This document shows, one piece after another, positions 1-64,000 of a DNA stretch of 64,000 nucleotides. The stretch comes from Candidatus Binatia bacterium (GTDB lineage: Bacteria > Desulfobacterota > Binatia > HRBIN30). The stretch spans positions 1 through 64,000 of the forward strand of contig JAOAHD010000016.1 in NCBI GenBank assembly GCA_026415395.1, read 5' to 3'. Each line of letters starts with the position of its first letter. Within the stretch, counting starts at the first letter, position 1. The notes below the pieces were generated by a model, which saw only the letters and a program-made list of their open reading frames with translations, was not told the DNA's origin and ran no database searches. The position numbers were made by a program, and so were the translations under genes.

Positions 1-1
1 G

Positions 2-169
2 GCGCAGACCGACTGGTGCAGCCAGCCGCTGGCGATGAAGGCGCTGGTGGTCCAGACGGCCAAGGACCGTGCCAAGCGGCGGGTGGTGATCCGCACCACG
101 GCCTTCGACGGCACCCTGCCACGACCGAAGAAAAAATCCAGTATGCTGCGCCTTACCTGTTACCCGTAA
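2..169 (+). CDS. C-terminal end of an unidentified protein (5' end outside window)
   Basis: Frame 2 is open from the window edge for 55 codons and closes at a TAA at 167-169. The visible residues contain a basic, beta-strand-like stretch (RVVIRTTAFDGTLPRPKKK) and a short tail ending TCYP. No family can be named from so little sequence. The reading is supported by the strong intrinsic terminator about 25 bases downstream, which fits the end of a plus-strand transcription unit. It could still be a chance open frame, because no start codon or domain is visible. Confidence 0.45.
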   Translation, partial: AQTDWCSQPLAMKALVVQTAKDRAKRRVVIRTTAFDGTLPRPKKKSSMLRLTCYP

Positions 170-194
170 CCTGCAACGGCATCCCGCAGTGTGC

Positions 195-235
195 AAAGGG
201 GTGCGGGAGCCCAAGGCTCCCGCACCCCTTTTTTT
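195..235 (+). terminator. Strong Rho-independent terminator
   Basis: A perfect 17-bp stem (195-211 with 215-231) closes a 3-base loop (CAA). The core is GGGGTGCGGGAGCC, and the descending arm runs into seven consecutive T (229-235). It ends the transcript of the partial upstream gene and insulates the crotonase gene starting at 285. The reverse strand also has a short T-run, so it could act in both directions. Confidence 0.93.
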
Positions 236-284
236 CGCCGCAGGCTGACTTGCGTCTCGCCGAGAGAAACGGCACGCAGACGGT

Positions 285-1076
285 ATGACTTACCAGGACA
301 TTCTTTACGAAAAATGCGATGGGGTTGCGTGGATCACCATCAACCGGCCGGAGCGCCGCAACGCGTTCCGAGCGCAAACTGTGGATGAAATGATCCATGC
401 ATTTCGCGATGCCTGGGCCGACGAGGGCATCGGCGTTGTCGTGCTCACTGGCGCTGGCGACAAAGCCTTCTGCTCGGGTGGCGACCAGAAGGAACGCGGC
501 CCCTCCGGCTACGCCGGACGCACAGGAATTGGGCTCAATGTGGCCGAGCTACACAGCGTCATTCGCAACATCCCCAAGCCGGTGATCGCCATGGTCAATG
601 GCTACGCCATCGGCGGGGGTCACGTGTTGCACGTGGTCTGCGACCTCACGATCGCTGCGGACACCGCCATTTTCGGACAGGTCGGACCGCGCGTCGGCAG
701 CGTCGATCCCGGCTTCGGCACAGCCTATTTGGCGCGCATCGTGGGGGAAAAGAAGGCACGGGAGATTTGGTTTTTGTGCCGACAGTATAGTGCACAAGAA
801 GCGCTGGCCATGGGGCTGGTCAACAAAGTGGTTCCGGCGAGCGAGTTGCGTGCCGAGGTGGAGCGCTGGTGCCAGGAAATCTTGAGCATGAGTCCGACCG
901 CACTGAAGCTCGCCAAGCAGTCCTTCAATGCCGACACGGAACACATCAATGGCATTACCGAGCTTGGGTTTGCGGCATTGGAGCTCTACTATCAAACCCC
1001 CGAATCGCAGGAGGGCCTCAAGGCCTTTCTGGAAAAGCGCAGGCCAAATTTTCGCGCTGCCCGAAAGCGCACGTAA
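285..1076 (+). CDS. Crotonase-fold acyl-CoA enzyme of the MenB/BadI group
   Basis: This 263-residue enoyl-CoA hydratase/isomerase superfamily enzyme most resembles 1,4-dihydroxy-2-naphthoyl-CoA synthase (MenB) and 2-ketocyclohexanecarboxyl-CoA hydrolase (BadI). It has the oxyanion-hole segments AFCSGGDQ and [19 protein letters not shown], the [17 protein letters not shown] segment and the [14 protein letters not shown] segment. The SGGDQ and CRQY parts are MenB-like. The GSVDPG-(Y/F)-GTA segment and the C-terminal LYY-x-T-x-ES-x-EG segment are closer to BadI, a ring-cleaving hydrolase of anaerobic aromatic or alicyclic acid degradation. No other men or bad gene is visible, so the choice between menaquinone synthesis and ring cleavage stays open. 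The ribosome binding site before ATG 285 is weak. Confidence 0.85.
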
Positions 1077-1727
1077 GTAATGGGAGCGCCTCGCAAAGAG
1101 AGCGTGTTTGCGAAGTACACTCGTGGCACTCTCCTAACGGTTCACCAGCCTGCAAGAAGGAGGCACCCACGAAAGTTCGCATGAGGAAATCGCACGCAAA
1201 ACGGCAACGACGGTCACCAATGAACAACAGGGAAAGTGCAGGGGCAGCAGCCGCCCGCCGGTCGCGGCGCCACGCCACCCTCGAGGATGCCATTGAGCTG
1301 GCTGTTCGTGCGCACCGCGGTGCCACGGACAAGGCGGGCGCTCCATACATTCTGCATGTCTTGCGGGTGATGCTGGCGGTAGAAGGAGATGTTGCGCGCA
1401 TGGCGGCTGCGTTGCACGACGTGGTCGAGGACACGAGCTACACGCCCGACGACTTGCGCAGGCTCGGGTTCCCGGTCGAAGTCGTCGACGCGGTGGACGC
1501 GCTCACCCGCCGCCCAGGCGAACTTTACGAAGATTTCGTACGGCGTGCGGCTGCCCACCCGATTGCTCGTCAGATCAAGCTCGCCGACTTGGAGGACAAC
1601 ATGGATATCCGCCGCTTACCGCACCTGCGCGAGGCTGACCTCGAGCGGCTCGCACGCTACCGAGCCGCATGGGAGATCCTCGCCAGTGCCAAGCCCGCCG
1701 ACCACTCTTCTCCGGCGCCCGCTTCCC

Positions 1728-3973
<2,246 letters not shown>

Positions 3974-4045
3974 TTAGCGTTCCGACCGACTTGCCGAAAC
4001 GCAGCGTGCGGCAGCAGCCTTTTGTCGCAGGCCGAGTTGCGTGAT

Positions 4046-4300
4046 TTACGCGGGAAGCACGTGCACTTGCCGCCGGTTCCGGCCCATGCGTTCGTAGTGC
4101 ACGATGCCGTCGATCTTCGCAAACAAGGTGTAGTCGCGGCCCATCCCCACGTTTTGCCCGGGGTAAATCTTGGTGCCCAATTGGCGCACAAGGATGTTCC
4201 CTGCCTTAGCCCGTTGGCCGGCAAAGATCTTCACACCGCGACGTTGCCCCTGGCTATCCCGACCGTTGCGTGTACTGCCCTGTCCTTTCTTATGCGCCAT
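4046..4300 (-). CDS. rpmA: 50S ribosomal protein bL27
   Basis: This 84-residue ribosomal protein begins [16 protein letters not shown] and contains the hallmark [15 protein letters not shown] and [15 protein letters not shown] segments. bL27 reaches the peptidyl-transferase centre with its N-terminus. There is no N-terminal cleavable extension of the Firmicutes type. The start ATG lies four bases after the rplU stop codon, so the two are cotranscribed and probably coupled. The family is so conserved that the identification is secure. Confidence 0.98.
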
Positions 4301-4304
4301 GGCT

Positions 4305-4625
4305 TCACGCTCCCACTTGGATGGATGTGACCCGGATCTCCGTGAATGGCTGCCGATGGCCGTACCGGCGCCGATAGTTCTTCCGGCGCTTTTTCTTGAA
4401 CACGAGGATTTTCTTTGCCTTGCCCTGGCGGACAACCCGCGCAATCACTTTTGCTCCGGGCACCATCGGCTGACCTACCTTGAGGCCACTCGCATCGCTT
4501 GCCACCAGCACCTCGGAGAATTCGATGCTACTACCAGGTTCTGCCTCGACCTTCTCGATGCGCAGGACTTCACCCGGTGTTACCCGGTACTGCTTCCCTC
4601 CGGTACGGATTACAGCGTATTCCAT
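4305..4625 (-). CDS. rplU: 50S ribosomal protein bL21
   Basis: This 106-residue protein binds 23S rRNA. It begins [19 protein letters not shown] and carries the basic [24 protein letters not shown] block typical of bL21. It is the first gene of the rplU-rpmA-obgE-proB operon. A GGGGAG lies eight bases before the ATG, and a promoter with a perfect TTGACA lies at 4658-4686. The protein length matches the family. Confidence 0.98.
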
Positions 4626-4657
4626 GGGCAGGTCTCCCCGAAACGAGCGAAGCGCTC

Positions 4658-4686
4658 TTGATAGACGAGGCGCCAGGCTTTGTCAA
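4658..4686 (-). promoter_or_regulatory. Sigma70-type promoter of the rplU operon
   Basis: Reading the minus strand, a perfect TTGACA (4681-4686) is followed by a 17-base spacer and TATCAA (4658-4663) as the -10 element. The predicted transcription start lies near 4651, giving a leader of about 25 bases before the rplU ATG. Spacing and -35 match are ideal for a housekeeping promoter, as expected for a ribosomal protein operon. Confidence 0.7.
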
Positions 4687-4968
4687 CGCGGCCTTCCCTA
4701 TCAGCAGCGCGCCGCACAGCGGGAGCTGAGGTTCTAAGCGAGCCAGCCTCAGACGTCCAGTTTCGCAGTGGGTTCCACCGGAGCGGTCCGGGCATGAACG
4801 CGGCGAACCGACTGCTGCGGTGGAGTGCTCGGTCCACGGAAGCAAGAGAACCCCTCGGCCGCTCCTGCACATCTACCCCGAGCCTTCAGCCGTGGGCTCC
4901 CCAAGGAAACGCCAGAGTCGCACGTCGGCGCAGGCGACGCGGCCCGATTCTTTGCTAAACAGGAGTTC
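4687..4968. other. Divergent intergenic region between rplU and plsX
   Basis: Together with the rplU promoter this makes about 340 bases without a convincing gene. In many proteobacteria plsX follows yceD-rpmF, but no rpmF-like reading frame (MAVPKRK-type start) can be found here, so plsX has its own upstream region. The only site I see on the plus strand is an AGGAG at 4961-4965 just before plsX. No hairpin with a T-run is present. Confidence 0.6.
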
Positions 4969-5982
4969 ATGCCCACGATCGCTCTCGACGCCATGGGAGG
5001 GGACCATGCGCCTCATGAAATTGTGAAAGGCGCGGCCTCGGTGAGCCTGGAAACGCAAATTGACGTGATCCTCGTGGGCGACGAACGGCAAATTCAAGCG
5101 GTGCTCGACCGGGTTCAGTACCGTCCCGAACGCCTGCAGGTGCGACACACAGAGCAAACCATTGGCATGGCAGAAGAGCCGCACGAGGCGGTGAAGAAGA
5201 AACCACGATCCTCTTTGCTCAAAGCCATTCAGCTGGTAGCCGAAGGCGAAGCTGATGCCGCGGTGACTGCTGGAAACACCGGCGCTGCTGTGCTGGCCTG
5301 TGCCCGGCATTTCCGCCCACTTCCAGGCATCCGGCGGGCCGGACTCGCCTCGGTATACCCAAGGCAAACGGAGTACCCGGGGCAGGACCAGCTCGCCTTG
5401 CTGCTCGACGTCGGGGCCACGATTCGCTGCGAGGCGACGGAACTCGTGCAGTTTGCCATCATGGGAAGCGCGTACGCGCGGCGAATCTCCAAAGTGCCGA
5501 GCCCGCGCGTGGGTCTCCTCAACATGGGCAGCGAGGAGAACAAGGGCGGCGAGACCTTGGTCGAAGCTTACCGCCGCCTGAGTCGGATTGCTGGACTGAA
5601 CTTTGTCGGCAACATCGAGGGTCATGAACTGATTAAAGGCAGGGCAGACATCATCGTCACCGAAGGTTTCACTGGCAACGTGGTGTTGAAGCTTCTGGAA
5701 GGCATTGCAGATAGCCTCAGCGACCTCGCGGGCACGGCAGCCCGTGAAAGCTGGCGCTACCGGCTCGGGCTCCGGGTGCTTGAAAGTGGGCTCGAGCGAC
5801 TGCGGAGCCTCACGGATTACACAGCTTACGGCGGGGCGCCCATCCTCGGTTTCGAGCACCTGCTGATCAAGGCCCACGGGCGGTCGCAAGCTCGCGCCGT
5901 GAGTAACGCGGTGAAAGTCGCGGCCAAGGCTGTACGCGACGGTGTTGTCCGGGAGATTCAAGCGACACTGGAAAGCTTATAA
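4969..5982 (+). CDS. plsX: Phosphate acyltransferase PlsX
   Basis: This 337-residue peripheral membrane enzyme converts acyl-ACP and phosphate to acyl-phosphate, the donor used by PlsY for phospholipid synthesis. It begins MPTIALDAMGGDHAPHEIVKG and contains AAVTAGNTGA, LLNMGSEENKG and the FTGNVVLKLLEG segment, all typical of PlsX. The start is fixed by the conserved N-terminus, with AGGAG three bases upstream. The usual partner fabH does not follow. Instead a HAD phosphatase of the phosphatidate phosphatase type starts 11 bases downstream, which suggests a lipid-linked transcription unit. Confidence 0.96.
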   Translation: MPTIALDAMGGDHAPHEIVKGAASVSLETQIDVILVGDERQIQAVLDRVQYRPERLQVRHTEQTIGMAEEPHEAVKKKPRSSLLKAIQLVAEGEADAAVTAGNTGAAVLACARHFRPLPGIRRAGLASVYPRQTEYPGQDQLALLLDVGATIRCEATELVQFAIMGSAYARRISKVPSPRVGLLNMGSEENKGGETLVEAYRRLSRIAGLNFVGNIEGHELIKGRADIIVTEGFTGNVVLKLLEGIADSLSDLAGTAARESWRYRLGLRVLESGLERLRSLTDYTAYGGAPILGFEHLLIKAHGRSQARAVSNAVKVAAKAVRDGVVREIQATLESL

Positions 5983-5993
5983 AAACCGGCGTC

Positions 5994-7052
5994 ATGGCAG
6001 CCCCGACCGCAAGCTTTCCGATTGTCTTCCGCTGGGACCTCGACAAAACCTACTTGCGCAACGAGTTCGACAGCCTGCGTGACCTCGTCAAGATTCCGTT
6101 CGAGAAACCGGAAGACAAGGTCACCGTACCCGGCGTTGTCGCCCTGATCCGCAACCTCCGCCGCGTTGCCCGCCAGCACCGGCGGGAGGTCCGCGTGTTT
6201 TTCATTTCCGCAAGCCCGCCGCAAATTGCCAAAGCCATCAAAGAAAAGCTCGCCCTCGACGGCACCGAATACGACGGCATCACGTTCAAGAACCAACTCC
6301 AGCACATCATGCGCGGGCGCTTTCGCAACTTGCGGGAGCAAGTGGGTTACAAGCTCACGGTCCTGTTGCGCCAGCGGAGCGAATTCCCCTCTGAGGCGCG
6401 CGAGGTACTCTTCGGGGACGATTGGGAGTCCGACCCCATCATTTACTCGCTGTACGCTGACATTGTCGCCGGCCGGCTTTCCGCAGAGGATTTGCCGGTG
6501 ATTCTGAACCGCATCGGCGTCGATCCCGAGCTTATCGCGGAGGCACGGCAGCTTGCGTCCACTATGCTTCTTGGCGAGGTGGTCGAGCGGATTTACATCA
6601 ACCTCGAGCGTCGCTCGCCCCCGAAACTCTTCGAGCCTTTTGGCCCTCGGCTGATTCCGACCTTTGACTACTTCCAAAGCGCAGCGTGCCTGTATCAAGA
6701 CCAACATCTTGACATTCAGGGCGTGGCCGAAGTGGCGCATGCTGTCCTGCTCGAGGCTGGGCTTACTCCTCGCCAGCTTGCAAACTCGCTCGCCGATATT
6801 TGTCGCCGAGGGTACCTGCATCCGCAGGTTCGCGAGGTGCTCGAGTGGGAACTCACGCGGCGAGAGATCTTGCCGCGGCCTCGGCAGCAGAGCCTGCTCA
6901 CACGGTTCCGCTCGTGGGTTCAGGCGCGAAGCGGTCGCGCCCGCGCCCTCCCCCGCCCGTTACCGCCGCGCCAGCCAGACATCGACTATCTGGCGCTCGT
7001 CGAGCACTGGCAGCAACGGCACATCCAAATCGAGAGAGAGGCAATGTCCTGA
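5994..7052 (+). CDS. App1-like (DUF2183) HAD phosphatase, possible phosphatidate phosphatase
   Basis: This 352-residue protein has the HAD signature DLDKT at 15-19 (nucleophile D15, general acid D17), a motif II serine in FFISASPP, a motif III lysine in ITFKNQL and the acidic FGDDWESDPIIYS motif IV. This arrangement is that of the App1/DUF2183 phosphatidate phosphatase catalytic domain, which removes phosphate from phosphatidic acid to give diacylglycerol. The C-terminal 150 residues are helical, without a named domain. No signal peptide is visible, so it should act in the cytoplasm or at the inner membrane face. Its position directly after plsX supports a role in phospholipid metabolism, but the substrate is inferred. 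Confidence 0.65.
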   Translation: MAAPTASFPIVFRWDLDKTYLRNEFDSLRDLVKIPFEKPEDKVTVPGVVALIRNLRRVARQHRREVRVFFISASPPQIAKAIKEKLALDGTEYDGITFKNQLQHIMRGRFRNLREQVGYKLTVLLRQRSEFPSEAREVLFGDDWESDPIIYSLYADIVAGRLSAEDLPVILNRIGVDPELIAEARQLASTMLLGEVVERIYINLERRSPPKLFEPFGPRLIPTFDYFQSAACLYQDQHLDIQGVAEVAHAVLLEAGLTPRQLANSLADICRRGYLHPQVREVLEWELTRREILPRPRQQSLLTRFRSWVQARSGRARALPRPLPPRQPDIDYLALVEHWQQRHIQIEREAMS

Positions 7053-7069
7053 GCAAGAGGAAATCGGAA

Positions 7070-7408
7070 ATGACCGCAAGCAAGCTTTACGTGGTTTTGG
7101 TTACGACGGCGAGCCTGGAGGAAGCAACCAAGATCGGGGAACACTTAGTCTCCGAGCAGCTTGCCGCATGCGTCAACATCGTCGGTCCGATTCGCTCACT
7201 TTACTTGTGGGACGACAAGCTCAACAACGACAGCGAGTATTTGCTGATCATCAAAGCGGGCGCAGAAAATTACGCCGCGCTCGAACAGGCAGTGCGCGAG
7301 CGGCATTCCTACCAGGTGCCGGAAATCCTCGCGCTTGAAGTTGCCGGGTGCTCACCGGCTTACCTCCAATGGGCCCTCTCCGCGCGGCCCAAATCGCCAA
7401 ACGCGTAA
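7070..7408 (+). CDS. cutA: CutA1-family protein
   Basis: This 112-residue protein has the trimeric CutA1 signature: LYVVLVTTASLEEATKIGEHLV at the start, LAACVNIVGPIRSLYLWDDKL, and HSYQVPEILALEVAGCSPAYLQW. CutA1 was linked to divalent cation (copper) tolerance, but the molecular role is still unclear. AAGAGG precedes the ATG by nine bases. The gene follows the App1-like gene by 17 bases and is probably the end of the plsX transcript, meeting the convergent pilU gene downstream. Confidence 0.93.
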   Translation: MTASKLYVVLVTTASLEEATKIGEHLVSEQLAACVNIVGPIRSLYLWDDKLNNDSEYLLIIKAGAENYAALEQAVRERHSYQVPEILALEVAGCSPAYLQWALSARPKSPNA

Positions 7409-7429
7409 AGCCTGCAGTTTGGGCCGGGC

Positions 7430-7459
7430 CGGAATCCCGTTCCCCGAGCCGGGATTCCG
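7430..7459. terminator. Possible bidirectional terminator between cutA and pilU
   Basis: A 10-bp perfect inverted repeat (CGGAATCCCG at 7430-7439 and CGGGATTCCG at 7450-7459) with a 10-base loop sits in the short gap between the convergent cutA and pilU genes. There is no T-run on either side, so it is only a candidate structure. The position between two converging gene ends is its main support. Confidence 0.4.
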
Positions 7460-7518
7460 CACCCGGTCCCACCACCACCCGGCGGGCGAGTGGTGGCCCC
7501 CCTTCAGCCCCCAGGCCG

Positions 7519-8685
7519 TCAGAGCTTGCGCAAACTACTCGCTGTTGGTTCCCTCCCCTCGATGCGCAAGCCACCGGTATCGGCAAGAGCGGCAATCTTT
7601 CGCTGCACGGGATGCTTGCGGGCAATTTCGAGCTGCTTGATGCGAATTCGGAGGTTATTGGCACTATCCGCATTCGCCAGGGCTTGCTCTTCAGAAATTC
7701 GGCCTTGTGCGTAGAGGTCGTACAGTGCTTGATCGAACGTCTGCCCGCCTTCCTGCGTGCTATTCTCCATCGCCTCCTTCAGCTTATCGATTTCGCCGCG
7801 CTTAATGAGTTCTTTCACGTACGGAGTATCGACGAGGATCTCCAACGCCGCCACACGCTTGCCGTCAACTCCGGGAACCAGCCTTTGCGAAATGATGCCG
7901 CGCAAGTTGAGCGAAAGCTGCAGGTAAATCTCCGGGTGGCGCGAAGCGGGGAAGAAATTCATGACCCGCTCGATTGCTTGGTTCGCATTGTTGGAGTGCA
8001 GCGTGGCCAGGCACAGATGACCCGTTTCCGAAAAGGTGATGGCCGCTTCCATTGTTTCCACGTCACGCACTTCGCCAATCAAGATCACGTCCGGAGCCTG
8101 TCGCAAGGTATTCCGCAGTGCTTCGTTGAACGAGACCGTATCGAAGCCCACTTCTCGTTGGCTCACGATGCACTTTTTGTGCGGGTGAATGAACTCGATG
8201 GGATCCTCGATGGTGAGGATGTGCCCAGTGGAGTTTTCGTTGCGGTAGTCGATCATGGCCGCAAGCGTGGTCGACTTGCCCGAGCCGGTCGCTCCGGTCA
8301 CGAGCACGAGCCCACGGCGGCTCATGGCGATGTCTTTGAGAACGGGTGGTAACCCAAGCTCATCTAACGTGGGGATCCGGGTTTTGATTTGCCGGATCAC
8401 CACCCCAACGACGCCTCTCTGGCGGTACACATTGATGCGGAAACGTCCGAGCCGGTCCGAGGCAATCGCTAAGTTCATCTCCAATTTTTCGTCGAACTGC
8501 GCCCGCTGCCGTTCGCTCATCAGCGAGTGCGCAAGGAGCTCCACCTCCCGGGAGGTTAGCGGTGTGGTGCCGTACGGCTGGTTGAACCCCTCCACACGGA
8601 ACATCGGTGGGCTGTCGGCCGTGAGGTAGAGATCCGAGGCATTCCGCGCCACCATCTCGGCAAGCAGCTCGCGGATATCTGGCAT
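7519..8685 (-). CDS. pilU: Type IV pilus retraction ATPase, PilU-like
   Basis: This 388-residue hexameric secretion ATPase of the PilT/PilU group has Walker A GATGSGKST, the Asp box TIEDPIEF, Walker B VILIGEVRD and the His box SETGHLCLATLHSNNA. It powers or assists pilus retraction at the inner membrane base. The second position after pilT and the longer C-terminus (about 40 residues beyond the PilT core) favour PilU. GGAGG lies nine bases before the ATG. It starts 18 bases after the pilT stop, so the two form an operon; no pilus structural genes are in the window. Confidence 0.88.
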   Translation of the reverse strand: MPDIRELLAEMVARNASDLYLTADSPPMFRVEGFNQPYGTTPLTSREVELLAHSLMSERQRAQFDEKLEMNLAIASDRLGRFRINVYRQRGVVGVVIRQIKTRIPTLDELGLPPVLKDIAMSRRGLVLVTGATGSGKSTTLAAMIDYRNENSTGHILTIEDPIEFIHPHKKCIVSQREVGFDTVSFNEALRNTLRQAPDVILIGEVRDVETMEAAITFSETGHLCLATLHSNNANQAIERVMNFFPASRHPEIYLQLSLNLRGIISQRLVPGVDGKRVAALEILVDTPYVKELIKRGEIDKLKEAMENSTQEGGQTFDQALYDLYAQGRISEEQALANADSANNLRIRIKQLEIARKHPVQRKIAALADTGGLRIEGREPTASSLRKL

Positions 8686-8703
8686 CGCTACCGACCTCCG
8701 TGA

Positions 8704-9822
8704 CTAGCGGCCGAGGAAGGGCCGCGAGGCCTTGAGCGGCGAGCTCGCGCGCGCTTCCGGGCGCGCGCCCGTCGTCTCCGGTCCGAAGAGATTCGGCGTC
8801 AACGTGCGCGACTGTGCCTCTTCCTTCGTAACGAGTCCGCGCGCCACGAGATCGAGCAACGCCATGTCGAGCGTTTGCATGCCCCAGGCCTGGCCTGTCT
8901 GCAAAGCCGACGGGAGCTGATGAATCTTGTTTTCCCGGATTAGATTGCGCACCGCCGGCGTGCCAATGAGAATTTCCAGCGCCGCAATCCGGCCACCGGT
9001 TTTTTTCTTCACCAACGTTTGCGTGATGATCGCCTGAATGGATTCGGCAAACATGGCACGAATCTGCCCCTGCTGGGCTGCCGGGAACACGTCGATAATT
9101 CGGTCCACCGTTTTTGGCGCACTCGAAGTGTGCACGGTGGCGAAGACCAAGTGCCCGGTCTCGGCAGCCGTGAGGGCCAGAGAAATCGTTTCCAAATCGC
9201 GCATTTCGCCAACGAGAATCACGTCGGGGTCCTCACGCAAGGCCCCGCGCAACGCAGCGTTAAAGGACATCGTGTGCGGACCCACTTCACGCTGGTTTAC
9301 GAGACACTTCTTCGAGCGGTGCACGAACTCAATCGGGTCCTCAATCGTGAGAATATGGCCCTCGTAGGTCTCGTTGATGAAGTCGATCATTGCCGCCAGT
9401 GTGGTGGATTTTCCTGACCCGGTCGGGCCGGTCACCAACACGAGGCCCTTTTCTTTCTTGCAGATCTCTTTGATCACGGGCGGCAACCCCAACTCGTCGA
9501 TCGTCATCACCTTCGTTGGGATGGTGCGGAAGACAGCCGCCTCGCCCTTGCGGGTGCGGAATACGTTGACACGAAACCGCGCCACTTCCCCCAACTCAAA
9601 GGAGAAATCCACATCGTTGGTTTCCTGAAATTGTTTGCGCACCGCATCGGTCATGATGTCGAACACCATGCGGTGCACCTCGTCGGGCGTCAGCGGCGGA
9701 TGCTCGATCCGCTTCATGTCGCCATGGATGCGGACCATCGGTGGTTCGCCGGAGGACAAATGCACATCCGACGCGCCTTCGCGGTGGGCAAAGGTTAAGA
9801 GCTGCGTAATGTCCATCGCCAT
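8704..9822 (-). CDS. pilT: Type IV pilus retraction ATPase PilT
   Basis: This 372-residue ATPase begins MAMDITQLLTFAHREGASDVHL. It contains Walker A GPTGSGKST, the Asp box TIEDPIEF, Walker B VILVGEMRD and the AETGHLVFATVHTSSA segment; the near-C-terminal AIITQTLVKKK is typical of PilT. It drives twitching motility by depolymerising pili. The ATG at 9822 is chosen over a start 24 codons upstream because GAGG lies eight bases before it and the family begins here. pilU follows on the same strand. Confidence 0.95.
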   Translation of the reverse strand: MAMDITQLLTFAHREGASDVHLSSGEPPMVRIHGDMKRIEHPPLTPDEVHRMVFDIMTDAVRKQFQETNDVDFSFELGEVARFRVNVFRTRKGEAAVFRTIPTKVMTIDELGLPPVIKEICKKEKGLVLVTGPTGSGKSTTLAAMIDFINETYEGHILTIEDPIEFVHRSKKCLVNQREVGPHTMSFNAALRGALREDPDVILVGEMRDLETISLALTAAETGHLVFATVHTSSAPKTVDRIIDVFPAAQQGQIRAMFAESIQAIITQTLVKKKTGGRIAALEILIGTPAVRNLIRENKIHQLPSALQTGQAWGMQTLDMALLDLVARGLVTKEEAQSRTLTPNLFGPETTGARPEARASSPLKASRPFLGR

Positions 9823-10050
9823 ACGGGCTACCTCACAACCAACGCCGCCTGCTGGCCTGCAAGCACTGCGCCAAATGCACCGCCCCACCATCACCTTCCG
9901 CTATCTCATGGCAAGGGACAGTCTTTGTTATCTGCGCAGCATGGGAAACCCGCCAAACTGTCAACTCAGTAACGTCGTCCTGCCAGAGTTTGTCCGCGCA
10001 CTGCCGCCGAACGGCAAAGTGCCAGCTTTTGACACCACCCGACGGAGGAT

Positions 10051-10680
10051 TCACGCTGGCTGCAGCGATGCCAGCATGACGCTCATGAGAATATTGCTGA
10101 ACCCGTGATAGAAGGCAGGCACGAGCAGATTCGTTGTGCGGGCCCAAAGCCATCCGTAGAGCAGGCCGGGGAAGAACACAATCAGTCTTCCGGGGCCACC
10201 GTTAAACACGTGGCACAGCGCGAACAGGGCGTTGGCGTACAAAAGGCCGGGCCCGCACCGGGCACCGAACCACTGCCAGCGTCGTGGCCACACTCGGTCG
10301 AACTCCGTTTGCATGTACGCTCGAAAGAAGAACTCCTCGGAAAGGCCGACTCCGAGCAAGTGATCCGCTGCAAGCCGAGCAAAATTGTCCGGCAGGCGGA
10401 AGGAAAATTGCTGCCCTTGGTACCAAACTCCGAAGCCGTAGTGCCCCACCAGGTAAGGAACGAACACCAGCATGAGCACTGCCGCGTGAAAGCGCAGTCC
10501 GGGGATTCCCTCGAGCGTAAGGCCGAAGGCGTCCAAGTCGCGCTTGTTCCAAAGCAGGTACAGGAGCGGAACGAAAATCCACACGGCTGAAATGTGCGAC
10601 CACAACGCCAGGGGTAAGGCGATCGCGAGCAGGAGAAGCGCGGCGAGCGCAGGGCGAAAGCGAGTGGGTACGGAACTCAC
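10051..10680 (-). CDS. CPBP-family intramembrane glutamic protease
   Basis: This 209-residue polytopic membrane protein of the CAAX-protease/Abi (CPBP) family carries the three conserved sites: E115-E116-x3-R120 (EEFFFR), H157 (ALCHVF) and H192 with N196 (FYHGFSN). At least five hydrophobic segments are visible. Members cleave substrates within the membrane, and bacterial roles range from maturation of small peptides to bacteriocin immunity. The start is GTG 10680, overlapping the rlpA stop as GTGA, with GAGG seven bases upstream. A longer frame would overlap rlpA by 139 bases. Coupling to rlpA suggests a cell-envelope role. Confidence 0.85.
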
Positions 10681-11336
10681 CGGCTGTCCTCGACTCGAAC
10701 GATCACTGGAATGACCCCGAGGCGTTCCACCCTCCGCGCGTGGGCGCGGGCCTCCTCGTGGCGGCGGAAGCGCCCTAGCCGAACACGGTAGTACGTTTGT
10801 CCGTTCAAACGCCACGCTTGTACCCGGACCGTAGAAAATATGGGCTGCAGAGTACGGCGAAACCGTTCGGCGTCACTCCGCCTGGCAAAGGCGCCGAGCT
10901 GTATGCTGTACACCGCTTGTCGGATCACTGGCTCCTCGAACCCAAGGACTTCCAACCGCACGCGTGCCGTGCCCGGACCGATAATTCCGAGCACACGGGC
11001 GGCCGCATACGAAAGATCGATGATACGCCCGCGAACGAAGGGGCCGCGGTCATTGACCCGCACTTCGACCTGCCGTCCGTTATCCAAGTTAGTCACCAAA
11101 ACGCGTGTCCCCAGTGGAAGGCTGGGGTGTGCGGCTGTGAGGTCGTATTGGTCGAACACTTCCCCACTTGCGGTCTGGTTGCCATGGAACCCCGGGCCAT
11201 ACCATGAGGCTATTCCTTCTTGCCTCGCGCCGACACGCGGCTCGATGGGCGGCCGTGGGCGGAACCAGCCGCACCCGCCAACCAGCACCACCAACCCAAC
11301 CACCAACGCACCGTGCAGCGCTTTCCGCATTGCCAC
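10677..11336 (-). CDS. rlpA: RlpA-like lipoprotein with SPOR domain
   Basis: This 219-residue lipoprotein has a lipobox VLVGGC with the lipidated cysteine at C22. A double-psi beta-barrel follows (about 38-130: [49 protein letters not shown]), then a C-terminal SPOR domain (about 140-219: YSIQLGAF). RlpA acts as a septal lytic transglycosylase on denuded peptidoglycan strands, to which SPOR binds. It should be outer-membrane anchored and face the periplasm. It precedes and overlaps the CPBP protease gene and follows pmbA by nine bases. Confidence 0.95.
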
Positions 11337-11345
11337 GAGCGAGGA

Positions 11346-12701
11346 TCAACCACTTCCCGCAACGGTCAGCCTGCCAATCAAGAGCGTGGGGGCAGCCACG
11401 CTGCGCCGCAATTCGAGATCGCTGCCCACCGCCTCGATCTGCGCCAACATGTCGCGCAAGTTGCCGGCGATCGTCACCCCTTCGACAGGAAAGGTGAGTT
11501 CTCCATTCTCGATCCAAATTCCACTGGCTCCCCGCGAGTAGTCACCAGTCGTTAAGTTTACGCCGAAGCCAATGAGGTTGGTCACGTAAAAGCCGCGCGA
11601 GACCGAACGAATGATCTCCTCCGGGGCTACACTGCCTGGACAGAGGAAAAGGTTCGTTGGCGCTGCGGCTGGAGCGGAGCTTACCGCGCGACTGGCGTTG
11701 CCCGTGCTCCTCGCAAATCCCAACCGCCGCGCCGCGTATGTATCGAGCAAGTACGAACGCAGGTAACCTTCCTCCACAACACACGTGCGGCCTGTGCCCA
11801 CTCCCTCGGCATCGAAGGGTTTCGAGCCAATTCCCAGCGGAATGCGGCCATCGTCGATGATGTTCACGAATGAAGGGGCAATGCTCTCCCCGAGCCGGCC
11901 GGCGAGGAACGAGGTTCCCCGATGGATCGACTGGCCCACCACGGCCTGGGCCAAATGCCCGAGCAGGGAGGCTGCCGTTTCCGGATCGAACACCACGGGA
12001 ACTTGGCACGTGGCCACACGCCGGGCATCGAGGCGGCGAAGCGCTCGCTCCGCAGCCCTCCGCCCTACCTCCTCTGCGGCTGCCAGCCGATCGCGCCGGC
12101 GTGCCACGGAGTACCAGTAATCGCGCTGCATTCCATCTGTGCCTTTGGCTACAGGAACCACGGAAATGCTCATCAAGCTGTGTTTGTAGCTGCCTCGGAA
12201 ACCCGCAGTGGAGGCGTAATAAAGCTCGACCGCGTCGACCGAGCACTCGGCTCCCTCCGAGTTCACGATGCGCGGGTCATAGGCCAAAGCGCTCTCTTCC
12301 GCTCGCTCTGCGATCGCACGAGCTTCCTCGGGGGTCACTGCCGCGATTTGCGGGTCGAATAACTCCAGATTGGGGTAGGTGCGCGTCAAGCTTTCCTCCT
12401 CGGGAAGGCCCGCGTAACGATCCTCGACAACCACTTTTGCCAACGCGCACGTGGCGGCAGCAAACTCCCGGATCCCGCTCGAGGTAAGATCCGAGGTTGA
12501 CGCTACCGCACTGCGGCAACCGATGAACACACGGAGGCCGAGCCGCTTTTCCTCAGCCTGCGTTACCTTCTCCAAACTTCCGCGGCGCACACCCACTTGT
12601 AATTCTCGCCCGCGGACAGCCACCACATCCGCGGCGGTGGCACCGCTGGCCGCCGCACTCTCCAACGCTAGTTCTGCAACTTCTGCAAGAGATACACGCA
12701 T
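11346..12701 (-). CDS. pmbA: TldE/PmbA-like protease subunit
   Basis: This 451-residue protein is the non-catalytic partner of TldD. It lacks the HEXXXH motif but has the family fold, including SVVPVAKGTDGMQRDYWYS, VVFDPETAASLLGHLAQAVVG, LRSYLLDTYAARRLG and the C-terminal NLIGFGVNLTTGDYSRGASG. TldD/TldE degrade unfolded peptides and mature some ribosomally made peptides such as microcin B17. No peptide precursor gene is seen nearby. The start codon lies three bases after the tldD stop, so the two are cotranscribed. Confidence 0.95.
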   Translation of the reverse strand: MRVSLAEVAELALESAAASGATAADVVAVRGRELQVGVRRGSLEKVTQAEEKRLGLRVFIGCRSAVASTSDLTSSGIREFAAATCALAKVVVEDRYAGLPEEESLTRTYPNLELFDPQIAAVTPEEARAIAERAEESALAYDPRIVNSEGAECSVDAVELYYASTAGFRGSYKHSLMSISVVPVAKGTDGMQRDYWYSVARRRDRLAAAEEVGRRAAERALRRLDARRVATCQVPVVFDPETAASLLGHLAQAVVGQSIHRGTSFLAGRLGESIAPSFVNIIDDGRIPLGIGSKPFDAEGVGTGRTCVVEEGYLRSYLLDTYAARRLGFARSTGNASRAVSSAPAAAPTNLFLCPGSVAPEEIIRSVSRGFYVTNLIGFGVNLTTGDYSRGASGIWIENGELTFPVEGVTIAGNLRDMLAQIEAVGSDLELRRSVAAPTLLIGRLTVAGSG

Positions 12702-12704
12702 GGC

Positions 12705-14174
12705 TCAACCCTGCGGCTTGGTGCCACCGACCGTAAGCCCGTCGATCCGTACCGTGGGAAGCCCCACACCAACGGGGACAGACTGTCCGTCCTTCCCACA
12801 GGTGCCAATGCCTTCGTCCAAAGCGAGGTCGTGGCCAACCATCGTGATGCGCTTGAGTACCTCAGGGCCGTCGCCAATCAACGTGGCACCCTTTACCGGG
12901 CGAGTCACTTTCCCGCCCTCGATCAGGTACGCCTCGCTGGCAGAGAACACGAACTTGCCGTTCGTAATGTCGACTTGTCCGCCCCCAAAGTAGACGGCGT
13001 ACAAACCGCGGTCGACGGAGCGAATAATTTCCTCCGGGTCGTGCTCCCCGGGAAGAAGGAATGTGTTCGTCATCCGCGGCATCGGCGGGTGAGCAAACGA
13101 TTCACGCCGACCGTTCCCCGTCGGCCGCATTCCCATCAACCGAGCATTCAGCCGATCTTGCAAGTACCCCGTGAGCACCCCCTTTTCGATCAGCACCGTG
13201 CGGCCGGTGGGCGTGCCCTCATCGTCGACGTTCAGCGAGCCCCGGCGATTGGGGATGGTACCGTCGTCGACCACCGTGCACAGCGGGGAAGCCACCACTT
13301 GACCGAGACGTCCGGCAAATGCCGACACTCCCTTCCGGTTGAAGTCGCCCTCCAAACCATGCCCCACGGCTTCGTGCAACAAAATCCCCGGCCAGCCTGG
13401 CCCCAGCACGACGATCATTTCCCCTGCCGGAGCATCGACCGCACCGAGATTCCGAATGGCCTGCTCCGCCGCTTTTCGCGTGAACGACAAATAGCGATCG
13501 TTCTCCAGCAAGTACTCGAACTCCACCCTCCCCCCACCGCCGTAACTCCCCTGTTGGCGATTGCCCGATTCCTCAGCAATGCACGTCACCTGCATGCGGA
13601 CGAGCGGCTGCACGTCGCCAACAACCAAGCCATCCGCTCGCGCGATGAGGATCACCTTGTGCTCCACCACAATGCTGGCGAGCACGTTACGGATGCGATG
13701 GTCGAAGCGCCGGGCATACTCATCCACCCGAGCGAGCATACGCACCTTCTCATCCGGCGGCACTTCGATTGGAGCTTGCTGCAACGGGTAGAGATCATGC
13801 CGAGGTCGCTCGAACCGCACCGCCACCGACTGCTCTTCTCCCCCCTGCCAAGCAATCGCCTCCGCGGTGCGTATCGCCAGCCGCAGGCTTTCCAAGGTCA
13901 CATCGTCTGTATGCGCGTATCCAGTCTTGTCACCGACGACGACGCGGGCCCCGACTCCTTGCGATACAGACCTTGTGGCCGACTTGACCAATCCATCCTC
14001 GAGGCTCACCGCTTCGAGGCAGCGAAACTCAAAGTACAAATCTGCATCGTCACAACGGCGACGCAGCGCGCCGCCGACCCCTTCCTCGAGCCAGCGGCGC
14101 TCGATTCCTAGCTCTTCGAAGAAGAACTTTTGCGGGTCTCGCGCTCTCAAAATCAAACTCGTACGCCCAGACAT
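12705..14174 (-). CDS. tldD: TldD metalloprotease subunit
   Basis: This 489-residue zinc protease has its catalytic HEXXXH motif at H267-E268-x3-H272 (LLHEAVGHGLEGDF). The conserved GSYGGGGRVEFEY and FAHPPMPRMTNTFLLPGEHDPEEII segments identify TldD. It works with PmbA/TldE encoded immediately downstream. The N-terminus (MSGRTSLIL) fits the family. The 234-base gap upstream, between this gene and the TonB receptor, holds a weak cobalamin-riboswitch-like sequence discussed in the findings. Confidence 0.96.
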   Translation of the reverse strand: MSGRTSLILRARDPQKFFFEELGIERRWLEEGVGGALRRRCDDADLYFEFRCLEAVSLEDGLVKSATRSVSQGVGARVVVGDKTGYAHTDDVTLESLRLAIRTAEAIAWQGGEEQSVAVRFERPRHDLYPLQQAPIEVPPDEKVRMLARVDEYARRFDHRIRNVLASIVVEHKVILIARADGLVVGDVQPLVRMQVTCIAEESGNRQQGSYGGGGRVEFEYLLENDRYLSFTRKAAEQAIRNLGAVDAPAGEMIVVLGPGWPGILLHEAVGHGLEGDFNRKGVSAFAGRLGQVVASPLCTVVDDGTIPNRRGSLNVDDEGTPTGRTVLIEKGVLTGYLQDRLNARLMGMRPTGNGRRESFAHPPMPRMTNTFLLPGEHDPEEIIRSVDRGLYAVYFGGGQVDITNGKFVFSASEAYLIEGGKVTRPVKGATLIGDGPEVLKRITMVGHDLALDEGIGTCGKDGQSVPVGVGLPTVRIDGLTVGGTKPQG

Positions 14175-14408
14175 ACATTTTCCAGCTTACCGGCCCCGAC
14201 CATGCCGAGCAAATCGGGATGGCGCACCGTTGAGATCTCCAGGTCCGGTCCGAACGGGATCAGGGCCCCTGCGCTCGAGGTGGCGGGCAGGCAGTGGCCC
14301 GTTCGCGGTGCAGCACGAGTTTGGTAACCGGTTCCCCCAGGGTGGGAGCCGAGCCCAACTCCCGCCCTCGGGTCGTCGACCGCGCGGCGGGCGTGAGGGC
14401 AGGCTGAG

Positions 14409-16829
14409 TTAAAAATAAACCGTGAGCCCGCCCCGCGCCCAGAAAGGATTGCCAGGAGTGAAGTGAATATCGGGTGGCGGATCCTCGTGCGTACCTTGCA
14501 ACCCCGGTCGGATGGAGCAAGGCGTACCGGGGTGGCGGGCCGGGTCTTGCAATTCTCCCAAGAGGCAGGACGTGTCGGAAAACTGCGCCTCGCGCCAGTC
14601 GCGATCGAGCAAGTTGAGCAGTGCCAACGAAGCCTCGACGTTCTTCCAGCGATAGCGGGCGAGAAGGTCGAGCAACGTGTAGCCACGGGCAGTCAGCGAA
14701 CGATCCTCGATTGCGGGGCGATCGCCGAGGTACCGAACGCGCAATGCAGTTTCGAACCCCGCCAGCGGGTTTAGGGTGATTCCCCCATTCATCAGTAGCG
14801 TGGGGGCAAGAGGCACCGCTTCTCCGGTGTCGCGAAAACGGGGATCGGCATAGGCCAAGTCGTAGTCGACAAAAAGCCAGTCCATGGCTTGATAGCGTGT
14901 CTCGAAGTCGACACCCCAGCGCCGCGTTTTTCCTGCCGGCTCGAAGGTGCCCCCGGCCCCGATTTGTTGGTTCCCGGCGTCACCCGAAAACACCAACTCG
15001 CTATCCAAATCCAACAACCAAAGAGCTGCAGCCAAGTCGATCCGGTCGAATTGGCGCGTGCGCGCACCCACTTCGTAACCGAGGGAACGGGTCAGTGGGC
15101 TCTGCAACGGACCCGCTAGCATGGGGTAATTTTTGGCCAGCAACGCATTCCGTGCATCATTGGAGTGAAACCCCATTCCGAAATTGAAGTAGATGTCGGT
15201 GTTGGCAACCGGGGAAATAATTAGATTCGCCTTCGGGCTGACGATGGAGTCGGTCACATTGCCGCGAATCCGCACCGCGCAAAAGTTCGGATCGTTCTGT
15301 CCTACGCACTCCTCGGTCAATGGATTCAACAAGCCGATTCCTGCTGGCAATCGATCTCGACCATCGAAGAAAAACACATCGCCGCGAAGCCCTGCCTCCA
15401 AGCGCACCCAATCGGTGAAGAAAACCTGCTGGTCCAGAAAGCCACTGACCGACCGCTCCTCCACAGCGACAGCATTCACGGTAAAAAACCTCTGCCTCCG
15501 TACCTGCCGGTGGAGATGCAGGTGAACGTGGTCGTGCCTGGTTTCCACCGCAACCCGGGTGCGTAACGGAACATCGTCCCAGAGCGGTGCGAACCAGTAG
15601 CGAACGAACTGCAACCGACCGCCGTAAAGCACACGGCTGTCGTTTTGCTCTATGCCGTCGCCCGGCAGGTAAAATTGGCGGGGATCCGGGGGTTCGGCGG
15701 CAACGTCCACAACTTGCCCGTTCCGCTCCACAAAGCGCAATCCGGTATCCTTGTAGAAGGTAAAGTTCGAAAACAGCGCGAGCTTGTAGCGCTGGCCCCA
15801 GATTCTCGCGCTCCACTCTCGATCCCCCTGCGGCGCATAACGCCACAGCAGATTCAAAAACTCGCGATCCGTTTTCCCCCCCTCGCTAGGGTCGATGGCA
15901 TCGAAGCGATTGAAGGGGCGCGCCGAAGCTTGCGAGTCGAGGTCCAAGGGTGCAAGCAGCAAGCGCCCAGCTCGCACCGCACGCAGCGGGATTTGCCCCG
16001 ATGCATCCCAATCACCGGCGTACACTCCACCCGTGACTGCGATCTCCTGCCCCGGGGCCCACTCGCGGCCAAGTTTGGCAAACAAGTTATAGCGCGAGTA
16101 GTTTTGCGGGTTGTCAAAGGGCCCATCAGTGAAATAGGCCTGCGCCGCCAGCAGGCTTTTCCAGTCGCCCAGCTTCGGGGACGCACCCGCCACGTAGCGA
16201 TGGGTATTAAAGGATCCCCCCTCTGCGTAGGCGAATGGCTGCGGAAACTCGTCGCGCGTGACGATTTGCAAGGCCCCGGCGTTGGCAAAATCGCCGAACT
16301 CGGGGAAGTACGGTCCTTTGTAAAGCTGCAAGCGCTGGATGGTTTCGGGGATGACGAAGTTCACGTCCGCGTACCCCTGCCCGTGCCCGTGGGAGACGAG
16401 GTTGACCGGCATGTCGTCGACGAACACGGCAAAGTCGGTCCCATGGTCTCCATCGAAGCCACGCACCAGCCACTGCGGGGCTTTGCCGCCCCCCTGATGT
16501 TGGGCCACAACCAACCCTGGCACATTGTTCAAAATCTCCTGCAACGTCCCGTGCGGCCGCAAAGCAAAATCGCGCGCGCGAATTTCTTCCGACGATGCAG
16601 AACTCAGCGGCTTCCGCGCTTGCACGATCACCGAGCCGAGATCCATCGTTCCGCGACCGCTTTTCGACTCTCTCCGTTTCCCTTCGCCACGGGGTTCCGT
16701 TTGCCTCTCCTCTTGTTGTCGGTTCTCGCCCTCGCTCTCGGCTAAGGCAGTCGCTTGCGCCCAGCCATTGCCGATACCGAGGACAAACCACACTCCGCCT
16801 AGGACACACCACAACCGAACGAACAGCAT
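14409..16829 (-). CDS. TonB-dependent outer-membrane receptor
   Basis: This 806-residue protein has a signal peptide (cleavage near residue 26, NGWAQA), a plug domain (about 70-190) with GLVVAQHQGGGKAPQWLVRGFDG and NLVSHGHGQGYADVNFVIPE, and a beta-barrel ending in an aromatic residue (LTVYF). It imports a bound ligand across the outer membrane using TonB energy. Histidine-rich patches in the plug (SHGHG) and barrel (DHVHLHLH) hint at a metal or metal complex. GGAGG lies five bases before ATG 16829. A small His-rich exported protein is encoded just upstream on the same strand, as seen in metal-uptake loci. The ligand cannot be fixed from sequence. Confidence 0.9.
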   Translation of the reverse strand: MLFVRLWCVLGGVWFVLGIGNGWAQATALAESEGENRQQEERQTEPRGEGKRRESKSGRGTMDLGSVIVQARKPLSSASSEEIRARDFALRPHGTLQEILNNVPGLVVAQHQGGGKAPQWLVRGFDGDHGTDFAVFVDDMPVNLVSHGHGQGYADVNFVIPETIQRLQLYKGPYFPEFGDFANAGALQIVTRDEFPQPFAYAEGGSFNTHRYVAGASPKLGDWKSLLAAQAYFTDGPFDNPQNYSRYNLFAKLGREWAPGQEIAVTGGVYAGDWDASGQIPLRAVRAGRLLLAPLDLDSQASARPFNRFDAIDPSEGGKTDREFLNLLWRYAPQGDREWSARIWGQRYKLALFSNFTFYKDTGLRFVERNGQVVDVAAEPPDPRQFYLPGDGIEQNDSRVLYGGRLQFVRYWFAPLWDDVPLRTRVAVETRHDHVHLHLHRQVRRQRFFTVNAVAVEERSVSGFLDQQVFFTDWVRLEAGLRGDVFFFDGRDRLPAGIGLLNPLTEECVGQNDPNFCAVRIRGNVTDSIVSPKANLIISPVANTDIYFNFGMGFHSNDARNALLAKNYPMLAGPLQSPLTRSLGYEVGARTRQFDRIDLAAALWLLDLDSELVFSGDAGNQQIGAGGTFEPAGKTRRWGVDFETRYQAMDWLFVDYDLAYADPRFRDTGEAVPLAPTLLMNGGITLNPLAGFETALRVRYLGDRPAIEDRSLTARGYTLLDLLARYRWKNVEASLALLNLLDRDWREAQFSDTSCLLGELQDPARHPGTPCSIRPGLQGTHEDPPPDIHFTPGNPFWARGGLTVYF

Positions 16830-16932
16830 TCGATCCTCCGCCTTCACACTCACCCTGCACCAACCGGACGGATGGTGCGGTCGGCCAAAGGAGGGCCGCT
16901 GCCCAAGCAGCAACCACTCCCTACCCTTTGCC

Positions 16933-17397
16933 TTACGCTGTGAGTGCGGCGAACGGCGGACTGCGCGAACGAAGCGAAACCCGAGCGCCCGGAAGCCGCA
17001 AAGGCGGCGGGGAAACAACTGGATGGGCACACAGGTCCAGCGCGAGTGTTGCCAGGGGAAGCGCTGGCAAACTCGGCTGGACTGGCGAGAATACGTGAAT
17101 GTGTGGCCCCACGGCTCGAGGCCCCTGGCGCCACGCAGGTTCCGCGGCCCCCTGCCGCTCGCGGCCGTGGGCCCACCAGTCGACGGGCGTGTCGTCGCCA
17201 GCAAACGGCAACTCCGCTTCCTGCCGCTCGCCGGCGGAGAACCTCCAGCTCCAACTCAACAGCGAGAGATGGACATGGGGACGATCTTCGCCGCGGTGGC
17301 TATGGGCCACCATTCCAACGGGTGGCCCCAAGGAGGAGAGCGCGAACAAGAAGACGAGGAACGACCCTGCCGTGCGCTCGCTGCACCGGCGCCTCAT
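16933..17397 (-). CDS. Small His-rich exported protein beside the TonB receptor
   Basis: This 154-residue protein has a basic start, a hydrophobic segment at about 11-30 (GSFLVFLFALSSLGPP) and then a histidine cluster AHSHRGEDRPHVHL (about 31-44); a second cluster GPHIHVF follows later. AGGAGG lies nine bases before ATG 17397, which is strong support for translation. The C-terminal half is Pro/Leu/Arg-rich and has no known domain. The layout recalls DUF2946-like proteins found near metal TonB receptors, and the gap to the receptor gene is about 100 bases. A role in periplasmic metal binding is inferred. The long overlapping frames on the other strand have no ribosome binding site. Confidence 0.6.
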   Translation of the reverse strand: MRRRCSERTAGSFLVFLFALSSLGPPVGMVAHSHRGEDRPHVHLSLLSWSWRFSAGERQEAELPFAGDDTPVDWWAHGRERQGAAEPAWRQGPRAVGPHIHVFSPVQPSLPALPLATLALDLCAHPVVSPPPLRLPGARVSLRSRSPPFAALTA

Positions 17398-17577
17398 CGA
17401 CACCGACCTCCTGGCCTGCACGGCTCCTCCATTGGGCGACAACCTTGGGACTCCCGTGACCCGGCTCCACGCCTACACCAGCCTGCACGTGTAGACAACC
17501 TGGTGCCCTCGAAACACTGCCGACGAACCCTCGAGTCCGCTTGTCGAAGGTTTGCCAGCGGTGGTACACGCTGGAGC

Positions 17578-18417
17578 ATGATTAAAACCATCCTCGTCGG
17601 GCTCGACGGCTCCGAGCATGCGCGTACGGCCTCGCGTTACGCGCTCTGGCTCGGGCAAAAGCTCGAGGCCACCGTTATTGGCCTACACGTCGTGGACATC
17701 GTTTCCATCGAAGGATCCTTCTTCCACGACATTTCGGGTTCGCTCGGGTTCGAGCCGTATTTGGACTTTTCCTCGAAAATGCGGGAGGTTTTGCACGAAC
17801 GTGGCAAGGCGATTTTAGAGGAGTTCCGCGCGCGAGCGGTGGACGCTGGGGTGCGGCACGACACCATCCTCACTATGGGCATCGTACCCAACGAACTTGC
17901 CGACGCGGCAAAAACGGCAGACCTTGTGGCCATTGGCCACCGCGGCGTGAACGAGAAGTTTGTGACCGGATTGCTAGGCAGCACCGCGGAAAACGTCACG
18001 CGGCGGTCGCCGAAGCCGGTCCTCGTTTGCCCGTTACAATTCAACGAAATCGGCAACCCGCTGCTCGCGTACGATGGCAGCCAACGGGCAGCGGCAGCCA
18101 TGCACTCTGCCGCGGAATTTTGCACCGTGCTCCGGCTGCCCCTAACGGTGCTGACCGTGCACCGCGACGAGGCCACCGGGCGGAAAATTCTCCAGGAGGC
18201 GAGCACTTATCTGAAAGCGTACTCCATCGAAGTCAAACTCGAGCTCCAACAAACGGGGAACGCTCCCGAACGGATCGCCAATTACTTGCGCGAACACCGG
18301 CACGACTTGCTGTTCATCGGCGCTTACGGTCACAGCCGCATCATCGAACTCGTGCTCGGGAGCACCACGGAGTACGTGCTGCGCAACGCCAGTTGTCCCG
18401 TGTTCCTGCACCGATAA
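17578..18417 (+). CDS. Tandem universal stress protein (two UspA domains)
   Basis: This 279-residue protein is made of two UspA domains (about 1-145 and 146-279). Each keeps the nucleotide-binding signature: GHRGVNEKFVTGLLGSTAENV in the first and GAYGHSRIIELVLGSTTEYV in the second. The N-terminus MIKTILVGLDGSEHA fits the family and sets the start, although the GGAG at 17573-17576 is only one base from the ATG. Such proteins bind ATP and support survival under stress. The cyclase-family gene follows after 11 bases, probably in one transcript. Confidence 0.93.
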   Translation: MIKTILVGLDGSEHARTASRYALWLGQKLEATVIGLHVVDIVSIEGSFFHDISGSLGFEPYLDFSSKMREVLHERGKAILEEFRARAVDAGVRHDTILTMGIVPNELADAAKTADLVAIGHRGVNEKFVTGLLGSTAENVTRRSPKPVLVCPLQFNEIGNPLLAYDGSQRAAAAMHSAAEFCTVLRLPLTVLTVHRDEATGRKILQEASTYLKAYSIEVKLELQQTGNAPERIANYLREHRHDLLFIGAYGHSRIIELVLGSTTEYVLRNASCPVFLHR

Positions 18418-18428
18418 GAGGAGGGGTT

Positions 18429-19385
18429 ATGGAACGCCAGCAGTTTACGATCGAGGATGTCCGCGCTTTGGCCAAACGCCTCTCGAACTGGGGCCGCTGG
18501 GGCGAAGGCGACGAACTCGGCACCCTCAACTTCATTACGCCGGAGAAAATCGTGCGAGCCGCCAGCCTGGTGCGCCGCGGGCGGGTGTTTTCGCTCGCCA
18601 TCCCGTTCGACGCGCAGGGCCCGCAAACCGGCTTCGCCGGGCGCGTGAATCCACTGCACTACATGCTACAAGACGGCGGCGACATTGCCTCGGGAGCACA
18701 AGACTTCATCCCGGGCCTGCGCTACTGCGATGACGCGATCACCATGCCCCTGCAGTGCGCCACGCAGTGGGACGCCCTTTCGCACATCTTTTTCGACGGC
18801 AAGATGTACAACAACCGCGGCCCCGAATGGGTAACGAGTAGCGGAGCCCGCGCGAATTCCATCGATAAGCTCAAGCAAAGCATCGTCTCCCGTGGCGTCC
18901 TTCTCGATGTTCCACGTCTGCTCGGCAAGCCTTGGCTCGAAGCCGGCGAAGCCATTTACCCGGAACAACTCGATGCTGCTGCGGAGCGCCAAGGTGTGGC
19001 GATCGAGCGTGGGGACATCATACTCGTTCGCACGGGCCAACTGGCACAGGTACGCGCGCAAGGCAGTTGGGGTCAGTATGCTGGCGGCCCCGCGCCGGGC
19101 CTCAGCTTGCGTTGTGCGGAGTGGTTTGCGACGCACGAGATCGCGGGCTACGCCACCGACACCTGGGGCACCGAGGTGATTCCCAACGAAACCCCCGATT
19201 GCTTCCAGCCGCTGCACTGTGTGGCCATCGTGCACATGGGCATGCTCGTCGGGGAAATTTTCGATCTCGAGGAGCTTGCCAAGGACTGCGCGGAGGATGG
19301 CGTTTACGAGTTCCTGTTCGTAGCACCGCCGCTTCCCATCACCGGGGCCGTCGGCTCGCCCGTGAACCCGCAGGCCATCAAGTAA
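18429..19385 (+). CDS. Cyclase-family metal-dependent hydrolase (kynurenine formamidase-like)
   Basis: This 318-residue protein of the PF04199 cyclase family resembles metal-dependent hydrolases such as bacterial kynurenine formamidase and isatin hydrolase. The metal-site region reads TQWDALSHIFFDGKMYNNRG, a variant of the usual H-x-GTH-x-D motif common in the longer subfamily with the NWGRWGEGDELGTLNFI N-terminus. The later GYATDTWGTE and CFQPLHCVAIVHMG segments complete the fold. GGAGGGG stands just before ATG 18429. The neighbouring F420-type oxidoreductase and creatininase-like amidohydrolase are convergent, so a shared pathway is only possible. Confidence 0.88.
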   Translation: MERQQFTIEDVRALAKRLSNWGRWGEGDELGTLNFITPEKIVRAASLVRRGRVFSLAIPFDAQGPQTGFAGRVNPLHYMLQDGGDIASGAQDFIPGLRYCDDAITMPLQCATQWDALSHIFFDGKMYNNRGPEWVTSSGARANSIDKLKQSIVSRGVLLDVPRLLGKPWLEAGEAIYPEQLDAAAERQGVAIERGDIILVRTGQLAQVRAQGSWGQYAGGPAPGLSLRCAEWFATHEIAGYATDTWGTEVIPNETPDCFQPLHCVAIVHMGMLVGEIFDLEELAKDCAEDGVYEFLFVAPPLPITGAVGSPVNPQAIK

Positions 19386-19408
19386 GGTGCTGCTGGCGGC
19401 GGTCTCCC

Positions 19409-20347
19409 TCAGCCCGCAAACGCAGGCAGAACTTCTTCGACAAAGAGCTGCAAGCCTTCTCGGTCGAACGGTGCCCGGAGGGCGACAATGACCCAGTCGG
19501 CACCCGCCTTCTGGTACTCCCCAACGCGATCGATCACCTGAGGGACGGTTCCCACCAGCATCCCAGGTTCCATAAACTCGAGGATCGCGCCGAATTGTTG
19601 GCGTAAGCCGTCGCGCTTCCTGGCGAGCTCGGTTTCGTTCCGAGCGATCGCGAGACCGACATTCACCGTGCGGGTGATCTCGGTCGGGTCGCGCTGCAGC
19701 TTTTCGCACCACTGCGTCAGCACCGCGTTCTTTTGCGCGAACACCTCCGGGGCGATAAACGGCACGTTCCACCCATCGGCGTATTGTGCGACGATTCGCA
19801 ACAAACGCCGCTCGCCCATGCCGCCGACCCACAAGCGCAAACGGTGCTGCAGTGGCTTCGGCTCACAGCGCGCCTCTCGAAGCCGATAGTGCCGGCCCTC
19901 GAAGTTCGACACTGGCTGCGTCAGCAGGGCACGAATCACTTGAATGCCCTCTTCGAGTTGGTCGAGACGATCGCGAATGGGGAGGAAGGGAATGCCGTAA
20001 GCGTCGAACTCAATTTGACTCCAACCGGCTCCCAAACCCGCTTCCACGCGCCCTCCGCTAACGTGATCCAGCGTGGCCAGGGCATTGGCCAAGACGGCTG
20101 GGTGACGATACGCCATACAGAAGACGAGACAGCCCACCCGCACACGCCGCGTCTCGCACGCCAGCGCGGTCATGATGGACACGGCTTCGAAGCAGCTCCC
20201 CTCAGCGTCCTGCGGCGTGATCATCGCGGGGTAAAAGTGATCCCAGATGGAAATCCAGTGAAATCCCGCCGTGTCCGCGTAACGCCACAAGTCGACGAGC
20301 TCGGCATAGCTGCAGTTTTGCGGACCCGTGTGCAACCCGAACCGCAT
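19409..20347 (-). CDS. LLM-class F420/FMN-dependent oxidoreductase
   Basis: This 312-residue luciferase-like monooxygenase-family enzyme has a TIM-barrel N-terminus (MRFGLHTGPQNCSYAELVDLW), SIWDHFYPAM, the GGRVEAGLGAGW segment and WVGGMGERRLLRIVAQYADGWN, typical of F420-dependent family members. These use reduced F420 or FMN to oxidise or reduce small molecules. It is the second gene of a minus-strand pair with the creatininase-like gene (19-base gap) and ends 23 bases from the convergent cyclase gene. The substrate is unknown. Confidence 0.88.
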   Translation of the reverse strand: MRFGLHTGPQNCSYAELVDLWRYADTAGFHWISIWDHFYPAMITPQDAEGSCFEAVSIMTALACETRRVRVGCLVFCMAYRHPAVLANALATLDHVSGGRVEAGLGAGWSQIEFDAYGIPFLPIRDRLDQLEEGIQVIRALLTQPVSNFEGRHYRLREARCEPKPLQHRLRLWVGGMGERRLLRIVAQYADGWNVPFIAPEVFAQKNAVLTQWCEKLQRDPTEITRTVNVGLAIARNETELARKRDGLRQQFGAILEFMEPGMLVGTVPQVIDRVGEYQKAGADWVIVALRAPFDREGLQLFVEEVLPAFAG

Positions 20348-20366
20348 AGTTCCCCTCCTTCGAAGA

Positions 20367-21395
20367 CTAGGCTTTCACCAAGAGCAGTAACCCGAGCAGC
20401 ACGGCCAAGGCGGCCAAACCGACCCGCCGAAAGAACAGCGGCTGAATCACAGTGTGATCCGAGGCAATGCTGCGCACAGACTCAGCCGGCAAGCTGCCGC
20501 CGGTGACTTGCTCCACGATCTCCAAGCAATCTCGCACCATCACTTCACGAAACGCCCGGCCGAGCTCGGCCGAAGCCACCGCGGGCGTTCCTTTATAAGT
20601 GACCGCCGGGCCTGCATAGCCGTACCGTGCGTTCAGGAGCCAACCGATGCTGCCTGCTAAGCCGCCAATCATTTCGCGGAGCTTTTCTCCAGAAAGCCCC
20701 TTGCACTCGCGGCGCGCAATCCACCACTCGCCGAACCGCACCAGTGGGCCCCACTTCGGCGGTTCGTCACGCTGCAAACTCTGCCACGTCGGTTCAACAG
20801 TCTTAACGTCCGCAGCCAATTGAAAAGCGGTTTCCCAACCGCCTGCATGTTCCCCTGCCAGCAGCCCCTCGCGCTCTTCGGCCGAAAGGGCACGGCCTAA
20901 CACGGCCTCCACTTCGGCGAAGCGCTGCCCGGAAATAATCCGATGCAAGGCGAGAATCGAAGGCGAAAACACACTCACGCCGTAGCGCCGGCTCATCCGG
21001 CGGCACACGTTCTCAATGGCCGCTGCATGGCGCGGCCCTCCATGACCATTCGTGAGGACAATGTATCGGTAACCCGCCTCCACGAGGGAGCGCACCTGAT
21101 CCCAAAGCAAGCGGTAAAACGTGTGCGGTTTCACGTTCACCGATCCCGGCAACGGCAACTCGTCGGTACCGACGGGCAAGTGCGGGAGGAGAACCACCGT
21201 CCAATCCGGATGCGTTTCGGAAAAGCGGCGGGCAGTTTCCTCCGCCATCCACCGCGCCATGAACAAATCCATGCCCACAGGCAAATGGGGGCCATGCACC
21301 TCGAGCGCGCTTACCGATTGGAAACAGATTGTTCGACCAAAGTCCAACGCCTGCAATTTCGTGTACGTGAGTTCCTCGCCGCGGATCACTGCCAT
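20367..21395 (-). CDS. Creatininase-family amidohydrolase with C-terminal membrane helix
   Basis: This 342-residue protein of the creatininase/MftE fold shows the metal-ligand motifs EVHGPHLPVGMD, TNGHGGPRH and GEHAGGWETA, plus VGTDELPLPGSVNV. Family members hydrolyse cyclic amides or peptides, and MftE trims mycofactocin precursors. The last 20 residues form a hydrophobic helix (AALAVLLGLLLLVKA), unusual for the family, so this one may be a membrane-attached enzyme. No mycofactocin precursor or radical SAM gene is present. It precedes the F420-type oxidoreductase gene on the same strand. Confidence 0.85.
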   Translation of the reverse strand: MAVIRGEELTYTKLQALDFGRTICFQSVSALEVHGPHLPVGMDLFMARWMAEETARRFSETHPDWTVVLLPHLPVGTDELPLPGSVNVKPHTFYRLLWDQVRSLVEAGYRYIVLTNGHGGPRHAAAIENVCRRMSRRYGVSVFSPSILALHRIISGQRFAEVEAVLGRALSAEEREGLLAGEHAGGWETAFQLAADVKTVEPTWQSLQRDEPPKWGPLVRFGEWWIARRECKGLSGEKLREMIGGLAGSIGWLLNARYGYAGPAVTYKGTPAVASAELGRAFREVMVRDCLEIVEQVTGGSLPAESVRSIASDHTVIQPLFFRRVGLAALAVLLGLLLLVKA

Positions 21396-21521
21396 GGGCT
21401 TCTCCAGTCTGGTTCCCTCGCTTCGGGGTCACCTACGAATGGCAGGATACCTAGCCCGTCCGCTACGAAACGAGCAAGGCAGGCCGACGAGTTCGTCCGC
21501 ACATCGACCCGTAATTTCCGC

Positions 21522-21550
21522 TTGACCGCCAGGGTGGCCTCCCGTAGCCT
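21522..21550 (+). promoter_or_regulatory. Candidate promoter for the 21575 gene
   Basis: TTGACC (21522-21527) and TAGCCT (21545-21550) are separated by exactly 17 bases in the divergent gap between the creatininase-like gene and the exported coiled-coil protein. The -10 match is poor. A GGAGG follows at 21561-21565, which would leave a very short leader. Confidence 0.4.
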
Positions 21551-21574
21551 CGCGCGTATAGGAGGTCTGATTCC

Positions 21575-22225
21575 ATGACATTTTATCGCTGGCTGATTTC
21601 TCTGTTGTGCACTGCTGTCGTCGCGAGTTCGTTGACGGCCACGGCGGACGTGCGTCGCGAAATTCCTGCGCGTCGGCCCTATATCACGGAAATCGGTGAG
21701 CCCTACGCCATTTCCCGTGCCGCCCTTGACCGCGAGGCGGCCCGCATGGAGGAATTGCGCCAGTACCTCGACAATTACGGATACCCAGACTACGCCGAGG
21801 TGCAAGAAATCCGCCCAGAATGGCCGTGGGATTCGTACGAGGTGCGCCTCTATTACCTGCGGCGCAATGTGGAAGTCGACTTCGGCAGAGCACTCACGCT
21901 GCCCGAGGCCTATCCGAACCTTGGCTTGCTCAAATTTTCCGGCGGCATCCCGGCAAGCAAACGATTGCAAATCGAACTGGCACTGAATCCACCGGAAAGC
22001 CCTGCAGCACCAGAAGTCACTCGCCAACCAGAGGCTCCGCTTGCGGCGCAACCGCAAAAGCCTTCGTTGGAGGACTTGGTCGCCCGGGTGGAAGCAGCGG
22101 CAGACCGTGCAGCAGCCGCCGCTGAAGATGCAGTGCGGCAAAGCGAGGCAGCCGAACGCGCAGCCAACCGCACAGTCGAGATTGTCGATCAACTCCTGGA
22201 AATGCAGCAGCAAGGGTCCCGATAG
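21575..22225 (+). CDS. Exported protein with alanine-rich coiled-coil tail, function unknown
   Basis: This 216-residue protein has a signal peptide (about 1-24, ending TATA-DVRRE), a middle region with the acidic and tyrosine-rich segment YLDNYGYPDYAEVQEIRPEWPW, and an Ala/Glu-rich helix from about 165 (RVEAAADRAAAAAEDAVRQSE) likely to form a coiled coil. A TATAGGAGG sits nine bases before the ATG, so translation is well supported. I do not recognise a family. The mature protein should be periplasmic or surface-located; the coiled coil may serve oligomerisation. Confidence 0.8.
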   Translation: MTFYRWLISLLCTAVVASSLTATADVRREIPARRPYITEIGEPYAISRAALDREAARMEELRQYLDNYGYPDYAEVQEIRPEWPWDSYEVRLYYLRRNVEVDFGRALTLPEAYPNLGLLKFSGGIPASKRLQIELALNPPESPAAPEVTRQPEAPLAAQPQKPSLEDLVARVEAAADRAAAAAEDAVRQSEAAERAANRTVEIVDQLLEMQQQGSR

Positions 22226-22377
22226 GAAGCGACGTCGCACGAGCAGTACATCGCTGTCTCAATTTTTGCACACTCGATTGACTCGTTTCTGCGACCGACG
22301 ACGGCACTTCGGGCAAAAACCGCTCGCCTGTGCGATTGGTACGTCGCTTGCGTGTCCCTCCGCCAACGGAGGCAATT

Positions 22378-22536
22378 ATGACAGATCTCGAGGCGGTAAG
22401 GTCCAAGTGGGGGGTGGACAAACGGAATTGGACTCGCGAGCGCCAGCAGACGGTGGTTTCCCAACCGCCGGTTGCCGTGCCACGAGCGCCGCAGACCTCC
22501 ATTGAATGGGCCCTGGAGTACTGGGACGAAGTGTAA
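22378..22536 (+). CDS. 52-residue small protein of unknown function
   Basis: This short open frame encodes 52 residues starting MTDLEAVRSKWGVDK, with a basic N-terminal half and an acidic/aromatic end (SIEWALEYWDEV). GGAGG lies five bases before ATG 22378, an optimal arrangement. It has no signal peptide or transmembrane segment. It lies 74 bases before the double helix-turn-helix gene on the same strand and could be cotranscribed with it. No family is recognised, and the identification rests on the ribosome binding site and the protein-like composition. Confidence 0.5.
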   Translation: MTDLEAVRSKWGVDKRNWTRERQQTVVSQPPVAVPRAPQTSIEWALEYWDEV

Positions 22537-22609
22537 GCAGAACAAAGTTCTGCTTGTTCTGTGCCTGGCAGCGGATTAGTATTGCTGACAGCGCTGAAGG
22601 CGCGTCGAG

Positions 22610-23587
22610 ATGGTTCAGCGGAAAGCGGCAAGGCGGCGGTTACAACCATCCGAGCGGATCGGTCGGCCAGAACTCAGTGCCGAAGAGCTCGGGAATCTCT
22701 TGTGGCTTGCTCAAGAGTCACCGGCACCCGTCGCACGGCGTGCCCAGGTGGTTTTGCTGTGGGCCAAGGGCTGGTCGCTCAATGCGCTTGCGCAGCAGTT
22801 CCAGATTGATCGATCAACGGCCCGCCGCTGGGTGCGCCGCTTTGTGCACTTGGGCCTCGCCGGGCTTGCCCATAGCGCTCTCGGGAAGCGCAGGCAGCCC
22901 AAGGTGGGGAGCAACGTTCGTGATGCCATCGTGCGCATCGCCATGAATCACCCGCGGGTGGTTGGAGAGCCCTTCGATCTTTGGTCGCTGCGCAAACTCC
23001 AGCAGCACATTCTCCGGCGCGGGCTGGTTAAGCAACTCAGCGTCGAGGGTCTGCGCCAACTCCTGCGGGGCATTCCACTTCCGGCGGACTTTTGGCAGCG
23101 CAATCGGAGCGCGCCCTTGCGGTTATCCGCAGAGCAACGTGCCGCTCTCGAGCAGTTGCTTACGAGTGCGAAGCCGGAAGTGGCGCGGCGCGCACGGCTG
23201 GTGCTGGGCCGCGCGAATGGCTTGAGCGAGTTGGAGATTGCGTCGGCGGTGGGCATAGCTCCTTCTTCGGTCCGGTATTGGCTCCGGCGGTTTCGTGTTC
23301 ACGGTGTGCTCGGCGTCCAGGCCCCGAGGCGGCCCATGCGTCCGGCCACCTTCACGCCTGAGATCCGCCGCAGCATCCTCGCTGTGACGACGCGGAGCCC
23401 TGGGGAATTTGGCGTTTCCCGCCCGCAATGGTCTTTACGAAGCCTACGCCTCGTGCTGCTGCAGCGCGGCGTTGTGAAAAGCATCAGTGTTCAGCATTTG
23501 CGGCGGATTTTGTTCGAAGCGGGAATCCAGTTCCCACAAAGCCACGCTCCAGACCAGGGCTCCTTGCCCGCAACCGTTACCCCTTAA
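22610..23587 (+). CDS. Double IS630-type helix-turn-helix protein without transposase catalytic domain
   Basis: This 325-residue protein is built from two copies of the N-terminal DNA-binding half of IS630-family transposases. Copy 1 (about 20-155) contains RRAQVVLLWAKGWSLNALAQQF with STARRWVRRFVHLGLAGL. Copy 2 (about 170-315) contains RRARLVLGRANGLSELEIASAV with SSVRYWLRRFRVHGVLGV. In each, a W-(S/D)LR or W-SLR helical block and a second helix-turn-helix (SVEGLRQLL, SVQHLRRIL) follow. The DDE catalytic domain of a transposase is absent and no terminal inverted repeats are visible, so it is probably a domesticated DNA-binding protein or regulator rather than an active element. AAGG precedes the ATG by nine bases. 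Confidence 0.75.
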   Translation: MVQRKAARRRLQPSERIGRPELSAEELGNLLWLAQESPAPVARRAQVVLLWAKGWSLNALAQQFQIDRSTARRWVRRFVHLGLAGLAHSALGKRRQPKVGSNVRDAIVRIAMNHPRVVGEPFDLWSLRKLQQHILRRGLVKQLSVEGLRQLLRGIPLPADFWQRNRSAPLRLSAEQRAALEQLLTSAKPEVARRARLVLGRANGLSELEIASAVGIAPSSVRYWLRRFRVHGVLGVQAPRRPMRPATFTPEIRRSILAVTTRSPGEFGVSRPQWSLRSLRLVLLQRGVVKSISVQHLRRILFEAGIQFPQSHAPDQGSLPATVTP

Positions 23588-23827
23588 CGTTCCCGCATCT
23601 GTGTTCGGCAAAGGCGTTCTACTTGTCTAAGCCAACTCAGGCATTGCCGGGCACCAGCTAAGGGCTTGCCTCCACCTCCCGAACGCCAAACGCCCGGGGG
23701 TTCTCGCGGCACAATCCGGAACGCACGACAACCGTTGAGCGGCGCCAGTCCCTAAAGGCGGTTGCCCCACACGCAGGCAACGCCAGATAAACCTTCGCAT
23801 CGCACGCGGTGGCGCTGAAGCAGCAGG

Positions 23828-26125
23828 TCAAAGCTGACAGCGCGTCGGCAGTACCGGAAATGGGCAACCCTCCAGCAATGCTCGGACTGCGAGCACCACC
23901 TCGTCAACGGTAATGGCCCCATCTCCACACAAGTCGCCGTTCGGGCAAGCGCTCAACGGGAAGGAGCCCAGGAGGATGTTGACCATGCGGACGATCTCGT
24001 ACACCTGCACCTGCCCGTCAACATCGCAATCACCCGGGCACAAGGTGAGCACCACTGTCGGTGTCGGGGATGGGCTCGCTTCCGCTGGGCTAGGGCTCGG
24101 GCTAACGGTTTCCGTAGGGGTTGCCGTTGGGGTATCGGTCGGTGTTCCGGATGGCGAAGCACTCGGCGAGGCCGTCGGAGGTTCTGCCCCGGTCGTGGGC
24201 GACGGCGTTGCTGTGACCTCGGGCGTCACGGTAACGCCAGGCGATGCCGATGACGTGTGAGTCGCCGTCGGGCTGGCCGTCGGGGTCCAGGTCGGTGAGG
24301 CGGCCTCGGTCGGCGGAACAGTCTCCGTGGCGGTCGGCTCCGGCGTGAGCGTCTCGGTATGCGTCGCTGTGGCGCTGGGCGTATGCGAAGGCGTCGCGGT
24401 TTCCGTGGTTGTTGCGGTTGGCGTCTGGCTCGGCGTCGGGGCTTCTGTGGGAGTTTCCGAGGGCGACACGGTCGGCGACGGTGTGGCTGTAACCGCTGGC
24501 GTGTGAGTCAGGCTGAGTGTGGGCGTCGGCGTTCGGGTGACCGTCGGCGGCTTAGTATTCGTCGGCGTTGTCTCTCGGGTGGGACTCGGTGACGGTGTCA
24601 GCGATGGCTCAGGCGTCGCGGTCCGCGTGTGAGTCGCCGTTGGAGTAAAGCTCCGTGTAGGAGACTGGCTAGCGGTCGGCGTCACACTCCACGTAATCGT
24701 GGCCGTGGGGGACGCCGACGGCGGGAGCGTCGCTGTCCGTGTCGGTGTGTACGTCGGAGTGGGACTTGGCGTCCGCGTCGCCGTCGGAGTGAACGTCGCC
24801 GATGATGTGCTCGTCGGCGTGCGGCTAGGACTCGGCGTCGCAGTTGCCGAAGCTGGGCGCGTGCGAGTGACCGTGGGTGTAGCAGTTGTACTCGGCGTCG
24901 TCGTTAGCGTTGGTGAAAGCGTCGGGCTGCGGGTCGGGCTCGCTGTGGCTGTGGGGGTTGCACTTCGGGTGGCAGTGGAAGTGGCCGTCGGCGATGGCGT
25001 GGAGGTTGGCGTTCGAGTCCACGTGTAAGTTGCGGTCGAGCTCGTCGTGGGTGTCAGCGTCCAGGTGGACGTCGGCGATGGCGTGGGAGACCACGTCGCT
25101 GTGCTCGTCGGGCTTTGGGTCGGGCTTACCGTCGGGGTGGCGGAAGCTACTGGAGTGTCGGTCGTCGTGGGCGTGGCACTCAAGCTCGGTGTCGCTGTCG
25201 GTGTTGGCGACAGCGTGGGGGTGCGTGTGGGGCTCGCTGTGGCCGTGAGGGTTGCACTTCGGGTGGCAGTGGAAGTAGCCGTCGGCGATGGCGTGGAGGT
25301 TGGCGTTCGTGTTGGTGTGTGGGTTGGACTCGCACTCGGGGTTCGGGTCGGTGTCAAAGTGAACGTCGGCGTTGGCGTGGCGGTCGACGTCGGCGTCGAA
25401 GAGAACGTGCGCGTGGGCGTGTGAGATAGGGTCGCGGTCGGGCTCGGGGTCGGCGTGAACGTGAGGCTCGGAGTCGGCGAACGCGTTGGGCTCAGCGTCG
25501 GTGTGGGCGTGCGGCTCGGAGTGTGCGTCGAGGTAGCGGTCGCAGTGGCTGTCGCCGACGGCGTCGGTGTGGGCCCCACTTGCACCGACGAGCCTGACGT
25601 CACGCACGCGAACGAACCCCCGCCTTGTTTCTCCAGCAAACAAGGCGGAACAGTGCTTGTCCCACAGGTCACCTGAGCAAATGAAACCGAGGCTTGCCCG
25701 TTTCCGACACCGGTGAACGGGATGTCGACAATCTTCGTATTCGAAGCCGGTAAAGGGGACAGACAGGCAATGGCTATGCAAATTTTGCCTGCCTCCGAGC
25801 GGTTTCCCTGCGCTAGGCAATTTGGTGTCGTGAACGTCAGGTCGCTGTTCACCGTCAACAGCGACGGATTGTAAGCAATTCCAAAATTGTAGCCGATGAT
25901 GTCGCTCGGGTCGTCAATGTAAACCGATATGGTCACTGTCGATCCCACCCCAACTGCGGTGTTTGGCGGTTGCAAACTCACGTTACGGGTTTGCGCCTGC
26001 AAGGGTGTGGAACCAACGGTCACCAGACAAACGAACAGCAGAAGCAGGGACAAGCGTCGTGTGCGCTTTGTTGAGTGGGCAGCGATGTAACCGCGTGGTT
26101 GTCCCATGCTCTGACCGTTGCGCAA
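23828..26125 (-). CDS. Secreted protein with cohesin-like domain, Thr-Pro linker and dockerin-like domain
   Basis: This 765-residue protein has a signal peptide (hydrophobic core LSLLLLFVCLVTVGS, cleavage after LQAQ near residue 45). A cohesin-like beta-sandwich follows at about 47-185 (VGVGSTVTISVYIDDPSDIIGYNFGI), then roughly 500 residues of Thr/Pro/Ser/Ala repeats (about 190-690), and a C-terminal pair of EF-hand-like repeats of dockerin type (DCDVDGQVQVYEIVRMVNILLG and a second with LCGDGAITVDEVVLAVRALL, about 693-755). Cohesin and dockerin normally bind each other in different proteins, so having both in one chain is unusual. The linker is probably O-glycosylated and spans the cell surface. 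ATG 26107 is an alternative start. No sorting signal is present at the C-terminus. Confidence 0.85.
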   Translation of the reverse strand: MRNGQSMGQPRGYIAAHSTKRTRRLSLLLLFVCLVTVGSTPLQAQTRNVSLQPPNTAVGVGSTVTISVYIDDPSDIIGYNFGIAYNPSLLTVNSDLTFTTPNCLAQGNRSEAGKICIAIACLSPLPASNTKIVDIPFTGVGNGQASVSFAQVTCGTSTVPPCLLEKQGGGSFACVTSGSSVQVGPTPTPSATATATATSTHTPSRTPTPTLSPTRSPTPSLTFTPTPSPTATLSHTPTRTFSSTPTSTATPTPTFTLTPTRTPSASPTHTPTRTPTSTPSPTATSTATRSATLTATASPTRTPTLSPTPTATPSLSATPTTTDTPVASATPTVSPTQSPTSTATWSPTPSPTSTWTLTPTTSSTATYTWTRTPTSTPSPTATSTATRSATPTATASPTRSPTLSPTLTTTPSTTATPTVTRTRPASATATPSPSRTPTSTSSATFTPTATRTPSPTPTYTPTRTATLPPSASPTATITWSVTPTASQSPTRSFTPTATHTRTATPEPSLTPSPSPTRETTPTNTKPPTVTRTPTPTLSLTHTPAVTATPSPTVSPSETPTEAPTPSQTPTATTTETATPSHTPSATATHTETLTPEPTATETVPPTEAASPTWTPTASPTATHTSSASPGVTVTPEVTATPSPTTGAEPPTASPSASPSGTPTDTPTATPTETVSPSPSPAEASPSPTPTVVLTLCPGDCDVDGQVQVYEIVRMVNILLGSFPLSACPNGDLCGDGAITVDEVVLAVRALLEGCPFPVLPTRCQL
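24060..25575. repeat. Low-complexity Thr-Pro coding repeat of the 23828 gene
   Basis: About 1.5 kb of degenerate short-period repeat (units of 6 and 12 bases encoding T-P-x-x and T-x-T-P). Within it an 80-base block at 24936-25015 recurs at 25230-25309 with three substitutions, showing recent internal duplication at a 294-base offset. The reverse strand reads as Val-Gly-Val and is open in more than one frame only because of the repeat. Confidence 0.9.
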
Positions 26126-26411
26126 AATTCGTTTCTTCCCAGCAGTTGTTTCTCACTTGTGCGGCCTTCGCAAGCGCTTTTCCTTCGTGCTTGCAGCCAA
26201 CCGGTGAGCGCACAGCCACGGTCGGCGATCTCGATCGCGGACGCGCCACTGCCGATGGCGACCACGCACCTCGCTTACCCGAAGTACTGGGCCTGCGAAA
26301 GCGCGGCACGCAGCGACATACCCGCGAAACCCGGTTCCGGTGCAATCACAGCCGCTTTGGCCGCGGTCGACCGGCGATCACTCGAAGCTGCAGCCCCGTG
26401 GAGGCTGGTGC

Positions 26412-27872
26412 TCAATGACCGGCGCGACGCGTCCGCCCGAGTAGCCTAGCCAGAGCTGCCGCGAATGCCGCAATCATCAATACACCGGCCGGAGCACCGG
26501 GCGATGGGACCACAGGAATCGGTGGAGGCGTGCGCGTCGGCGTGCGGGTGCGCGTCGGTGTCGTGGTCGGTGTGGGAGTGGGAGTTGCAGTGGCCGTTGG
26601 GGTGAACGTTGGCGTTGGTGTGGAGGTCGGGGTCTCCGTAGGCGTGAATGTCGGCGTCGGTGTCGGCGTGCTCGTAGGCGTCGGCGTGTTCGTGGGTGTA
26701 TTTGTGGGTGTATTCGTCGGCGTCGGCGTGGGGGTCGAGGTCGGGGTATTCGTGGGCGTATTCGTCGGAGTGTTGGTGCGCGTGTTTGTGGGCGTGTTCG
26801 TCGGGGTATGCGTGGGCGTGTTCGTGGGTGTGTTCGTGGGTGTGTTCGTCGGCGTGGAAGTCGGAGTATCGGTCGGTGTGTTCGTGGGCGTGGCCGTGGG
26901 CGTATCTGTGGGTGTCGCCGTTGGCGTGGGTGTCGGAGTGTGCGTCGGGGTATCGGTCGGCGTATTAGTTGGAGTCGGCGTGTCGGTCGGCGTATTAGTC
27001 GGCGTGAACGTGGGTGGTGGCGGAGGTGGAGCACTTTGGCTCTGGCCGTCCGCACTCACCACGCTCCCGGCACTACATTGCGGGTTATTCGTACCATCCG
27101 TGTCTACGCCGAATCCCGCCGCTCCGATGGTGAAACCAATGTTGGACAAACCGCTGTCGTAAACGAACACGATCGCCCGGCCAGCTGGCAAGCTGAACCC
27201 ATCCGTGGGTGCCGATGCACACACGTTGGTATTCGTGGTCGGCGGCGCATCGCACGTGCCGTCGTTATTCGTGTCCAAGCCGAATCCATACGTCGTCACC
27301 AGCGAGCTCGTACAGCCAGCCGCTACGTTGGAGGCCGTACAAGCGCGCGGCACGTTCGCGTCTGCAGTCAAAATTGACACGAGGTTCACCACCGTCTCTG
27401 GGCCAATGCAGTCGGCTGGGTTGCGACAAATCTGCAAGCCTGTCGGACCAGAGCCAAACACCAGCCGACCACTCCCTCCGGGAGAGAACGAGACGGTAAG
27501 GGACGACGGGTTCAACACCGTCGTTCTCGAAATCTGCGTGTCAGGAAAGAGACTCTGGCCCGCTGATGGGTCCGCACCCACGACCGCTCGAGCAGCAGCC
27601 CCCTGTCCGCCGACCACGCCGGAGCAGGACACGAGCCCCTGGACCCCGCCGGCCAATGTCGTAATCCGAACCTCTTCTGCACCTGCTGCAAGGGGCCCAG
27701 GGGGAACTATGATCACCTGGTATACCGTGCCGTCCGCCGCACGTTGAGACGACCCTTGGTTAATTTGCGCCGCGGCATCACGAGCACCGACACTGAAAGC
27801 GAGCCACGCAACGAGCAAGATGGCAACGTTCCTGTGTGGAAGGAGGCCCACTAGATCCTGCGCTTTCACCAC
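26412..27872 (-). CDS. Thr-Pro-rich surface protein with sorting-signal-like C-terminus (paralogue 1)
   Basis: This 486-residue protein has a signal peptide (about 1-35, ending ARDAAAQ) and an N-terminal globular domain of unknown family (about 36-285). That domain has paired cysteines, an ICRNPADC segment and two calcium-site-like loops (DTNNDGTCD and [10 protein letters not shown]). A T-P-T-N-T-P linker (about 287-445) follows, then the tail [15 protein letters not shown], a hydrophobic helix ([15 protein letters not shown]) and the basic end GRTRRAGH. The three-part tail matches the layout of PEP-CTERM and IPTL-CTERM signals processed by exosortases, and an exosortase is encoded at 37695-38234. 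It starts with GTG 27872, with AAAGGTGG just upstream, 37 bases after the stop of its paralogue. Confidence 0.85.
26527..27020. repeat. Short-period Thr-Pro coding repeat of the 26412 gene
   Basis: About 500 bases of 12-base units encoding T-P-T-(N/D/S/P), read on the minus strand. The plus strand shows an open Val-Gly-Val frame that is a by-product. Unit identity is higher than in the other linkers, which suggests recent expansion. Confidence 0.9.
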
Positions 27873-27909
27873 GCTGCCACCTTTCGAGAGCCAATCTATC
27901 GGTTTTCGT

Positions 27910-29160
27910 CTATTCCACCTGCGAACGCCTGATCGCCCGCCGCATCATCCATACGAGAGCTACCGCAAGGCCGCTGATCATCGCGACACCTGCCGGCGAT
28001 GCCGGCGACGGAACCACAGGAATTGGCGGCGGGGTCGGCGACGGCGTGATCGTCGGTGTCAACGTGGGTGTGGGTGTTCGCGTCGGGGTCACGGTCGGCG
28101 TATTCGTCGGTGTCTGCGTCGGCGTCGACGTGAGTGTGTTCGTTGGCGTGTTTGTCGGAGTCCGTGTCGGTGTTTGCGTCGGGGTCGAGGTGGAGGTCGG
28201 CGTTAACGTAGGAGTCGAGGTCGGTGTCCGGGTAGGCGTAGACGTCGGTGTCGGCGTGTATGTTGGGGTGTTTGTCGGCGTTGGCGGAGGCGGTGGCGGA
28301 GCACTCGGGTTCTGCCCATCAGCCGTAATCACCGTGTTCGCGGAACAATTCGGGTTATTAATACCGTTCGTGTCGATGCCGAAACCGCCTGCACCCACGG
28401 CAAAGCCCGTGTTGGCCAGGTTTCCATCGTAAATAAACACAATGACCTGCCCCGGTTGCACAGTAAAACCATCGGTCGGCGACTCCCCGCACACAGTCCG
28501 GTTGGTGGTCGGCGAGCTTAAGCATTGCTTTGTATTCGAGTCCCGCGAGAGCCCGAAACCGAAGGTGTTAAAATTAACGCTCGAACAGAGGGCCGTGACC
28601 CCGGTTGCGATGCAAGCTTGAGGCACTGCGGTACCAGTCACCGAGCCACTGTAAACGGTATTTCCGTCGAGATCGAAAACGGCGGCATCTGGATTACCAC
28701 CCGAACAATCGGCAGGATTCCTACAAATGTCGATACCACCAATGGTGAGTCGCCCTCCACCTCCAGCACTGAAAGAGACCGAGCTGACACTCGAGGGCGT
28801 AAGGACGTTGGTTCGTAAAACCGCAGCAAACGGGTGCAACGATCCGATGTTCGGGTCTACCCCTGCCACCGCCGCCGTGCTTTGCCCGGACGAACCGCCA
28901 GGGGAGGAACACGACTGAACCCCCGACGTAGACCCCGCAATGGTGGTAATTCGCATCTCATCCGCCCCAGCAGCCAAAGGCGGGGGTGGAACAACGAGCA
29001 CCTCGTAAGCGGTACCGTCCGACGCCCGTTGGTTGAACGACAAACTAAATTGTGCATGAGCTTGTGCTCCCCACAACACGGCGACGAGCAACCCGAGCGA
29101 GCCGCCTCCCAAAGTCCGCCACCCACCGGCTACCCAATCTGCCATCCGTCCTCGTGCCAT
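27910..29160 (-). CDS. Thr-Pro-rich surface protein with sorting-signal-like C-terminus (paralogue 2)
   Basis: This 416-residue paralogue of the 26412 protein has a signal peptide (about 1-36, ending AQAHAQ), the same globular domain with [35 protein letters not shown] and [14 protein letters not shown], and a shorter Thr-Pro linker (about 90 residues). The tail is [15 protein letters not shown] + [13 protein letters not shown] + [12 protein letters not shown]. The identical IPVVPSP-x2-PAG motif in both paralogues marks it as the conserved part of the sorting signal. AAAGGAG lies seven bases before ATG 29160, which decides the start over one 27 codons upstream. It is the first gene of a minus-strand run with 26412 and perhaps 23828. 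Confidence 0.87.
28030..28290. repeat. Short-period Thr-Pro coding repeat of the 27910 gene
   Basis: About 260 bases of the same T-P-T-x coding repeat, shorter than in the neighbouring paralogue; linker length is therefore variable between the two copies. Confidence 0.88.
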
Positions 29161-29766
29161 CCACAAACTCCTTTGACCGTTAGCGACGTTCTGCTCAAAG
29201 CCCAACTGGCCCCGCGTGAAATGCGACCCGACCCCTATCACGCTCTCCGAACAGATGTCAACCGCAAACTGGAGAGGAGCTGCCCATTCTCCCTGCGATT
29301 CTCATTAAGGTCGGGGCAGCTTTCCGCGCAGTTCCCGCGCGACGTCCTCCTTTTCGTCCGAGCACGGAACCAGTCCGACGGCGCCTCCGCGCGGGATCGG
29401 TTGGCCCTAAATTTTAGAGGTTGATTTGCCGGTGAATTTGCGGGATGAATTGCGAGCCCGCATTGCCCGTTACGCAGTGCTTCGGCGCGAGGAGTGGGAC
29501 TGGAGGCGGCTGGGTATGCAGACCGGGCGGACCCAACGGTCCTCGGAAACTATGACAAACCGAGGGGGGACATGCCTGTTGGTAACAACTACGGCAAATT
29601 TTTGCCGGCGGGTTCGAACATTTTCGTCCGACGACCAAGAGGGAAACAGCAGCGTCCAATGGAGGGAATCTGGCACGGATTTGGCGCGTGGCTTTCGGTA
29701 CTTACGACAAGGCACTCGATTCCTCAGTCTCTCCGCTGATGACCCCGCTCGCGCTGGTAAAGCTGA
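29161..29766. other. Divergent intergenic region between the surface-protein genes
   Basis: About 600 bases separate the divergent 27910 and 29767 genes. A promoter candidate for the minus-strand gene is at 29234-29261. On the plus strand a frame at 29426-29770 starts with TTG five bases after AGAGG and ends overlapping the 29767 start as ATGA, but only its first 35 codons look protein-like, so I do not call it a gene. Nothing else is recognised. Confidence 0.5.
29234..29261 (-). promoter_or_regulatory. Candidate promoter of the 27910 surface-protein gene
   Basis: On the minus strand a perfect TTGACA (29256-29261) is followed after 16 bases by GATAGG (29234-29239). The predicted start of transcription is near 29227, leaving a leader of about 67 bases before ATG 29160. 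The -10 element is weak. Confidence 0.4.
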
Positions 29767-32700
29767 ATGAACGATAAGCTCAACCGATTGCGTTTCCGAT
29801 TGGCTCGATCCGACTCGACCGGCGTCGCGGCATGGCTGTGCGTTCCCACCGCGATGCTATTCCTCGCTGTAGCCCTCAGCACCACCTCTCTCGCCTTGCA
29901 ATTGCCCCCGCTGGGCAACATCGACACCGTCGTCGGCGGGGGCGTGGGCGACGGTGGCTGGGGGTCGAACGCGATCGTCGACCCGCGCGGCATGGTCGTG
30001 TGTGGGCGCTCGCTCTTCATCGCTGATGGCCTCAACCACCGTGTGCGCAAAGTGGACCTCGACTCCCTGGTGATCCAGACAGTTGCGGGCACCGGAGAGC
30101 GTGGCTTTTCGGGCGATGGTGGCCCGGCAACCGCAGCAAAGCTCAATTTCCCCACCGATGTCGCTTGCGCTAAAGACGGAAGCTTGTTCGTGGCAGACAC
30201 GTTCAACCACCGCATCCGCAAGATCTCGCGGGACGGGACAATCCTCACGGTGGTTGGGGACGGCCGCGCGTTCAGTAATGGGGACGGTGGGCCCGCGACC
30301 TCTGCCAGCGTAAACTCGCCGCGCGGTGTTGCCCTGGATTCCGCAGGAAACCTGTACGTCGCGGAAACGGACGGAAACCGCATCCGCAAGGTGGGAGCAA
30401 ACGGCATCATCACCACTGTTGCGGGCACAGGCTCTTGGGGTTTTGGAGGCGACAATGGTCTCGCGACCCAAGCGAAACTCGCCAACCCGTGGCACGTCGC
30501 GGTCGATTGGGCCGGGAACCTATTCATCGCGGATTACGGCAATTCGCGCATTCGCCGCGTCGATGTTCAAGGGATCATCACAACCGTGGTCGGCGACGGC
30601 TGGCAGGCATTCTCCGGCGATGGCGGTCCGGCTTCGGGAGCGCGCATCTTCAACCCAGGGAAGCTGCTCTTCGATACCGCCAACAATCTGTACTTCACCG
30701 ATGTCGGGAACAACCGCGTGCGCCGGCTCACTGCCGTTGGCGGGATCGTGACATCGGCCTCCATCATCGACACCGTCGCGGGCAATGGCGTTCGCGCTCC
30801 CTCCCCCGATGGCGGGCCCGCCACGCAAACGAGCTTCGCCATGCTCACGGGTTTGGCTTGGGATGGCGTGACCGGCTCCCTCTACGTTGGCCAGTATGCA
30901 ACCAACCCGCCCAATCGAGAGAATCGTGCGCGAGCGGTGTTGGCCTCGGGCATGGTCGCTCCTTTCGTCGGGGGCGGGGTCGGCGACGGTGGCGCAGCGG
31001 AACACGCACTCATCGATCCCGCTGGGCTCGTGGTGCGCCCGCTGCTTACGACCTACGGCTTCGAGCTTTTCATCGCCGATGCCACCAACAATCGCGTGCG
31101 CGCCGTCAGTTCGGTTACCGGCACGATCACGACCGTTGCCGGCGATGGCAGCGCGTGCGTCACTGGTAGCTCCTGCGGCGACAATGGCCTGGCGGTTGCC
31201 GCCCAGCTCGACAGCCCGTTCGATGTCGATCTCGACGTGTTCGGCAACTTGTACATCGCCGAACTCGGCGGCCACCGCATCCGCAAAGTGGACGCAGCTA
31301 CCGGCACGATCACCACCGTCGCCGGCACCGGCGGATTTGGTTACAACGGCGACAACATCCCGGCAACGCAAGCAACGTTAGCAAACCCGTACGCAGTTGC
31401 CGCCTCAGCCAGCGACGGTGCCCTCTACATTGCGGACTTCCAAAACAATCGCATCCGCAAGGTGGACCGCGGCATCATCACCACGGTGGCGGGGAACGGC
31501 AACTGGGGCAACCCAGCGGACGGTTCGGTTGCCGCGCAGTCTCCCCTCGGCGCCCCCACGGACGTGGCGATTGGGCCAGACGGCACCCTGTACTTTGTCG
31601 ACCGTGGGAATAACATAGTGCGGCGCATTCGTGCTGGCTTGTTAGAGCGGGTGGCAGGTACGGGGTGGGCGGGATTTGCCGGTGACGGCGGACCCGCCAC
31701 GCAAGCGCAACTTTCTGGGCCGACGCGGATTGCCTTCGACCAATACGGCGGCCTCCTGATTGCCGATGCGGGCAATTATCGGATCCGTCGGGTAGACATG
31801 TCTACAGGCATCATCACCACCGTGGCTGGCAATGGTGCCCCGATGAACTCAGGCGATGGGGGACCGGTACTGGCCGCAAGCCTCACGCGGGTCAGTGGTT
31901 TAGCGATCGACGACGAAGGGCATCTCTTCTTGTCGGTACCCGACGCGGCGCGGGTGCGCGTGGCAAGCTTGGACATCGCACCGCCGATTCCAGTGGCTAC
32001 CGCGTCGCTCACTCCTAGCCCCACAGTGACGCTAGCACCAAGCTCAACGGGCACACCGACCGCAACCAGAGCGGCAACGAATACGCCGACATTCACCCCC
32101 TCACCGACAGCAACGGCAAGCCGTACGTTTACCCCTTCGAACTCGCCAACACCAAGCTTTACGCCGACCCCTACGGCGTCGCCCACAGTGACGGCAAGCT
32201 CCACCCGCACGGCGACGCCAACGGAGACCGCTACTCACACCCCAACACGCACTCCGACTTCCACAGCTACTGCGACCAACACGTTCACCGCAACGAACAC
32301 ACCCACACTGACTTTCACGCGCACACCGACCCTCACGCCCACCCAGACGGCCACCTGGACCGCCTCGCCGACGCCGACACAAACCTTCACCCCGACGAAC
32401 ACCCCCACCGCCACCCACACGTTCACTACGACACCGACGCGCACCTCCACACCCACGCGCACGGAGACGCGTACACCGACCCCGACCGCCACACCATCGA
32501 ACACGCCGACTCAAACTGCAACCCATACGCCAACCAACACTCCGACGCCGAGCTTCACACCGACACCGTCACGAACACCGACGAACAGCTCTACTCCGAC
32601 GCTATCCCCAACCCGCACCGCAACAAACACCGCGACGAGCACGAGGACGCCGACACCGACTCGAACCGCCACTCCGACCATGCCTCCGTCGCCCACATTC

Positions 32701-33879
32701 ACGCTCACCCTAACTCCCACCCAGACGTTCACGTGGACGCCCACCCGCACGCCGTCATCCACGAGCACGCCGACCTTCACGCCGACTGCAACCGCAACGA
32801 GGACGGCAACGAATTCGCCCACCGCCACTCCCTCGTTCACACCGAGCCGCACCGTGACGGCCACGAACACGGGCACGCCTACGCGCACCGCAACACCGAC
32901 CACCACGGCGAGCCCGACGCCAACCGCTACTCCAACAGCGAACGGAATTCGCCTGAGCGGAATGGTGACCTACTTCAACAGCGTTAACCCGCTGCCCGAC
33001 GTGTTAGTCCGTGCCGACACCCGGGGAGGTATGCTCGAGGCCCGCACAGCAAGCGATGGCAGTTATCGAATCGAGCAAGTACCCCCGGGCTCCGTGAGTG
33101 TGGCGGCACTTCCGGATCAAAGTCACTCGCTGAACCCGCGGATCAGCACGGGAACCGCAGCGATTACAGCAGCAGATGCCGTGAAAGTCCTGCAAGCGGT
33201 GACCGGACTGCTTGCCCTGACGGATCTCGAGCAATCCGTCTGCGACGCTAACGGTAGCGGCTCGATCACGGCCAGCGATGCAGTGGCTATTCTCCAGTCC
33301 GTGGTCGGCGCAGCGCCTGAGGACTCATGTATCGGTACGTGGGCCGTGAAGCCCGATGCAGGTCTTCCGCCAATCGCCACTCCCACGCCCACCACAACCG
33401 GCTCTTGTGGGCCGCATCTGCAGGTATCTTTAGCCGACGCGCTCCAAGACGTGAGCGGAATTAACTTTGTCTCTGGAGTGGTCGGTGACTGCAACGGCAG
33501 TCTCGCTGGCAACAGCGGAGGACTCGTCGCCCACGCGCTGCGCGAAGACCCGACACGAACGGGCGCCGTTGTCGGCAGACCTCTTCGTCAACGCGGCGCC
33601 TGGCGAGTCCCAGTAGAAGTCCTGGCCTCGCGGCCTTGGAGCGCGGCCACGGTGCACATTCGCTTCGATGCCCGCCGCTTGCGCGGGATGCGCGTCTCCG
33701 TACCGAAAAGCACCGACGGTTCACTGACGGCTTATAGGGTCGGTAGCAATGAGGTGATGCTGGCGGTTGCCCGCCCGCACGCCCGGGCGGACCACAAGGT
33801 TCTCGCTTGGCTGCTTTTCGACCGGCGCGTTCGACCTGGCAGCGATGTATTGGCAATTCAGAACGTGCGAGTGGAGTAA
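29767..33879 (+). CDS. NHL-propeller surface protein with Thr-Pro linker, dockerin and cohesin-like domains
   Basis: This 1370-residue protein has a signal peptide (about 1-47). A long array of NHL-type propeller repeats (about 50-735) has the unit TVAGTG[23 protein letters not shown]2-GNLYIAD-x2-N-x-RIRKV. A Thr-Pro linker runs from about 739 to 1058. A carboxypeptidase-regulatory-like beta-sandwich follows (about 1062-1120: [20 protein letters not shown]), then a type I dockerin-like pair (about 1131-1182: [13 protein letters not shown] and [20 protein letters not shown]) and a cohesin-like domain (about 1278-1370). The last three modules recur in the next gene. Such propellers usually bind proteins or sugars. 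No C-terminal sorting tail is present (ends NVRVE). Confidence 0.85.
31990..32945. repeat. Thr-Pro coding repeat of the 29767 gene
   Basis: About 950 bases of irregular T-P-T-x coding repeat read on the plus strand; the reverse strand shows open Val-Gly-Val frames as a by-product. Units are more diverged than in the 26412 linker. Confidence 0.88.
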
Positions 33880-33977
33880 CTTTCTGCCGCTCTCAAGGCG
33901 GACGCAAAATCTTGCTTGAGTGCGGTGAGCCACGGTGGCATCGTCGATTCCAAAGCGCAGAGCTGTTGAATGCGTCC

Positions 33978-36900
33978 ATGAGCCGGCTTCGTGACTGGTG
34001 TTTCTTGGTGATCCTCACGATCATCGCCTCGGCTGGCCAGCGGGCTCTGGCCAGCACCTTCGTACCCATGAACGATGAAGCGCTAGTGGCAAGCTCGGAC
34101 GCGATTGTGCTTGGCCGCGTGGGCCAAATTCGCTCCCACCTCGATGCGGCGCACAGCGTCCGCACCGAGGTGAGCGTGGAGGTGTACGAAGTCCTCAAGG
34201 GCCAGGTGGGCGATCCGGTGCTGATGGTGTGGGTCCCCGGAGGTCAGGTCGGGGAGCACATCGAATGGATTTTCGGCGCTCCGCAGTTCCTGATGGGAGA
34301 AGAGGTTCTGTTGTTTCTCGTTCGCGACGTTCGGGGGCAGTGGCAAACAAATTCTCTCGCGTGGGGCAAATTCGGGGTTCGCCAGCAAAGCAATGGCACT
34401 TCTGTAATTGTGCGCGAGCTCGGGCTCGGCACTGCTCTCCTCGATCCGGGCGGCGGGCTTGCGTCGCCGGCAGCACGCGTGGAAGAGCTCTGGTCATTCC
34501 TCAACTACATCCGCGGACTCGTAGGCCCTTCCGCGCCACGCGGTGCGAGCGAAAGCGAGCCGACACCTGCTGCGACAGACAATAGCGGTGAATTCGAATA
34601 TCACGCTGCCTTTACCCTCCTCGGGAGCCCACCGGCCCGCTGGCACGAGGCGGACACAGGAACTCCGGTGACGTATGTGAGCACGGCCGACAGCGCTCTT
34701 GGTCCCACTGCGTCCATGCAAGCCGTGAGCGACGCCTTGGCCGCGTGGAGCAGTGTGTCCGGAGCCTCCCTGGTGTTAGCCTATGGCGGCTTGATGAGCC
34801 CGACTCCGACACCGGCTCCGGGCTTCCCTACACCGACACCGCTCGGCTACGGCGGATGTGCTTTCAACCGAGTGATCTTCGATGACCCGCGCGGGGAGAT
34901 CACGGATCCCAGCAATTGTAGCGGCACGTTGGCAATCGGCGGTTACTGCGCAAGCGGCTTTAACCAAGTCACCGTGAATGGCACCACCTTTGTTGGAATT
35001 ACCGCCGGCAAAGTGGTGCTGAACAACGGGTGGTCCACGCAATGCCCCAGCTTCTGGACCCCTTGCCTGGTCGCCGAGGTCATCACCCATGAAATCGGCC
35101 ACAGCATCGGATTCGGCCACTCCTCTGAAAACCCATCGGAGCCGAATTTCACATTGAAGGACGCCACCATGTACTACCGCGCACACAACGACGGGCGTTG
35201 CGCCCAAGTGCGCGTTGACGATGTGGCCGCGATGCAGTTCGTGTACCCATATTCTGGGCCCACGTTTACACCCACGGACACACGAACCCCTACCAATACC
35301 CCCTCGGTAACCCCCACGCCCACCATGACCTCCACCCGCTCGCCGACCAACAGCGCAACGCCCTCGCGCACTCCAACTGGCACCTTCACTCCGACTGCGA
35401 CGAGAACTCCCACATCGACACTGACGTTCACCGCCACTCGCTCCGCGACACCAACACCAACCGCCTCCTTCACGGCAAGCCCCACGCTGACAGCAACGCT
35501 GACGGCGACTCACACGCCCACACCCACAATTTCCGCCACACCTACCGAGACCGCCACCGCGAGCAACACACCCACCCCGTCGATCACGGCCACCCCCACT
35601 CCGACCCCCCTGCCGAGCGACACGCCAACCACTACAGCCACGCCGACCGAAACTCTGTCTCCAACACGAACCCCTACGCCGTCCGCCACCGCCACACGGA
35701 CAGCGAGTTTCACACCGACGCTCACGCCGACATTGTCCCCGACGGGCACGAGCACCGCGACGCGAACGACCACTCCGACGCACTCCCCTACGGGCACACC
35801 GACTGTAACACGCACGCCCACCGAGACCCCGACACCTACGGAAACCGCCTCCCCGACCCTCACAGCAACAGAAAGTCCGACGCCGCCTTTCTCGCCGACC
35901 GCCACCACAACTTCCACACCCTCCCCTATGACCACGCCATCCGCCACACCGTCTCTCACCCCCACCTTTTCAAGCACGCCCACACGCAGCCTTACTCCAA
36001 CACCGACATTTACCTTCACTCGCAGCGCAACACCGTCCGCAACGCCCACACGCTCCCCGACCTCGACGGCAACCTTCTCCCCGACTCGGACTTCCACACC
36101 GTCTCCAACCCTGACACCCACTGCAAGCCCGTCGCGCACCGCAACCTCGTCAGCCACGCACACTGCCTCGCCCGCACCGTCCCCAACTCCCACCCCCGCG
36201 CCAACCAACTCGCTCACCGGCAGCGTGGTTTACCGCGAAACCTCCCAAGCTCTCAGCGGCGTGCAGGTGCGGTTTACCGACCCGGCCATCGACGCGCTCA
36301 CGAACTCCAACGGCGAGTTTGTTCTCAGCTCCGTGCCGCTCGGCATTGGGCGGATCACGCCTTCGTATAGCGGTGCGGTGAACGGTGCCGTTACCGCCGC
36401 CGATGCCGTGGTCATCTTGCAAGCTCTTGTAGGCATGCAGTCGCTGAACGCCGCGGGAACCCTTGCCGCGGACGTGAACGCGTCGGGAGACGTTACCGCG
36501 GCTGACGCGGCCACAGTCCTGCAGTATGTGGTTGGCAGTATACCGGAGTTTCCTGCCGCGGCCAGGTGCGGCTCCCCGTGGCTCTTCTTGCCCGAACCGG
36601 ATCCGGCGCCCAATCAACTGATCGTTACACCACAACCTGCAGCGAATCCTTGCGTCGCCGGTGCGATCGCGTACGAGCCGCTCAGCACGTCTGCTGCGGG
36701 GCAAAATTTCACCGGCATTCTCCTCGGGGACGTCAACGCCTCTTGGCAAGCTTCGGGACCGCTGATCGCGAAGCATACCGCCACGGCGCACCGAGGCCCG
36801 ATGCGGCTCGTGCGTCGCAGCGGCCAAACGGTGGTCCGGATTCCATTTCGCATCGTACCGTCAAGGCCGTTCTCCGCACTCGAGGGTAGCCTGCGTTACG

Positions 36901-37109
36901 ACCCGCGCACGATTCGCTCCGTGCGGGCTCGTCTCGTGGCTCGCGGTGGGAATGTTCTGGTGGCCCAATACGCCAGCGGCGGAGAGTTACGGGTGGCCGC
37001 GGCAAGTGCCGTCGCGATTGCCGAACCCAGCACCCTATGGGTCGACGTTCGCGGGGCCGCCGCAGTCCCGCGCGGAGCGCTTCGGATCGAGTGGATTCAC
37101 GTCGAGTGA
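33978..37109 (+). CDS. Secreted metzincin-type metalloprotease with Thr-Pro linker, dockerin and cohesin-like domains
   Basis: This 1043-residue protein has a signal peptide (about 1-27, ending RALAS), an N-terminal domain (about 28-185) of unknown type, and a zinc protease domain (about 205-425). The consensus [11 protein letters not shown] is at 371-381 (ligands H371, H375, H381; catalytic E372) and a Met-turn candidate is ATMYY at M398. The matrixin-like spacing puts it in the metzincins. A 315-residue Thr-Pro linker (about 428-743) leads to a regulatory-like beta-sandwich (744-793), a dockerin pair (about 800-855: [33 protein letters not shown]) and a cohesin-like domain (about 940-1043). 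The start codon is chosen for the signal peptide; its ribosome binding site is weak. The 3' end overlaps the convergent membrane-protein gene by 13 bases. Confidence 0.87.
35270..36205. repeat. Thr-Pro coding repeat of the metalloprotease gene
   Basis: About 930 bases of T-P-T-x coding repeat, mostly with diverged units. As in the other four linkers, the complementary strand is open as Val-Gly-rich frames without ribosome binding sites. Confidence 0.88.
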
Positions 37110-37711
37110 GCGCGGGCTGGTGACTTGTGGCCCCGTTGATGGCCGTTGGCCTGTGAGAATCGCCGCGCCCGACCGGCAATCGAGAGGAGTTGGCGAAAAT
37201 GGATCCCAGCCCAAATCATGAAGGGGACAACTTGAGTGTCCACATACATCGCCAGGTCGGTGAGCAAGGCCAAGCGGTAGCGAAACCGAGCGCTATAGGC
37301 CTGCGGGTCGATTCTCGTTGCATACCCAAACTCGATTGCCAAAACGACGTCGAGCACTTGCCACAGCAGCAATAGCAAGAGCGCCACACTGAGCCGTTTG
37401 CTCTTTGCGTTCCAGGACGGAGCGGGCGTCGCGATCATCAAGGCGAGGAGCAGTACCGTGTTTGCGTGGATCCACTCCGCAGCAATGCTCGGCGGGTTGC
37501 CTGGAATTTGGTAGCCGCGCGGCCAAAAGAACAACGTCGTGCCCGACGACCACACGCTCGTAGGCCGATCGACGATGCTTACCACCAATTCGGCAAACAC
37601 CGCCAACCCTGCTGTGTATGCCGAGCCAATCAGGAGCCAAAAGACAAAGAAGCCCAAGAAAGCCAGGAGTATGCGGCCCAAGAATTTGAGTGGCTCAACG
37701 GCCAGCGACAT
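37097..37711 (-). CDS. Exosortase-associated polytopic membrane protein (XrtH-associated type)
   Basis: This 204-residue protein has about four hydrophobic segments: [57 protein letters not shown] and one near 165-180. Its loops contain [22 protein letters not shown]. Proteins like this are encoded next to exosortase H in other bacteria. It overlaps the exosortase gene by 17 bases on the same strand, so the two are coupled. Its biochemical role is unknown; a function in anchoring or handing over the substrate is plausible. ATG 37711 is preferred over the longer frame because of the membrane segment, though its ribosome binding site is weak. Confidence 0.65.
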
Positions 37712-38234
37712 GCACGAACCGCTGCGCCCAGTACAGCCACGTTGCCACGGCGACGACAATAATCATCGCCTGCGCCAAGTAGACGTGGGTGTAATGGAAG
37801 TATGGGTTGGCGAACAACCCGACGAGAAAAAGCCCGACGACCCGCAGCACGTTGAGTGCGTGGATCACCACCGCTCCAAGCACCAGCCCAACGCACCGCG
37901 AAACCCAACTGGCCGGGTAAGCGAGCACAGCCGCACTGTAAATCGCGGTCGGCACCACTCCGGAACACGCCTCTGTCACATCCACGGCAAAGCCGTTCGC
38001 GCTTAAACGCGTGCCCTCGACCGACAGCGTAAAGCCCAACAATGAGCCTAAGACACGCAAGAAAATCGCGCTGGCCCAGGTGGCGAACTGCGCCATCCAT
38101 GCCGCGACGTTCAGCCGATCCGCAAGCGGCGCGTAGTCGGTGGCAAAAAATACCAGCAGGATCACCGCCAAAAACGTTCCGACCACGCGGATCACCAGCC
38201 ATTGCTCTCGCAGCCAGCGCCACAACATCGACAC
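37695..38234 (-). CDS. Exosortase (XrtH-like transpeptidase)
   Basis: This 179-residue integral membrane protein of the exosortase/archaeosortase family has the catalytic-site elements EACSGVVPTAIYSAAVLAYP (catalytic Cys in ACSG) and IHALNVLRVVGL (conserved Arg), followed by the late His-containing HYTHVYLAQ. Exosortases cut C-terminal sorting signals and may attach the protein to a membrane or cell-wall-linked carrier. Its small size and the partner membrane protein fit XrtH, whose usual substrates end in IPTL-type signals. The start is GTG 38234 with AAGGAG eight bases upstream. The two proteins with IPVVPSP tails at 26412 and 27910 are the likely substrates. Confidence 0.85.
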   Translation of the reverse strand: MSMLWRWLREQWLVIRVVGTFLAVILLVFFATDYAPLADRLNVAAWMAQFATWASAIFLRVLGSLLGFTLSVEGTRLSANGFAVDVTEACSGVVPTAIYSAAVLAYPASWVSRCVGLVLGAVVIHALNVLRVVGLFLVGLFANPYFHYTHVYLAQAMIIVVAVATWLYWAQRFVHVAGR

Positions 38235-38404
38235 CGCGAACGCTCCTTCGTTTGGTGGGCGGCAATGTCGCCGCTCCCTCCGAGGCTGTCAAGCGCAGAT
38301 CGTTCGCGCACTGCGGCTCACCCGCGCTTGGCAAAGCGGGCTCACCCCGGCCATCCGCCCTGTACGTTGACATTCCCTAGGTTCGGCACGTATGAACCGC
38401 GCGC

Positions 38405-40996
38405 ATGTTGGCGTGGGCTCGATCGCTCGCCCGAGCAGCACTTGGGCTGGTCGAAGCAGGAGCGTGGTTGGTGGCACTGCTGGTGTTGGTGAGCGTGTTC
38501 GTCTGCTGGCACACGCTTCAGGCGCCGGACCTCCGCGTGATGCGTCAAGTTTTGGCGCGGGTTCAGACCCTGGTCGCCAATCAGACCACCGAGGCACTTT
38601 CGCTGCACGCTCGCGTCGAGGCGGACCGACGCGAAATCGTCGCCGCCGCAACCCTGCGCATACGGCAGACTTCCAACACCCCCGCGGCTCCACTGTATTT
38701 CCTTCTCGATCCCGGACTGCGAGTCCAACACGTCACAATCGAGTCCCCCGAGCGGAATCAAATCCCCGTGCACTGGGTGCAAATCGGCCCGCTAGTACAA
38801 ATCTTCCCGCCACGGATGAGCGCGGCGGAGCAACGCGTGCGGATCCGCTACGCTGGCCAGCCATTGCTCCATCCGGCGGACTGCAGGATCGACGCCACGG
38901 AAGTTCTCCTGCCCCCGGATTGCCTTTGGTACCCCATGGACGGGCAGAGCTTTTTCTCACTCGAAGCGAGCATCGAGTTGCCTGCGAATTGGGAGCGCAT
39001 CGATAGCGCGGGGACGGCGGAGACCTACTGGAGAGGTCTCTACCGGGAGCATCGCTGGGAAACGCACCGTGCCGTGGCCGGATTTAGCCTCGTCGCAGGA
39101 GCGTATCGCTATCACGAACGATGGGCGGGCGAGGTGCGTCTCCGCGTGTACGTGCCCGCACACGATCCTTTGGATCCCGCAGCACTCCTCGACACGATGG
39201 AGAGTGCTTACGGAGCACTGACGAGTCGCCTCGGTCCCAGCGGTTTTCCAGTGCTCAGTCTGTTCGTTCACCCTGCGCTGAATCGTGCTTTTCACGATGG
39301 AGCGGGCTCGATGGGGATTCCGCGTCGTTCCCTCGCCAGTGAAGACGGCGGTTTCGCGCTGGTCGCTCACGAGCTGGCGCATTCGTGGTGGGGCGCAACC
39401 GTTACCGGAGGTTGGTTGCGCGCAGGCACGGGCGCGCAATGGATTATCGAAGGATTCGCGGAAGCGAGCAGCCTTCTGGCTACCGAGTCCGTTTATGGGC
39501 GCGACGCGCTCGTCAAGCGGCTCCTCGGCGAGTTCTACGATCCTCAACAGCAACAGGCACTGGTCGAAATGACCGTGCTGGACAACGCCCTGCCGGAGGC
39601 GCACGCGCGGGAGACCATCTACCGCAAGGGTGCGTATGTGCTGTGGATGCTCCGCCGCATCGTCGGCGATAATGCCTTCTTCTCCGGGCTCACCGAGCTG
39701 GTGCACAGCTACGCCCAAAAGGAAGCCGGAGTTGCAGAGGTGCAAGAAATTTTCGAACGGGCGAGCGGCCAAGACCTGAGCGCGTTCTTCGACGATTTTG
39801 TGCGTGGGCGAGCAACGCTGGATTTCTCGCTAGATCCGGCTTCTCCGGGAACGTTGTCGCTTACCAACGTGGGCACCGCCAAATGGCAACACCCAGTAAC
39901 GGTAATCATTCGCGCCCCCGACAGCGCAGCAACACGCGAGCTCGAGGTGATTCCCCCGGCCGAGATTCCCATCGGGGCAGCGAATGCCGAAGTGCTCGTC
40001 GATCCTTACTTGCATTGGGCGGATGTGACACGAGAGAACAATCGCTATCCGCGCAGGGAGGAGCCATTGTCGGTCACCGCCAGCGACCGCGGCATCTTGG
40101 TGGTTAGTGGCGAAGGGTTCCCGTGGTCGAAAACCCGTGTGCGCCTCGAACCCACGGCTGGGGAAGTCAAGGAGTGGGAGTTCCCTCGCGGCTTGCTAGG
40201 ACCCCCGCGGGTGGACGGGGAGCACGGCTGGTTTGTGCTGAACGTTGCCGCGTCGCATGGGGACACGGGCAAGGTCGTGGTGGTAGAGGCCGACGGCAGC
40301 CGACGCGAAGTTGGAGCGGGCCGTGCTCCCGTGCCGGCCGACGGCGGCGCAATTTTAGTTGCCGCTGGCAACCGGGTGGTGCGCTATGGCCCCTCCGGCC
40401 GCGCACGAACGTTGCTTCGCCTTCCCAACGAACGAGTGGAGATGATCGTTCCTCTTGCGTCGGCCGGGCACTTTGCCCTGGTGACGACTGATAAATTTTT
40501 CAGCAACCTTCTCGTGCAGCGCGACGCAACGGCGCGGGTAGAGACCGTGTTCCGTTGGGAGAGGTCTCCACAATTCGTCGTCTGGCGAGCCGCTGACGAG
40601 TCTTTCTTCGTCAGCATACCCAACGGCTGGGTGTGGGAAGTTTGGCAGCTTTCTCCGGACGTACCCCCGGCTCGGCCGCTCGTTCAAGGCGCCGTGCTGC
40701 TTAGCGATCTGGCTTTAAGCCCCGAGGGCAATCTGCTCGCCTTTGTTGCAGCACCGGCACGAAGATACCCGCGCACGCAGCGACAGGTCTTTGTGCTCGA
40801 CCTGAGCGAACGGCGGGTGCAGCACTGGTCGGACCCGGACCTCGACTTCACACAAGTTGCCTGGGCGGCAGACAATGCCTTGCTCGCCATTGCTCGGCGC
40901 ATCCCACCGGATCGCCCGTTGCTCTACCCGTGGTCCCGTACGATCGTGCGGCTACGAGTTGGCCAGGATGGGCTCGCCCTCGAAGCCAGCCCCTAG
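38405..40996 (+). CDS. Membrane-anchored M1-like aminopeptidase fused to a beta-propeller
   Basis: This 863-residue protein has an N-terminal transmembrane anchor (about 15-35). The M1/gluzincin catalytic domain (about 60-480) carries HELAH at 322-326 and the third ligand E349 (WIIEGFAE). The spacing to the third ligand is 22 residues, four more than in canonical M1, and the GAMEN-type motif reads GAGSMGI at 299-305. From about 560 to 860 the sequence reads as propeller-like strands (GGAILVAAGNRVVRYG, DLALSPEGNLLAFVAAP, FTQVAWAADNALLAIA). It should act in the periplasm on peptides. It lies divergently from the exosortase gene, so a role in surface-protein processing is a speculative possibility. 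Confidence 0.85.
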   Translation: MLAWARSLARAALGLVEAGAWLVALLVLVSVFVCWHTLQAPDLRVMRQVLARVQTLVANQTTEALSLHARVEADRREIVAAATLRIRQTSNTPAAPLYFLLDPGLRVQHVTIESPERNQIPVHWVQIGPLVQIFPPRMSAAEQRVRIRYAGQPLLHPADCRIDATEVLLPPDCLWYPMDGQSFFSLEASIELPANWERIDSAGTAETYWRGLYREHRWETHRAVAGFSLVAGAYRYHERWAGEVRLRVYVPAHDPLDPAALLDTMESAYGALTSRLGPSGFPVLSLFVHPALNRAFHDGAGSMGIPRRSLASEDGGFALVAHELAHSWWGATVTGGWLRAGTGAQWIIEGFAEASSLLATESVYGRDALVKRLLGEFYDPQQQQALVEMTVLDNALPEAHARETIYRKGAYVLWMLRRIVGDNAFFSGLTELVHSYAQKEAGVAEVQEIFERASGQDLSAFFDDFVRGRATLDFSLDPASPGTLSLTNVGTAKWQHPVTVIIRAPDSAATRELEVIPPAEIPIGAANAEVLVDPYLHWADVTRENNRYPRREEPLSVTASDRGILVVSGEGFPWSKTRVRLEPTAGEVKEWEFPRGLLGPPRVDGEHGWFVLNVAASHGDTGKVVVVEADGSRREVGAGRAPVPADGGAILVAAGNRVVRYGPSGRARTLLRLPNERVEMIVPLASAGHFALVTTDKFFSNLLVQRDATARVETVFRWERSPQFVVWRAADESFFVSIPNGWVWEVWQLSPDVPPARPLVQGAVLLSDLALSPEGNLLAFVAAPARRYPRTQRQVFVLDLSERRVQHWSDPDLDFTQVAWAADNALLAIARRIPPDRPLLYPWSRTIVRLRVGQDGLALEASP

Positions 40997-41131
40997 CCAA
41001 TCGACGGAGCGCCGCGGGAAAGTCAAGAAGTGCGGAGCTGCGCAGCCCGAAACGGTGAAGGAAAGAGTAGGCCTTTAAAAAAGGATCGCGCAGTCGGCTT
41101 CGATTCCGACCAACGGAAACATAATTGCCCA

Positions 41132-41665
41132 TCACCCGCCTTCGCGCGTGTGCACCAAGTGGCGCGGCGAGGGAGGCAGGTTCAGCACTTCAGTACGGAA
41201 AAGCTCTACCATGTAATCAACCACGTTCCGCATCGACACCACTCCGGCGGGCCGGCCGGCTTCGTCCACCAGGGGGACATGCCGAAACCCACCCACCGTC
41301 ATCAAGTTCAAGGCAAAGCTCACACGATCCTCGGGCGACAGCGTTTCCGGTTCAGGCGTCATAAATTGATCCACGGGTTCCCGGTCGAGATCGATAGGCT
41401 TCCCCACGACTTTAGTCAGCACATCCCTCTCCGTGAAAATTCCACATAAGCGGCCGCCGTCCTCCACCAATACACAGCCAACTCCGGAAGCGTTCATGCG
41501 TCCGATCGCTTCGCGCAGCGTCGCCTCCCTCGGCAGGCACACGGCCGGCTTCAATGTCGACAACTCCCGAATCGGCAACCCCAGAATTTGCGCGCCCAGC
41601 CGCGCAGCCTCCGCTTCGCGTTCCGCCTGGATTTCTTCTTCTTCAGCGAAGATTTCATCCAACAT
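41132..41665 (-). CDS. Tandem CBS-domain protein
   Basis: This 177-residue protein has two CBS motifs (about 30-90 and 105-165): LPREATLREAIGRMNASGVGCVLVEDGGRLCGIFTERDVL and LSPEDRVSFALNLMTVGGFRHVPLVDEAGRPAGVVSMRNVVDYM, which form one Bateman module for adenosine ligands. The Glu-rich N-terminal helix (EIFAEEEEIQAEREAEAARL) is unusual. ATG 41665 is preferred to a longer frame because GAGGAG lies seven bases upstream. The ligand and partner enzyme are unknown. Confidence 0.9.
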   Translation of the reverse strand: MLDEIFAEEEEIQAEREAEAARLGAQILGLPIRELSTLKPAVCLPREATLREAIGRMNASGVGCVLVEDGGRLCGIFTERDVLTKVVGKPIDLDREPVDQFMTPEPETLSPEDRVSFALNLMTVGGFRHVPLVDEAGRPAGVVSMRNVVDYMVELFRTEVLNLPPSPRHLVHTREGG

Positions 41666-41692
41666 GGCTGTTCTCCTCGGGTAAACGATCTT

Positions 41693-41815
41693 ATGCCTAC
41701 CACGGGCGGCGGCCGCAAGAAACACAGCAAAGCGGCAGCTTCCCTACGGGCAAAGTATGAAAAAGCCGCCCTGTCGCCACCAGGCGGTGGCGCTCCCAGG
41801 AGAAAAAGGAGGTGA
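41693..41815 (+). CDS. Possible 40-residue basic peptide
   Basis: The frame from ATG 41693 encodes 40 residues, starting MPTTGGGRKKHSKAAASLRAKYEKAAL and ending in Arg/Lys (APRRKRR). It reads like an intrinsically disordered basic peptide. No clear ribosome binding site is seen, and it overlaps the upstream region of the divergent CBS gene. The AGGAGGTGA at its end reflects Arg-Arg-stop codons and is not followed by a start codon at a suitable distance. Confidence 0.25.
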   Translation: MPTTGGGRKKHSKAAASLRAKYEKAALSPPGGGAPRRKRR

Positions 41816-41884
41816 CAGTTCCGCCTCGATCCCCTACTGGTGCCGAGTTTTCATGACCGTTGGGCTTCGCTACCCAGAGCGGTC

Positions 41885-44428
41885 ATGTACGCAGCTTCAC
41901 TCGAGCGGCGCGTGGAGCAAGCCCCAGAAAGCTCCGGCGTGCGAACCGCAGGCAAGTTCTTTTTCCGGGGCGACGAGAAACTTTATCTGCGCGGTGTCAC
42001 CTATGGTCCATTTGCCCCGCACGACGGCACGTTTTTTCCCCCTCGCGAGACCGTCGTGCGCGATCTGGCGTTGATGCGCGACCTGGGCGCCAATTGCCTG
42101 CGCACATTCACTCCGCCACCTGCTTGGTTTCTGGACTTGGCCGCCGAACACGGAATCATGGTACTCGCGGGCATCCCGTGGACCGAGCACGTTTGTTTTC
42201 TCGACCATTCGGACGTCACCAAGGGCATCCGTACTGACGTCACCGCCGCCATCCGGGCCCTGGGCCGGCATCCGGCCGTATTTGGCATTCTCATCGGCAA
42301 CGAAATCCCTCCCGATATCGTGCGTTGGCACGGCCCCCGGCGGATTGCTGACTTCCTGCGCGGCCTTTTTGCGATAGCCAAAGAGGAAATGCCTGATGCC
42401 CTCGTGAGCTATGCGAATTTCCCGCCGACCGAGTACTTGGAGCTGGATTTCATCGATTTTGTTGCCTTCAACGTGTACCTGCACCGCGAGGGCGACTTTC
42501 GCCGCTACGTGTCGCGTTTGCAGAATTTGGCGGGCGAGAAGCCCCTGGTGCTGACCGAATTTGGCGTCGACTCTTTACGAGAGGGTGAAGACCGGCAGGC
42601 AGAAATCCTCGCTTGGCAAGTGCGCGCCGCATTCGAATGCGGCGTGGCCGGGACGTTCGTGTTTTCTTGGACGGACGATTGGTTCACCGGCGGTTTTCAA
42701 GTGGAGGACTGGGCCTTCGGATTGGTCGACCGCACTCGCCACCGCAAGCCGGCGTTCGCGAGTGTCCAGCGGCTGTACCGCGGCGTACTCCCTCCTCCTC
42801 TAGCCCAGCCGCCGAAAATCTCAGTGATCATTTGCGCTTACAATGCGGAGCGGACAATGGATGCCTGCTTGGCTGCGCTCCGCAAGCTGCGGTATCCGGA
42901 CTACGAGGTCATCGTCGTCAACGACGGTTCGACCGACCGCACCGAGGCCATCGCGAAGAGATATCCCGAGTTTCGGCTGATTTCGCAACCAAACAAAGGA
43001 CTCAGTGTCGCTCGCAACGTCGGTCTCGAAGCTGCCCGCGGGGAGATCGTTGCCTACACCGACTCCGACTGTGTGGTCGATCCCGACTGGCTCACCTACC
43101 TCGCCTACAAATTCGTTTCCTCCGACTTTGCCGGCGTCGGTGGACCGAACCTGCCACCGCCGGAAGATTCAGCCATTGCTGCTTACGTGGCGGCGGCCCC
43201 CGGAGGCCCCACCCATGTACTCATCGATGACGAAGTGGCGGAGCACATTCCCGGCTGCAACATGGCGTTCCGCAAGGAGGCGTTGGAGAAGATCGGCGGT
43301 TTCGATCCTGTCCACCGTGCTGCGGGGGACGACGTCGATGTGTGTTGGCGCCTACAAGACGCAGGGTATCGCATTGGGTTCAGTGCGGCGGCTCAAGTTT
43401 GGCATTTTCGCCGCAACACGGTGCGCGCTTACCTCAAGCAGCAGATGGGCTACGGGCAAGCAGAAGCACAACTCTACTTCAAACATCCCTTTCGGTTCAA
43501 CATGCTCGGTCAGTCGCAATGGATTGGGCGGATTTACGGAGATATCGGTCTGCCGGTGCTTTCCTCTCGCCCGATCATCTACTACGGCGTGTTCGGGCGA
43601 GGGCTGTTTCAGACTCTGTATGAAACGCCGTCCTCGTTGCTTGCGTTTCTTCCCTTCACCTTGGAGTGGAACCTGATTGGCGTCGTACTCTTGTGCGGCG
43701 CTGTCATTGCCGGGCGGTGGCGCGTTGCTGCTGCTTTGCCGTTGCTGGTTCCGGCCGGAATCGCCCTAATCCGAGCCTGGCGGGCCAAAATCGACCCGCG
43801 CTTCGACCACTGGCGGGGACGCCTGCTGGTGGCCGCGCTCATTTATTTCGGCCCATTGGTCCGCAGTGTCCACCGGTACCTCCACCGCATCCAAGGGCAA
43901 AACGGTGCCTCGCGAATCCAGTTCACCGGCGTACCCCAACAGCCGGAAGTGCATTGGCGTCAGCGCCAGTTCTTATTGCGCTTTTGGAGTGAGACCGGAA
44001 CCGAAAAGGAGCATTTCCTCCAGGCGCTGATCGATTTTCTAACGCCGCGCAAATACCTCGTGGCGATCGATCAGGGATGGAGCGACTACGACATCAGCGT
44101 CCACCGTGGCTTGTGGTCGCGGGTGGACGTTACTGTCGCTGCCGAGAACCACGGGGGAACCAAACGGCTCCTCCGTACGCGGAATCGAGTGCGCCCTTCG
44201 TGGTTCGTTCGTTCCCTGTCCACAGCACTGCTGATTGTGGCTGTGCTTGCATTGGTGAGCGGGCTTCGCGAGGTCGGGGAACTGGCATTGTTGCTCCTCG
44301 CCATCTCCGTGGGTGTGACTGGCGTGGAAGCGCTCCGCCTCGGGCAAACCGTGTGGCATGCGCAAGAAATCGTGGCCCAGCAACTGCATCTCTTCAGCGA
44401 TGACAGCGTCGCGTCCACCCGCAGGTAG
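41885..44428 (+). CDS. Glycoside hydrolase-like TIM barrel fused to GT2 glycosyltransferase
   Basis: This 847-residue protein joins a retaining glycosidase-type barrel (about 20-300) to a membrane glycosyltransferase. The barrel has the acid/base motif ILIGNE (E140) and the nucleophile motif LVLTEFG (E225). The GT2 domain (about 311-545) has ISVIICAYN, VVNDGST, TDSD at 392-395 and DDVDVCWRLQDAGYRIG. Three to five hydrophobic segments follow near 600-660 and 755-800. GT2 builds a sugar polymer while the barrel would trim or transfer beta-glucan chains. It opens a five-gene run with an ABC exporter and three glycosyltransferase-like genes. The start is uncertain: GTG 41840 adds 15 residues, and neither start has a strong ribosome binding site. 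Confidence 0.88.
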   Translation: MYAASLERRVEQAPESSGVRTAGKFFFRGDEKLYLRGVTYGPFAPHDGTFFPPRETVVRDLALMRDLGANCLRTFTPPPAWFLDLAAEHGIMVLAGIPWTEHVCFLDHSDVTKGIRTDVTAAIRALGRHPAVFGILIGNEIPPDIVRWHGPRRIADFLRGLFAIAKEEMPDALVSYANFPPTEYLELDFIDFVAFNVYLHREGDFRRYVSRLQNLAGEKPLVLTEFGVDSLREGEDRQAEILAWQVRAAFECGVAGTFVFSWTDDWFTGGFQVEDWAFGLVDRTRHRKPAFASVQRLYRGVLPPPLAQPPKISVIICAYNAERTMDACLAALRKLRYPDYEVIVVNDGSTDRTEAIAKRYPEFRLISQPNKGLSVARNVGLEAARGEIVAYTDSDCVVDPDWLTYLAYKFVSSDFAGVGGPNLPPPEDSAIAAYVAAAPGGPTHVLIDDEVAEHIPGCNMAFRKEALEKIGGFDPVHRAAGDDVDVCWRLQDAGYRIGFSAAAQVWHFRRNTVRAYLKQQMGYGQAEAQLYFKHPFRFNMLGQSQWIGRIYGDIGLPVLSSRPIIYYGVFGRGLFQTLYETPSSLLAFLPFTLEWNLIGVVLLCGAVIAGRWRVAAALPLLVPAGIALIRAWRAKIDPRFDHWRGRLLVAALIYFGPLVRSVHRYLHRIQGQNGASRIQFTGVPQQPEVHWRQRQFLLRFWSETGTEKEHFLQALIDFLTPRKYLVAIDQGWSDYDISVHRGLWSRVDVTVAAENHGGTKRLLRTRNRVRPSWFVRSLSTALLIVAVLALVSGLREVGELALLLLAISVGVTGVEALRLGQTVWHAQEIVAQQLHLFSDDSVASTRR

Positions 44429-46211
44429 GCAAAACCCTCCACGGGTGTTGCCTTTTGTGCTCCGTTCCCTCGCCCCATACAAAGGGCGCTTCGTAGTGGG
44501 CTTGGCGCAAGTTGCATTGATCACCGCCCTGGAATTGGCCAAGCCTTGGCCGCTCAAGATCGCAATTGACTATGTGCTCCCCAACCAACCTCCTCCGTGG
44601 CTGCCTGCCAGCATCGGTCGGCAACACACCTTGCTCCTCATTGCCACGGTGGGCCTTGTGGCGATTTATGGACTCCTGGGAGCCGTTCAGGTGTGGAACA
44701 ACTACACCACCATCGCCATCGGCCAAAGCATGGTCGCCGACCTACGGAGCAAGATGTACGAACACTTGCAGCGTCTCTCGCTGTCCTTTCACACCCGCGC
44801 CTCCGTGGGCGACCTCATTTACCGGGTGACCAGCGACACCTACGCGATCCAGACCCTCGCAATGAACGGCGTGTTCCCAGTGCTAGCCTCGGCGTGTTTG
44901 CTGACCGGAATGTTCGCAGTGCTCGTGCAGATGGACTGGCTGCTCACCCTCATGGCGGCAGGGGTCTGTCCGGCTCTCGTGGCGGTGCTGTTCCTGATGG
45001 AACGCAAGCTCACCGACACTGCGCGCGAGGCACGCGAGCGAGAGAGCGAAGTGTACGAGCATGTGCACCGGACGATGTCGGCCGTGAAAGTGGTGCAAGC
45101 GTTCAGCAAAGAGGCAGAGGAGCACGCCGACTTTACGCACCGGAGTGCAGCCAGTCTGCGCGCCCACCTCCGCCTTTACCTTTGGCAAACGGCCTTCGGC
45201 GCCTCGACCGGCCTGTTGCTCGCGGCTGGAAGCGCGGCGGTGTTGTGGTTTGGTGCCCAACGGGTATGGACCGCAGGGCTAAGCGCGGGCGACCTCGTGG
45301 TGTTCCTCAACTACCTGGCTTCTTTGTACTCTCCGTTGCACGCCATCTTTGCCACATACGGCTCCGTCCAGGGAGCCAGGGCAGGTCTGCGTCGGGTGCT
45401 CGAGCTGCTCGCGACGACACCCGAGGTGCAAGACGGCCATCGCGTTCTGAGCTGGAAGCCGGCTGGTCGCGTTCGTTTCGAGCACGTCAGCTTTGCCTAT
45501 GAGCCAACAAAACCGGCGCTGGTCGACATCGATTTCGAAGTGGAGCCCGGGCAAGTGGTGGCAATTGTCGGGCCCACGGGCGCTGGCAAAAGCACCTTGG
45601 TCAGTCTTGTTCCGCGGTTCTACGACCCAGGTGAAGGGCGAGTTCTCCTCGATGACGTGGACGTGCGCGAGTTTACCCTCCATTCGTTGCGACAAGTGGT
45701 CACCATGGTCTTGCAGCCCCCCATCGTGTTCCCGGTTTCCGTGCGGGAGAACATCGCCTACGGGCGCCCCGATGCGTCGACAGCGGAAATTGAGCGCGCC
45801 GCAAAGCTCGCACAGGCCCACGCCTTCATCGAACGCCTGCCGCAGGGATACGACACGACTCTCGGCAGCCAGGGTGCGACGCTGTCCGAGGGTGAGAAGC
45901 AGCGCTTGACCATTGCCCGCGCGTTGCTTCGCGACGCGCCAATTCTCATCCTCGACGAACCGACCTCGTCGGTCGATCTTGCCACCGAGGCTGCCATTAT
46001 CGAGGCATTGCGCGCGGCGATGCGCGGAAAAACAACCTTTGTCATTGCCCACCGGCTGCCCACGGTGCAGCAAGCCGACCTCATCCTTGTGCTCGACCGT
46101 GGCCACATTGTGGAGCGCGGTACCTTCGAGGAGCTGCTCGCGAGGCGGGGATTCTTTCACCACTTGTATTCCCACGGGCTTGTTGCACCGCCCCCAGAAA
46201 CCAGGGTATGA
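44400..46211 (+). CDS. ABC exporter with fused membrane and ATPase domains (MsbA-like)
   Basis: This 603-residue half-transporter has six transmembrane helices (about 15-315) and an ATPase domain (about 355-590) with Walker A GPTGAGKST, Q-loop VLQPP, signature LSEGEKQRLTIARALL, Walker B ILILDEPTS and the H-loop IAHRLPT. The LSEGE variant of LSGGQ occurs in other exporters linked to such glycosyltransferase operons. Homodimers of this type move lipids, glycolipids or sugar-linked lipids outward. It overlaps the glycosidase-GT2 gene by 29 bases and the next gene by four (ATGA), so the operon is tightly coupled. Confidence 0.93.
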   Translation: MTASRPPAGRQNPPRVLPFVLRSLAPYKGRFVVGLAQVALITALELAKPWPLKIAIDYVLPNQPPPWLPASIGRQHTLLLIATVGLVAIYGLLGAVQVWNNYTTIAIGQSMVADLRSKMYEHLQRLSLSFHTRASVGDLIYRVTSDTYAIQTLAMNGVFPVLASACLLTGMFAVLVQMDWLLTLMAAGVCPALVAVLFLMERKLTDTAREARERESEVYEHVHRTMSAVKVVQAFSKEAEEHADFTHRSAASLRAHLRLYLWQTAFGASTGLLLAAGSAAVLWFGAQRVWTAGLSAGDLVVFLNYLASLYSPLHAIFATYGSVQGARAGLRRVLELLATTPEVQDGHRVLSWKPAGRVRFEHVSFAYEPTKPALVDIDFEVEPGQVVAIVGPTGAGKSTLVSLVPRFYDPGEGRVLLDDVDVREFTLHSLRQVVTMVLQPPIVFPVSVRENIAYGRPDASTAEIERAAKLAQAHAFIERLPQGYDTTLGSQGATLSEGEKQRLTIARALLRDAPILILDEPTSSVDLATEAAIIEALRAAMRGKTTFVIAHRLPTVQQADLILVLDRGHIVERGTFEELLARRGFFHHLYSHGLVAPPPETRV

Positions 46212-47380
46212 GAGTTGTCGTTACCGGGCTGATCGCCACTTACCCGCTCGGCGGGGTTAGTTGGGACTACTTGGCGTACGTTCGGGGATTTCAAGCCTTG
46301 GGGTGCGATGTCCTATATCTCGAGGACACAGGGCAGTGGTTTTACGACCCGCGCGCGAGCACCTTCACACCTGATCCGTCGTTCAATGCCCGCTATCTCG
46401 AACAGGCCCTCGATCACTCCCGGCTAAACCGCCCGCCGCGCTGGGCTTTGCGGTCCCCCGATGGTCTGTACCACGGCAGCACGCAAGAAGCGGTGGCGGC
46501 ATTTTGTGCGAATGCCGACCTTTTCCTCAACGTTTCCGGCGCTTGCTGGCTACGAGACTGGTATCGCGGTGCGCGCTGCGTTGCGTACCTGGATACCGAC
46601 CCGGGCTATACGCAGGCGAAGCTTTGGGCGGTGGAGCAGGGCGTGGCCACGGAGGACCAACAATTTTCCGTCGGCCTGATTCGGCAACACACGCATTTCT
46701 TTACATTGGCGGAAAACATGGGGGCCGATGACTGCTTGTTGCCACGTTGCGGGCTCGAGTGGCGCCGCACACGACAACCGATTTATTTGGCAGATTGGCC
46801 GGTGCGCTACACCCCCAAGGCTCGTTGGTACAGCACGGTGATGTCGTGGAAAATTGACATCCGCCCGCCAACCTTTGGCGGAGTGCGCTACGGTGACAAG
46901 GACGTCGAGTTCCTCAAATTTGTCGACCTCCCCCAGCGCACCTCCGTGCAGCTCCGCGTCGCCCTTTCGGGAGCGGCCCCGCGCGATCAGTTGGTGCAGC
47001 ACGGATGGGCACTGGTTGACGGTTACCGTTGCTCACGAGACATGCGCGTTTACCAGAGGTTCTTGCAACGCTCCCGCGGGGAGTGGAGCGTTGCGAAGAA
47101 CGCCTATGTTGCAACCAGAAGTGGCTGGTTTGCCACCCGCAGTGCGTCCTACCTGGCCAGCGGAAAACCAGTTGTTTTGCAGGACACCGGATTCTCCCGC
47201 TACTTGCCAGTGGGGAACGGGTTGTTTGCGTTTCGCGACTTGGAAGAGGCGGTCGCTGCGTTCGAGCAAATCGAGTCAGCCTATCGCCACCACTGCGATG
47301 CCGCACGGGCCTTAGCCGAGCAGCACTTCGCGGCAGAGCGGGTGCTGACAAAGCTGTTGGCCGACTGCGGCTTGGCCTGA
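46208..47380 (+). CDS. Glycosyltransferase-like protein, paralogue A of three
   Basis: This 390-residue protein of GT-B type opens with VVVTGLIATYPLGGVSWDYL and carries YLDTDPGYTQAKLW and, near the C-terminus, SRGEWSVAKNAYVATRSGWFATRSASYLASGKPVVLQDTGFSRYLPVG. The last block resembles the sugar-nucleotide-binding half of family GT4 enzymes, with the acidic GE placed as expected. No membrane segment is present. Its start overlaps the ABC exporter stop. The three neighbours 46208, 47390 and 48596 share these motifs and arose by duplication. The sugar donor is unknown. Confidence 0.75.
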   Translation: MRVVVTGLIATYPLGGVSWDYLAYVRGFQALGCDVLYLEDTGQWFYDPRASTFTPDPSFNARYLEQALDHSRLNRPPRWALRSPDGLYHGSTQEAVAAFCANADLFLNVSGACWLRDWYRGARCVAYLDTDPGYTQAKLWAVEQGVATEDQQFSVGLIRQHTHFFTLAENMGADDCLLPRCGLEWRRTRQPIYLADWPVRYTPKARWYSTVMSWKIDIRPPTFGGVRYGDKDVEFLKFVDLPQRTSVQLRVALSGAAPRDQLVQHGWALVDGYRCSRDMRVYQRFLQRSRGEWSVAKNAYVATRSGWFATRSASYLASGKPVVLQDTGFSRYLPVGNGLFAFRDLEEAVAAFEQIESAYRHHCDAARALAEQHFAAERVLTKLLADCGLA

Positions 47381-47389
47381 GGAGCAAGC

Positions 47390-48574
47390 GTGAGTTCGAG
47401 CAGCGGCTCCACAAAGCGTTGCGGGCGCATCTTCGTTGCCGGAGCCATCGCTGCGCATCCCATTGGCGGCGGTGGCAACACCTGGGCGTTTCTCCAGTAC
47501 GTACTGGGGCTGCGCCGACTGGGTTTCGAGGTGTTCTACGTGGAGGAGCTGCCACCGCAAGGCTGCTTCGACGAAAAGTGGCGGCGAGTCCCCTTCGCCT
47601 CCTCCTACAACGCGCGCTACGTGCAGCAAGTGATGCAAGAGTTCGGTTTTGCTGACCACGCGGGCATTTGGCCGGCAGAGAACCCCAACGAAGGGGTAGG
47701 GCTCTCGTTTCGCACCCTCTCAGCGATAGCACGGACTGCTGACGCGATTGTGAACCTCTCCGGGCGCATGCATCGGGCTGAAATCCTCGCTGGCCCTGCC
47801 AAGCGGATTTACATCGACCTCGACCCCGGTTTCACGCAGATCTGGCAAGAAGGGTATGGCGTGAACATGAACCTCCAGGGTCACGAGAGTCATTTTACCG
47901 TCGGCCTTTGTGTGGGAACCCCGCAATGCCCCGTGCCCACATGCAGCATTCGTTGGCACCCGACCCTGCCCCCTGTCGTGTTGGATGCTTGGGCAACGAA
48001 CCTTCCTCCCGGGAGTACATACACAACGGTTGCCGACTGGCGTGGCTACAGCCCCGTGCAATGGCAGGGTACGTGGTACGGGCAAAAGAGCGAGGAGTTT
48101 CTTCGCGTCCTTTCGTTGCCGCGAAGCGCCCCAGCAGCGCTAGAGCTGTGCCTTGCAATTCACCCCGAAGAGCCCGACTTGCCCCGTTTGCGCGAGGCAG
48201 GTTGGAGAATTGTCGATCCGAGACAATGCGCCGCCACCCCCGCTGCGTACCGGGACTACATTCAAAGCTCGCGTGGCGAGTTTACGGTGGTGAAAAACGG
48301 CTATCGCGTTGGCCACACTGGCTGGTTCAGCGACCGGAGCGCTTGCTACCTAGCTGCCGGTCGCCCAGCGGTTGTCCAGGAAACGGGCTTCAGCAGCGCT
48401 TTGCCCACCGGAAGCGGTTTGCTTTCCTTCGTCAATCTTGAAGAGGCCTGCCAGGCGTTGAGAATGGTTGAAGCTCGCTATGAGCAACATGCCGCGAGTG
48501 CACGCGAGCTCGCCCGGGAGTACTTCGACTCCGATCGGGTTCTCCAGCGCTTGTTGCAAACCGCGGGGGTTTGA
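47390..48574 (+). CDS. Glycosyltransferase-like protein, paralogue B of three
   Basis: This 394-residue paralogue of the flanking genes opens with IFVAGAIAAHPIGGGGNTWAFLQYV and has YIDLDPGFTQIWQEG and SRGEFTVVKNGYRVGHTGWFSDRSACYLAAGRPAVVQETGFSSALPTG. It starts with GTG 47390, with GAGGAG just upstream, nine bases after the previous stop. It is diverged enough from A and C to suggest a different acceptor or donor rather than simple dosage. A role in building the exported glycan is inferred from the operon. Confidence 0.75.
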   Translation: MSSSSGSTKRCGRIFVAGAIAAHPIGGGGNTWAFLQYVLGLRRLGFEVFYVEELPPQGCFDEKWRRVPFASSYNARYVQQVMQEFGFADHAGIWPAENPNEGVGLSFRTLSAIARTADAIVNLSGRMHRAEILAGPAKRIYIDLDPGFTQIWQEGYGVNMNLQGHESHFTVGLCVGTPQCPVPTCSIRWHPTLPPVVLDAWATNLPPGSTYTTVADWRGYSPVQWQGTWYGQKSEEFLRVLSLPRSAPAALELCLAIHPEEPDLPRLREAGWRIVDPRQCAATPAAYRDYIQSSRGEFTVVKNGYRVGHTGWFSDRSACYLAAGRPAVVQETGFSSALPTGSGLLSFVNLEEACQALRMVEARYEQHAASARELAREYFDSDRVLQRLLQTAGV

Positions 48575-48595
48575 ACTCTAGGAACTCGACTTCCG

Positions 48596-49759
48596 ATGGG
48601 GACCAACAAGGACGTCGTCGTCATTGCCGGCTACTTCGCGCGCTGCCCTCTCGGCGGGTACGCGTGGCAAGTGTTGCACTACCTGCTCGGATTCGAAGAG
48701 CTGGGGTTTGAAGCTTATTTCTATGAAGACACCGCCCTCTATGGCGAGTGCTTCGACCCAGTCACCCGCACGATGCCGGCACGGTGCGACCGCGGCGTAG
48801 AAATCCTCTCCAAGTTTTTCGCCGCTCATGGGCTCGGCAAGCGCTGGCATTTTTGGGAGGTAGGGTCACAACGCGAGTTCGGGCTCCCACGCAGCGTGAT
48901 GCTCGATCTTCTGGAGCGCGCTCGCCTCGTGCTCACGCTTGCACCCGTGACTCGAGTCCCTCAAGCGGGGCGCGCCACCCGCGTCTTCATCGACCTTGAC
49001 CCTGGATACACACAGTTTCGTTACCACCAAGGTGATGAGGCGTTACGCTCCTTGTTGCACGAACACCACCGTCATTTCACCATTGGCGAACTCATTGGTT
49101 CTCCAGCCTGCGCGGTGCCCACCGGCAACTTGCACTGGCTCCCCACGCGGCAGCCCGTCGTAACGCGGCTGTGGCTTGGGTCGTCACCTGCAGAGGATGG
49201 AGCTTGGACCACCATCGGTCGTTGGCACGAAACTCGCCGCGATATCGTCACTGGGAACGACCGCTACGGTTGGAGCAAGCGCGATGAGTGGTTGCGCTTC
49301 CTCGACTTACCGCAGCGGGCAGCACAGCGCTTTTGCGTTGCTATGGATGTTGCCAAGTTTCCCAACGACCTGGCGCTCTTGAACCGCTACGGGTGGGAAG
49401 TCGTCGACCCATTAGCCGTCTCGGCCGATCCGTTCGTATACCGGGACTTCATTTGCTCGTCCGCTGGAGAGTTCACCACAGCGAAAGACTTAAACGTGCG
49501 CCTGCGCACGGGCTGGTTTTCCGACCGCAGCGCGTGTTATCTCGCCGCCGGCCGGCCGGTTGTCACGCAAGCAACCGGATTCGAGCAGGTTTTGCCAACC
49601 GCAGAGGGTCTCTTTGCTGTGACCACTGTGGAGGAAGCGGCGGCAGCGATCCGCGCAGTAGCATCCGATCCGCTTCCCCACCGGGCACACGCCCAATTGA
49701 TCGCCCGGACCTGGTTCGAGGCTCGACAGGTCCTCCATGAGCTGATCGAACACGTTTAA
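48596..49759 (+). CDS. Glycosyltransferase-like protein, paralogue C of three
   Basis: This 387-residue third copy opens with VVVIAGYFARCPLGGYAWQVLHYLLG and carries FIDLDPGYTQFRYHQ and SAGEFTTAKDLNVRLRTGWFSDRSACYLAAGRPVVTQATGFEQVLPT. The shared SDRSACYLAAGRP block is closer to B than to A. An AGGA lies about 11 bases before ATG 48596. It is the last gene of the run, and an unrelated promoter candidate follows at 49843. Confidence 0.75.
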   Translation: MGTNKDVVVIAGYFARCPLGGYAWQVLHYLLGFEELGFEAYFYEDTALYGECFDPVTRTMPARCDRGVEILSKFFAAHGLGKRWHFWEVGSQREFGLPRSVMLDLLERARLVLTLAPVTRVPQAGRATRVFIDLDPGYTQFRYHQGDEALRSLLHEHHRHFTIGELIGSPACAVPTGNLHWLPTRQPVVTRLWLGSSPAEDGAWTTIGRWHETRRDIVTGNDRYGWSKRDEWLRFLDLPQRAAQRFCVAMDVAKFPNDLALLNRYGWEVVDPLAVSADPFVYRDFICSSAGEFTTAKDLNVRLRTGWFSDRSACYLAAGRPVVTQATGFEQVLPTAEGLFAVTTVEEAAAAIRAVASDPLPHRAHAQLIARTWFEARQVLHELIEHV

Positions 49760-49842
49760 CATTCCGGCAACTGACAAAAACCGGCACTGCTGACAACGTG
49801 GTGACACCCTTCGCGTGGGTCTCATCACATACGACTTTCTCG

Positions 49843-49871
49843 TTGACAGAGGTGTGTGCGCATTCAACGAT
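49843..49871 (+). promoter_or_regulatory. Candidate promoter of the DUF1800/DUF1501 operon
   Basis: TTGACA (49843-49848) is followed after 17 bases by AACGAT (49866-49871). The -35 is perfect and the -10 poor. It lies 65 bases before ATG 49936 in the gap after the glycosyltransferase genes, where a new transcript is expected. Confidence 0.4.
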
Positions 49872-49935
49872 ACGGCGCGGGATTCGCTAATTCCGAGCGA
49901 CCGCGTTCCAGCGCACCACATTGGCGGAGGGAGTC

Positions 49936-51420
49936 ATGGGCGATGAAAACACGATTCTAGGTGTCCGACACGCACGTCACCTGCTGCGGCGTGCGGGATT
50001 CGGCGCGCGCAAAAGCGACGTGGACACCTTTTCCGGGCTCAGCCGTGGCGCCGCGGCCGATCGCTTGACCAGCTTCAAGCCTGCAAAGTTTCGGCCCTCC
50101 GGGAAGGACATCTGGCGTCGCCGTGTGTCCTGGTTGAAGTACATGGTGCGCACCAAGACTCCGTTGCAAGAAAAGCTCGTTCTTTTCTGGCACGATCACT
50201 TCGCGACTGGCTACGACAAGGTACAAAACCACCACTGGATGGCCGATCAGAACCGGCTGCTCCGTACCTACTGCAAGGGCAACTTCAAGGACTTCGTGAA
50301 AGCCATCAATGTCGACCCGGCGATGATGGAATACCTCGACACCTTCCGGAACTTCAAAGAGCAGCCCAATGAAAACTACGCGCGGGAGCTCATGGAGCTG
50401 TTTACTCTGGGGGTCACTGACCTAGCCGGGCAGCCGAACTATGAGCAACAGGACATTGTGCAAATTGCCCGAGCGTTTTCCGGCTGGGGCTGGGATTGGA
50501 GTCGTAATCGGGTGCGCTTTAACGATTGGGCACACGACTACATGAGTGAGTACGGCGCCGAGCGAGGGCCCAAGGTCATTTTCCGAAACCACGGGGGCTT
50601 TGGCCCCAGTGGACGAGACTTTACCCAACCAGGCGGCGAAGGGCCGCAAGAGATTTCTCAAGTCGTGGACATCATTTTCGAACACCAAGACAGCGACGGG
50701 AAGAGCACTGTTGCCCGTTTTATCACGAAGAAGCTGCTCGAGTATTTCGCACACCCGCTGCCAGCCTATCCGGAGAATGCCACGATCATCGACCGCATTG
50801 TGCAGCGCGCCGCTTTTGACACCACCTGGGACCTCCGCCGGTTAGTGCGCGAGATTTTTGTCGACGATTTCTTTTACGAGACGGCAGCAACCGCACCGTT
50901 TTCTGCGACCACTCCAAAGTCAGTGGTTTGGCCCATCGACTTCGTGATGACCACCTTGCGGTTGCTGCGCGTCAGCCCGCGCAGCGACAAGTGGGGCAAC
51001 TGGTACATCGAGGGCGGCAACTGGGGGAACGTAACGGATTATTTGGCCGACATGGGGCAGATTCTTTTCGAGCCGCCCAGCGTATTTGGCTGGGACTGGG
51101 AAGAGGGCTGGATCAACAGCGCCACCCTGCTCGCCCGCTACTCTTTCGCCCGCGATGTCGCCATGGCGCGGGGCAACAAAGCCCAGCACCTCCGCCCGCA
51201 GCTGCTCATGGACCTCAGCCTCACTGCGCCTGCGGACATCGTCGACGCCGTCACCGAGGTGCTCGGCGTGCGCGATGACGTCTCGTCTGACGAGCGTCAG
51301 GCGCTGATCAACTACCTTGGCCCTGGCTCGCTGGATTTGAACGACCCTGGTGTCCGGCAGCGCAAACTGCACGGTTTGTTTGCTCTGGTTCTCCAAATGC
51401 CCGCATTTCACCTTCACTGA
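49936..51420 (+). CDS. DUF1800 protein, first copy
   Basis: This 494-residue protein of the DUF1800 family shows HLLRRAGFGA, LVLFWHDHFATGYDKV, NENYARELMELFTLGVTD and MGQILFEPPSVFGWDWEEGW. The function of the family is unknown, but it is almost always encoded next to a DUF1501 protein. No signal peptide is evident. GGAGGGAG lies before ATG 49936; a TTG five codons earlier is a poorer start. It is the first of four consecutive related genes with a CX5CH protein between the two pairs. Confidence 0.93.
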   Translation: MGDENTILGVRHARHLLRRAGFGARKSDVDTFSGLSRGAAADRLTSFKPAKFRPSGKDIWRRRVSWLKYMVRTKTPLQEKLVLFWHDHFATGYDKVQNHHWMADQNRLLRTYCKGNFKDFVKAINVDPAMMEYLDTFRNFKEQPNENYARELMELFTLGVTDLAGQPNYEQQDIVQIARAFSGWGWDWSRNRVRFNDWAHDYMSEYGAERGPKVIFRNHGGFGPSGRDFTQPGGEGPQEISQVVDIIFEHQDSDGKSTVARFITKKLLEYFAHPLPAYPENATIIDRIVQRAAFDTTWDLRRLVREIFVDDFFYETAATAPFSATTPKSVVWPIDFVMTTLRLLRVSPRSDKWGNWYIEGGNWGNVTDYLADMGQILFEPPSVFGWDWEEGWINSATLLARYSFARDVAMARGNKAQHLRPQLLMDLSLTAPADIVDAVTEVLGVRDDVSSDERQALINYLGPGSLDLNDPGVRQRKLHGLFALVLQMPAFHLH

Positions 51421-51436
51421 AGAGGAGTTCGCCCAC

Positions 51437-52885
51437 ATGTCGCTTTCTCGTCGTGATTTTCTCATTCGTTCGGGCCTTCTCGCCGGCGGCCTGATGGCCC
51501 AGGGGCTGTGGAATCGTGCCCTCGTGCGCAAGGCGTGGGCAGACATCGGAGATCGCTTTCTGGTGTCCATATTCCTCGACGGGGGCAATGACGGGCTCAA
51601 CACCGTTGTGCCGGTTGCCAACGGGACCTTCGCAAACTTTAGAACGAGTTACGAAACCCTGCGTCGCAGCGGACCCGGTGGGTTACGCCTTTCTACGAGC
51701 GTGCTAGCTCCATTAGCCATCGCCCCCGACCCTTCCACCAATACTCCCCTCGCGCTTCACCCCGGGCTCGAGGGGCTCCATCGCTTGTATCAACTCGGCA
51801 AAGTCGCGGTCATCCAAGGGTGTGGCTATCCGGAGTACAATTTGTCCCATGCGGTGTCGCGCTCCATATGGGAAACTGGCACGCGTGCGGCCATGGGTGG
51901 GGGCTGGCTTGGCCGCTACTTAGCGTCGCGTTATGGAGCCTCGGACATCCCGGCTCTCTCCGTCGGCTACTGGATGGCGGGAGAGCTACACCAACAGGCT
52001 ACGAGTGTGTTGACGGCCAGTCGCCTCTCGGAACTCGAGTTTCCGCTCGACGACTGGTACCCGGCGGACGACAGCGACAAAATCGCCGCATTTCAGGCTG
52101 TATATGCCGCTGCTCAGGCCTCGGCGCAGCCGCTGCTCCGTTTTGTGGGAAACAGCGGCCAAGCCACACTCACGGCGACCCAGGCCTACCCGGATCTCGA
52201 TGGTTTGTACAACACCGATCGCCCATCCTGGCTCCAGCAGTACGACGACCTCGACAGCGGCACGGCACGTCGGCTGCGCGAGGTGGCAAAAGTGATTTAC
52301 GGGATCACGCAAGGTGTGCCCAACATCGCTGCGCGGCATTTCGCCTTAGCCAATGGCGGTTATGACACGCATTCCAACCAAGGCACCGTGGGTGCAAACG
52401 AAGCCCACTACGAGCTGCACCGGGAGGTCGGGGATGCACTCGAACTCTTCTACCACGACCTCGACGACATGGGGGTGGCCGACAAAGTGCTTGTGATGAT
52501 TTGGAGCGAGTTCTCGCGACGGCCACAGCAAAACGACAACGGCACCGATCACGGCTCGCAGGGCCCCGTGTTCCTCGTGGGCGGCCGGATCAACGGCGGG
52601 GTGTATGGCAACCACCCTAACATCTCGGATAGCCGTGTTCTGAACCCCGGCGCCACGTGGGATGATGGCAACACCAAGTACTCGCAGGACAACTCCGATC
52701 CGCACCGTTCCACCGACTTCCGCGACGTTTACGGGGCCATTCTCAAACACTGGCTGGCAATCCCCCAAACGGAGATTCTTGCCAGTCTCTTGCAGCCAGA
52801 CATAGGCGACCCTGCACAGTACTGGACTGCCCCCAACTTCGACTTTGTGCACCCGAGCAATAGCCAGCCTTTGTTCTTGCCATGA
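51437..52885 (+). CDS. DUF1501 protein with Tat signal, first copy
   Basis: This 482-residue protein has a twin-arginine signal (SRRDFLIRSGLLAGGLMAQG, cut near KAWA). The DUF1501 core contains FLDGGNDGLNTVVPV, a conserved LHPGLEGLHRLYQLGKVAVIQG, GYDTHSNQG and GTDHGSQGPVFLVGG, a sulfatase/phosphatase-like fold. The Tat route implies it folds in the cytoplasm before export to the periplasm. GAGGAG precedes ATG 51437 by nine bases. It follows its DUF1800 partner by 16 bases and overlaps the next gene as ATGA. Confidence 0.93.
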   Translation: MSLSRRDFLIRSGLLAGGLMAQGLWNRALVRKAWADIGDRFLVSIFLDGGNDGLNTVVPVANGTFANFRTSYETLRRSGPGGLRLSTSVLAPLAIAPDPSTNTPLALHPGLEGLHRLYQLGKVAVIQGCGYPEYNLSHAVSRSIWETGTRAAMGGGWLGRYLASRYGASDIPALSVGYWMAGELHQQATSVLTASRLSELEFPLDDWYPADDSDKIAAFQAVYAAAQASAQPLLRFVGNSGQATLTATQAYPDLDGLYNTDRPSWLQQYDDLDSGTARRLREVAKVIYGITQGVPNIAARHFALANGGYDTHSNQGTVGANEAHYELHREVGDALELFYHDLDDMGVADKVLVMIWSEFSRRPQQNDNGTDHGSQGPVFLVGGRINGGVYGNHPNISDSRVLNPGATWDDGNTKYSQDNSDPHRSTDFRDVYGAILKHWLAIPQTEILASLLQPDIGDPAQYWTAPNFDFVHPSNSQPLFLP

Positions 52886-53967
52886 GACGCGCAAGGTTTC
52901 TCCTGCAAGTTTTCTGGTTGCTGTCGTTGAGCGCTGTGACGCCATTGGCCAACGCGCAAGTGGCCGGAGGAGGCCCGGCCGCAACGGATTGTTGGGTCGC
53001 GTTCCAATCGAGCCCGGCGCCAAACACTCCAACGTCGAGACCGAAGTACGTTCGCTGCCGCGACCAAGACACCAGCTGCGGAGATAGCGATGCCACCGTT
53101 GGGCAGTGCGGTTTCCAGGTGCAAATCGGCCTCAACACGACTGCCTTCACGGGCTGTAGCCCATCGAGTTTCCCTGCCGGCGGCTTTGCGATCCCCTACT
53201 CGGGGCCCGGGTTCGATGATCACCCAAAGCATGTGCCGGACTTCGAGCCCCTGCAGCTTTTTGCCGAGGGCGAACTCCCCCTCACGAGTGCGGATACCGA
53301 CCGTTGGTCGAGCCCCGCCACGGTGCGGGTAATACTGCCAGTCACGCAAACGAGTTCAGGGCCGCGCTTCCGCCCTTATACCTTGAAACTCCAGACGACG
53401 ATTTGCGCGGTGCCTTTGTTGAGTGGAGGCAAGTGTCCGGCCGGCGTCAGTCAAGATAAGGATACCTTCAAGCTTGCGTGTTTGCCGCCGGTGGATCCGA
53501 TGACCAACCAGCCCATCAGTCCTTGCAGCGGCATCAACAGCACCTTCGAGCAAATCCAACAACACATCTTTGACCGGAAGTGCTCCAACCTCGCCGGATG
53601 TCACGGCTCCATCGAGCCCACGCATGACTTGTGTCTTAAGCCTTCCTGTGGTGGTGGCCGCTCCGCGCACACAGATCTCGTGAACGCCACGCCGCACAAC
53701 TTCGCCGCCGCATCGGACGGACTGTTGCGGGTCAAACCCGGCGACCCAGACGGAAGCCTCTTGTACCTGAAATTATTGGGAGGGGCTCGTCTCAACAGTC
53801 CGACGTTCGGCACCGGTGCGTACGGGCTCCGCATGCCCTATCACAACCCGGCTGCCGATCGTGCTCGCCCTCGGCTGACGGCTGGCGAGATCCGTTTGCT
53901 CAAAGATTGGATCCTTGCCGGGGCTCCTGCCTCCGGGTTCATCAGCAGCAGCTACTCTTGCCAATAG
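52882..53967 (+). CDS. Secreted protein with CX5CH motif between the two DUF1800/DUF1501 pairs
   Basis: This 361-residue protein has a signal peptide (about 1-25, ending PLANA), many cysteines in its first half, and in the second half a cytochrome-like segment IFDRKCSNLAGCHGSIEP (CX5CH). It then has LVNATPHNFA, a VKPGDPDGSLLYLKL segment and LTAGEIRLLKDWILAGAP near the end, the layout of PSC-type domains in planctomycetes and myxobacteria. Whether the unusual CX5CH spacing binds heme is open. Its start overlaps the DUF1501 stop as ATGA, so it belongs to the same operon. Confidence 0.75.
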   Translation: MRRARFLLQVFWLLSLSAVTPLANAQVAGGGPAATDCWVAFQSSPAPNTPTSRPKYVRCRDQDTSCGDSDATVGQCGFQVQIGLNTTAFTGCSPSSFPAGGFAIPYSGPGFDDHPKHVPDFEPLQLFAEGELPLTSADTDRWSSPATVRVILPVTQTSSGPRFRPYTLKLQTTICAVPLLSGGKCPAGVSQDKDTFKLACLPPVDPMTNQPISPCSGINSTFEQIQQHIFDRKCSNLAGCHGSIEPTHDLCLKPSCGGGRSAHTDLVNATPHNFAAASDGLLRVKPGDPDGSLLYLKLLGGARLNSPTFGTGAYGLRMPYHNPAADRARPRLTAGEIRLLKDWILAGAPASGFISSSYSCQ

Positions 53968-53989
53968 CTTCGGTTAGGAGGTGGCACTG

Positions 53990-55534
53990 ATGCCGGTGAT
54001 CGGCCCAGAGCAGTGGAATTACCAGACGGCAGCGCACTTACTGTTGCGTTCGGGATTCGGTCACCACGGTTCCATCCGCAAAAGTACTGGCGAGGCAACT
54101 CTCGTGCGCGCACTCGCCAACAAGACACCGGAGAAGGCTGTCGATTGGGTTTTGAACTTGCGGGTCCCGCGACAACTCCAAGGCCCAGGGAATCTTGTCG
54201 CCCGCGACTGGGCGTCCTTCGATTCTCTGCGGGCGTGGTGGCTGCAGTCGATGATCAAAACCAAGAATCCCGCCCTGGAGAAAATCGTTCTGTTCCTACA
54301 CACGCATTTTGCCACGGCCCAATCGCGCGTGAACAAGTCGCTCTACATGGCGAAACAAAACGCCTTGTTCCGGGCGTACGCGCTCGGGGACTTTCGTGAG
54401 CTCGTCAAAGCGATCAACATCGACCCAGCCATGCTGTGGTGGCTGGATGGACAGTCAAATTCCCGCCGTGCCCCTAACGAGAACTACGCTCGCGAACTCA
54501 TGGAGCTGTTTACCTTGGGCGTGTTCGACTTCGCCGGCAACAAAAATTACTCGCAAGCCGACGTCACCCAGGCAGCGCGCATGCTCACCGGCTGGCGGAT
54601 CCGCGAAGTGAATAACGACGTCGAAGCCTACTTCGACATGAACCGCCACGATACGGGCTCCAAAACCATCTTCGCCCCCGATCCGAATGAAACCCCCTTA
54701 CAAAACCCGGCGAATGCATACACGGAACCCGCTTCCAACGACGCGCCCTGGGCGGCGGAGGAACACCGGAGGCTGGTGGACGCCATCTTCAACCATCGAG
54801 ACACAGAAGGGCGGCCTACGGCAGCCCGCTTCCTCGTGCGCAAGCTGTGGAAATTCTACGCGTACGATCCGGTGGTGGACGTCGGCACCAGCCGGGAAGA
54901 CCTGAGCTTGATTGACGAGCTCGCCGACGTGTTCGTGGCCAGCGGCTACCGCATTCCGGCAGTGTTACGGGCGATGTTTCTCCGCACCGAATTTTACGCG
55001 GACCGCACGCGGACCGTGAAAAGCCCTGTCGAATACGTGGTTGGCTCTTTACGCATGCTCAAGGCAACGCGGACCGAGGACGGCCGCTACACGTTGCTCG
55101 ACACGTTGGAAGAGCTCAGCGATCAGGGGAACCAAAACAAAGGTGGCCTCGGGCAAATGGGGCAGACCTTGTTGGATCCTCCGGACGTTTTTAGCTGGAA
55201 GGGCAACTCCTATTGGATCACTTCTCATGCGTTGCTGCAGCGGGCAATCTTCGCGGCTCGCCTGTGTGCTCGCCGCTGGCCAGTAAACCGACCGAGAGAC
55301 GCGGTCTGGGTGGAACGCTTGCTCCCCCGCCGTGCAATGCCGCGTGCCGAGGTCGTGAACCGCTTGCTCTTGCTCCTCGGCCCGATCGAAGTCGACGCCG
55401 TCACCCATAACCACTTAGTCGAGCTCCTTGGCCCGGACGATCCCTTCGATCCTCGCGACGAGCAAAACATCTTCTTCCGTCTTCATCCGCTTGCGCAAAT
55501 GATTCTGATGTTGCCGCAGTACCACGTGCACTGA
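53990..55534 (+). CDS. DUF1800 protein, second copy
   Basis: This 514-residue paralogue of the 49936 gene has HLLLRSGFGHH, IVLFLHTHFATAQSRV, NENYARELMELFTLGVFD and MGQTLLDPPDVFSWKGNSYW. AGGAGG lies eight bases before ATG 53990, which decides the start over an upstream GTG. It is more diverged in its middle than would be expected of a recent duplicate. Together with 55560 it repeats the order DUF1800-DUF1501. Confidence 0.93.
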   Translation: MPVIGPEQWNYQTAAHLLLRSGFGHHGSIRKSTGEATLVRALANKTPEKAVDWVLNLRVPRQLQGPGNLVARDWASFDSLRAWWLQSMIKTKNPALEKIVLFLHTHFATAQSRVNKSLYMAKQNALFRAYALGDFRELVKAINIDPAMLWWLDGQSNSRRAPNENYARELMELFTLGVFDFAGNKNYSQADVTQAARMLTGWRIREVNNDVEAYFDMNRHDTGSKTIFAPDPNETPLQNPANAYTEPASNDAPWAAEEHRRLVDAIFNHRDTEGRPTAARFLVRKLWKFYAYDPVVDVGTSREDLSLIDELADVFVASGYRIPAVLRAMFLRTEFYADRTRTVKSPVEYVVGSLRMLKATRTEDGRYTLLDTLEELSDQGNQNKGGLGQMGQTLLDPPDVFSWKGNSYWITSHALLQRAIFAARLCARRWPVNRPRDAVWVERLLPRRAMPRAEVVNRLLLLLGPIEVDAVTHNHLVELLGPDDPFDPRDEQNIFFRLHPLAQMILMLPQYHVH

Positions 55535-55559
55535 AGAGCAGGAACAAGGAGGTGCACTC

Positions 55560-57020
55560 ATGCAGTTTTCCCGCCGAGATTTTCTCAAAGCTTCGCTGGG
55601 AGCATCGGCTATTTTTGCGCTGCCGGGTGTCTGGTTGCGGGCGCGCGAGGCCAGCGCCCTAGAGGCCTGCGAACAAGGAACGAATTTGATCCTCGTCGAG
55701 CTCGATGGCGGGAACGACGGGCTCAACACCGTCGTGCCAATGTCGGATGGTACGGGGCAAAACCGCACCCGTTATGACTTGGTCCGGAAGTGGTTGAATA
55801 TTCCAGTGTCGGAGCTCGGGCCCACCCAAATCGATAACGACCCGCTGCACAACGGTGCGCTCGCGTTGCACCCTCATATGAACGGGCTCAAAACGCTGTA
55901 CGATAGCGGTAATGTCGCGGTAATCCTCGGCGCCCATTACGCCAACGGGAACCTCTCCCACGACGTCTCGAAGTCTATCTGGTACAAAGCAGATCCGTTG
56001 CTGTCCGGCATCAGCGACGGCTGGATGGGGCGCACACTCGACGCGCTGTGCTTAGGGCAAAATATGCCCGTGCCAGCGGTTGACATCGGTCGATCGCTGA
56101 ACCCGCTGTTCTTCGGGCGAACCTCAACTCTTGCTTTTACAAGCGTGAATGACCTGGTCATCCCCAGCAATCCCGTGTTCAGCCAGAACGCAGATCGCCA
56201 GCCATTGGAACAAGCCTTTCGCTCGGTTTACCAGGAGCTGGCAAATTCCAGCGGTGGCTTCATCGGGGAATGGGCGCGTGTCGGCTATGCGGTAGCCTCG
56301 CGCATGGACGCGTATCGGACGGTTTCTTCTTCAACCGCAGAAAATCTGAATGCACTGATCAACGGCGCACCGGATCATCCGATCGCAGCACCTACGCGGC
56401 AACGCTACGGTTTGGCAACCGCGCTGCGGCTTGTGTACGCACTGCTGCGCGGTGCTCAACCAGGAGACCAGCCACTGGGCTGCCGCATCTTCCGGGTCGG
56501 CATCGGCGGCTTCGACACTCATTCCGACCAAGGGAAGCACATCCCGTTGAGTCAAAAGCCGCTGAATCAAAAAGTAGCTGAGAACTTTCCCGATGAGCTC
56601 CACGGCAAGCTCCTGCACCAGGTCGACAAAGCCATCACTGCCTTCTGGCGTGACCTCGAGGCCGCCAACCTGCACCACAACACGCTGATCATGACTTTCA
56701 CCGAATTCGGTCGCCGAATTGCCGAGAACGGCAACAACAACGCCGACAGTGGCACCGACCATGGAACCGCAAGCCCGGTGTTCGTCATCGGCCCGACGAA
56801 GACCCAAGCTTCGACCAACTCCTTCGTAGCTGGCGGCGTGTATGGTGCGTATCCGGAGCTACACCTTCCTGACCGCAACGGCAACATGGTCCCGACGTTG
56901 GACTTCCGCCACATTTACGGGGAAATCATGGTACACTGGCTCGGCCTCTCTCCGTCCACCGCGAACAACATTCTCGGGGCCGGTGGTTTTAGCTACCAGC
57001 CGCAAGGATTCTTAGCGTAA
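55560..57020 (+). CDS. DUF1501 protein with Tat signal, second copy
   Basis: This 486-residue protein has a twin-arginine signal (FSRRDFLKASLGASAIFALPG, cut after REASA) and the DUF1501 motifs LVELDGGNDGLNTVVPM, LHPHMNGLKTLYDSGNVAVILG, GFDTHSDQGKH and GTDHGTASPVFVIG. AGGAGG lies seven bases before ATG 55560. It ends the operon; the convergent HEWGH gene stops 15 bases away. The role is unknown, though the family often accompanies surface or polysaccharide functions. Confidence 0.93.
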   Translation: MQFSRRDFLKASLGASAIFALPGVWLRAREASALEACEQGTNLILVELDGGNDGLNTVVPMSDGTGQNRTRYDLVRKWLNIPVSELGPTQIDNDPLHNGALALHPHMNGLKTLYDSGNVAVILGAHYANGNLSHDVSKSIWYKADPLLSGISDGWMGRTLDALCLGQNMPVPAVDIGRSLNPLFFGRTSTLAFTSVNDLVIPSNPVFSQNADRQPLEQAFRSVYQELANSSGGFIGEWARVGYAVASRMDAYRTVSSSTAENLNALINGAPDHPIAAPTRQRYGLATALRLVYALLRGAQPGDQPLGCRIFRVGIGGFDTHSDQGKHIPLSQKPLNQKVAENFPDELHGKLLHQVDKAITAFWRDLEAANLHHNTLIMTFTEFGRRIAENGNNNADSGTDHGTASPVFVIGPTKTQASTNSFVAGGVYGAYPELHLPDRNGNMVPTLDFRHIYGEIMVHWLGLSPSTANNILGAGGFSYQPQGFLA

Positions 57021-57035
57021 GAGCATATGGCTGTT

Positions 57036-58784
57036 TCACGCTTGCCGTCGTGGCGAGTTGGCGGCTCTCGACGGGACGTGGAGTTTGCTCTCGTCGATTT
57101 GCTGCAGGGCACACATTTCTGCCACACAGTGGAAGAGCTCCTCGGTCAATGACCGCGACACCACGCCGCTCAGCCAGTATTCCCGATCGAACCAAGTGCT
57201 CGAGCACAGGTAACTCCACGGATCGCGCAAGCCGAGCAGGTGCAGGTACTGAAACTCGTAGGCGTAGCGCACCAAACGCTGAAACAACGCCGTTGGCCGG
57301 GTGGATTGCTGCAAGCAAGTGACGTTGTTACGGACGTAAGTTTCCAGTTCCAACGGCGACAAGAACTCCCGAGCGACGACGTTCGCCCGGTAATCTTCCA
57401 TTCGTGCATACACGATGTTGGCTAGGGCGCGCCCTACCCCAGCTTGCGTCGCAAGCTTTTCCAGCTCGTGGCTCAGCGCAGCTCGAACCGCGGTCGGCGC
57501 ATCGCGGACCACCCGCTCGCAAATGTCCTCCAAACGAGCACACAATGCTACCCCCTTTGCTTCACTCTCCGCAGGAATACCCACCCAGCCAGCCGAAGCG
57601 GCCAAATGACCCCACTCGTGCATCGTGCGCGCACCGAGCATGAGGCGCTCGTACGGCGGAGCCGGAAGGCGCAAGCGATCCATGCCCGGCTCACCTAAGC
57701 GATACGCAATGATTGCGCGCCCCGGCCACAAGAAGCTGAGGCCGCCTGGCTCCACGCCGCCAACCTGTGCCGGCATCTCTTCGCACGCTGCTCTGCGAAA
57801 GCTTAGGCTATGGTGGTCAATCACTTTCAAGTCGGCCTGCACACTCGCGAGCGCGTCGGCAGAGGAGCCCGCTAAAAAGGATTTCACACGGCTCGTGTCG
57901 TCCGGCAGCGCGGGATCCCAAACAATGTCCATTCGTTCGCCGACAACCAAGACCTCGGGGCGCTCGGTCTCGAGCCAACAGCAAAACGCCCGCACGCGAT
58001 CCTTATCGACCCGCTTGTACGAGCGGTAATGTTGCTCGACCACACGCTCGGCTACCCGCTGCCAACGCCGCTGAAGAGCGGCCCACTCCTCGCCCACCGT
58101 CCGCGGGCCGAGCAGGCCGCTCGCACCTAGTGGCACCAGTCCGCCAGGAATTGCCAGACTCGGTGGACGCAAGGCCGGGTGATACAGCATGCGAATCCAA
58201 GGCAACGCGTCAGCCAGCGCTTGCAAGGCCCTCGCATCAGGCCGCGTAGAGCGGCGAGCGCCGTTGCAAAAGTCCGCTACCTCCTCCTCCGTGCGGACCA
58301 ACCAGTAGGATAAATTGCGTTCAAAGGCGGCCAGCACCTGCCGGTGCCACCCCATGCGCTCGGCGTGAAATAGAAGGTAGGTGCCGAACTCTGGAGAGGA
58401 GGTGGCAGGGTCGAAGTCGTCTTCATACAAAAGCCACGAACCGTTGTAGATGGGTTGGAAGTACGGTCTCACCCGGTGCCCGCGTCGTACGATGCAAATG
58501 TGTTGTGCGCGCGGGGGAAACCAGTCGCGCGGAGCGATTTCATGCAAGGCGCGCGCTCGTTGCCAGTAACGGATGATGGCATCGTGCAGCGCGCGAACCC
58601 AAGGCGCCCGCATCCCACCCGTGGACTCCAAGGCTTCTGCAAACTCGTGGCAAAGTCCGCTCGAGCTGATGGCCTCCACAGGAACGACCACCATCTCGGA
58701 ATGCGCGAAGCACCAATGCCACCGAGTTCCGTTCACAGGGCGCTCCTTGCGAAACACGCTACCATGGTCGTGGACGACGATCAT
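57036..58784 (-). CDS. Unrecognised protein with HEWGH metalloprotease-like motif
   Basis: This 582-residue protein (from MIVVHDHGSVF) is mostly helical, with no signal peptide or membrane segment. It contains HEWGH at 389-393, which is HEXXH, followed by a Trp/Gly-rich GWVGIPAESEAKG and later LEKLATQ and HLLGLRDPWSYL. The N-terminal part has paired His/Cys (HWCFAHSE) and a long Trp-rich central region. No known family is recognised. It may be a gluzincin-like or inactive metallo-enzyme. A longer frame to 58961 exists, but neither start has a good ribosome binding site. It is convergent to the DUF1501 gene. Confidence 0.7.
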   Translation of the reverse strand: MIVVHDHGSVFRKERPVNGTRWHWCFAHSEMVVVPVEAISSSGLCHEFAEALESTGGMRAPWVRALHDAIIRYWQRARALHEIAPRDWFPPRAQHICIVRRGHRVRPYFQPIYNGSWLLYEDDFDPATSSPEFGTYLLFHAERMGWHRQVLAAFERNLSYWLVRTEEEVADFCNGARRSTRPDARALQALADALPWIRMLYHPALRPPSLAIPGGLVPLGASGLLGPRTVGEEWAALQRRWQRVAERVVEQHYRSYKRVDKDRVRAFCCWLETERPEVLVVGERMDIVWDPALPDDTSRVKSFLAGSSADALASVQADLKVIDHHSLSFRRAACEEMPAQVGGVEPGGLSFLWPGRAIIAYRLGEPGMDRLRLPAPPYERLMLGARTMHEWGHLAASAGWVGIPAESEAKGVALCARLEDICERVVRDAPTAVRAALSHELEKLATQAGVGRALANIVYARMEDYRANVVAREFLSPLELETYVRNNVTCLQQSTRPTALFQRLVRYAYEFQYLHLLGLRDPWSYLCSSTWFDREYWLSGVVSRSLTEELFHCVAEMCALQQIDESKLHVPSRAANSPRRQA

Positions 58785-59119
58785 CTCTGGCGCGTTTGTT
58801 GTGGCTCCGCGTCCCACGGACGGTTGTTTCCGTTCCAGGCTACCCTCGAGAAATTGGCGTGATCTCCTGAAGCTTCCGCCAGGGGCCGCGCTCCGTCGGT
58901 GCGACCGCACGCGCGCACCCGCACGTTTAGCGGTCGGCGAGCGCTCATCGGTTGCTTCCATTTAGTCCCACGCCAAGGCCGGCGGAACTCGCTCCCACGC
59001 CCCATTCCGCTCAGGCTGGGCCCGTTCTTTTTGGAAGGGAAACAACGTCGAGTCGCGCGGTATTGCCGTCATTGCGCTTTCCTCCAAGGGGTGGCACAGT
59101 CACGGCCCAGGAGGTTTTC

Positions 59120-59836
59120 ATGGAACATCCGATGGATCCGGCGGCGGCACTGGCACGGCTCGCTATGGCTGTGATGGTGGCGGATGGCCGAATCACCTCA
59201 GAGGAATTGGCAACGGCAGCAGTGTTGGACGAGCTTGGGCTTGGCCCCATGCGCCCGCGTTTGCTTGCCGAACTTGAGCAGACTCGGTCTGGGCGGCTCG
59301 AGCTCGAGCCCGCGATTGCTGCGCTTGCGGCCCTCTCGCCTCGAGCGCGTGCGGTGATCTTCGAAGTTCTCGCTGAGCTTGCGGCAGCGGATGGGGACCT
59401 GAGTCAAACGGAGGCAGCACTGCTCGACCGTCTTGCCGCACGCTGGGACTTGGAGCCGGCAACAAGCAGCAAGATTCCGCCACCCCCACTGCGGAGCGAA
59501 GACAAACCCAGCGAAGAAGCGGGGGTGAAAGTGCCTATCCGAACATCGGAGGCCGAAGCGAGAAGCAGTTCGACAATGGAAAGCGGCGCAGCCCCAACTC
59601 GCTTTGGCGATGGCTTACCACCAGAGCTGGTGCGCGCGTTGGAGGTGCTCGGCTTGCCACCGGATGCTTCTCCGGCGGCCGTCGATGAAGCATTCCGCGC
59701 GCTGGTCCATCGCTACGACCCGGCTCATGTGATCGACCTCGGGCCCGAGTTTGCTGTACTAGCGATCCGCCGACTCGGTCAAATTGCCGACGCCTACCTT
59801 ACCTGGAAGCGCCTGGAGCACACCCGTCCATCTTGA
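59120..59836 (+). CDS. TerB-like protein with degenerate J domain (DjlA-like layout)
   Basis: This 238-residue protein has an N-terminal TerB-like helical domain (about 5-110: MAVMVADGRITSEELATAAVLDELG and VLAELAAADGDLSQTEAALLDRL), a linker with Pro/Ser (about 115-165) and a C-terminal J-like domain (about 170-235: ALEVLGLPPDASPAAVDEAFRALVHRYDPAH). The HPD motif needed to stimulate Hsp70 is not intact; HRYDPAHV occupies its place. TerB plus J is the layout of DjlA co-chaperones. AGGAGG is five bases before ATG 59120. Without HPD it is probably a docking module. Confidence 0.7.
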   Translation: MEHPMDPAAALARLAMAVMVADGRITSEELATAAVLDELGLGPMRPRLLAELEQTRSGRLELEPAIAALAALSPRARAVIFEVLAELAAADGDLSQTEAALLDRLAARWDLEPATSSKIPPPPLRSEDKPSEEAGVKVPIRTSEAEARSSSTMESGAAPTRFGDGLPPELVRALEVLGLPPDASPAAVDEAFRALVHRYDPAHVIDLGPEFAVLAIRRLGQIADAYLTWKRLEHTRPS

Positions 59837-59857
59837 TTCACTCATCCCCCTCGTGCT

Positions 59858-59900
59858 GGCTCGGATGCCCTGGCCGTGTTCCCCGTAGGCCAGACGAGCC
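59858..59900. terminator. Possible hairpin terminator between convergent genes
   Basis: Two nested stems, GGCTCG/CGAGCC (59858-59863 with 59895-59900) and CTGGCC/GGCCAG (59870-59875 with 59888-59893), form an imperfect hairpin in the 107-base gap between the TerB-J gene and the convergent 59944 gene. No T-run follows on either strand. Confidence 0.35.
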
Positions 59901-59943
59901 CGGTGCTTCCCTGCCCGGCCAATCGGTTCACTCCTGGCTTCGT

Positions 59944-61932
59944 TTAGTTGTCACCAGTCGGCGGCACGTTGAGCAAATAGTACAACCCCAGGAGCACGAA
60001 CATTTCGTCATCGGTGGTCACGCCTCCGGTAAGCGGGCAGGCATCGCAGAAGCCGTCGCGCGCGCCGTCGCCCCTGTCGCAGGAGCGGTGTCGCTCCTCG
60101 AGTGTGCTACCGGAGCATGGCGCGCCCACCCGGCCTTCTGTGCAGTGAGTGGGAACTGCACACGGGCCACCTTCGGCTCCCGGCGACGAGGGCACCGGCG
60201 CCGTGGACTTTCGCTTCACCGCGTGCGGGTCGACAAACCCGTTGTCATACAGCGCGCAGTACGTAATTGTGCGCTTCTCCGGAGCGATCGCATCGTACCG
60301 GCGAGGGGGATCGAAGTCGAGCACCAGCATGTCGCTGTAAACCGTGCTGAGGTACAACAGCGAGGCGTGCGGATCGCGTGGCCGCGCCGTTGGCCCGCCG
60401 GTCAGCAACGCGTTGGTGCCGCGAACGATCTCCTCCACGGTCACCGCATCATCGGCGTTCGCATCGGCATCGATACAGCTCCCCGCCGCAGCCAAGCCCA
60501 GCGCAACGTTCACCGCGCGCACAAGTTCGTCCACGGTGACAGTGCCATCCTCGTTGCAGTCGCTGGCGGCTTCGCGCTCCCACGCCTGACAGGGGGCGCC
60601 TTGGCAAACATCGGGGCTTGCAAAATCATAACCCAGCGGCGAGCACGCTTCGCCCGCTGCCGGTCCGCCCTGACAGGCAAACTTTCCCTCGAAGGTCCGC
60701 CAACGTTTCATCCGCTTGTGGCCGTGGCCGCTGAGCTGAAAGAGTCGAGCAAAGCGAGGAAACTCGTAGTGGCTGCAGACTTCCCGCGTGGTGAACGGTG
60801 GCACCGGCGTCATCTTGTAGATGTCCCGATTGCCTGCGATCGGCCACACCACCATGCGGGCCTCTTCCGGGGCTGCGTACTCCCAGTTCAGCCAAGCCTC
60901 GTGCACAGCGGGGCGGTCGCCCAGGTTGAAGCTGTGGGCGTTCCACACAATCAGTCCCCGCAGCGGTAACTCCTGGAACACGCCGGGAGGAAACCGCATT
61001 TCGTTCGCCACCTGCTGGCTGCCCGAGAAAGGAATGAGGCTAAGCCCTTGACCCAAATCGGGAGGACCGAACCCTGCACAACCAACCGCTTCTACCGGAT
61101 CCGAAGCACACACGCCTGAGCCGCAGAAGGTCGTGTCCATGGGCGGGCAGGTCTCCCCGTCGCGCTCCCCTCCTCGGCAGCGGAACGGCCCCCAAACCGG
61201 GTCATTCGGGGAAGCACGGCCGACGTACAGGTTGGCGATCATGTGGTGGCTCACCGGGCTTTGCCGCACCTCGTTGGCGCGGAAACGGAAGGTGAAGCCA
61301 CCACGCCCCCGGAACTGTGGTGGAACCACGCTGCGGAGATCGAAGTAGCTCACGAAGCACACTTCCTTCTCACTGTGCGGCGGCACCACCCAAGGGGGCA
61401 TGCGGAGTTGAAAGCCTTTCTCCGGGTCAGGCACAGGCAATGGTTGAATTGGCATCGGCTCTGGCGGCGGCAAGCACGCGTCGACCAGATTGGCCGTGCC
61501 CGGGACCACGCCTTCTCGCGGTGCCCCCTGTTGGATCCACAAGCGGATGAGCTCCACTTCGTCTCGACTGAGTGCCGGCAGCGGTTCGGGCGGCATCGGC
61601 CGAAGCGGAGCCCGATAAAGGTCGGGGAGTGCCCTTGCTGCGACATTCAAGAACAAGAGGCTGCGGGTACCGAGCCCTGGCAGCACCCGATCGATCCCTG
61701 GGACAGTCGAGGCGTCGACCTCGACCAAGTTTTCGTAGGCGCGGTGGCCACGGAGGTCCAAGTCCCCAGCACGGGCCGCACCGTGGCAGAGGTCGTTCGT
61801 GCAGCCACGCCGCACGAACACATCTTGCACAATTTCCCAGGTACTTTGGAAACTGTCCTCAGGACATTGTGCTCGTGTCGGACCGCTTACCGCCACACCT
61901 ACGGCTAAGACCAGGATCAGCCACGGCCGCAC
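59944..61932 (-). CDS. Secreted CX4CH protein with PHM-like copper monooxygenase features and inserted dockerin-like domain
   Basis: This 662-residue protein has a signal peptide (about 1-21, ending PTRAQ). A cytochrome-like segment follows with CX4CH at 44-50 (GCTNDLCHG). A domain with H229-H230 (SHHMIANLYVG), H333 (WNAHSFNLGD) and H403-G-H405 (SGHGHKRMKRW) recalls type II copper, ascorbate-dependent monooxygenases (PHM/DBH). Between them and the end, at about 458-512, two dockerin-like EF-hand repeats are inserted (DCNEDGTVTVDELVRAVNVALG, DANADDAVTVEEIVRGTNALL). The start is GTG 61932, with GGGAGGG eight bases upstream. It is likely a periplasmic or surface oxidase; the copper and heme assignments are inferences. 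Confidence 0.7.
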   Translation of the reverse strand: MRPWLILVLAVGVAVSGPTRAQCPEDSFQSTWEIVQDVFVRRGCTNDLCHGAARAGDLDLRGHRAYENLVEVDASTVPGIDRVLPGLGTRSLLFLNVAARALPDLYRAPLRPMPPEPLPALSRDEVELIRLWIQQGAPREGVVPGTANLVDACLPPPEPMPIQPLPVPDPEKGFQLRMPPWVVPPHSEKEVCFVSYFDLRSVVPPQFRGRGGFTFRFRANEVRQSPVSHHMIANLYVGRASPNDPVWGPFRCRGGERDGETCPPMDTTFCGSGVCASDPVEAVGCAGFGPPDLGQGLSLIPFSGSQQVANEMRFPPGVFQELPLRGLIVWNAHSFNLGDRPAVHEAWLNWEYAAPEEARMVVWPIAGNRDIYKMTPVPPFTTREVCSHYEFPRFARLFQLSGHGHKRMKRWRTFEGKFACQGGPAAGEACSPLGYDFASPDVCQGAPCQAWEREAASDCNEDGTVTVDELVRAVNVALGLAAAGSCIDADANADDAVTVEEIVRGTNALLTGGPTARPRDPHASLLYLSTVYSDMLVLDFDPPRRYDAIAPEKRTITYCALYDNGFVDPHAVKRKSTAPVPSSPGAEGGPCAVPTHCTEGRVGAPCSGSTLEERHRSCDRGDGARDGFCDACPLTGGVTTDDEMFVLLGLYYLLNVPPTGDN

Positions 61933-61961
61933 ACGGCATTCCCTCCCATCTGGCCAGCGCG

Positions 61962-61989
61962 CTTACACCCTTTGAGTAGACAAAGTCAA
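61962..61989 (-). promoter_or_regulatory. Candidate promoter of the 59944 gene
   Basis: On the minus strand TTGACT (61984-61989) is followed after 16 bases by TGTAAG (61962-61967). The start codon of the gene is 30 bases downstream, and a GGGAGGG ribosome binding site fits in between. Confidence 0.4.
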
Positions 61990-62163
61990 GCTGCGCCGCT
62001 TCGCCCCTTTCAAGGGCAACTCCGGTTCCGGTGGGGCTTCCAGCACTGGACCTGGGCGCTTCGGGATGGCGTCGCCTCGCTTGAACCGCTGCCTGGAACG
62101 CGATTCTCGCGAGTTGCCTGGAGCTTACCCACAGCCTCAGCACCGACACTAGGGGGCACCGAC

Positions 62164-62598
62164 TCACGCCTTCGGACGGACGGGCATTGCGGGTTCTGCA
62201 AGGGCGTAACCTTTTGGGTGGGGCGGGCGTGGTTCTAACCCAAGCGCTGCCAGAACCGCAGGGTGCCGATAGTAAGCGATGTAGGTCTGCATCAGTAAGG
62301 GGAACACAAAACCTTGCTCGGCCAGTAGCTGTTCGCGCGTCGTACCATCGAGCGCGGCGAACGGCTGCCCGTACCGGGCCGTGCTGAGTCGCGCCAATTC
62401 TCGCAAGCCGTCCCGCACGACTTGCAAAAGGCCGGGGATCCGATTGCAGCCCTCAATCACGGACGGACCACAGCCCAGAGCTCCAGCCGCGGGAAAGCGA
62501 CCATCGTCGCTCGCCGGGATCAGCGTATCCAACACCGCAGCGAGCAGGAGCTGCTCCTCGGCAGTGAACGCTAATGCCCCACAGTCGGGTTGTTTCAT
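62164..62598 (-). CDS. Gluconate 2-dehydrogenase subunit 3-like protein
   Basis: This 144-residue protein of the PF13618 family has FTAEEQLLLAAVLDTLIPASDDGRFPAAGALGCG, followed by PPHPKGYALAEP at the end. Such proteins are the small partner of membrane-linked GMC-type sugar or alcohol dehydrogenases. ATG 62598 is preferred (GGGAG nine bases upstream) and leaves 13 bases to the GMC stop. No Tat signal is apparent in this copy. It follows the GMC gene in the same operon. Confidence 0.8.
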   Translation of the reverse strand: MKQPDCGALAFTAEEQLLLAAVLDTLIPASDDGRFPAAGALGCGPSVIEGCNRIPGLLQVVRDGLRELARLSTARYGQPFAALDGTTREQLLAEQGFVFPLLMQTYIAYYRHPAVLAALGLEPRPPHPKGYALAEPAMPVRPKA

Positions 62599-62611
62599 CG
62601 TGCGGGCTCCC

Positions 62612-64000
62612 TCAGTCAAAGAGATTTGCGAGCCGCCGCTTCATCTGGTCGGCAATGTACAGGGCCAAGCCTTGGATGGTGTTTGTGGGATTCACCGCAG
62701 CGGAGGTAACGAAAATGCTGCCATCGATAATGAACAAGTTTTTCACGTCGTGACACCGACCCCACTCGTTCACCACGGATGTTTGCGGATCCCGTCCCAT
62801 CCGCGCGGTACCCATTAAGTGCCAACCGGCAAACGGCAGCGGCGACTGCACGAACGTCTGGCGTGCTCCTGCAGCTTCGAGCACCTCGCGTGCACGCTCT
62901 ACCGCGTGAGCCAGCATACGTTGGCTGTTCTCGCTCAGTCGATACTGTATGCGCGGCGCCGGAACCCCGTGCTCGTCGCAAAGGTCGGGGTCAAGCGTGA
63001 CGCAGTTGTGCTCCTCCGGCAGGTCTTCGCAAATGGCCACCATGCCGGCGACGTGATCGAACAATTCCGACATCGCGCGGTGATGGTTTCGCCCCCAAGG
63101 AAGAACGCCTTGCTGCATGCCCCAGAGCACCGTGGAGATGGGCCCAAATCCGCGCAGGATTTCGAACGAATACCCGCGGACAAAACCGCGGCGGGGATCG
63201 GTGCGGTAAAACTCCTGGCTCATGATGCAGCAGCCAGTGGGTCCCTTGTAGGCCTCCAGCGGTTCATCGAAGACACCCATGACCATGGCATAGGGGTGGA
63301 ACATCAGGTTCTTCCCCACCATGCCGGAGCGGTTCGCGAGACCCTCCGGAAAGTGCTTGCTACGCGAAGCCAGTAACAAGCGCGGCGTGCCGACACCGTT
63401 ACAAGCGAGTACGACCACATGGGCCGGTTGGTGGTGTTCCTTACCTTCGGCGTCGTAATACACCACGCCGCTCGCCATTCCGTATTCATCGACGGTGATT
63501 TCACCCACGCGGCAGCGCGTGCGCAGTTGCACCCCGCGCCGCAACGCCTCGGGCCAGTACGTGACGTCGACGCTGCCCTTTGCCCCCTGCGGGCAACCCA
63601 CCAAGCAAGTGCCTGCGTTCACGCAGGCTGCTCGTCCGCGATAATCGCGGGTGATGATGGCGCTATCCGAGGGCCACCAGTGCCAACCCAAGCGCTCGAA
63701 GCCGGCTGCGAGCGTCACGCCAAGCTTCCCCAAAGGTACCGGCGGCAACGGCACCTGTTTCGCGGGATATGCCGGGTCGCCCGGGAGCCCTGACACCCCC
63801 ATCATTTCCGCGTTCAAATCGTAGAACGGAGCGAGTGTGTCGTAATCGATCGGCCAGTCGTCCCCTACTCCATCGAGGGAGCGGGTGCGAAAATCTTCCG
63901 GGCGGAATCGCGGAAAATGTGCGGCATACAAAATCGTGCTCCCGCCGACTGCGTTGAACATCGACACCTGGATCGGCGAAGCCGAATCATTCACGGGATA
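62612..64000 (-). CDS. GMC-family oxidoreductase, N-terminus beyond window
   Basis: The 462 visible residues are the central and C-terminal parts of a flavin-dependent GMC oxidoreductase. Segments seen are FNAVGGSTILYAAHFPRF, CLVGCPQGAKGSVDVTY, VVVLACNGVGTPRLLL, and at the end GWHLMGTARMG with the catalytic His followed by VNPTNTIQGLALYIAD with the partner Asn. The frame is open to base 64000; the N-terminal FAD-binding Rossmann motif lies outside. With the subunit-3-like gene it forms a two-gene dehydrogenase for an alcohol or sugar. The CX4CH-containing protein downstream could accept electrons, but that is inference. Confidence 0.92.
   Translation of the reverse strand, partial: YPVNDSASPIQVSMFNAVGGSTILYAAHFPRFRPEDFRTRSLDGVGDDWPIDYDTLAPFYDLNAEMMGVSGLPGDPAYPAKQVPLPPVPLGKLGVTLAAGFERLGWHWWPSDSAIITRDYRGRAACVNAGTCLVGCPQGAKGSVDVTYWPEALRRGVQLRTRCRVGEITVDEYGMASGVVYYDAEGKEHHQPAHVVVLACNGVGTPRLLLASRSKHFPEGLANRSGMVGKNLMFHPYAMVMGVFDEPLEAYKGPTGCCIMSQEFYRTDPRRGFVRGYSFEILRGFGPISTVLWGMQQGVLPWGRNHHRAMSELFDHVAGMVAICEDLPEEHNCVTLDPDLCDEHGVPAPRIQYRLSENSQRMLAHAVERAREVLEAAGARQTFVQSPLPFAGWHLMGTARMGRDPQTSVVNEWGRCHDVKNLFIIDGSIFVTSAAVNPTNTIQGLALYIADQMKRRLANLFD

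Follow-up and report, generated by a model that had tools for sequence, protein, structure and literature searches.

The window analysed here, the whole 64,000-nucleotide stretch of Candidatus Binatia DNA, carries a compact exosortase gene that overlaps the gene of a membrane protein, together with two tandem genes for surface proteins that share an unusual C-terminal tail. A first-pass annotation, made from the letters alone, had read these four genes as a distinct exosortase-signal pairing with Thr-Pro-rich substrates, and the question that the locus raises is whether the tail is a sorting signal of its own kind and, if so, which enzyme processes it. To our knowledge, how each exosortase discriminates its own tail from others is poorly understood.

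Tail protein A (27910..29241, minus strand) has an N-terminal beta domain, a Thr-Pro stalk, and a sorting tail, and tail protein B (26412..27872, minus strand) is its tandem paralogue, with an N-terminal domain 51% identical to that of A. In each, a 15-residue signal motif (27988..28032 in A and 26484..26528 in B, minus strand) is followed by a hydrophobic stretch and an Arg-rich end (27913..27987 in A and 26415..26483 in B, minus strand), which bears out the reported order of motif-x2-PAG, hydrophobic helix, and Arg. The N-terminal signal peptide and C-terminal helix of the tail proteins were both judged by eye. Both genes are on the strand of the exosortase gene, at distances of 9.7 and 11.2 kb from it and outside 37097-38234. 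The Thr-Pro-rich open reading frames directly beside the exosortase are larger; these encode an NHL beta-propeller protein (29767..33879, plus strand; Thr-Pro stalk) and a matrixin-like zinc peptidase (33807..37109, plus strand; Thr-Pro stalk and dockerin), both without a sorting tail, and are conserved neighbors, not proposed substrates.

For the head of protein A, structure prediction gave a high-confidence all-beta domain (pLDDT, 91.9). Seven of its eight best structural rows were staphylococcal surface adhesins, several rows coming from the same proteins (Z, 5.4 to 6.9; best Z, 6.9, with an rmsd of 4.1 over 142 residues), a Z below 8 not being evidence of kinship; the best Foldseek E value was 0.056. 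Adjoining the tail genes is a further Thr-Pro-rich protein (window 23828-26125, minus strand), which is without the tail; its N terminus matches cohesin (24.6 bits; cut-off, 24.1), and its C terminus looks dockerin-like by eye. An IS630-type transposase gene (window 22610-23587, plus strand; 113.4 bits; cut-off, 100) also lies near the tail genes.

The tail parts typical of exosortase substrates (motif, helix, and basic end) are present in 27 aligned tails, in which the motif reads PP[IV]P[VL][VI]xSPxx[PGA][AS]G (consensus, PPIPVVxSPxxPAG) and the following hydrophobic stretch often ends in W-x-LRR. These 27 profile rows were gathered with a motif expression, and the invariance of the columns concerned is partly built in; the profile also picked up tails that the expression had missed, such as VIPVVRSPVSPAG (G001) and PVPVVPSPTSPPG (G006). 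A search with only the two window tails reached each of the other 14 genomes in the order (best match per genome, E ≤ 2.1e-9). With the 27-row profile, which was built from those matches, at least 31 places (E ≤ 1.8e-10) were found in 15 of 148 genomes of the class, all 15, the window's own genome included, belonging to that one order, so the tail does recur in related genomes. Among the matches listed, the remaining 133 class genomes gave single matches in four only (18.8 to 20.8 bits; E, 0.00186 to 0.0081), and an even sampling of the phylum (395 genomes) gave strong scores only in G000 (the window's genome) and G007, with two other genomes at 20.8 to 21.2 bits; the tail counts in both sets are lower bounds. 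The single matches in these four class and two phylum genomes (18.8 to 21.2 bits) were taken as chance. Weak matches in five f4 genomes (L089-L093) and in G001 C2 (L096) were rejected, as no C-terminal tail was seen there and they fell in frames beside or opposite ordinary-looking genes. A strict-pattern scan of genome contigs returned at least eight loci, in records titled Candidatus Binatia, Deltaproteobacteria, or bacteria.

No NCBIfam or Pfam model (IPTL, PEP, and others) matched the tail above its cut-off. The only PEP-CTERM match was NF038119 on protein A (12.2 bits; E, 0.16; cut-off, 100), with the proviso that HMMER filters can hide weak matches; the Pfam PEP-CTERM models gave none at E ≤ 0.1, the isolated tails likewise gave none, and IPTL-CTERM did not match the isolated window tails. 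A literature search, at the level of titles and abstract openings, gave nothing in which the tail was recognized; it returned no paper joining any two of XrtH, IPTL, and exosortase, and a Binatota search returned no mention of exosortase. As judged from these comparisons, the tail is a conserved sorting signal of an apparently undescribed type, and its standing as a distinct signal is well supported.

Proteins of very different build carry this tail. Their N-terminal parts fell into seven groups without mutual similarity (phmmer; E, 1e-3), of 17, 5, 2, 1, 1, 1, and 1 rows, in a comparison that covered 26 of the 31 tail proteins in 28 rows, two being duplicates, and left out three short fragments and two tails missed by the expression. 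The claim of Thr-Pro-rich substrates fits proteins A and B; it does not extend to a third tail protein in G001, which has no Thr-Pro stalk and shows a weak Ig-like end below the Pfam cut-offs, or to one in G007, in which DUF11 stands before the tail (55.4 bits; cut-off, 24.6). The latter gene (L088) has an apparent frame change inside a Thr-Pro repeat, either an assembly error or a real break. A tail protein of G012 is cohesin-like (E, 7e-7 in a one-against-one comparison with the cohesin part of window 23828-26125) and had no match in Pfam. A tail found on seven dissimilar N-terminal kinds behaves as a modular sorting signal should, and one tail common to dissimilar proteins is how sorting signals are described in the available excerpt of PMC3237569.

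The exosortase gene (37695..38234, minus strand) encodes 179 aa, with the Cys in EACSGV, the Arg in NVLRV (LNVLRVVGL), and a His in THVY. Two signature models place the protein as a member of the exosortase/archaeosortase superfamily, both above cut-off (TIGR04178, the exo_archaeo signature, 45.4 bits against 23; PF09721, 30.3 bits against 25.7), in agreement with what had been read from the Cys and Arg motifs. A conserved Cys, a conserved Arg, and a third His or Arg are expected of exosortases; here C90, R131, H147, and H150 are invariant across 14 aligned clade members, every one of which has the ACSG Cys, the N-x2-R-V Arg, and the THVY His.

The partner membrane protein (37097..37711, minus strand; 204 aa if counted from the ATG) starts inside the exosortase gene. 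Its ATG at 37711, set against the exosortase stop ending at 37695, gives the overlap already seen in the first-pass annotation a length of 17 nt; the list of open reading frames instead gives a TTG start at 37759. Coordinates permit an identical 17-nt overlap in all 13 genomes with both genes, the start being chosen over an earlier open start codon in about half of them, and this suggests coupled translation. The AlphaFold model of the partner (pLDDT, 86.5) is mainly helical with short strands, and neither Foldseek nor VIA-align found a structural match to be relied on (the best, diacylglycerol kinase, had a Z of 6.1). Sequences of solved structures, searched with the exosortase, the partner, and the head domain, gave nothing at E ≤ 1. 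The partner is probably an accessory subunit of the exosortase.

Used alone as a query, the window exosortase recovered an orthologue from every other genome of the order but one (13 of 14; E ≤ 2.6e-41). A profile of the window type matched 14 of the 148 class genomes (278 to 307 bits; next best, 120.7), all of them tail bearing, so this exosortase co-occurs with the tail in 14 of 15 genomes and, among the matches listed, is absent elsewhere among the 148. The partner profile matched 13 genomes, a subset of those 14 (278 to 332 bits; next, 34.3); in G005, where no partner was found, the contig stops 34 bp past the exosortase match. The exception among the tail-bearing genomes is G010 (97% complete, 270 contigs), which has two tail genes and in which neither the window-type exosortase nor the partner was found; a search of G010 for one neighbor gene from the G008 locus was equally negative, which fits an assembly gap or lost synteny. 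The 15 genomes are all from a single order, and common descent can by itself produce this pattern of co-occurrence.

A second exosortase type (HECTG) occurs at 25 places in all 15 tail-bearing genomes, G010 included, and scores at most 80.2 bits outside the order. The tail could then be a real signal that is processed by the HECTG type, or by both enzymes, a reading that we consider rather unlikely and that co-occurrence, at 15 of 15 against 14 of 15 genomes, slightly favors. The HECTG gene likewise has an adjacent gene, seen in G000 C7 (L001 and L048), whose product, judged by eye, seems hydrophobic and has no family match. The pair in G000 C7 is flanked by genes that, by eye, resemble apolipoprotein N-acyltransferase and HAD phosphatase. 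With the HECTG type equally distributed and G010 as an exception, assignment of the enzyme turns on linkage. Ten of the 31 tail genes, in five of the 15 genomes (G000, G001, G002, G004, and G007) and two families, lie 7.4 to 14.7 kb from a window-type exosortase, whereas tail and HECTG genes share a contig in G007 only, at least 300 kb apart, distances being measurable on shared contigs only and several contigs being too short for either enzyme. In nine of the 14 genomes with the window-type exosortase, no tail gene lies within 15 kb, several contigs being too short to tell; in G012, the tail genes and the window-type exosortase are on one contig, about 150 kb apart.

The HECTG type also has other candidate substrates at hand. 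A 14-row IPTL-like profile matched 13 of the 15 genomes of the order and three of the 133 others (E ≤ 0.001), although 11 of the 13 had contributed rows and only G004 and G010 are independent of the profile; it misses G001 and G007, yet both have tails of the IPTL-like kind, which were omitted from the profile. The curated IPTL model (TIGR04174) found a tail above cut-off in nine of the 15 genomes. In G008, four of eight IPTL-like tails are on the 93.6-kb contig that carries the HECTG gene. It is plausible that HECTG enzymes serve the IPTL-like tail class, and the IPTL-type tails of the order could be served by exosortases other than that of the window. Gene position favors the window-type exosortase over HECTG as the enzyme for the tail described here, and with linkage in five and co-occurrence in 14 of the 15 genomes, their pairing is likely. 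Of the distinct exosortase-signal pairing first proposed, the distinct signal has good support; the pairing is drawn from these gene patterns, with the HECTG type in every tail-bearing genome and G010 to be set against it.

We regard as improbable the reading in which nothing about the pair is distinct, the window enzyme being an ordinary XrtH and the tail an IPTL signal that has drifted. XrtH (TIGR04177) is the best NCBIfam model for the window exosortase, at 82.5 bits under a cut-off of 86, and scored singly on relatives it gave 76.7 bits (G008) and 67.4 bits (G009), the G009 protein scoring higher with XrtX. The XrtH and XrtX models each match all 14 clade members (the window protein and 13 relatives), and the best XrtH match among them (E, 1.7e-24) is about at the cut-off (85.2 bits corresponded to 4.5e-24), so that some members may be above it. 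The XrtH_assoc model (NF041730) scored the window partner at 17.9 to 18.3 bits, well under its cut-off of 35, and matched five of 13 partner members at E ≤ 0.1 (best E, 3e-7). The likeness to XrtH systems seen in the first pass thus holds for the best model and for the adjoining partner, and falls short of cut-off for both proteins.

In a tree of 49 exosortases, all from this class (midpoint-rooted, with a weak backbone and several flagged long branches), the window type forms one clade (support, 100/99) that groups with five family f9 exosortases (97/82), the inner order of the group being unsettled; of the f9 members, G116 scores above the XrtH cut-off (97.2 bits) and G117 below it (80.6 bits). 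Placement relative to XrtA-XrtG was by profile scores, the tree holding exosortases of this class only. Beside the f9-type exosortase of G117, a CHRD protein (L148) ends in VPAMSGTG, a hydrophobic stretch, and an Arg end, perhaps yet another tail type. Against an ordinary XrtH/IPTL pair in the window, the IPTL model at E ≤ 1 finds three other places in G000, neither window tail among them, and such pairs are seen elsewhere in the class: G010 (L188) has an XrtH above cut-off (91.4 bits) adjoining an IPTL protein (tail, 28.4), and G108 (L149) has one (101.1 bits) within 1 kb of an IPTL protein (tail, 32.1), both enzymes falling outside the 97/82 group on that weak backbone. The most fitting label for the window enzyme is therefore XrtH-like, on the margin of XrtH.

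That the tail is a mere C-terminal membrane anchor without processing is very improbable: its hydrophobic stretch and basic end are ordinary, but conservation spans about 14 residues before the helix on seven protein kinds (in columns partly preselected), which an anchor does not need, and exosortases are present in all 15 tail-bearing genomes.

The reading that we prefer, and hold to be probable, is a dedicated system in which a divergent XrtH-like exosortase serves few substrates through a signal of its own. Proteins secreted by way of an N-terminal signal peptide would cross the inner membrane, and the C-terminal hydrophobic helix would hold the tail protein in the membrane, with its Arg-rich end in the cytoplasm. 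The window exosortase, as the presumed enzyme, would recognize the motif just outside the membrane; the Cys of ACSG would then attack the chain, the helix would be released, and the new C terminus would be handed to a putative acceptor. The head and stalk would in this way be displayed at the surface or released there, and the overlapping partner would probably assist as an accessory subunit. The cut near the motif and the transfer would follow the example of archaeosortase A; for that enzyme, the available excerpt of PMC7157517 gives a proposed model of Cys attack and passage of the new C terminus to lipid.

The genes around the pair are partly conserved. Among 11 loci compared, the NHL protein is found near the linked exosortases of G001, G002, G004, and G007, and the matrixin-like protein near those of G001, G002, and G004 and also beside the exosortase-partner pair in G003 and G006; none of nine relatives of the two proteins examined has the sorting tail. 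The dockerin is above the Pfam cut-off in the matrixin-like proteins of the window and G004. By eye, the ends of the NHL and matrixin-like relatives are cohesin-like, the exception being G007, which ends in F5/F8-type domains. A divergent M1-type peptidase (window 38405-40996, plus strand) adjoins the exosortase and has relatives in the G001-G005 loci. Farther on, on the same plus strand, are a glycoside-hydrolase-2-like part fused to a family 2 glycosyltransferase, then an ABC transporter (window 41840-46211), and two DUF1800 genes, each with a DUF1501 gene after it or close by (window 49921-57020).

More tentatively, one Candidatus Binatia order might run at least two parallel exosortase channels, one that is IPTL-like and serves several substrates and a private one, in which the window exosortase and its coupled partner would pass two or three adhesin-like proteins, through PPIPVVxSPxxPAG, to an acceptor of their own; tail-anchored cohesin-like proteins such as that of G012 might then hold the dockerin-bearing, Thr-Pro-rich neighbors that lack the tail. 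With few substrates, a clear motif, and a second exosortase beside another tail class, the order offers a compact natural test of specificity, and the tail and its exosortase are a candidate marker of surface-protein sorting in Binatota, a group known mainly from environmental genomes.

Among known systems, the staphylococcal adhesins (SdrG, SdrE, ClfA, and Bbp) are an analogy in layout only. They share a beta head, a low-complexity stalk, and a C-terminal sorting signal, which in their case is an LPXTG tail; their sorting enzyme is unrelated, and the structural match of the heads stays under a Z of 8. The archaeosortase A/PGF-CTERM system, which lends the mechanism, has a different signal and belongs to a different domain of life. 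The exosortase/PEP-CTERM system (EpsH) is of the same superfamily and follows the same three-part tail logic, as far as the available excerpt of PMC3237569 describes it, but no PEP-CTERM model reaches its cut-off here and the window enzyme, at 179 aa, is shorter. Closest in plan is the XrtH/IPTL-CTERM/NF041730 system: its enzyme and partner models place the window proteins just under and well under cut-off, respectively, and the window signal is PPIPVVxSPxxPAG in place of IPTL, most genomes having two or three tail genes that lie kilobases off or are unlinked, yet the two have in common a small exosortase core, an adjacent membrane partner, and substrates made up of motif, hydrophobic stretch, and Arg end.
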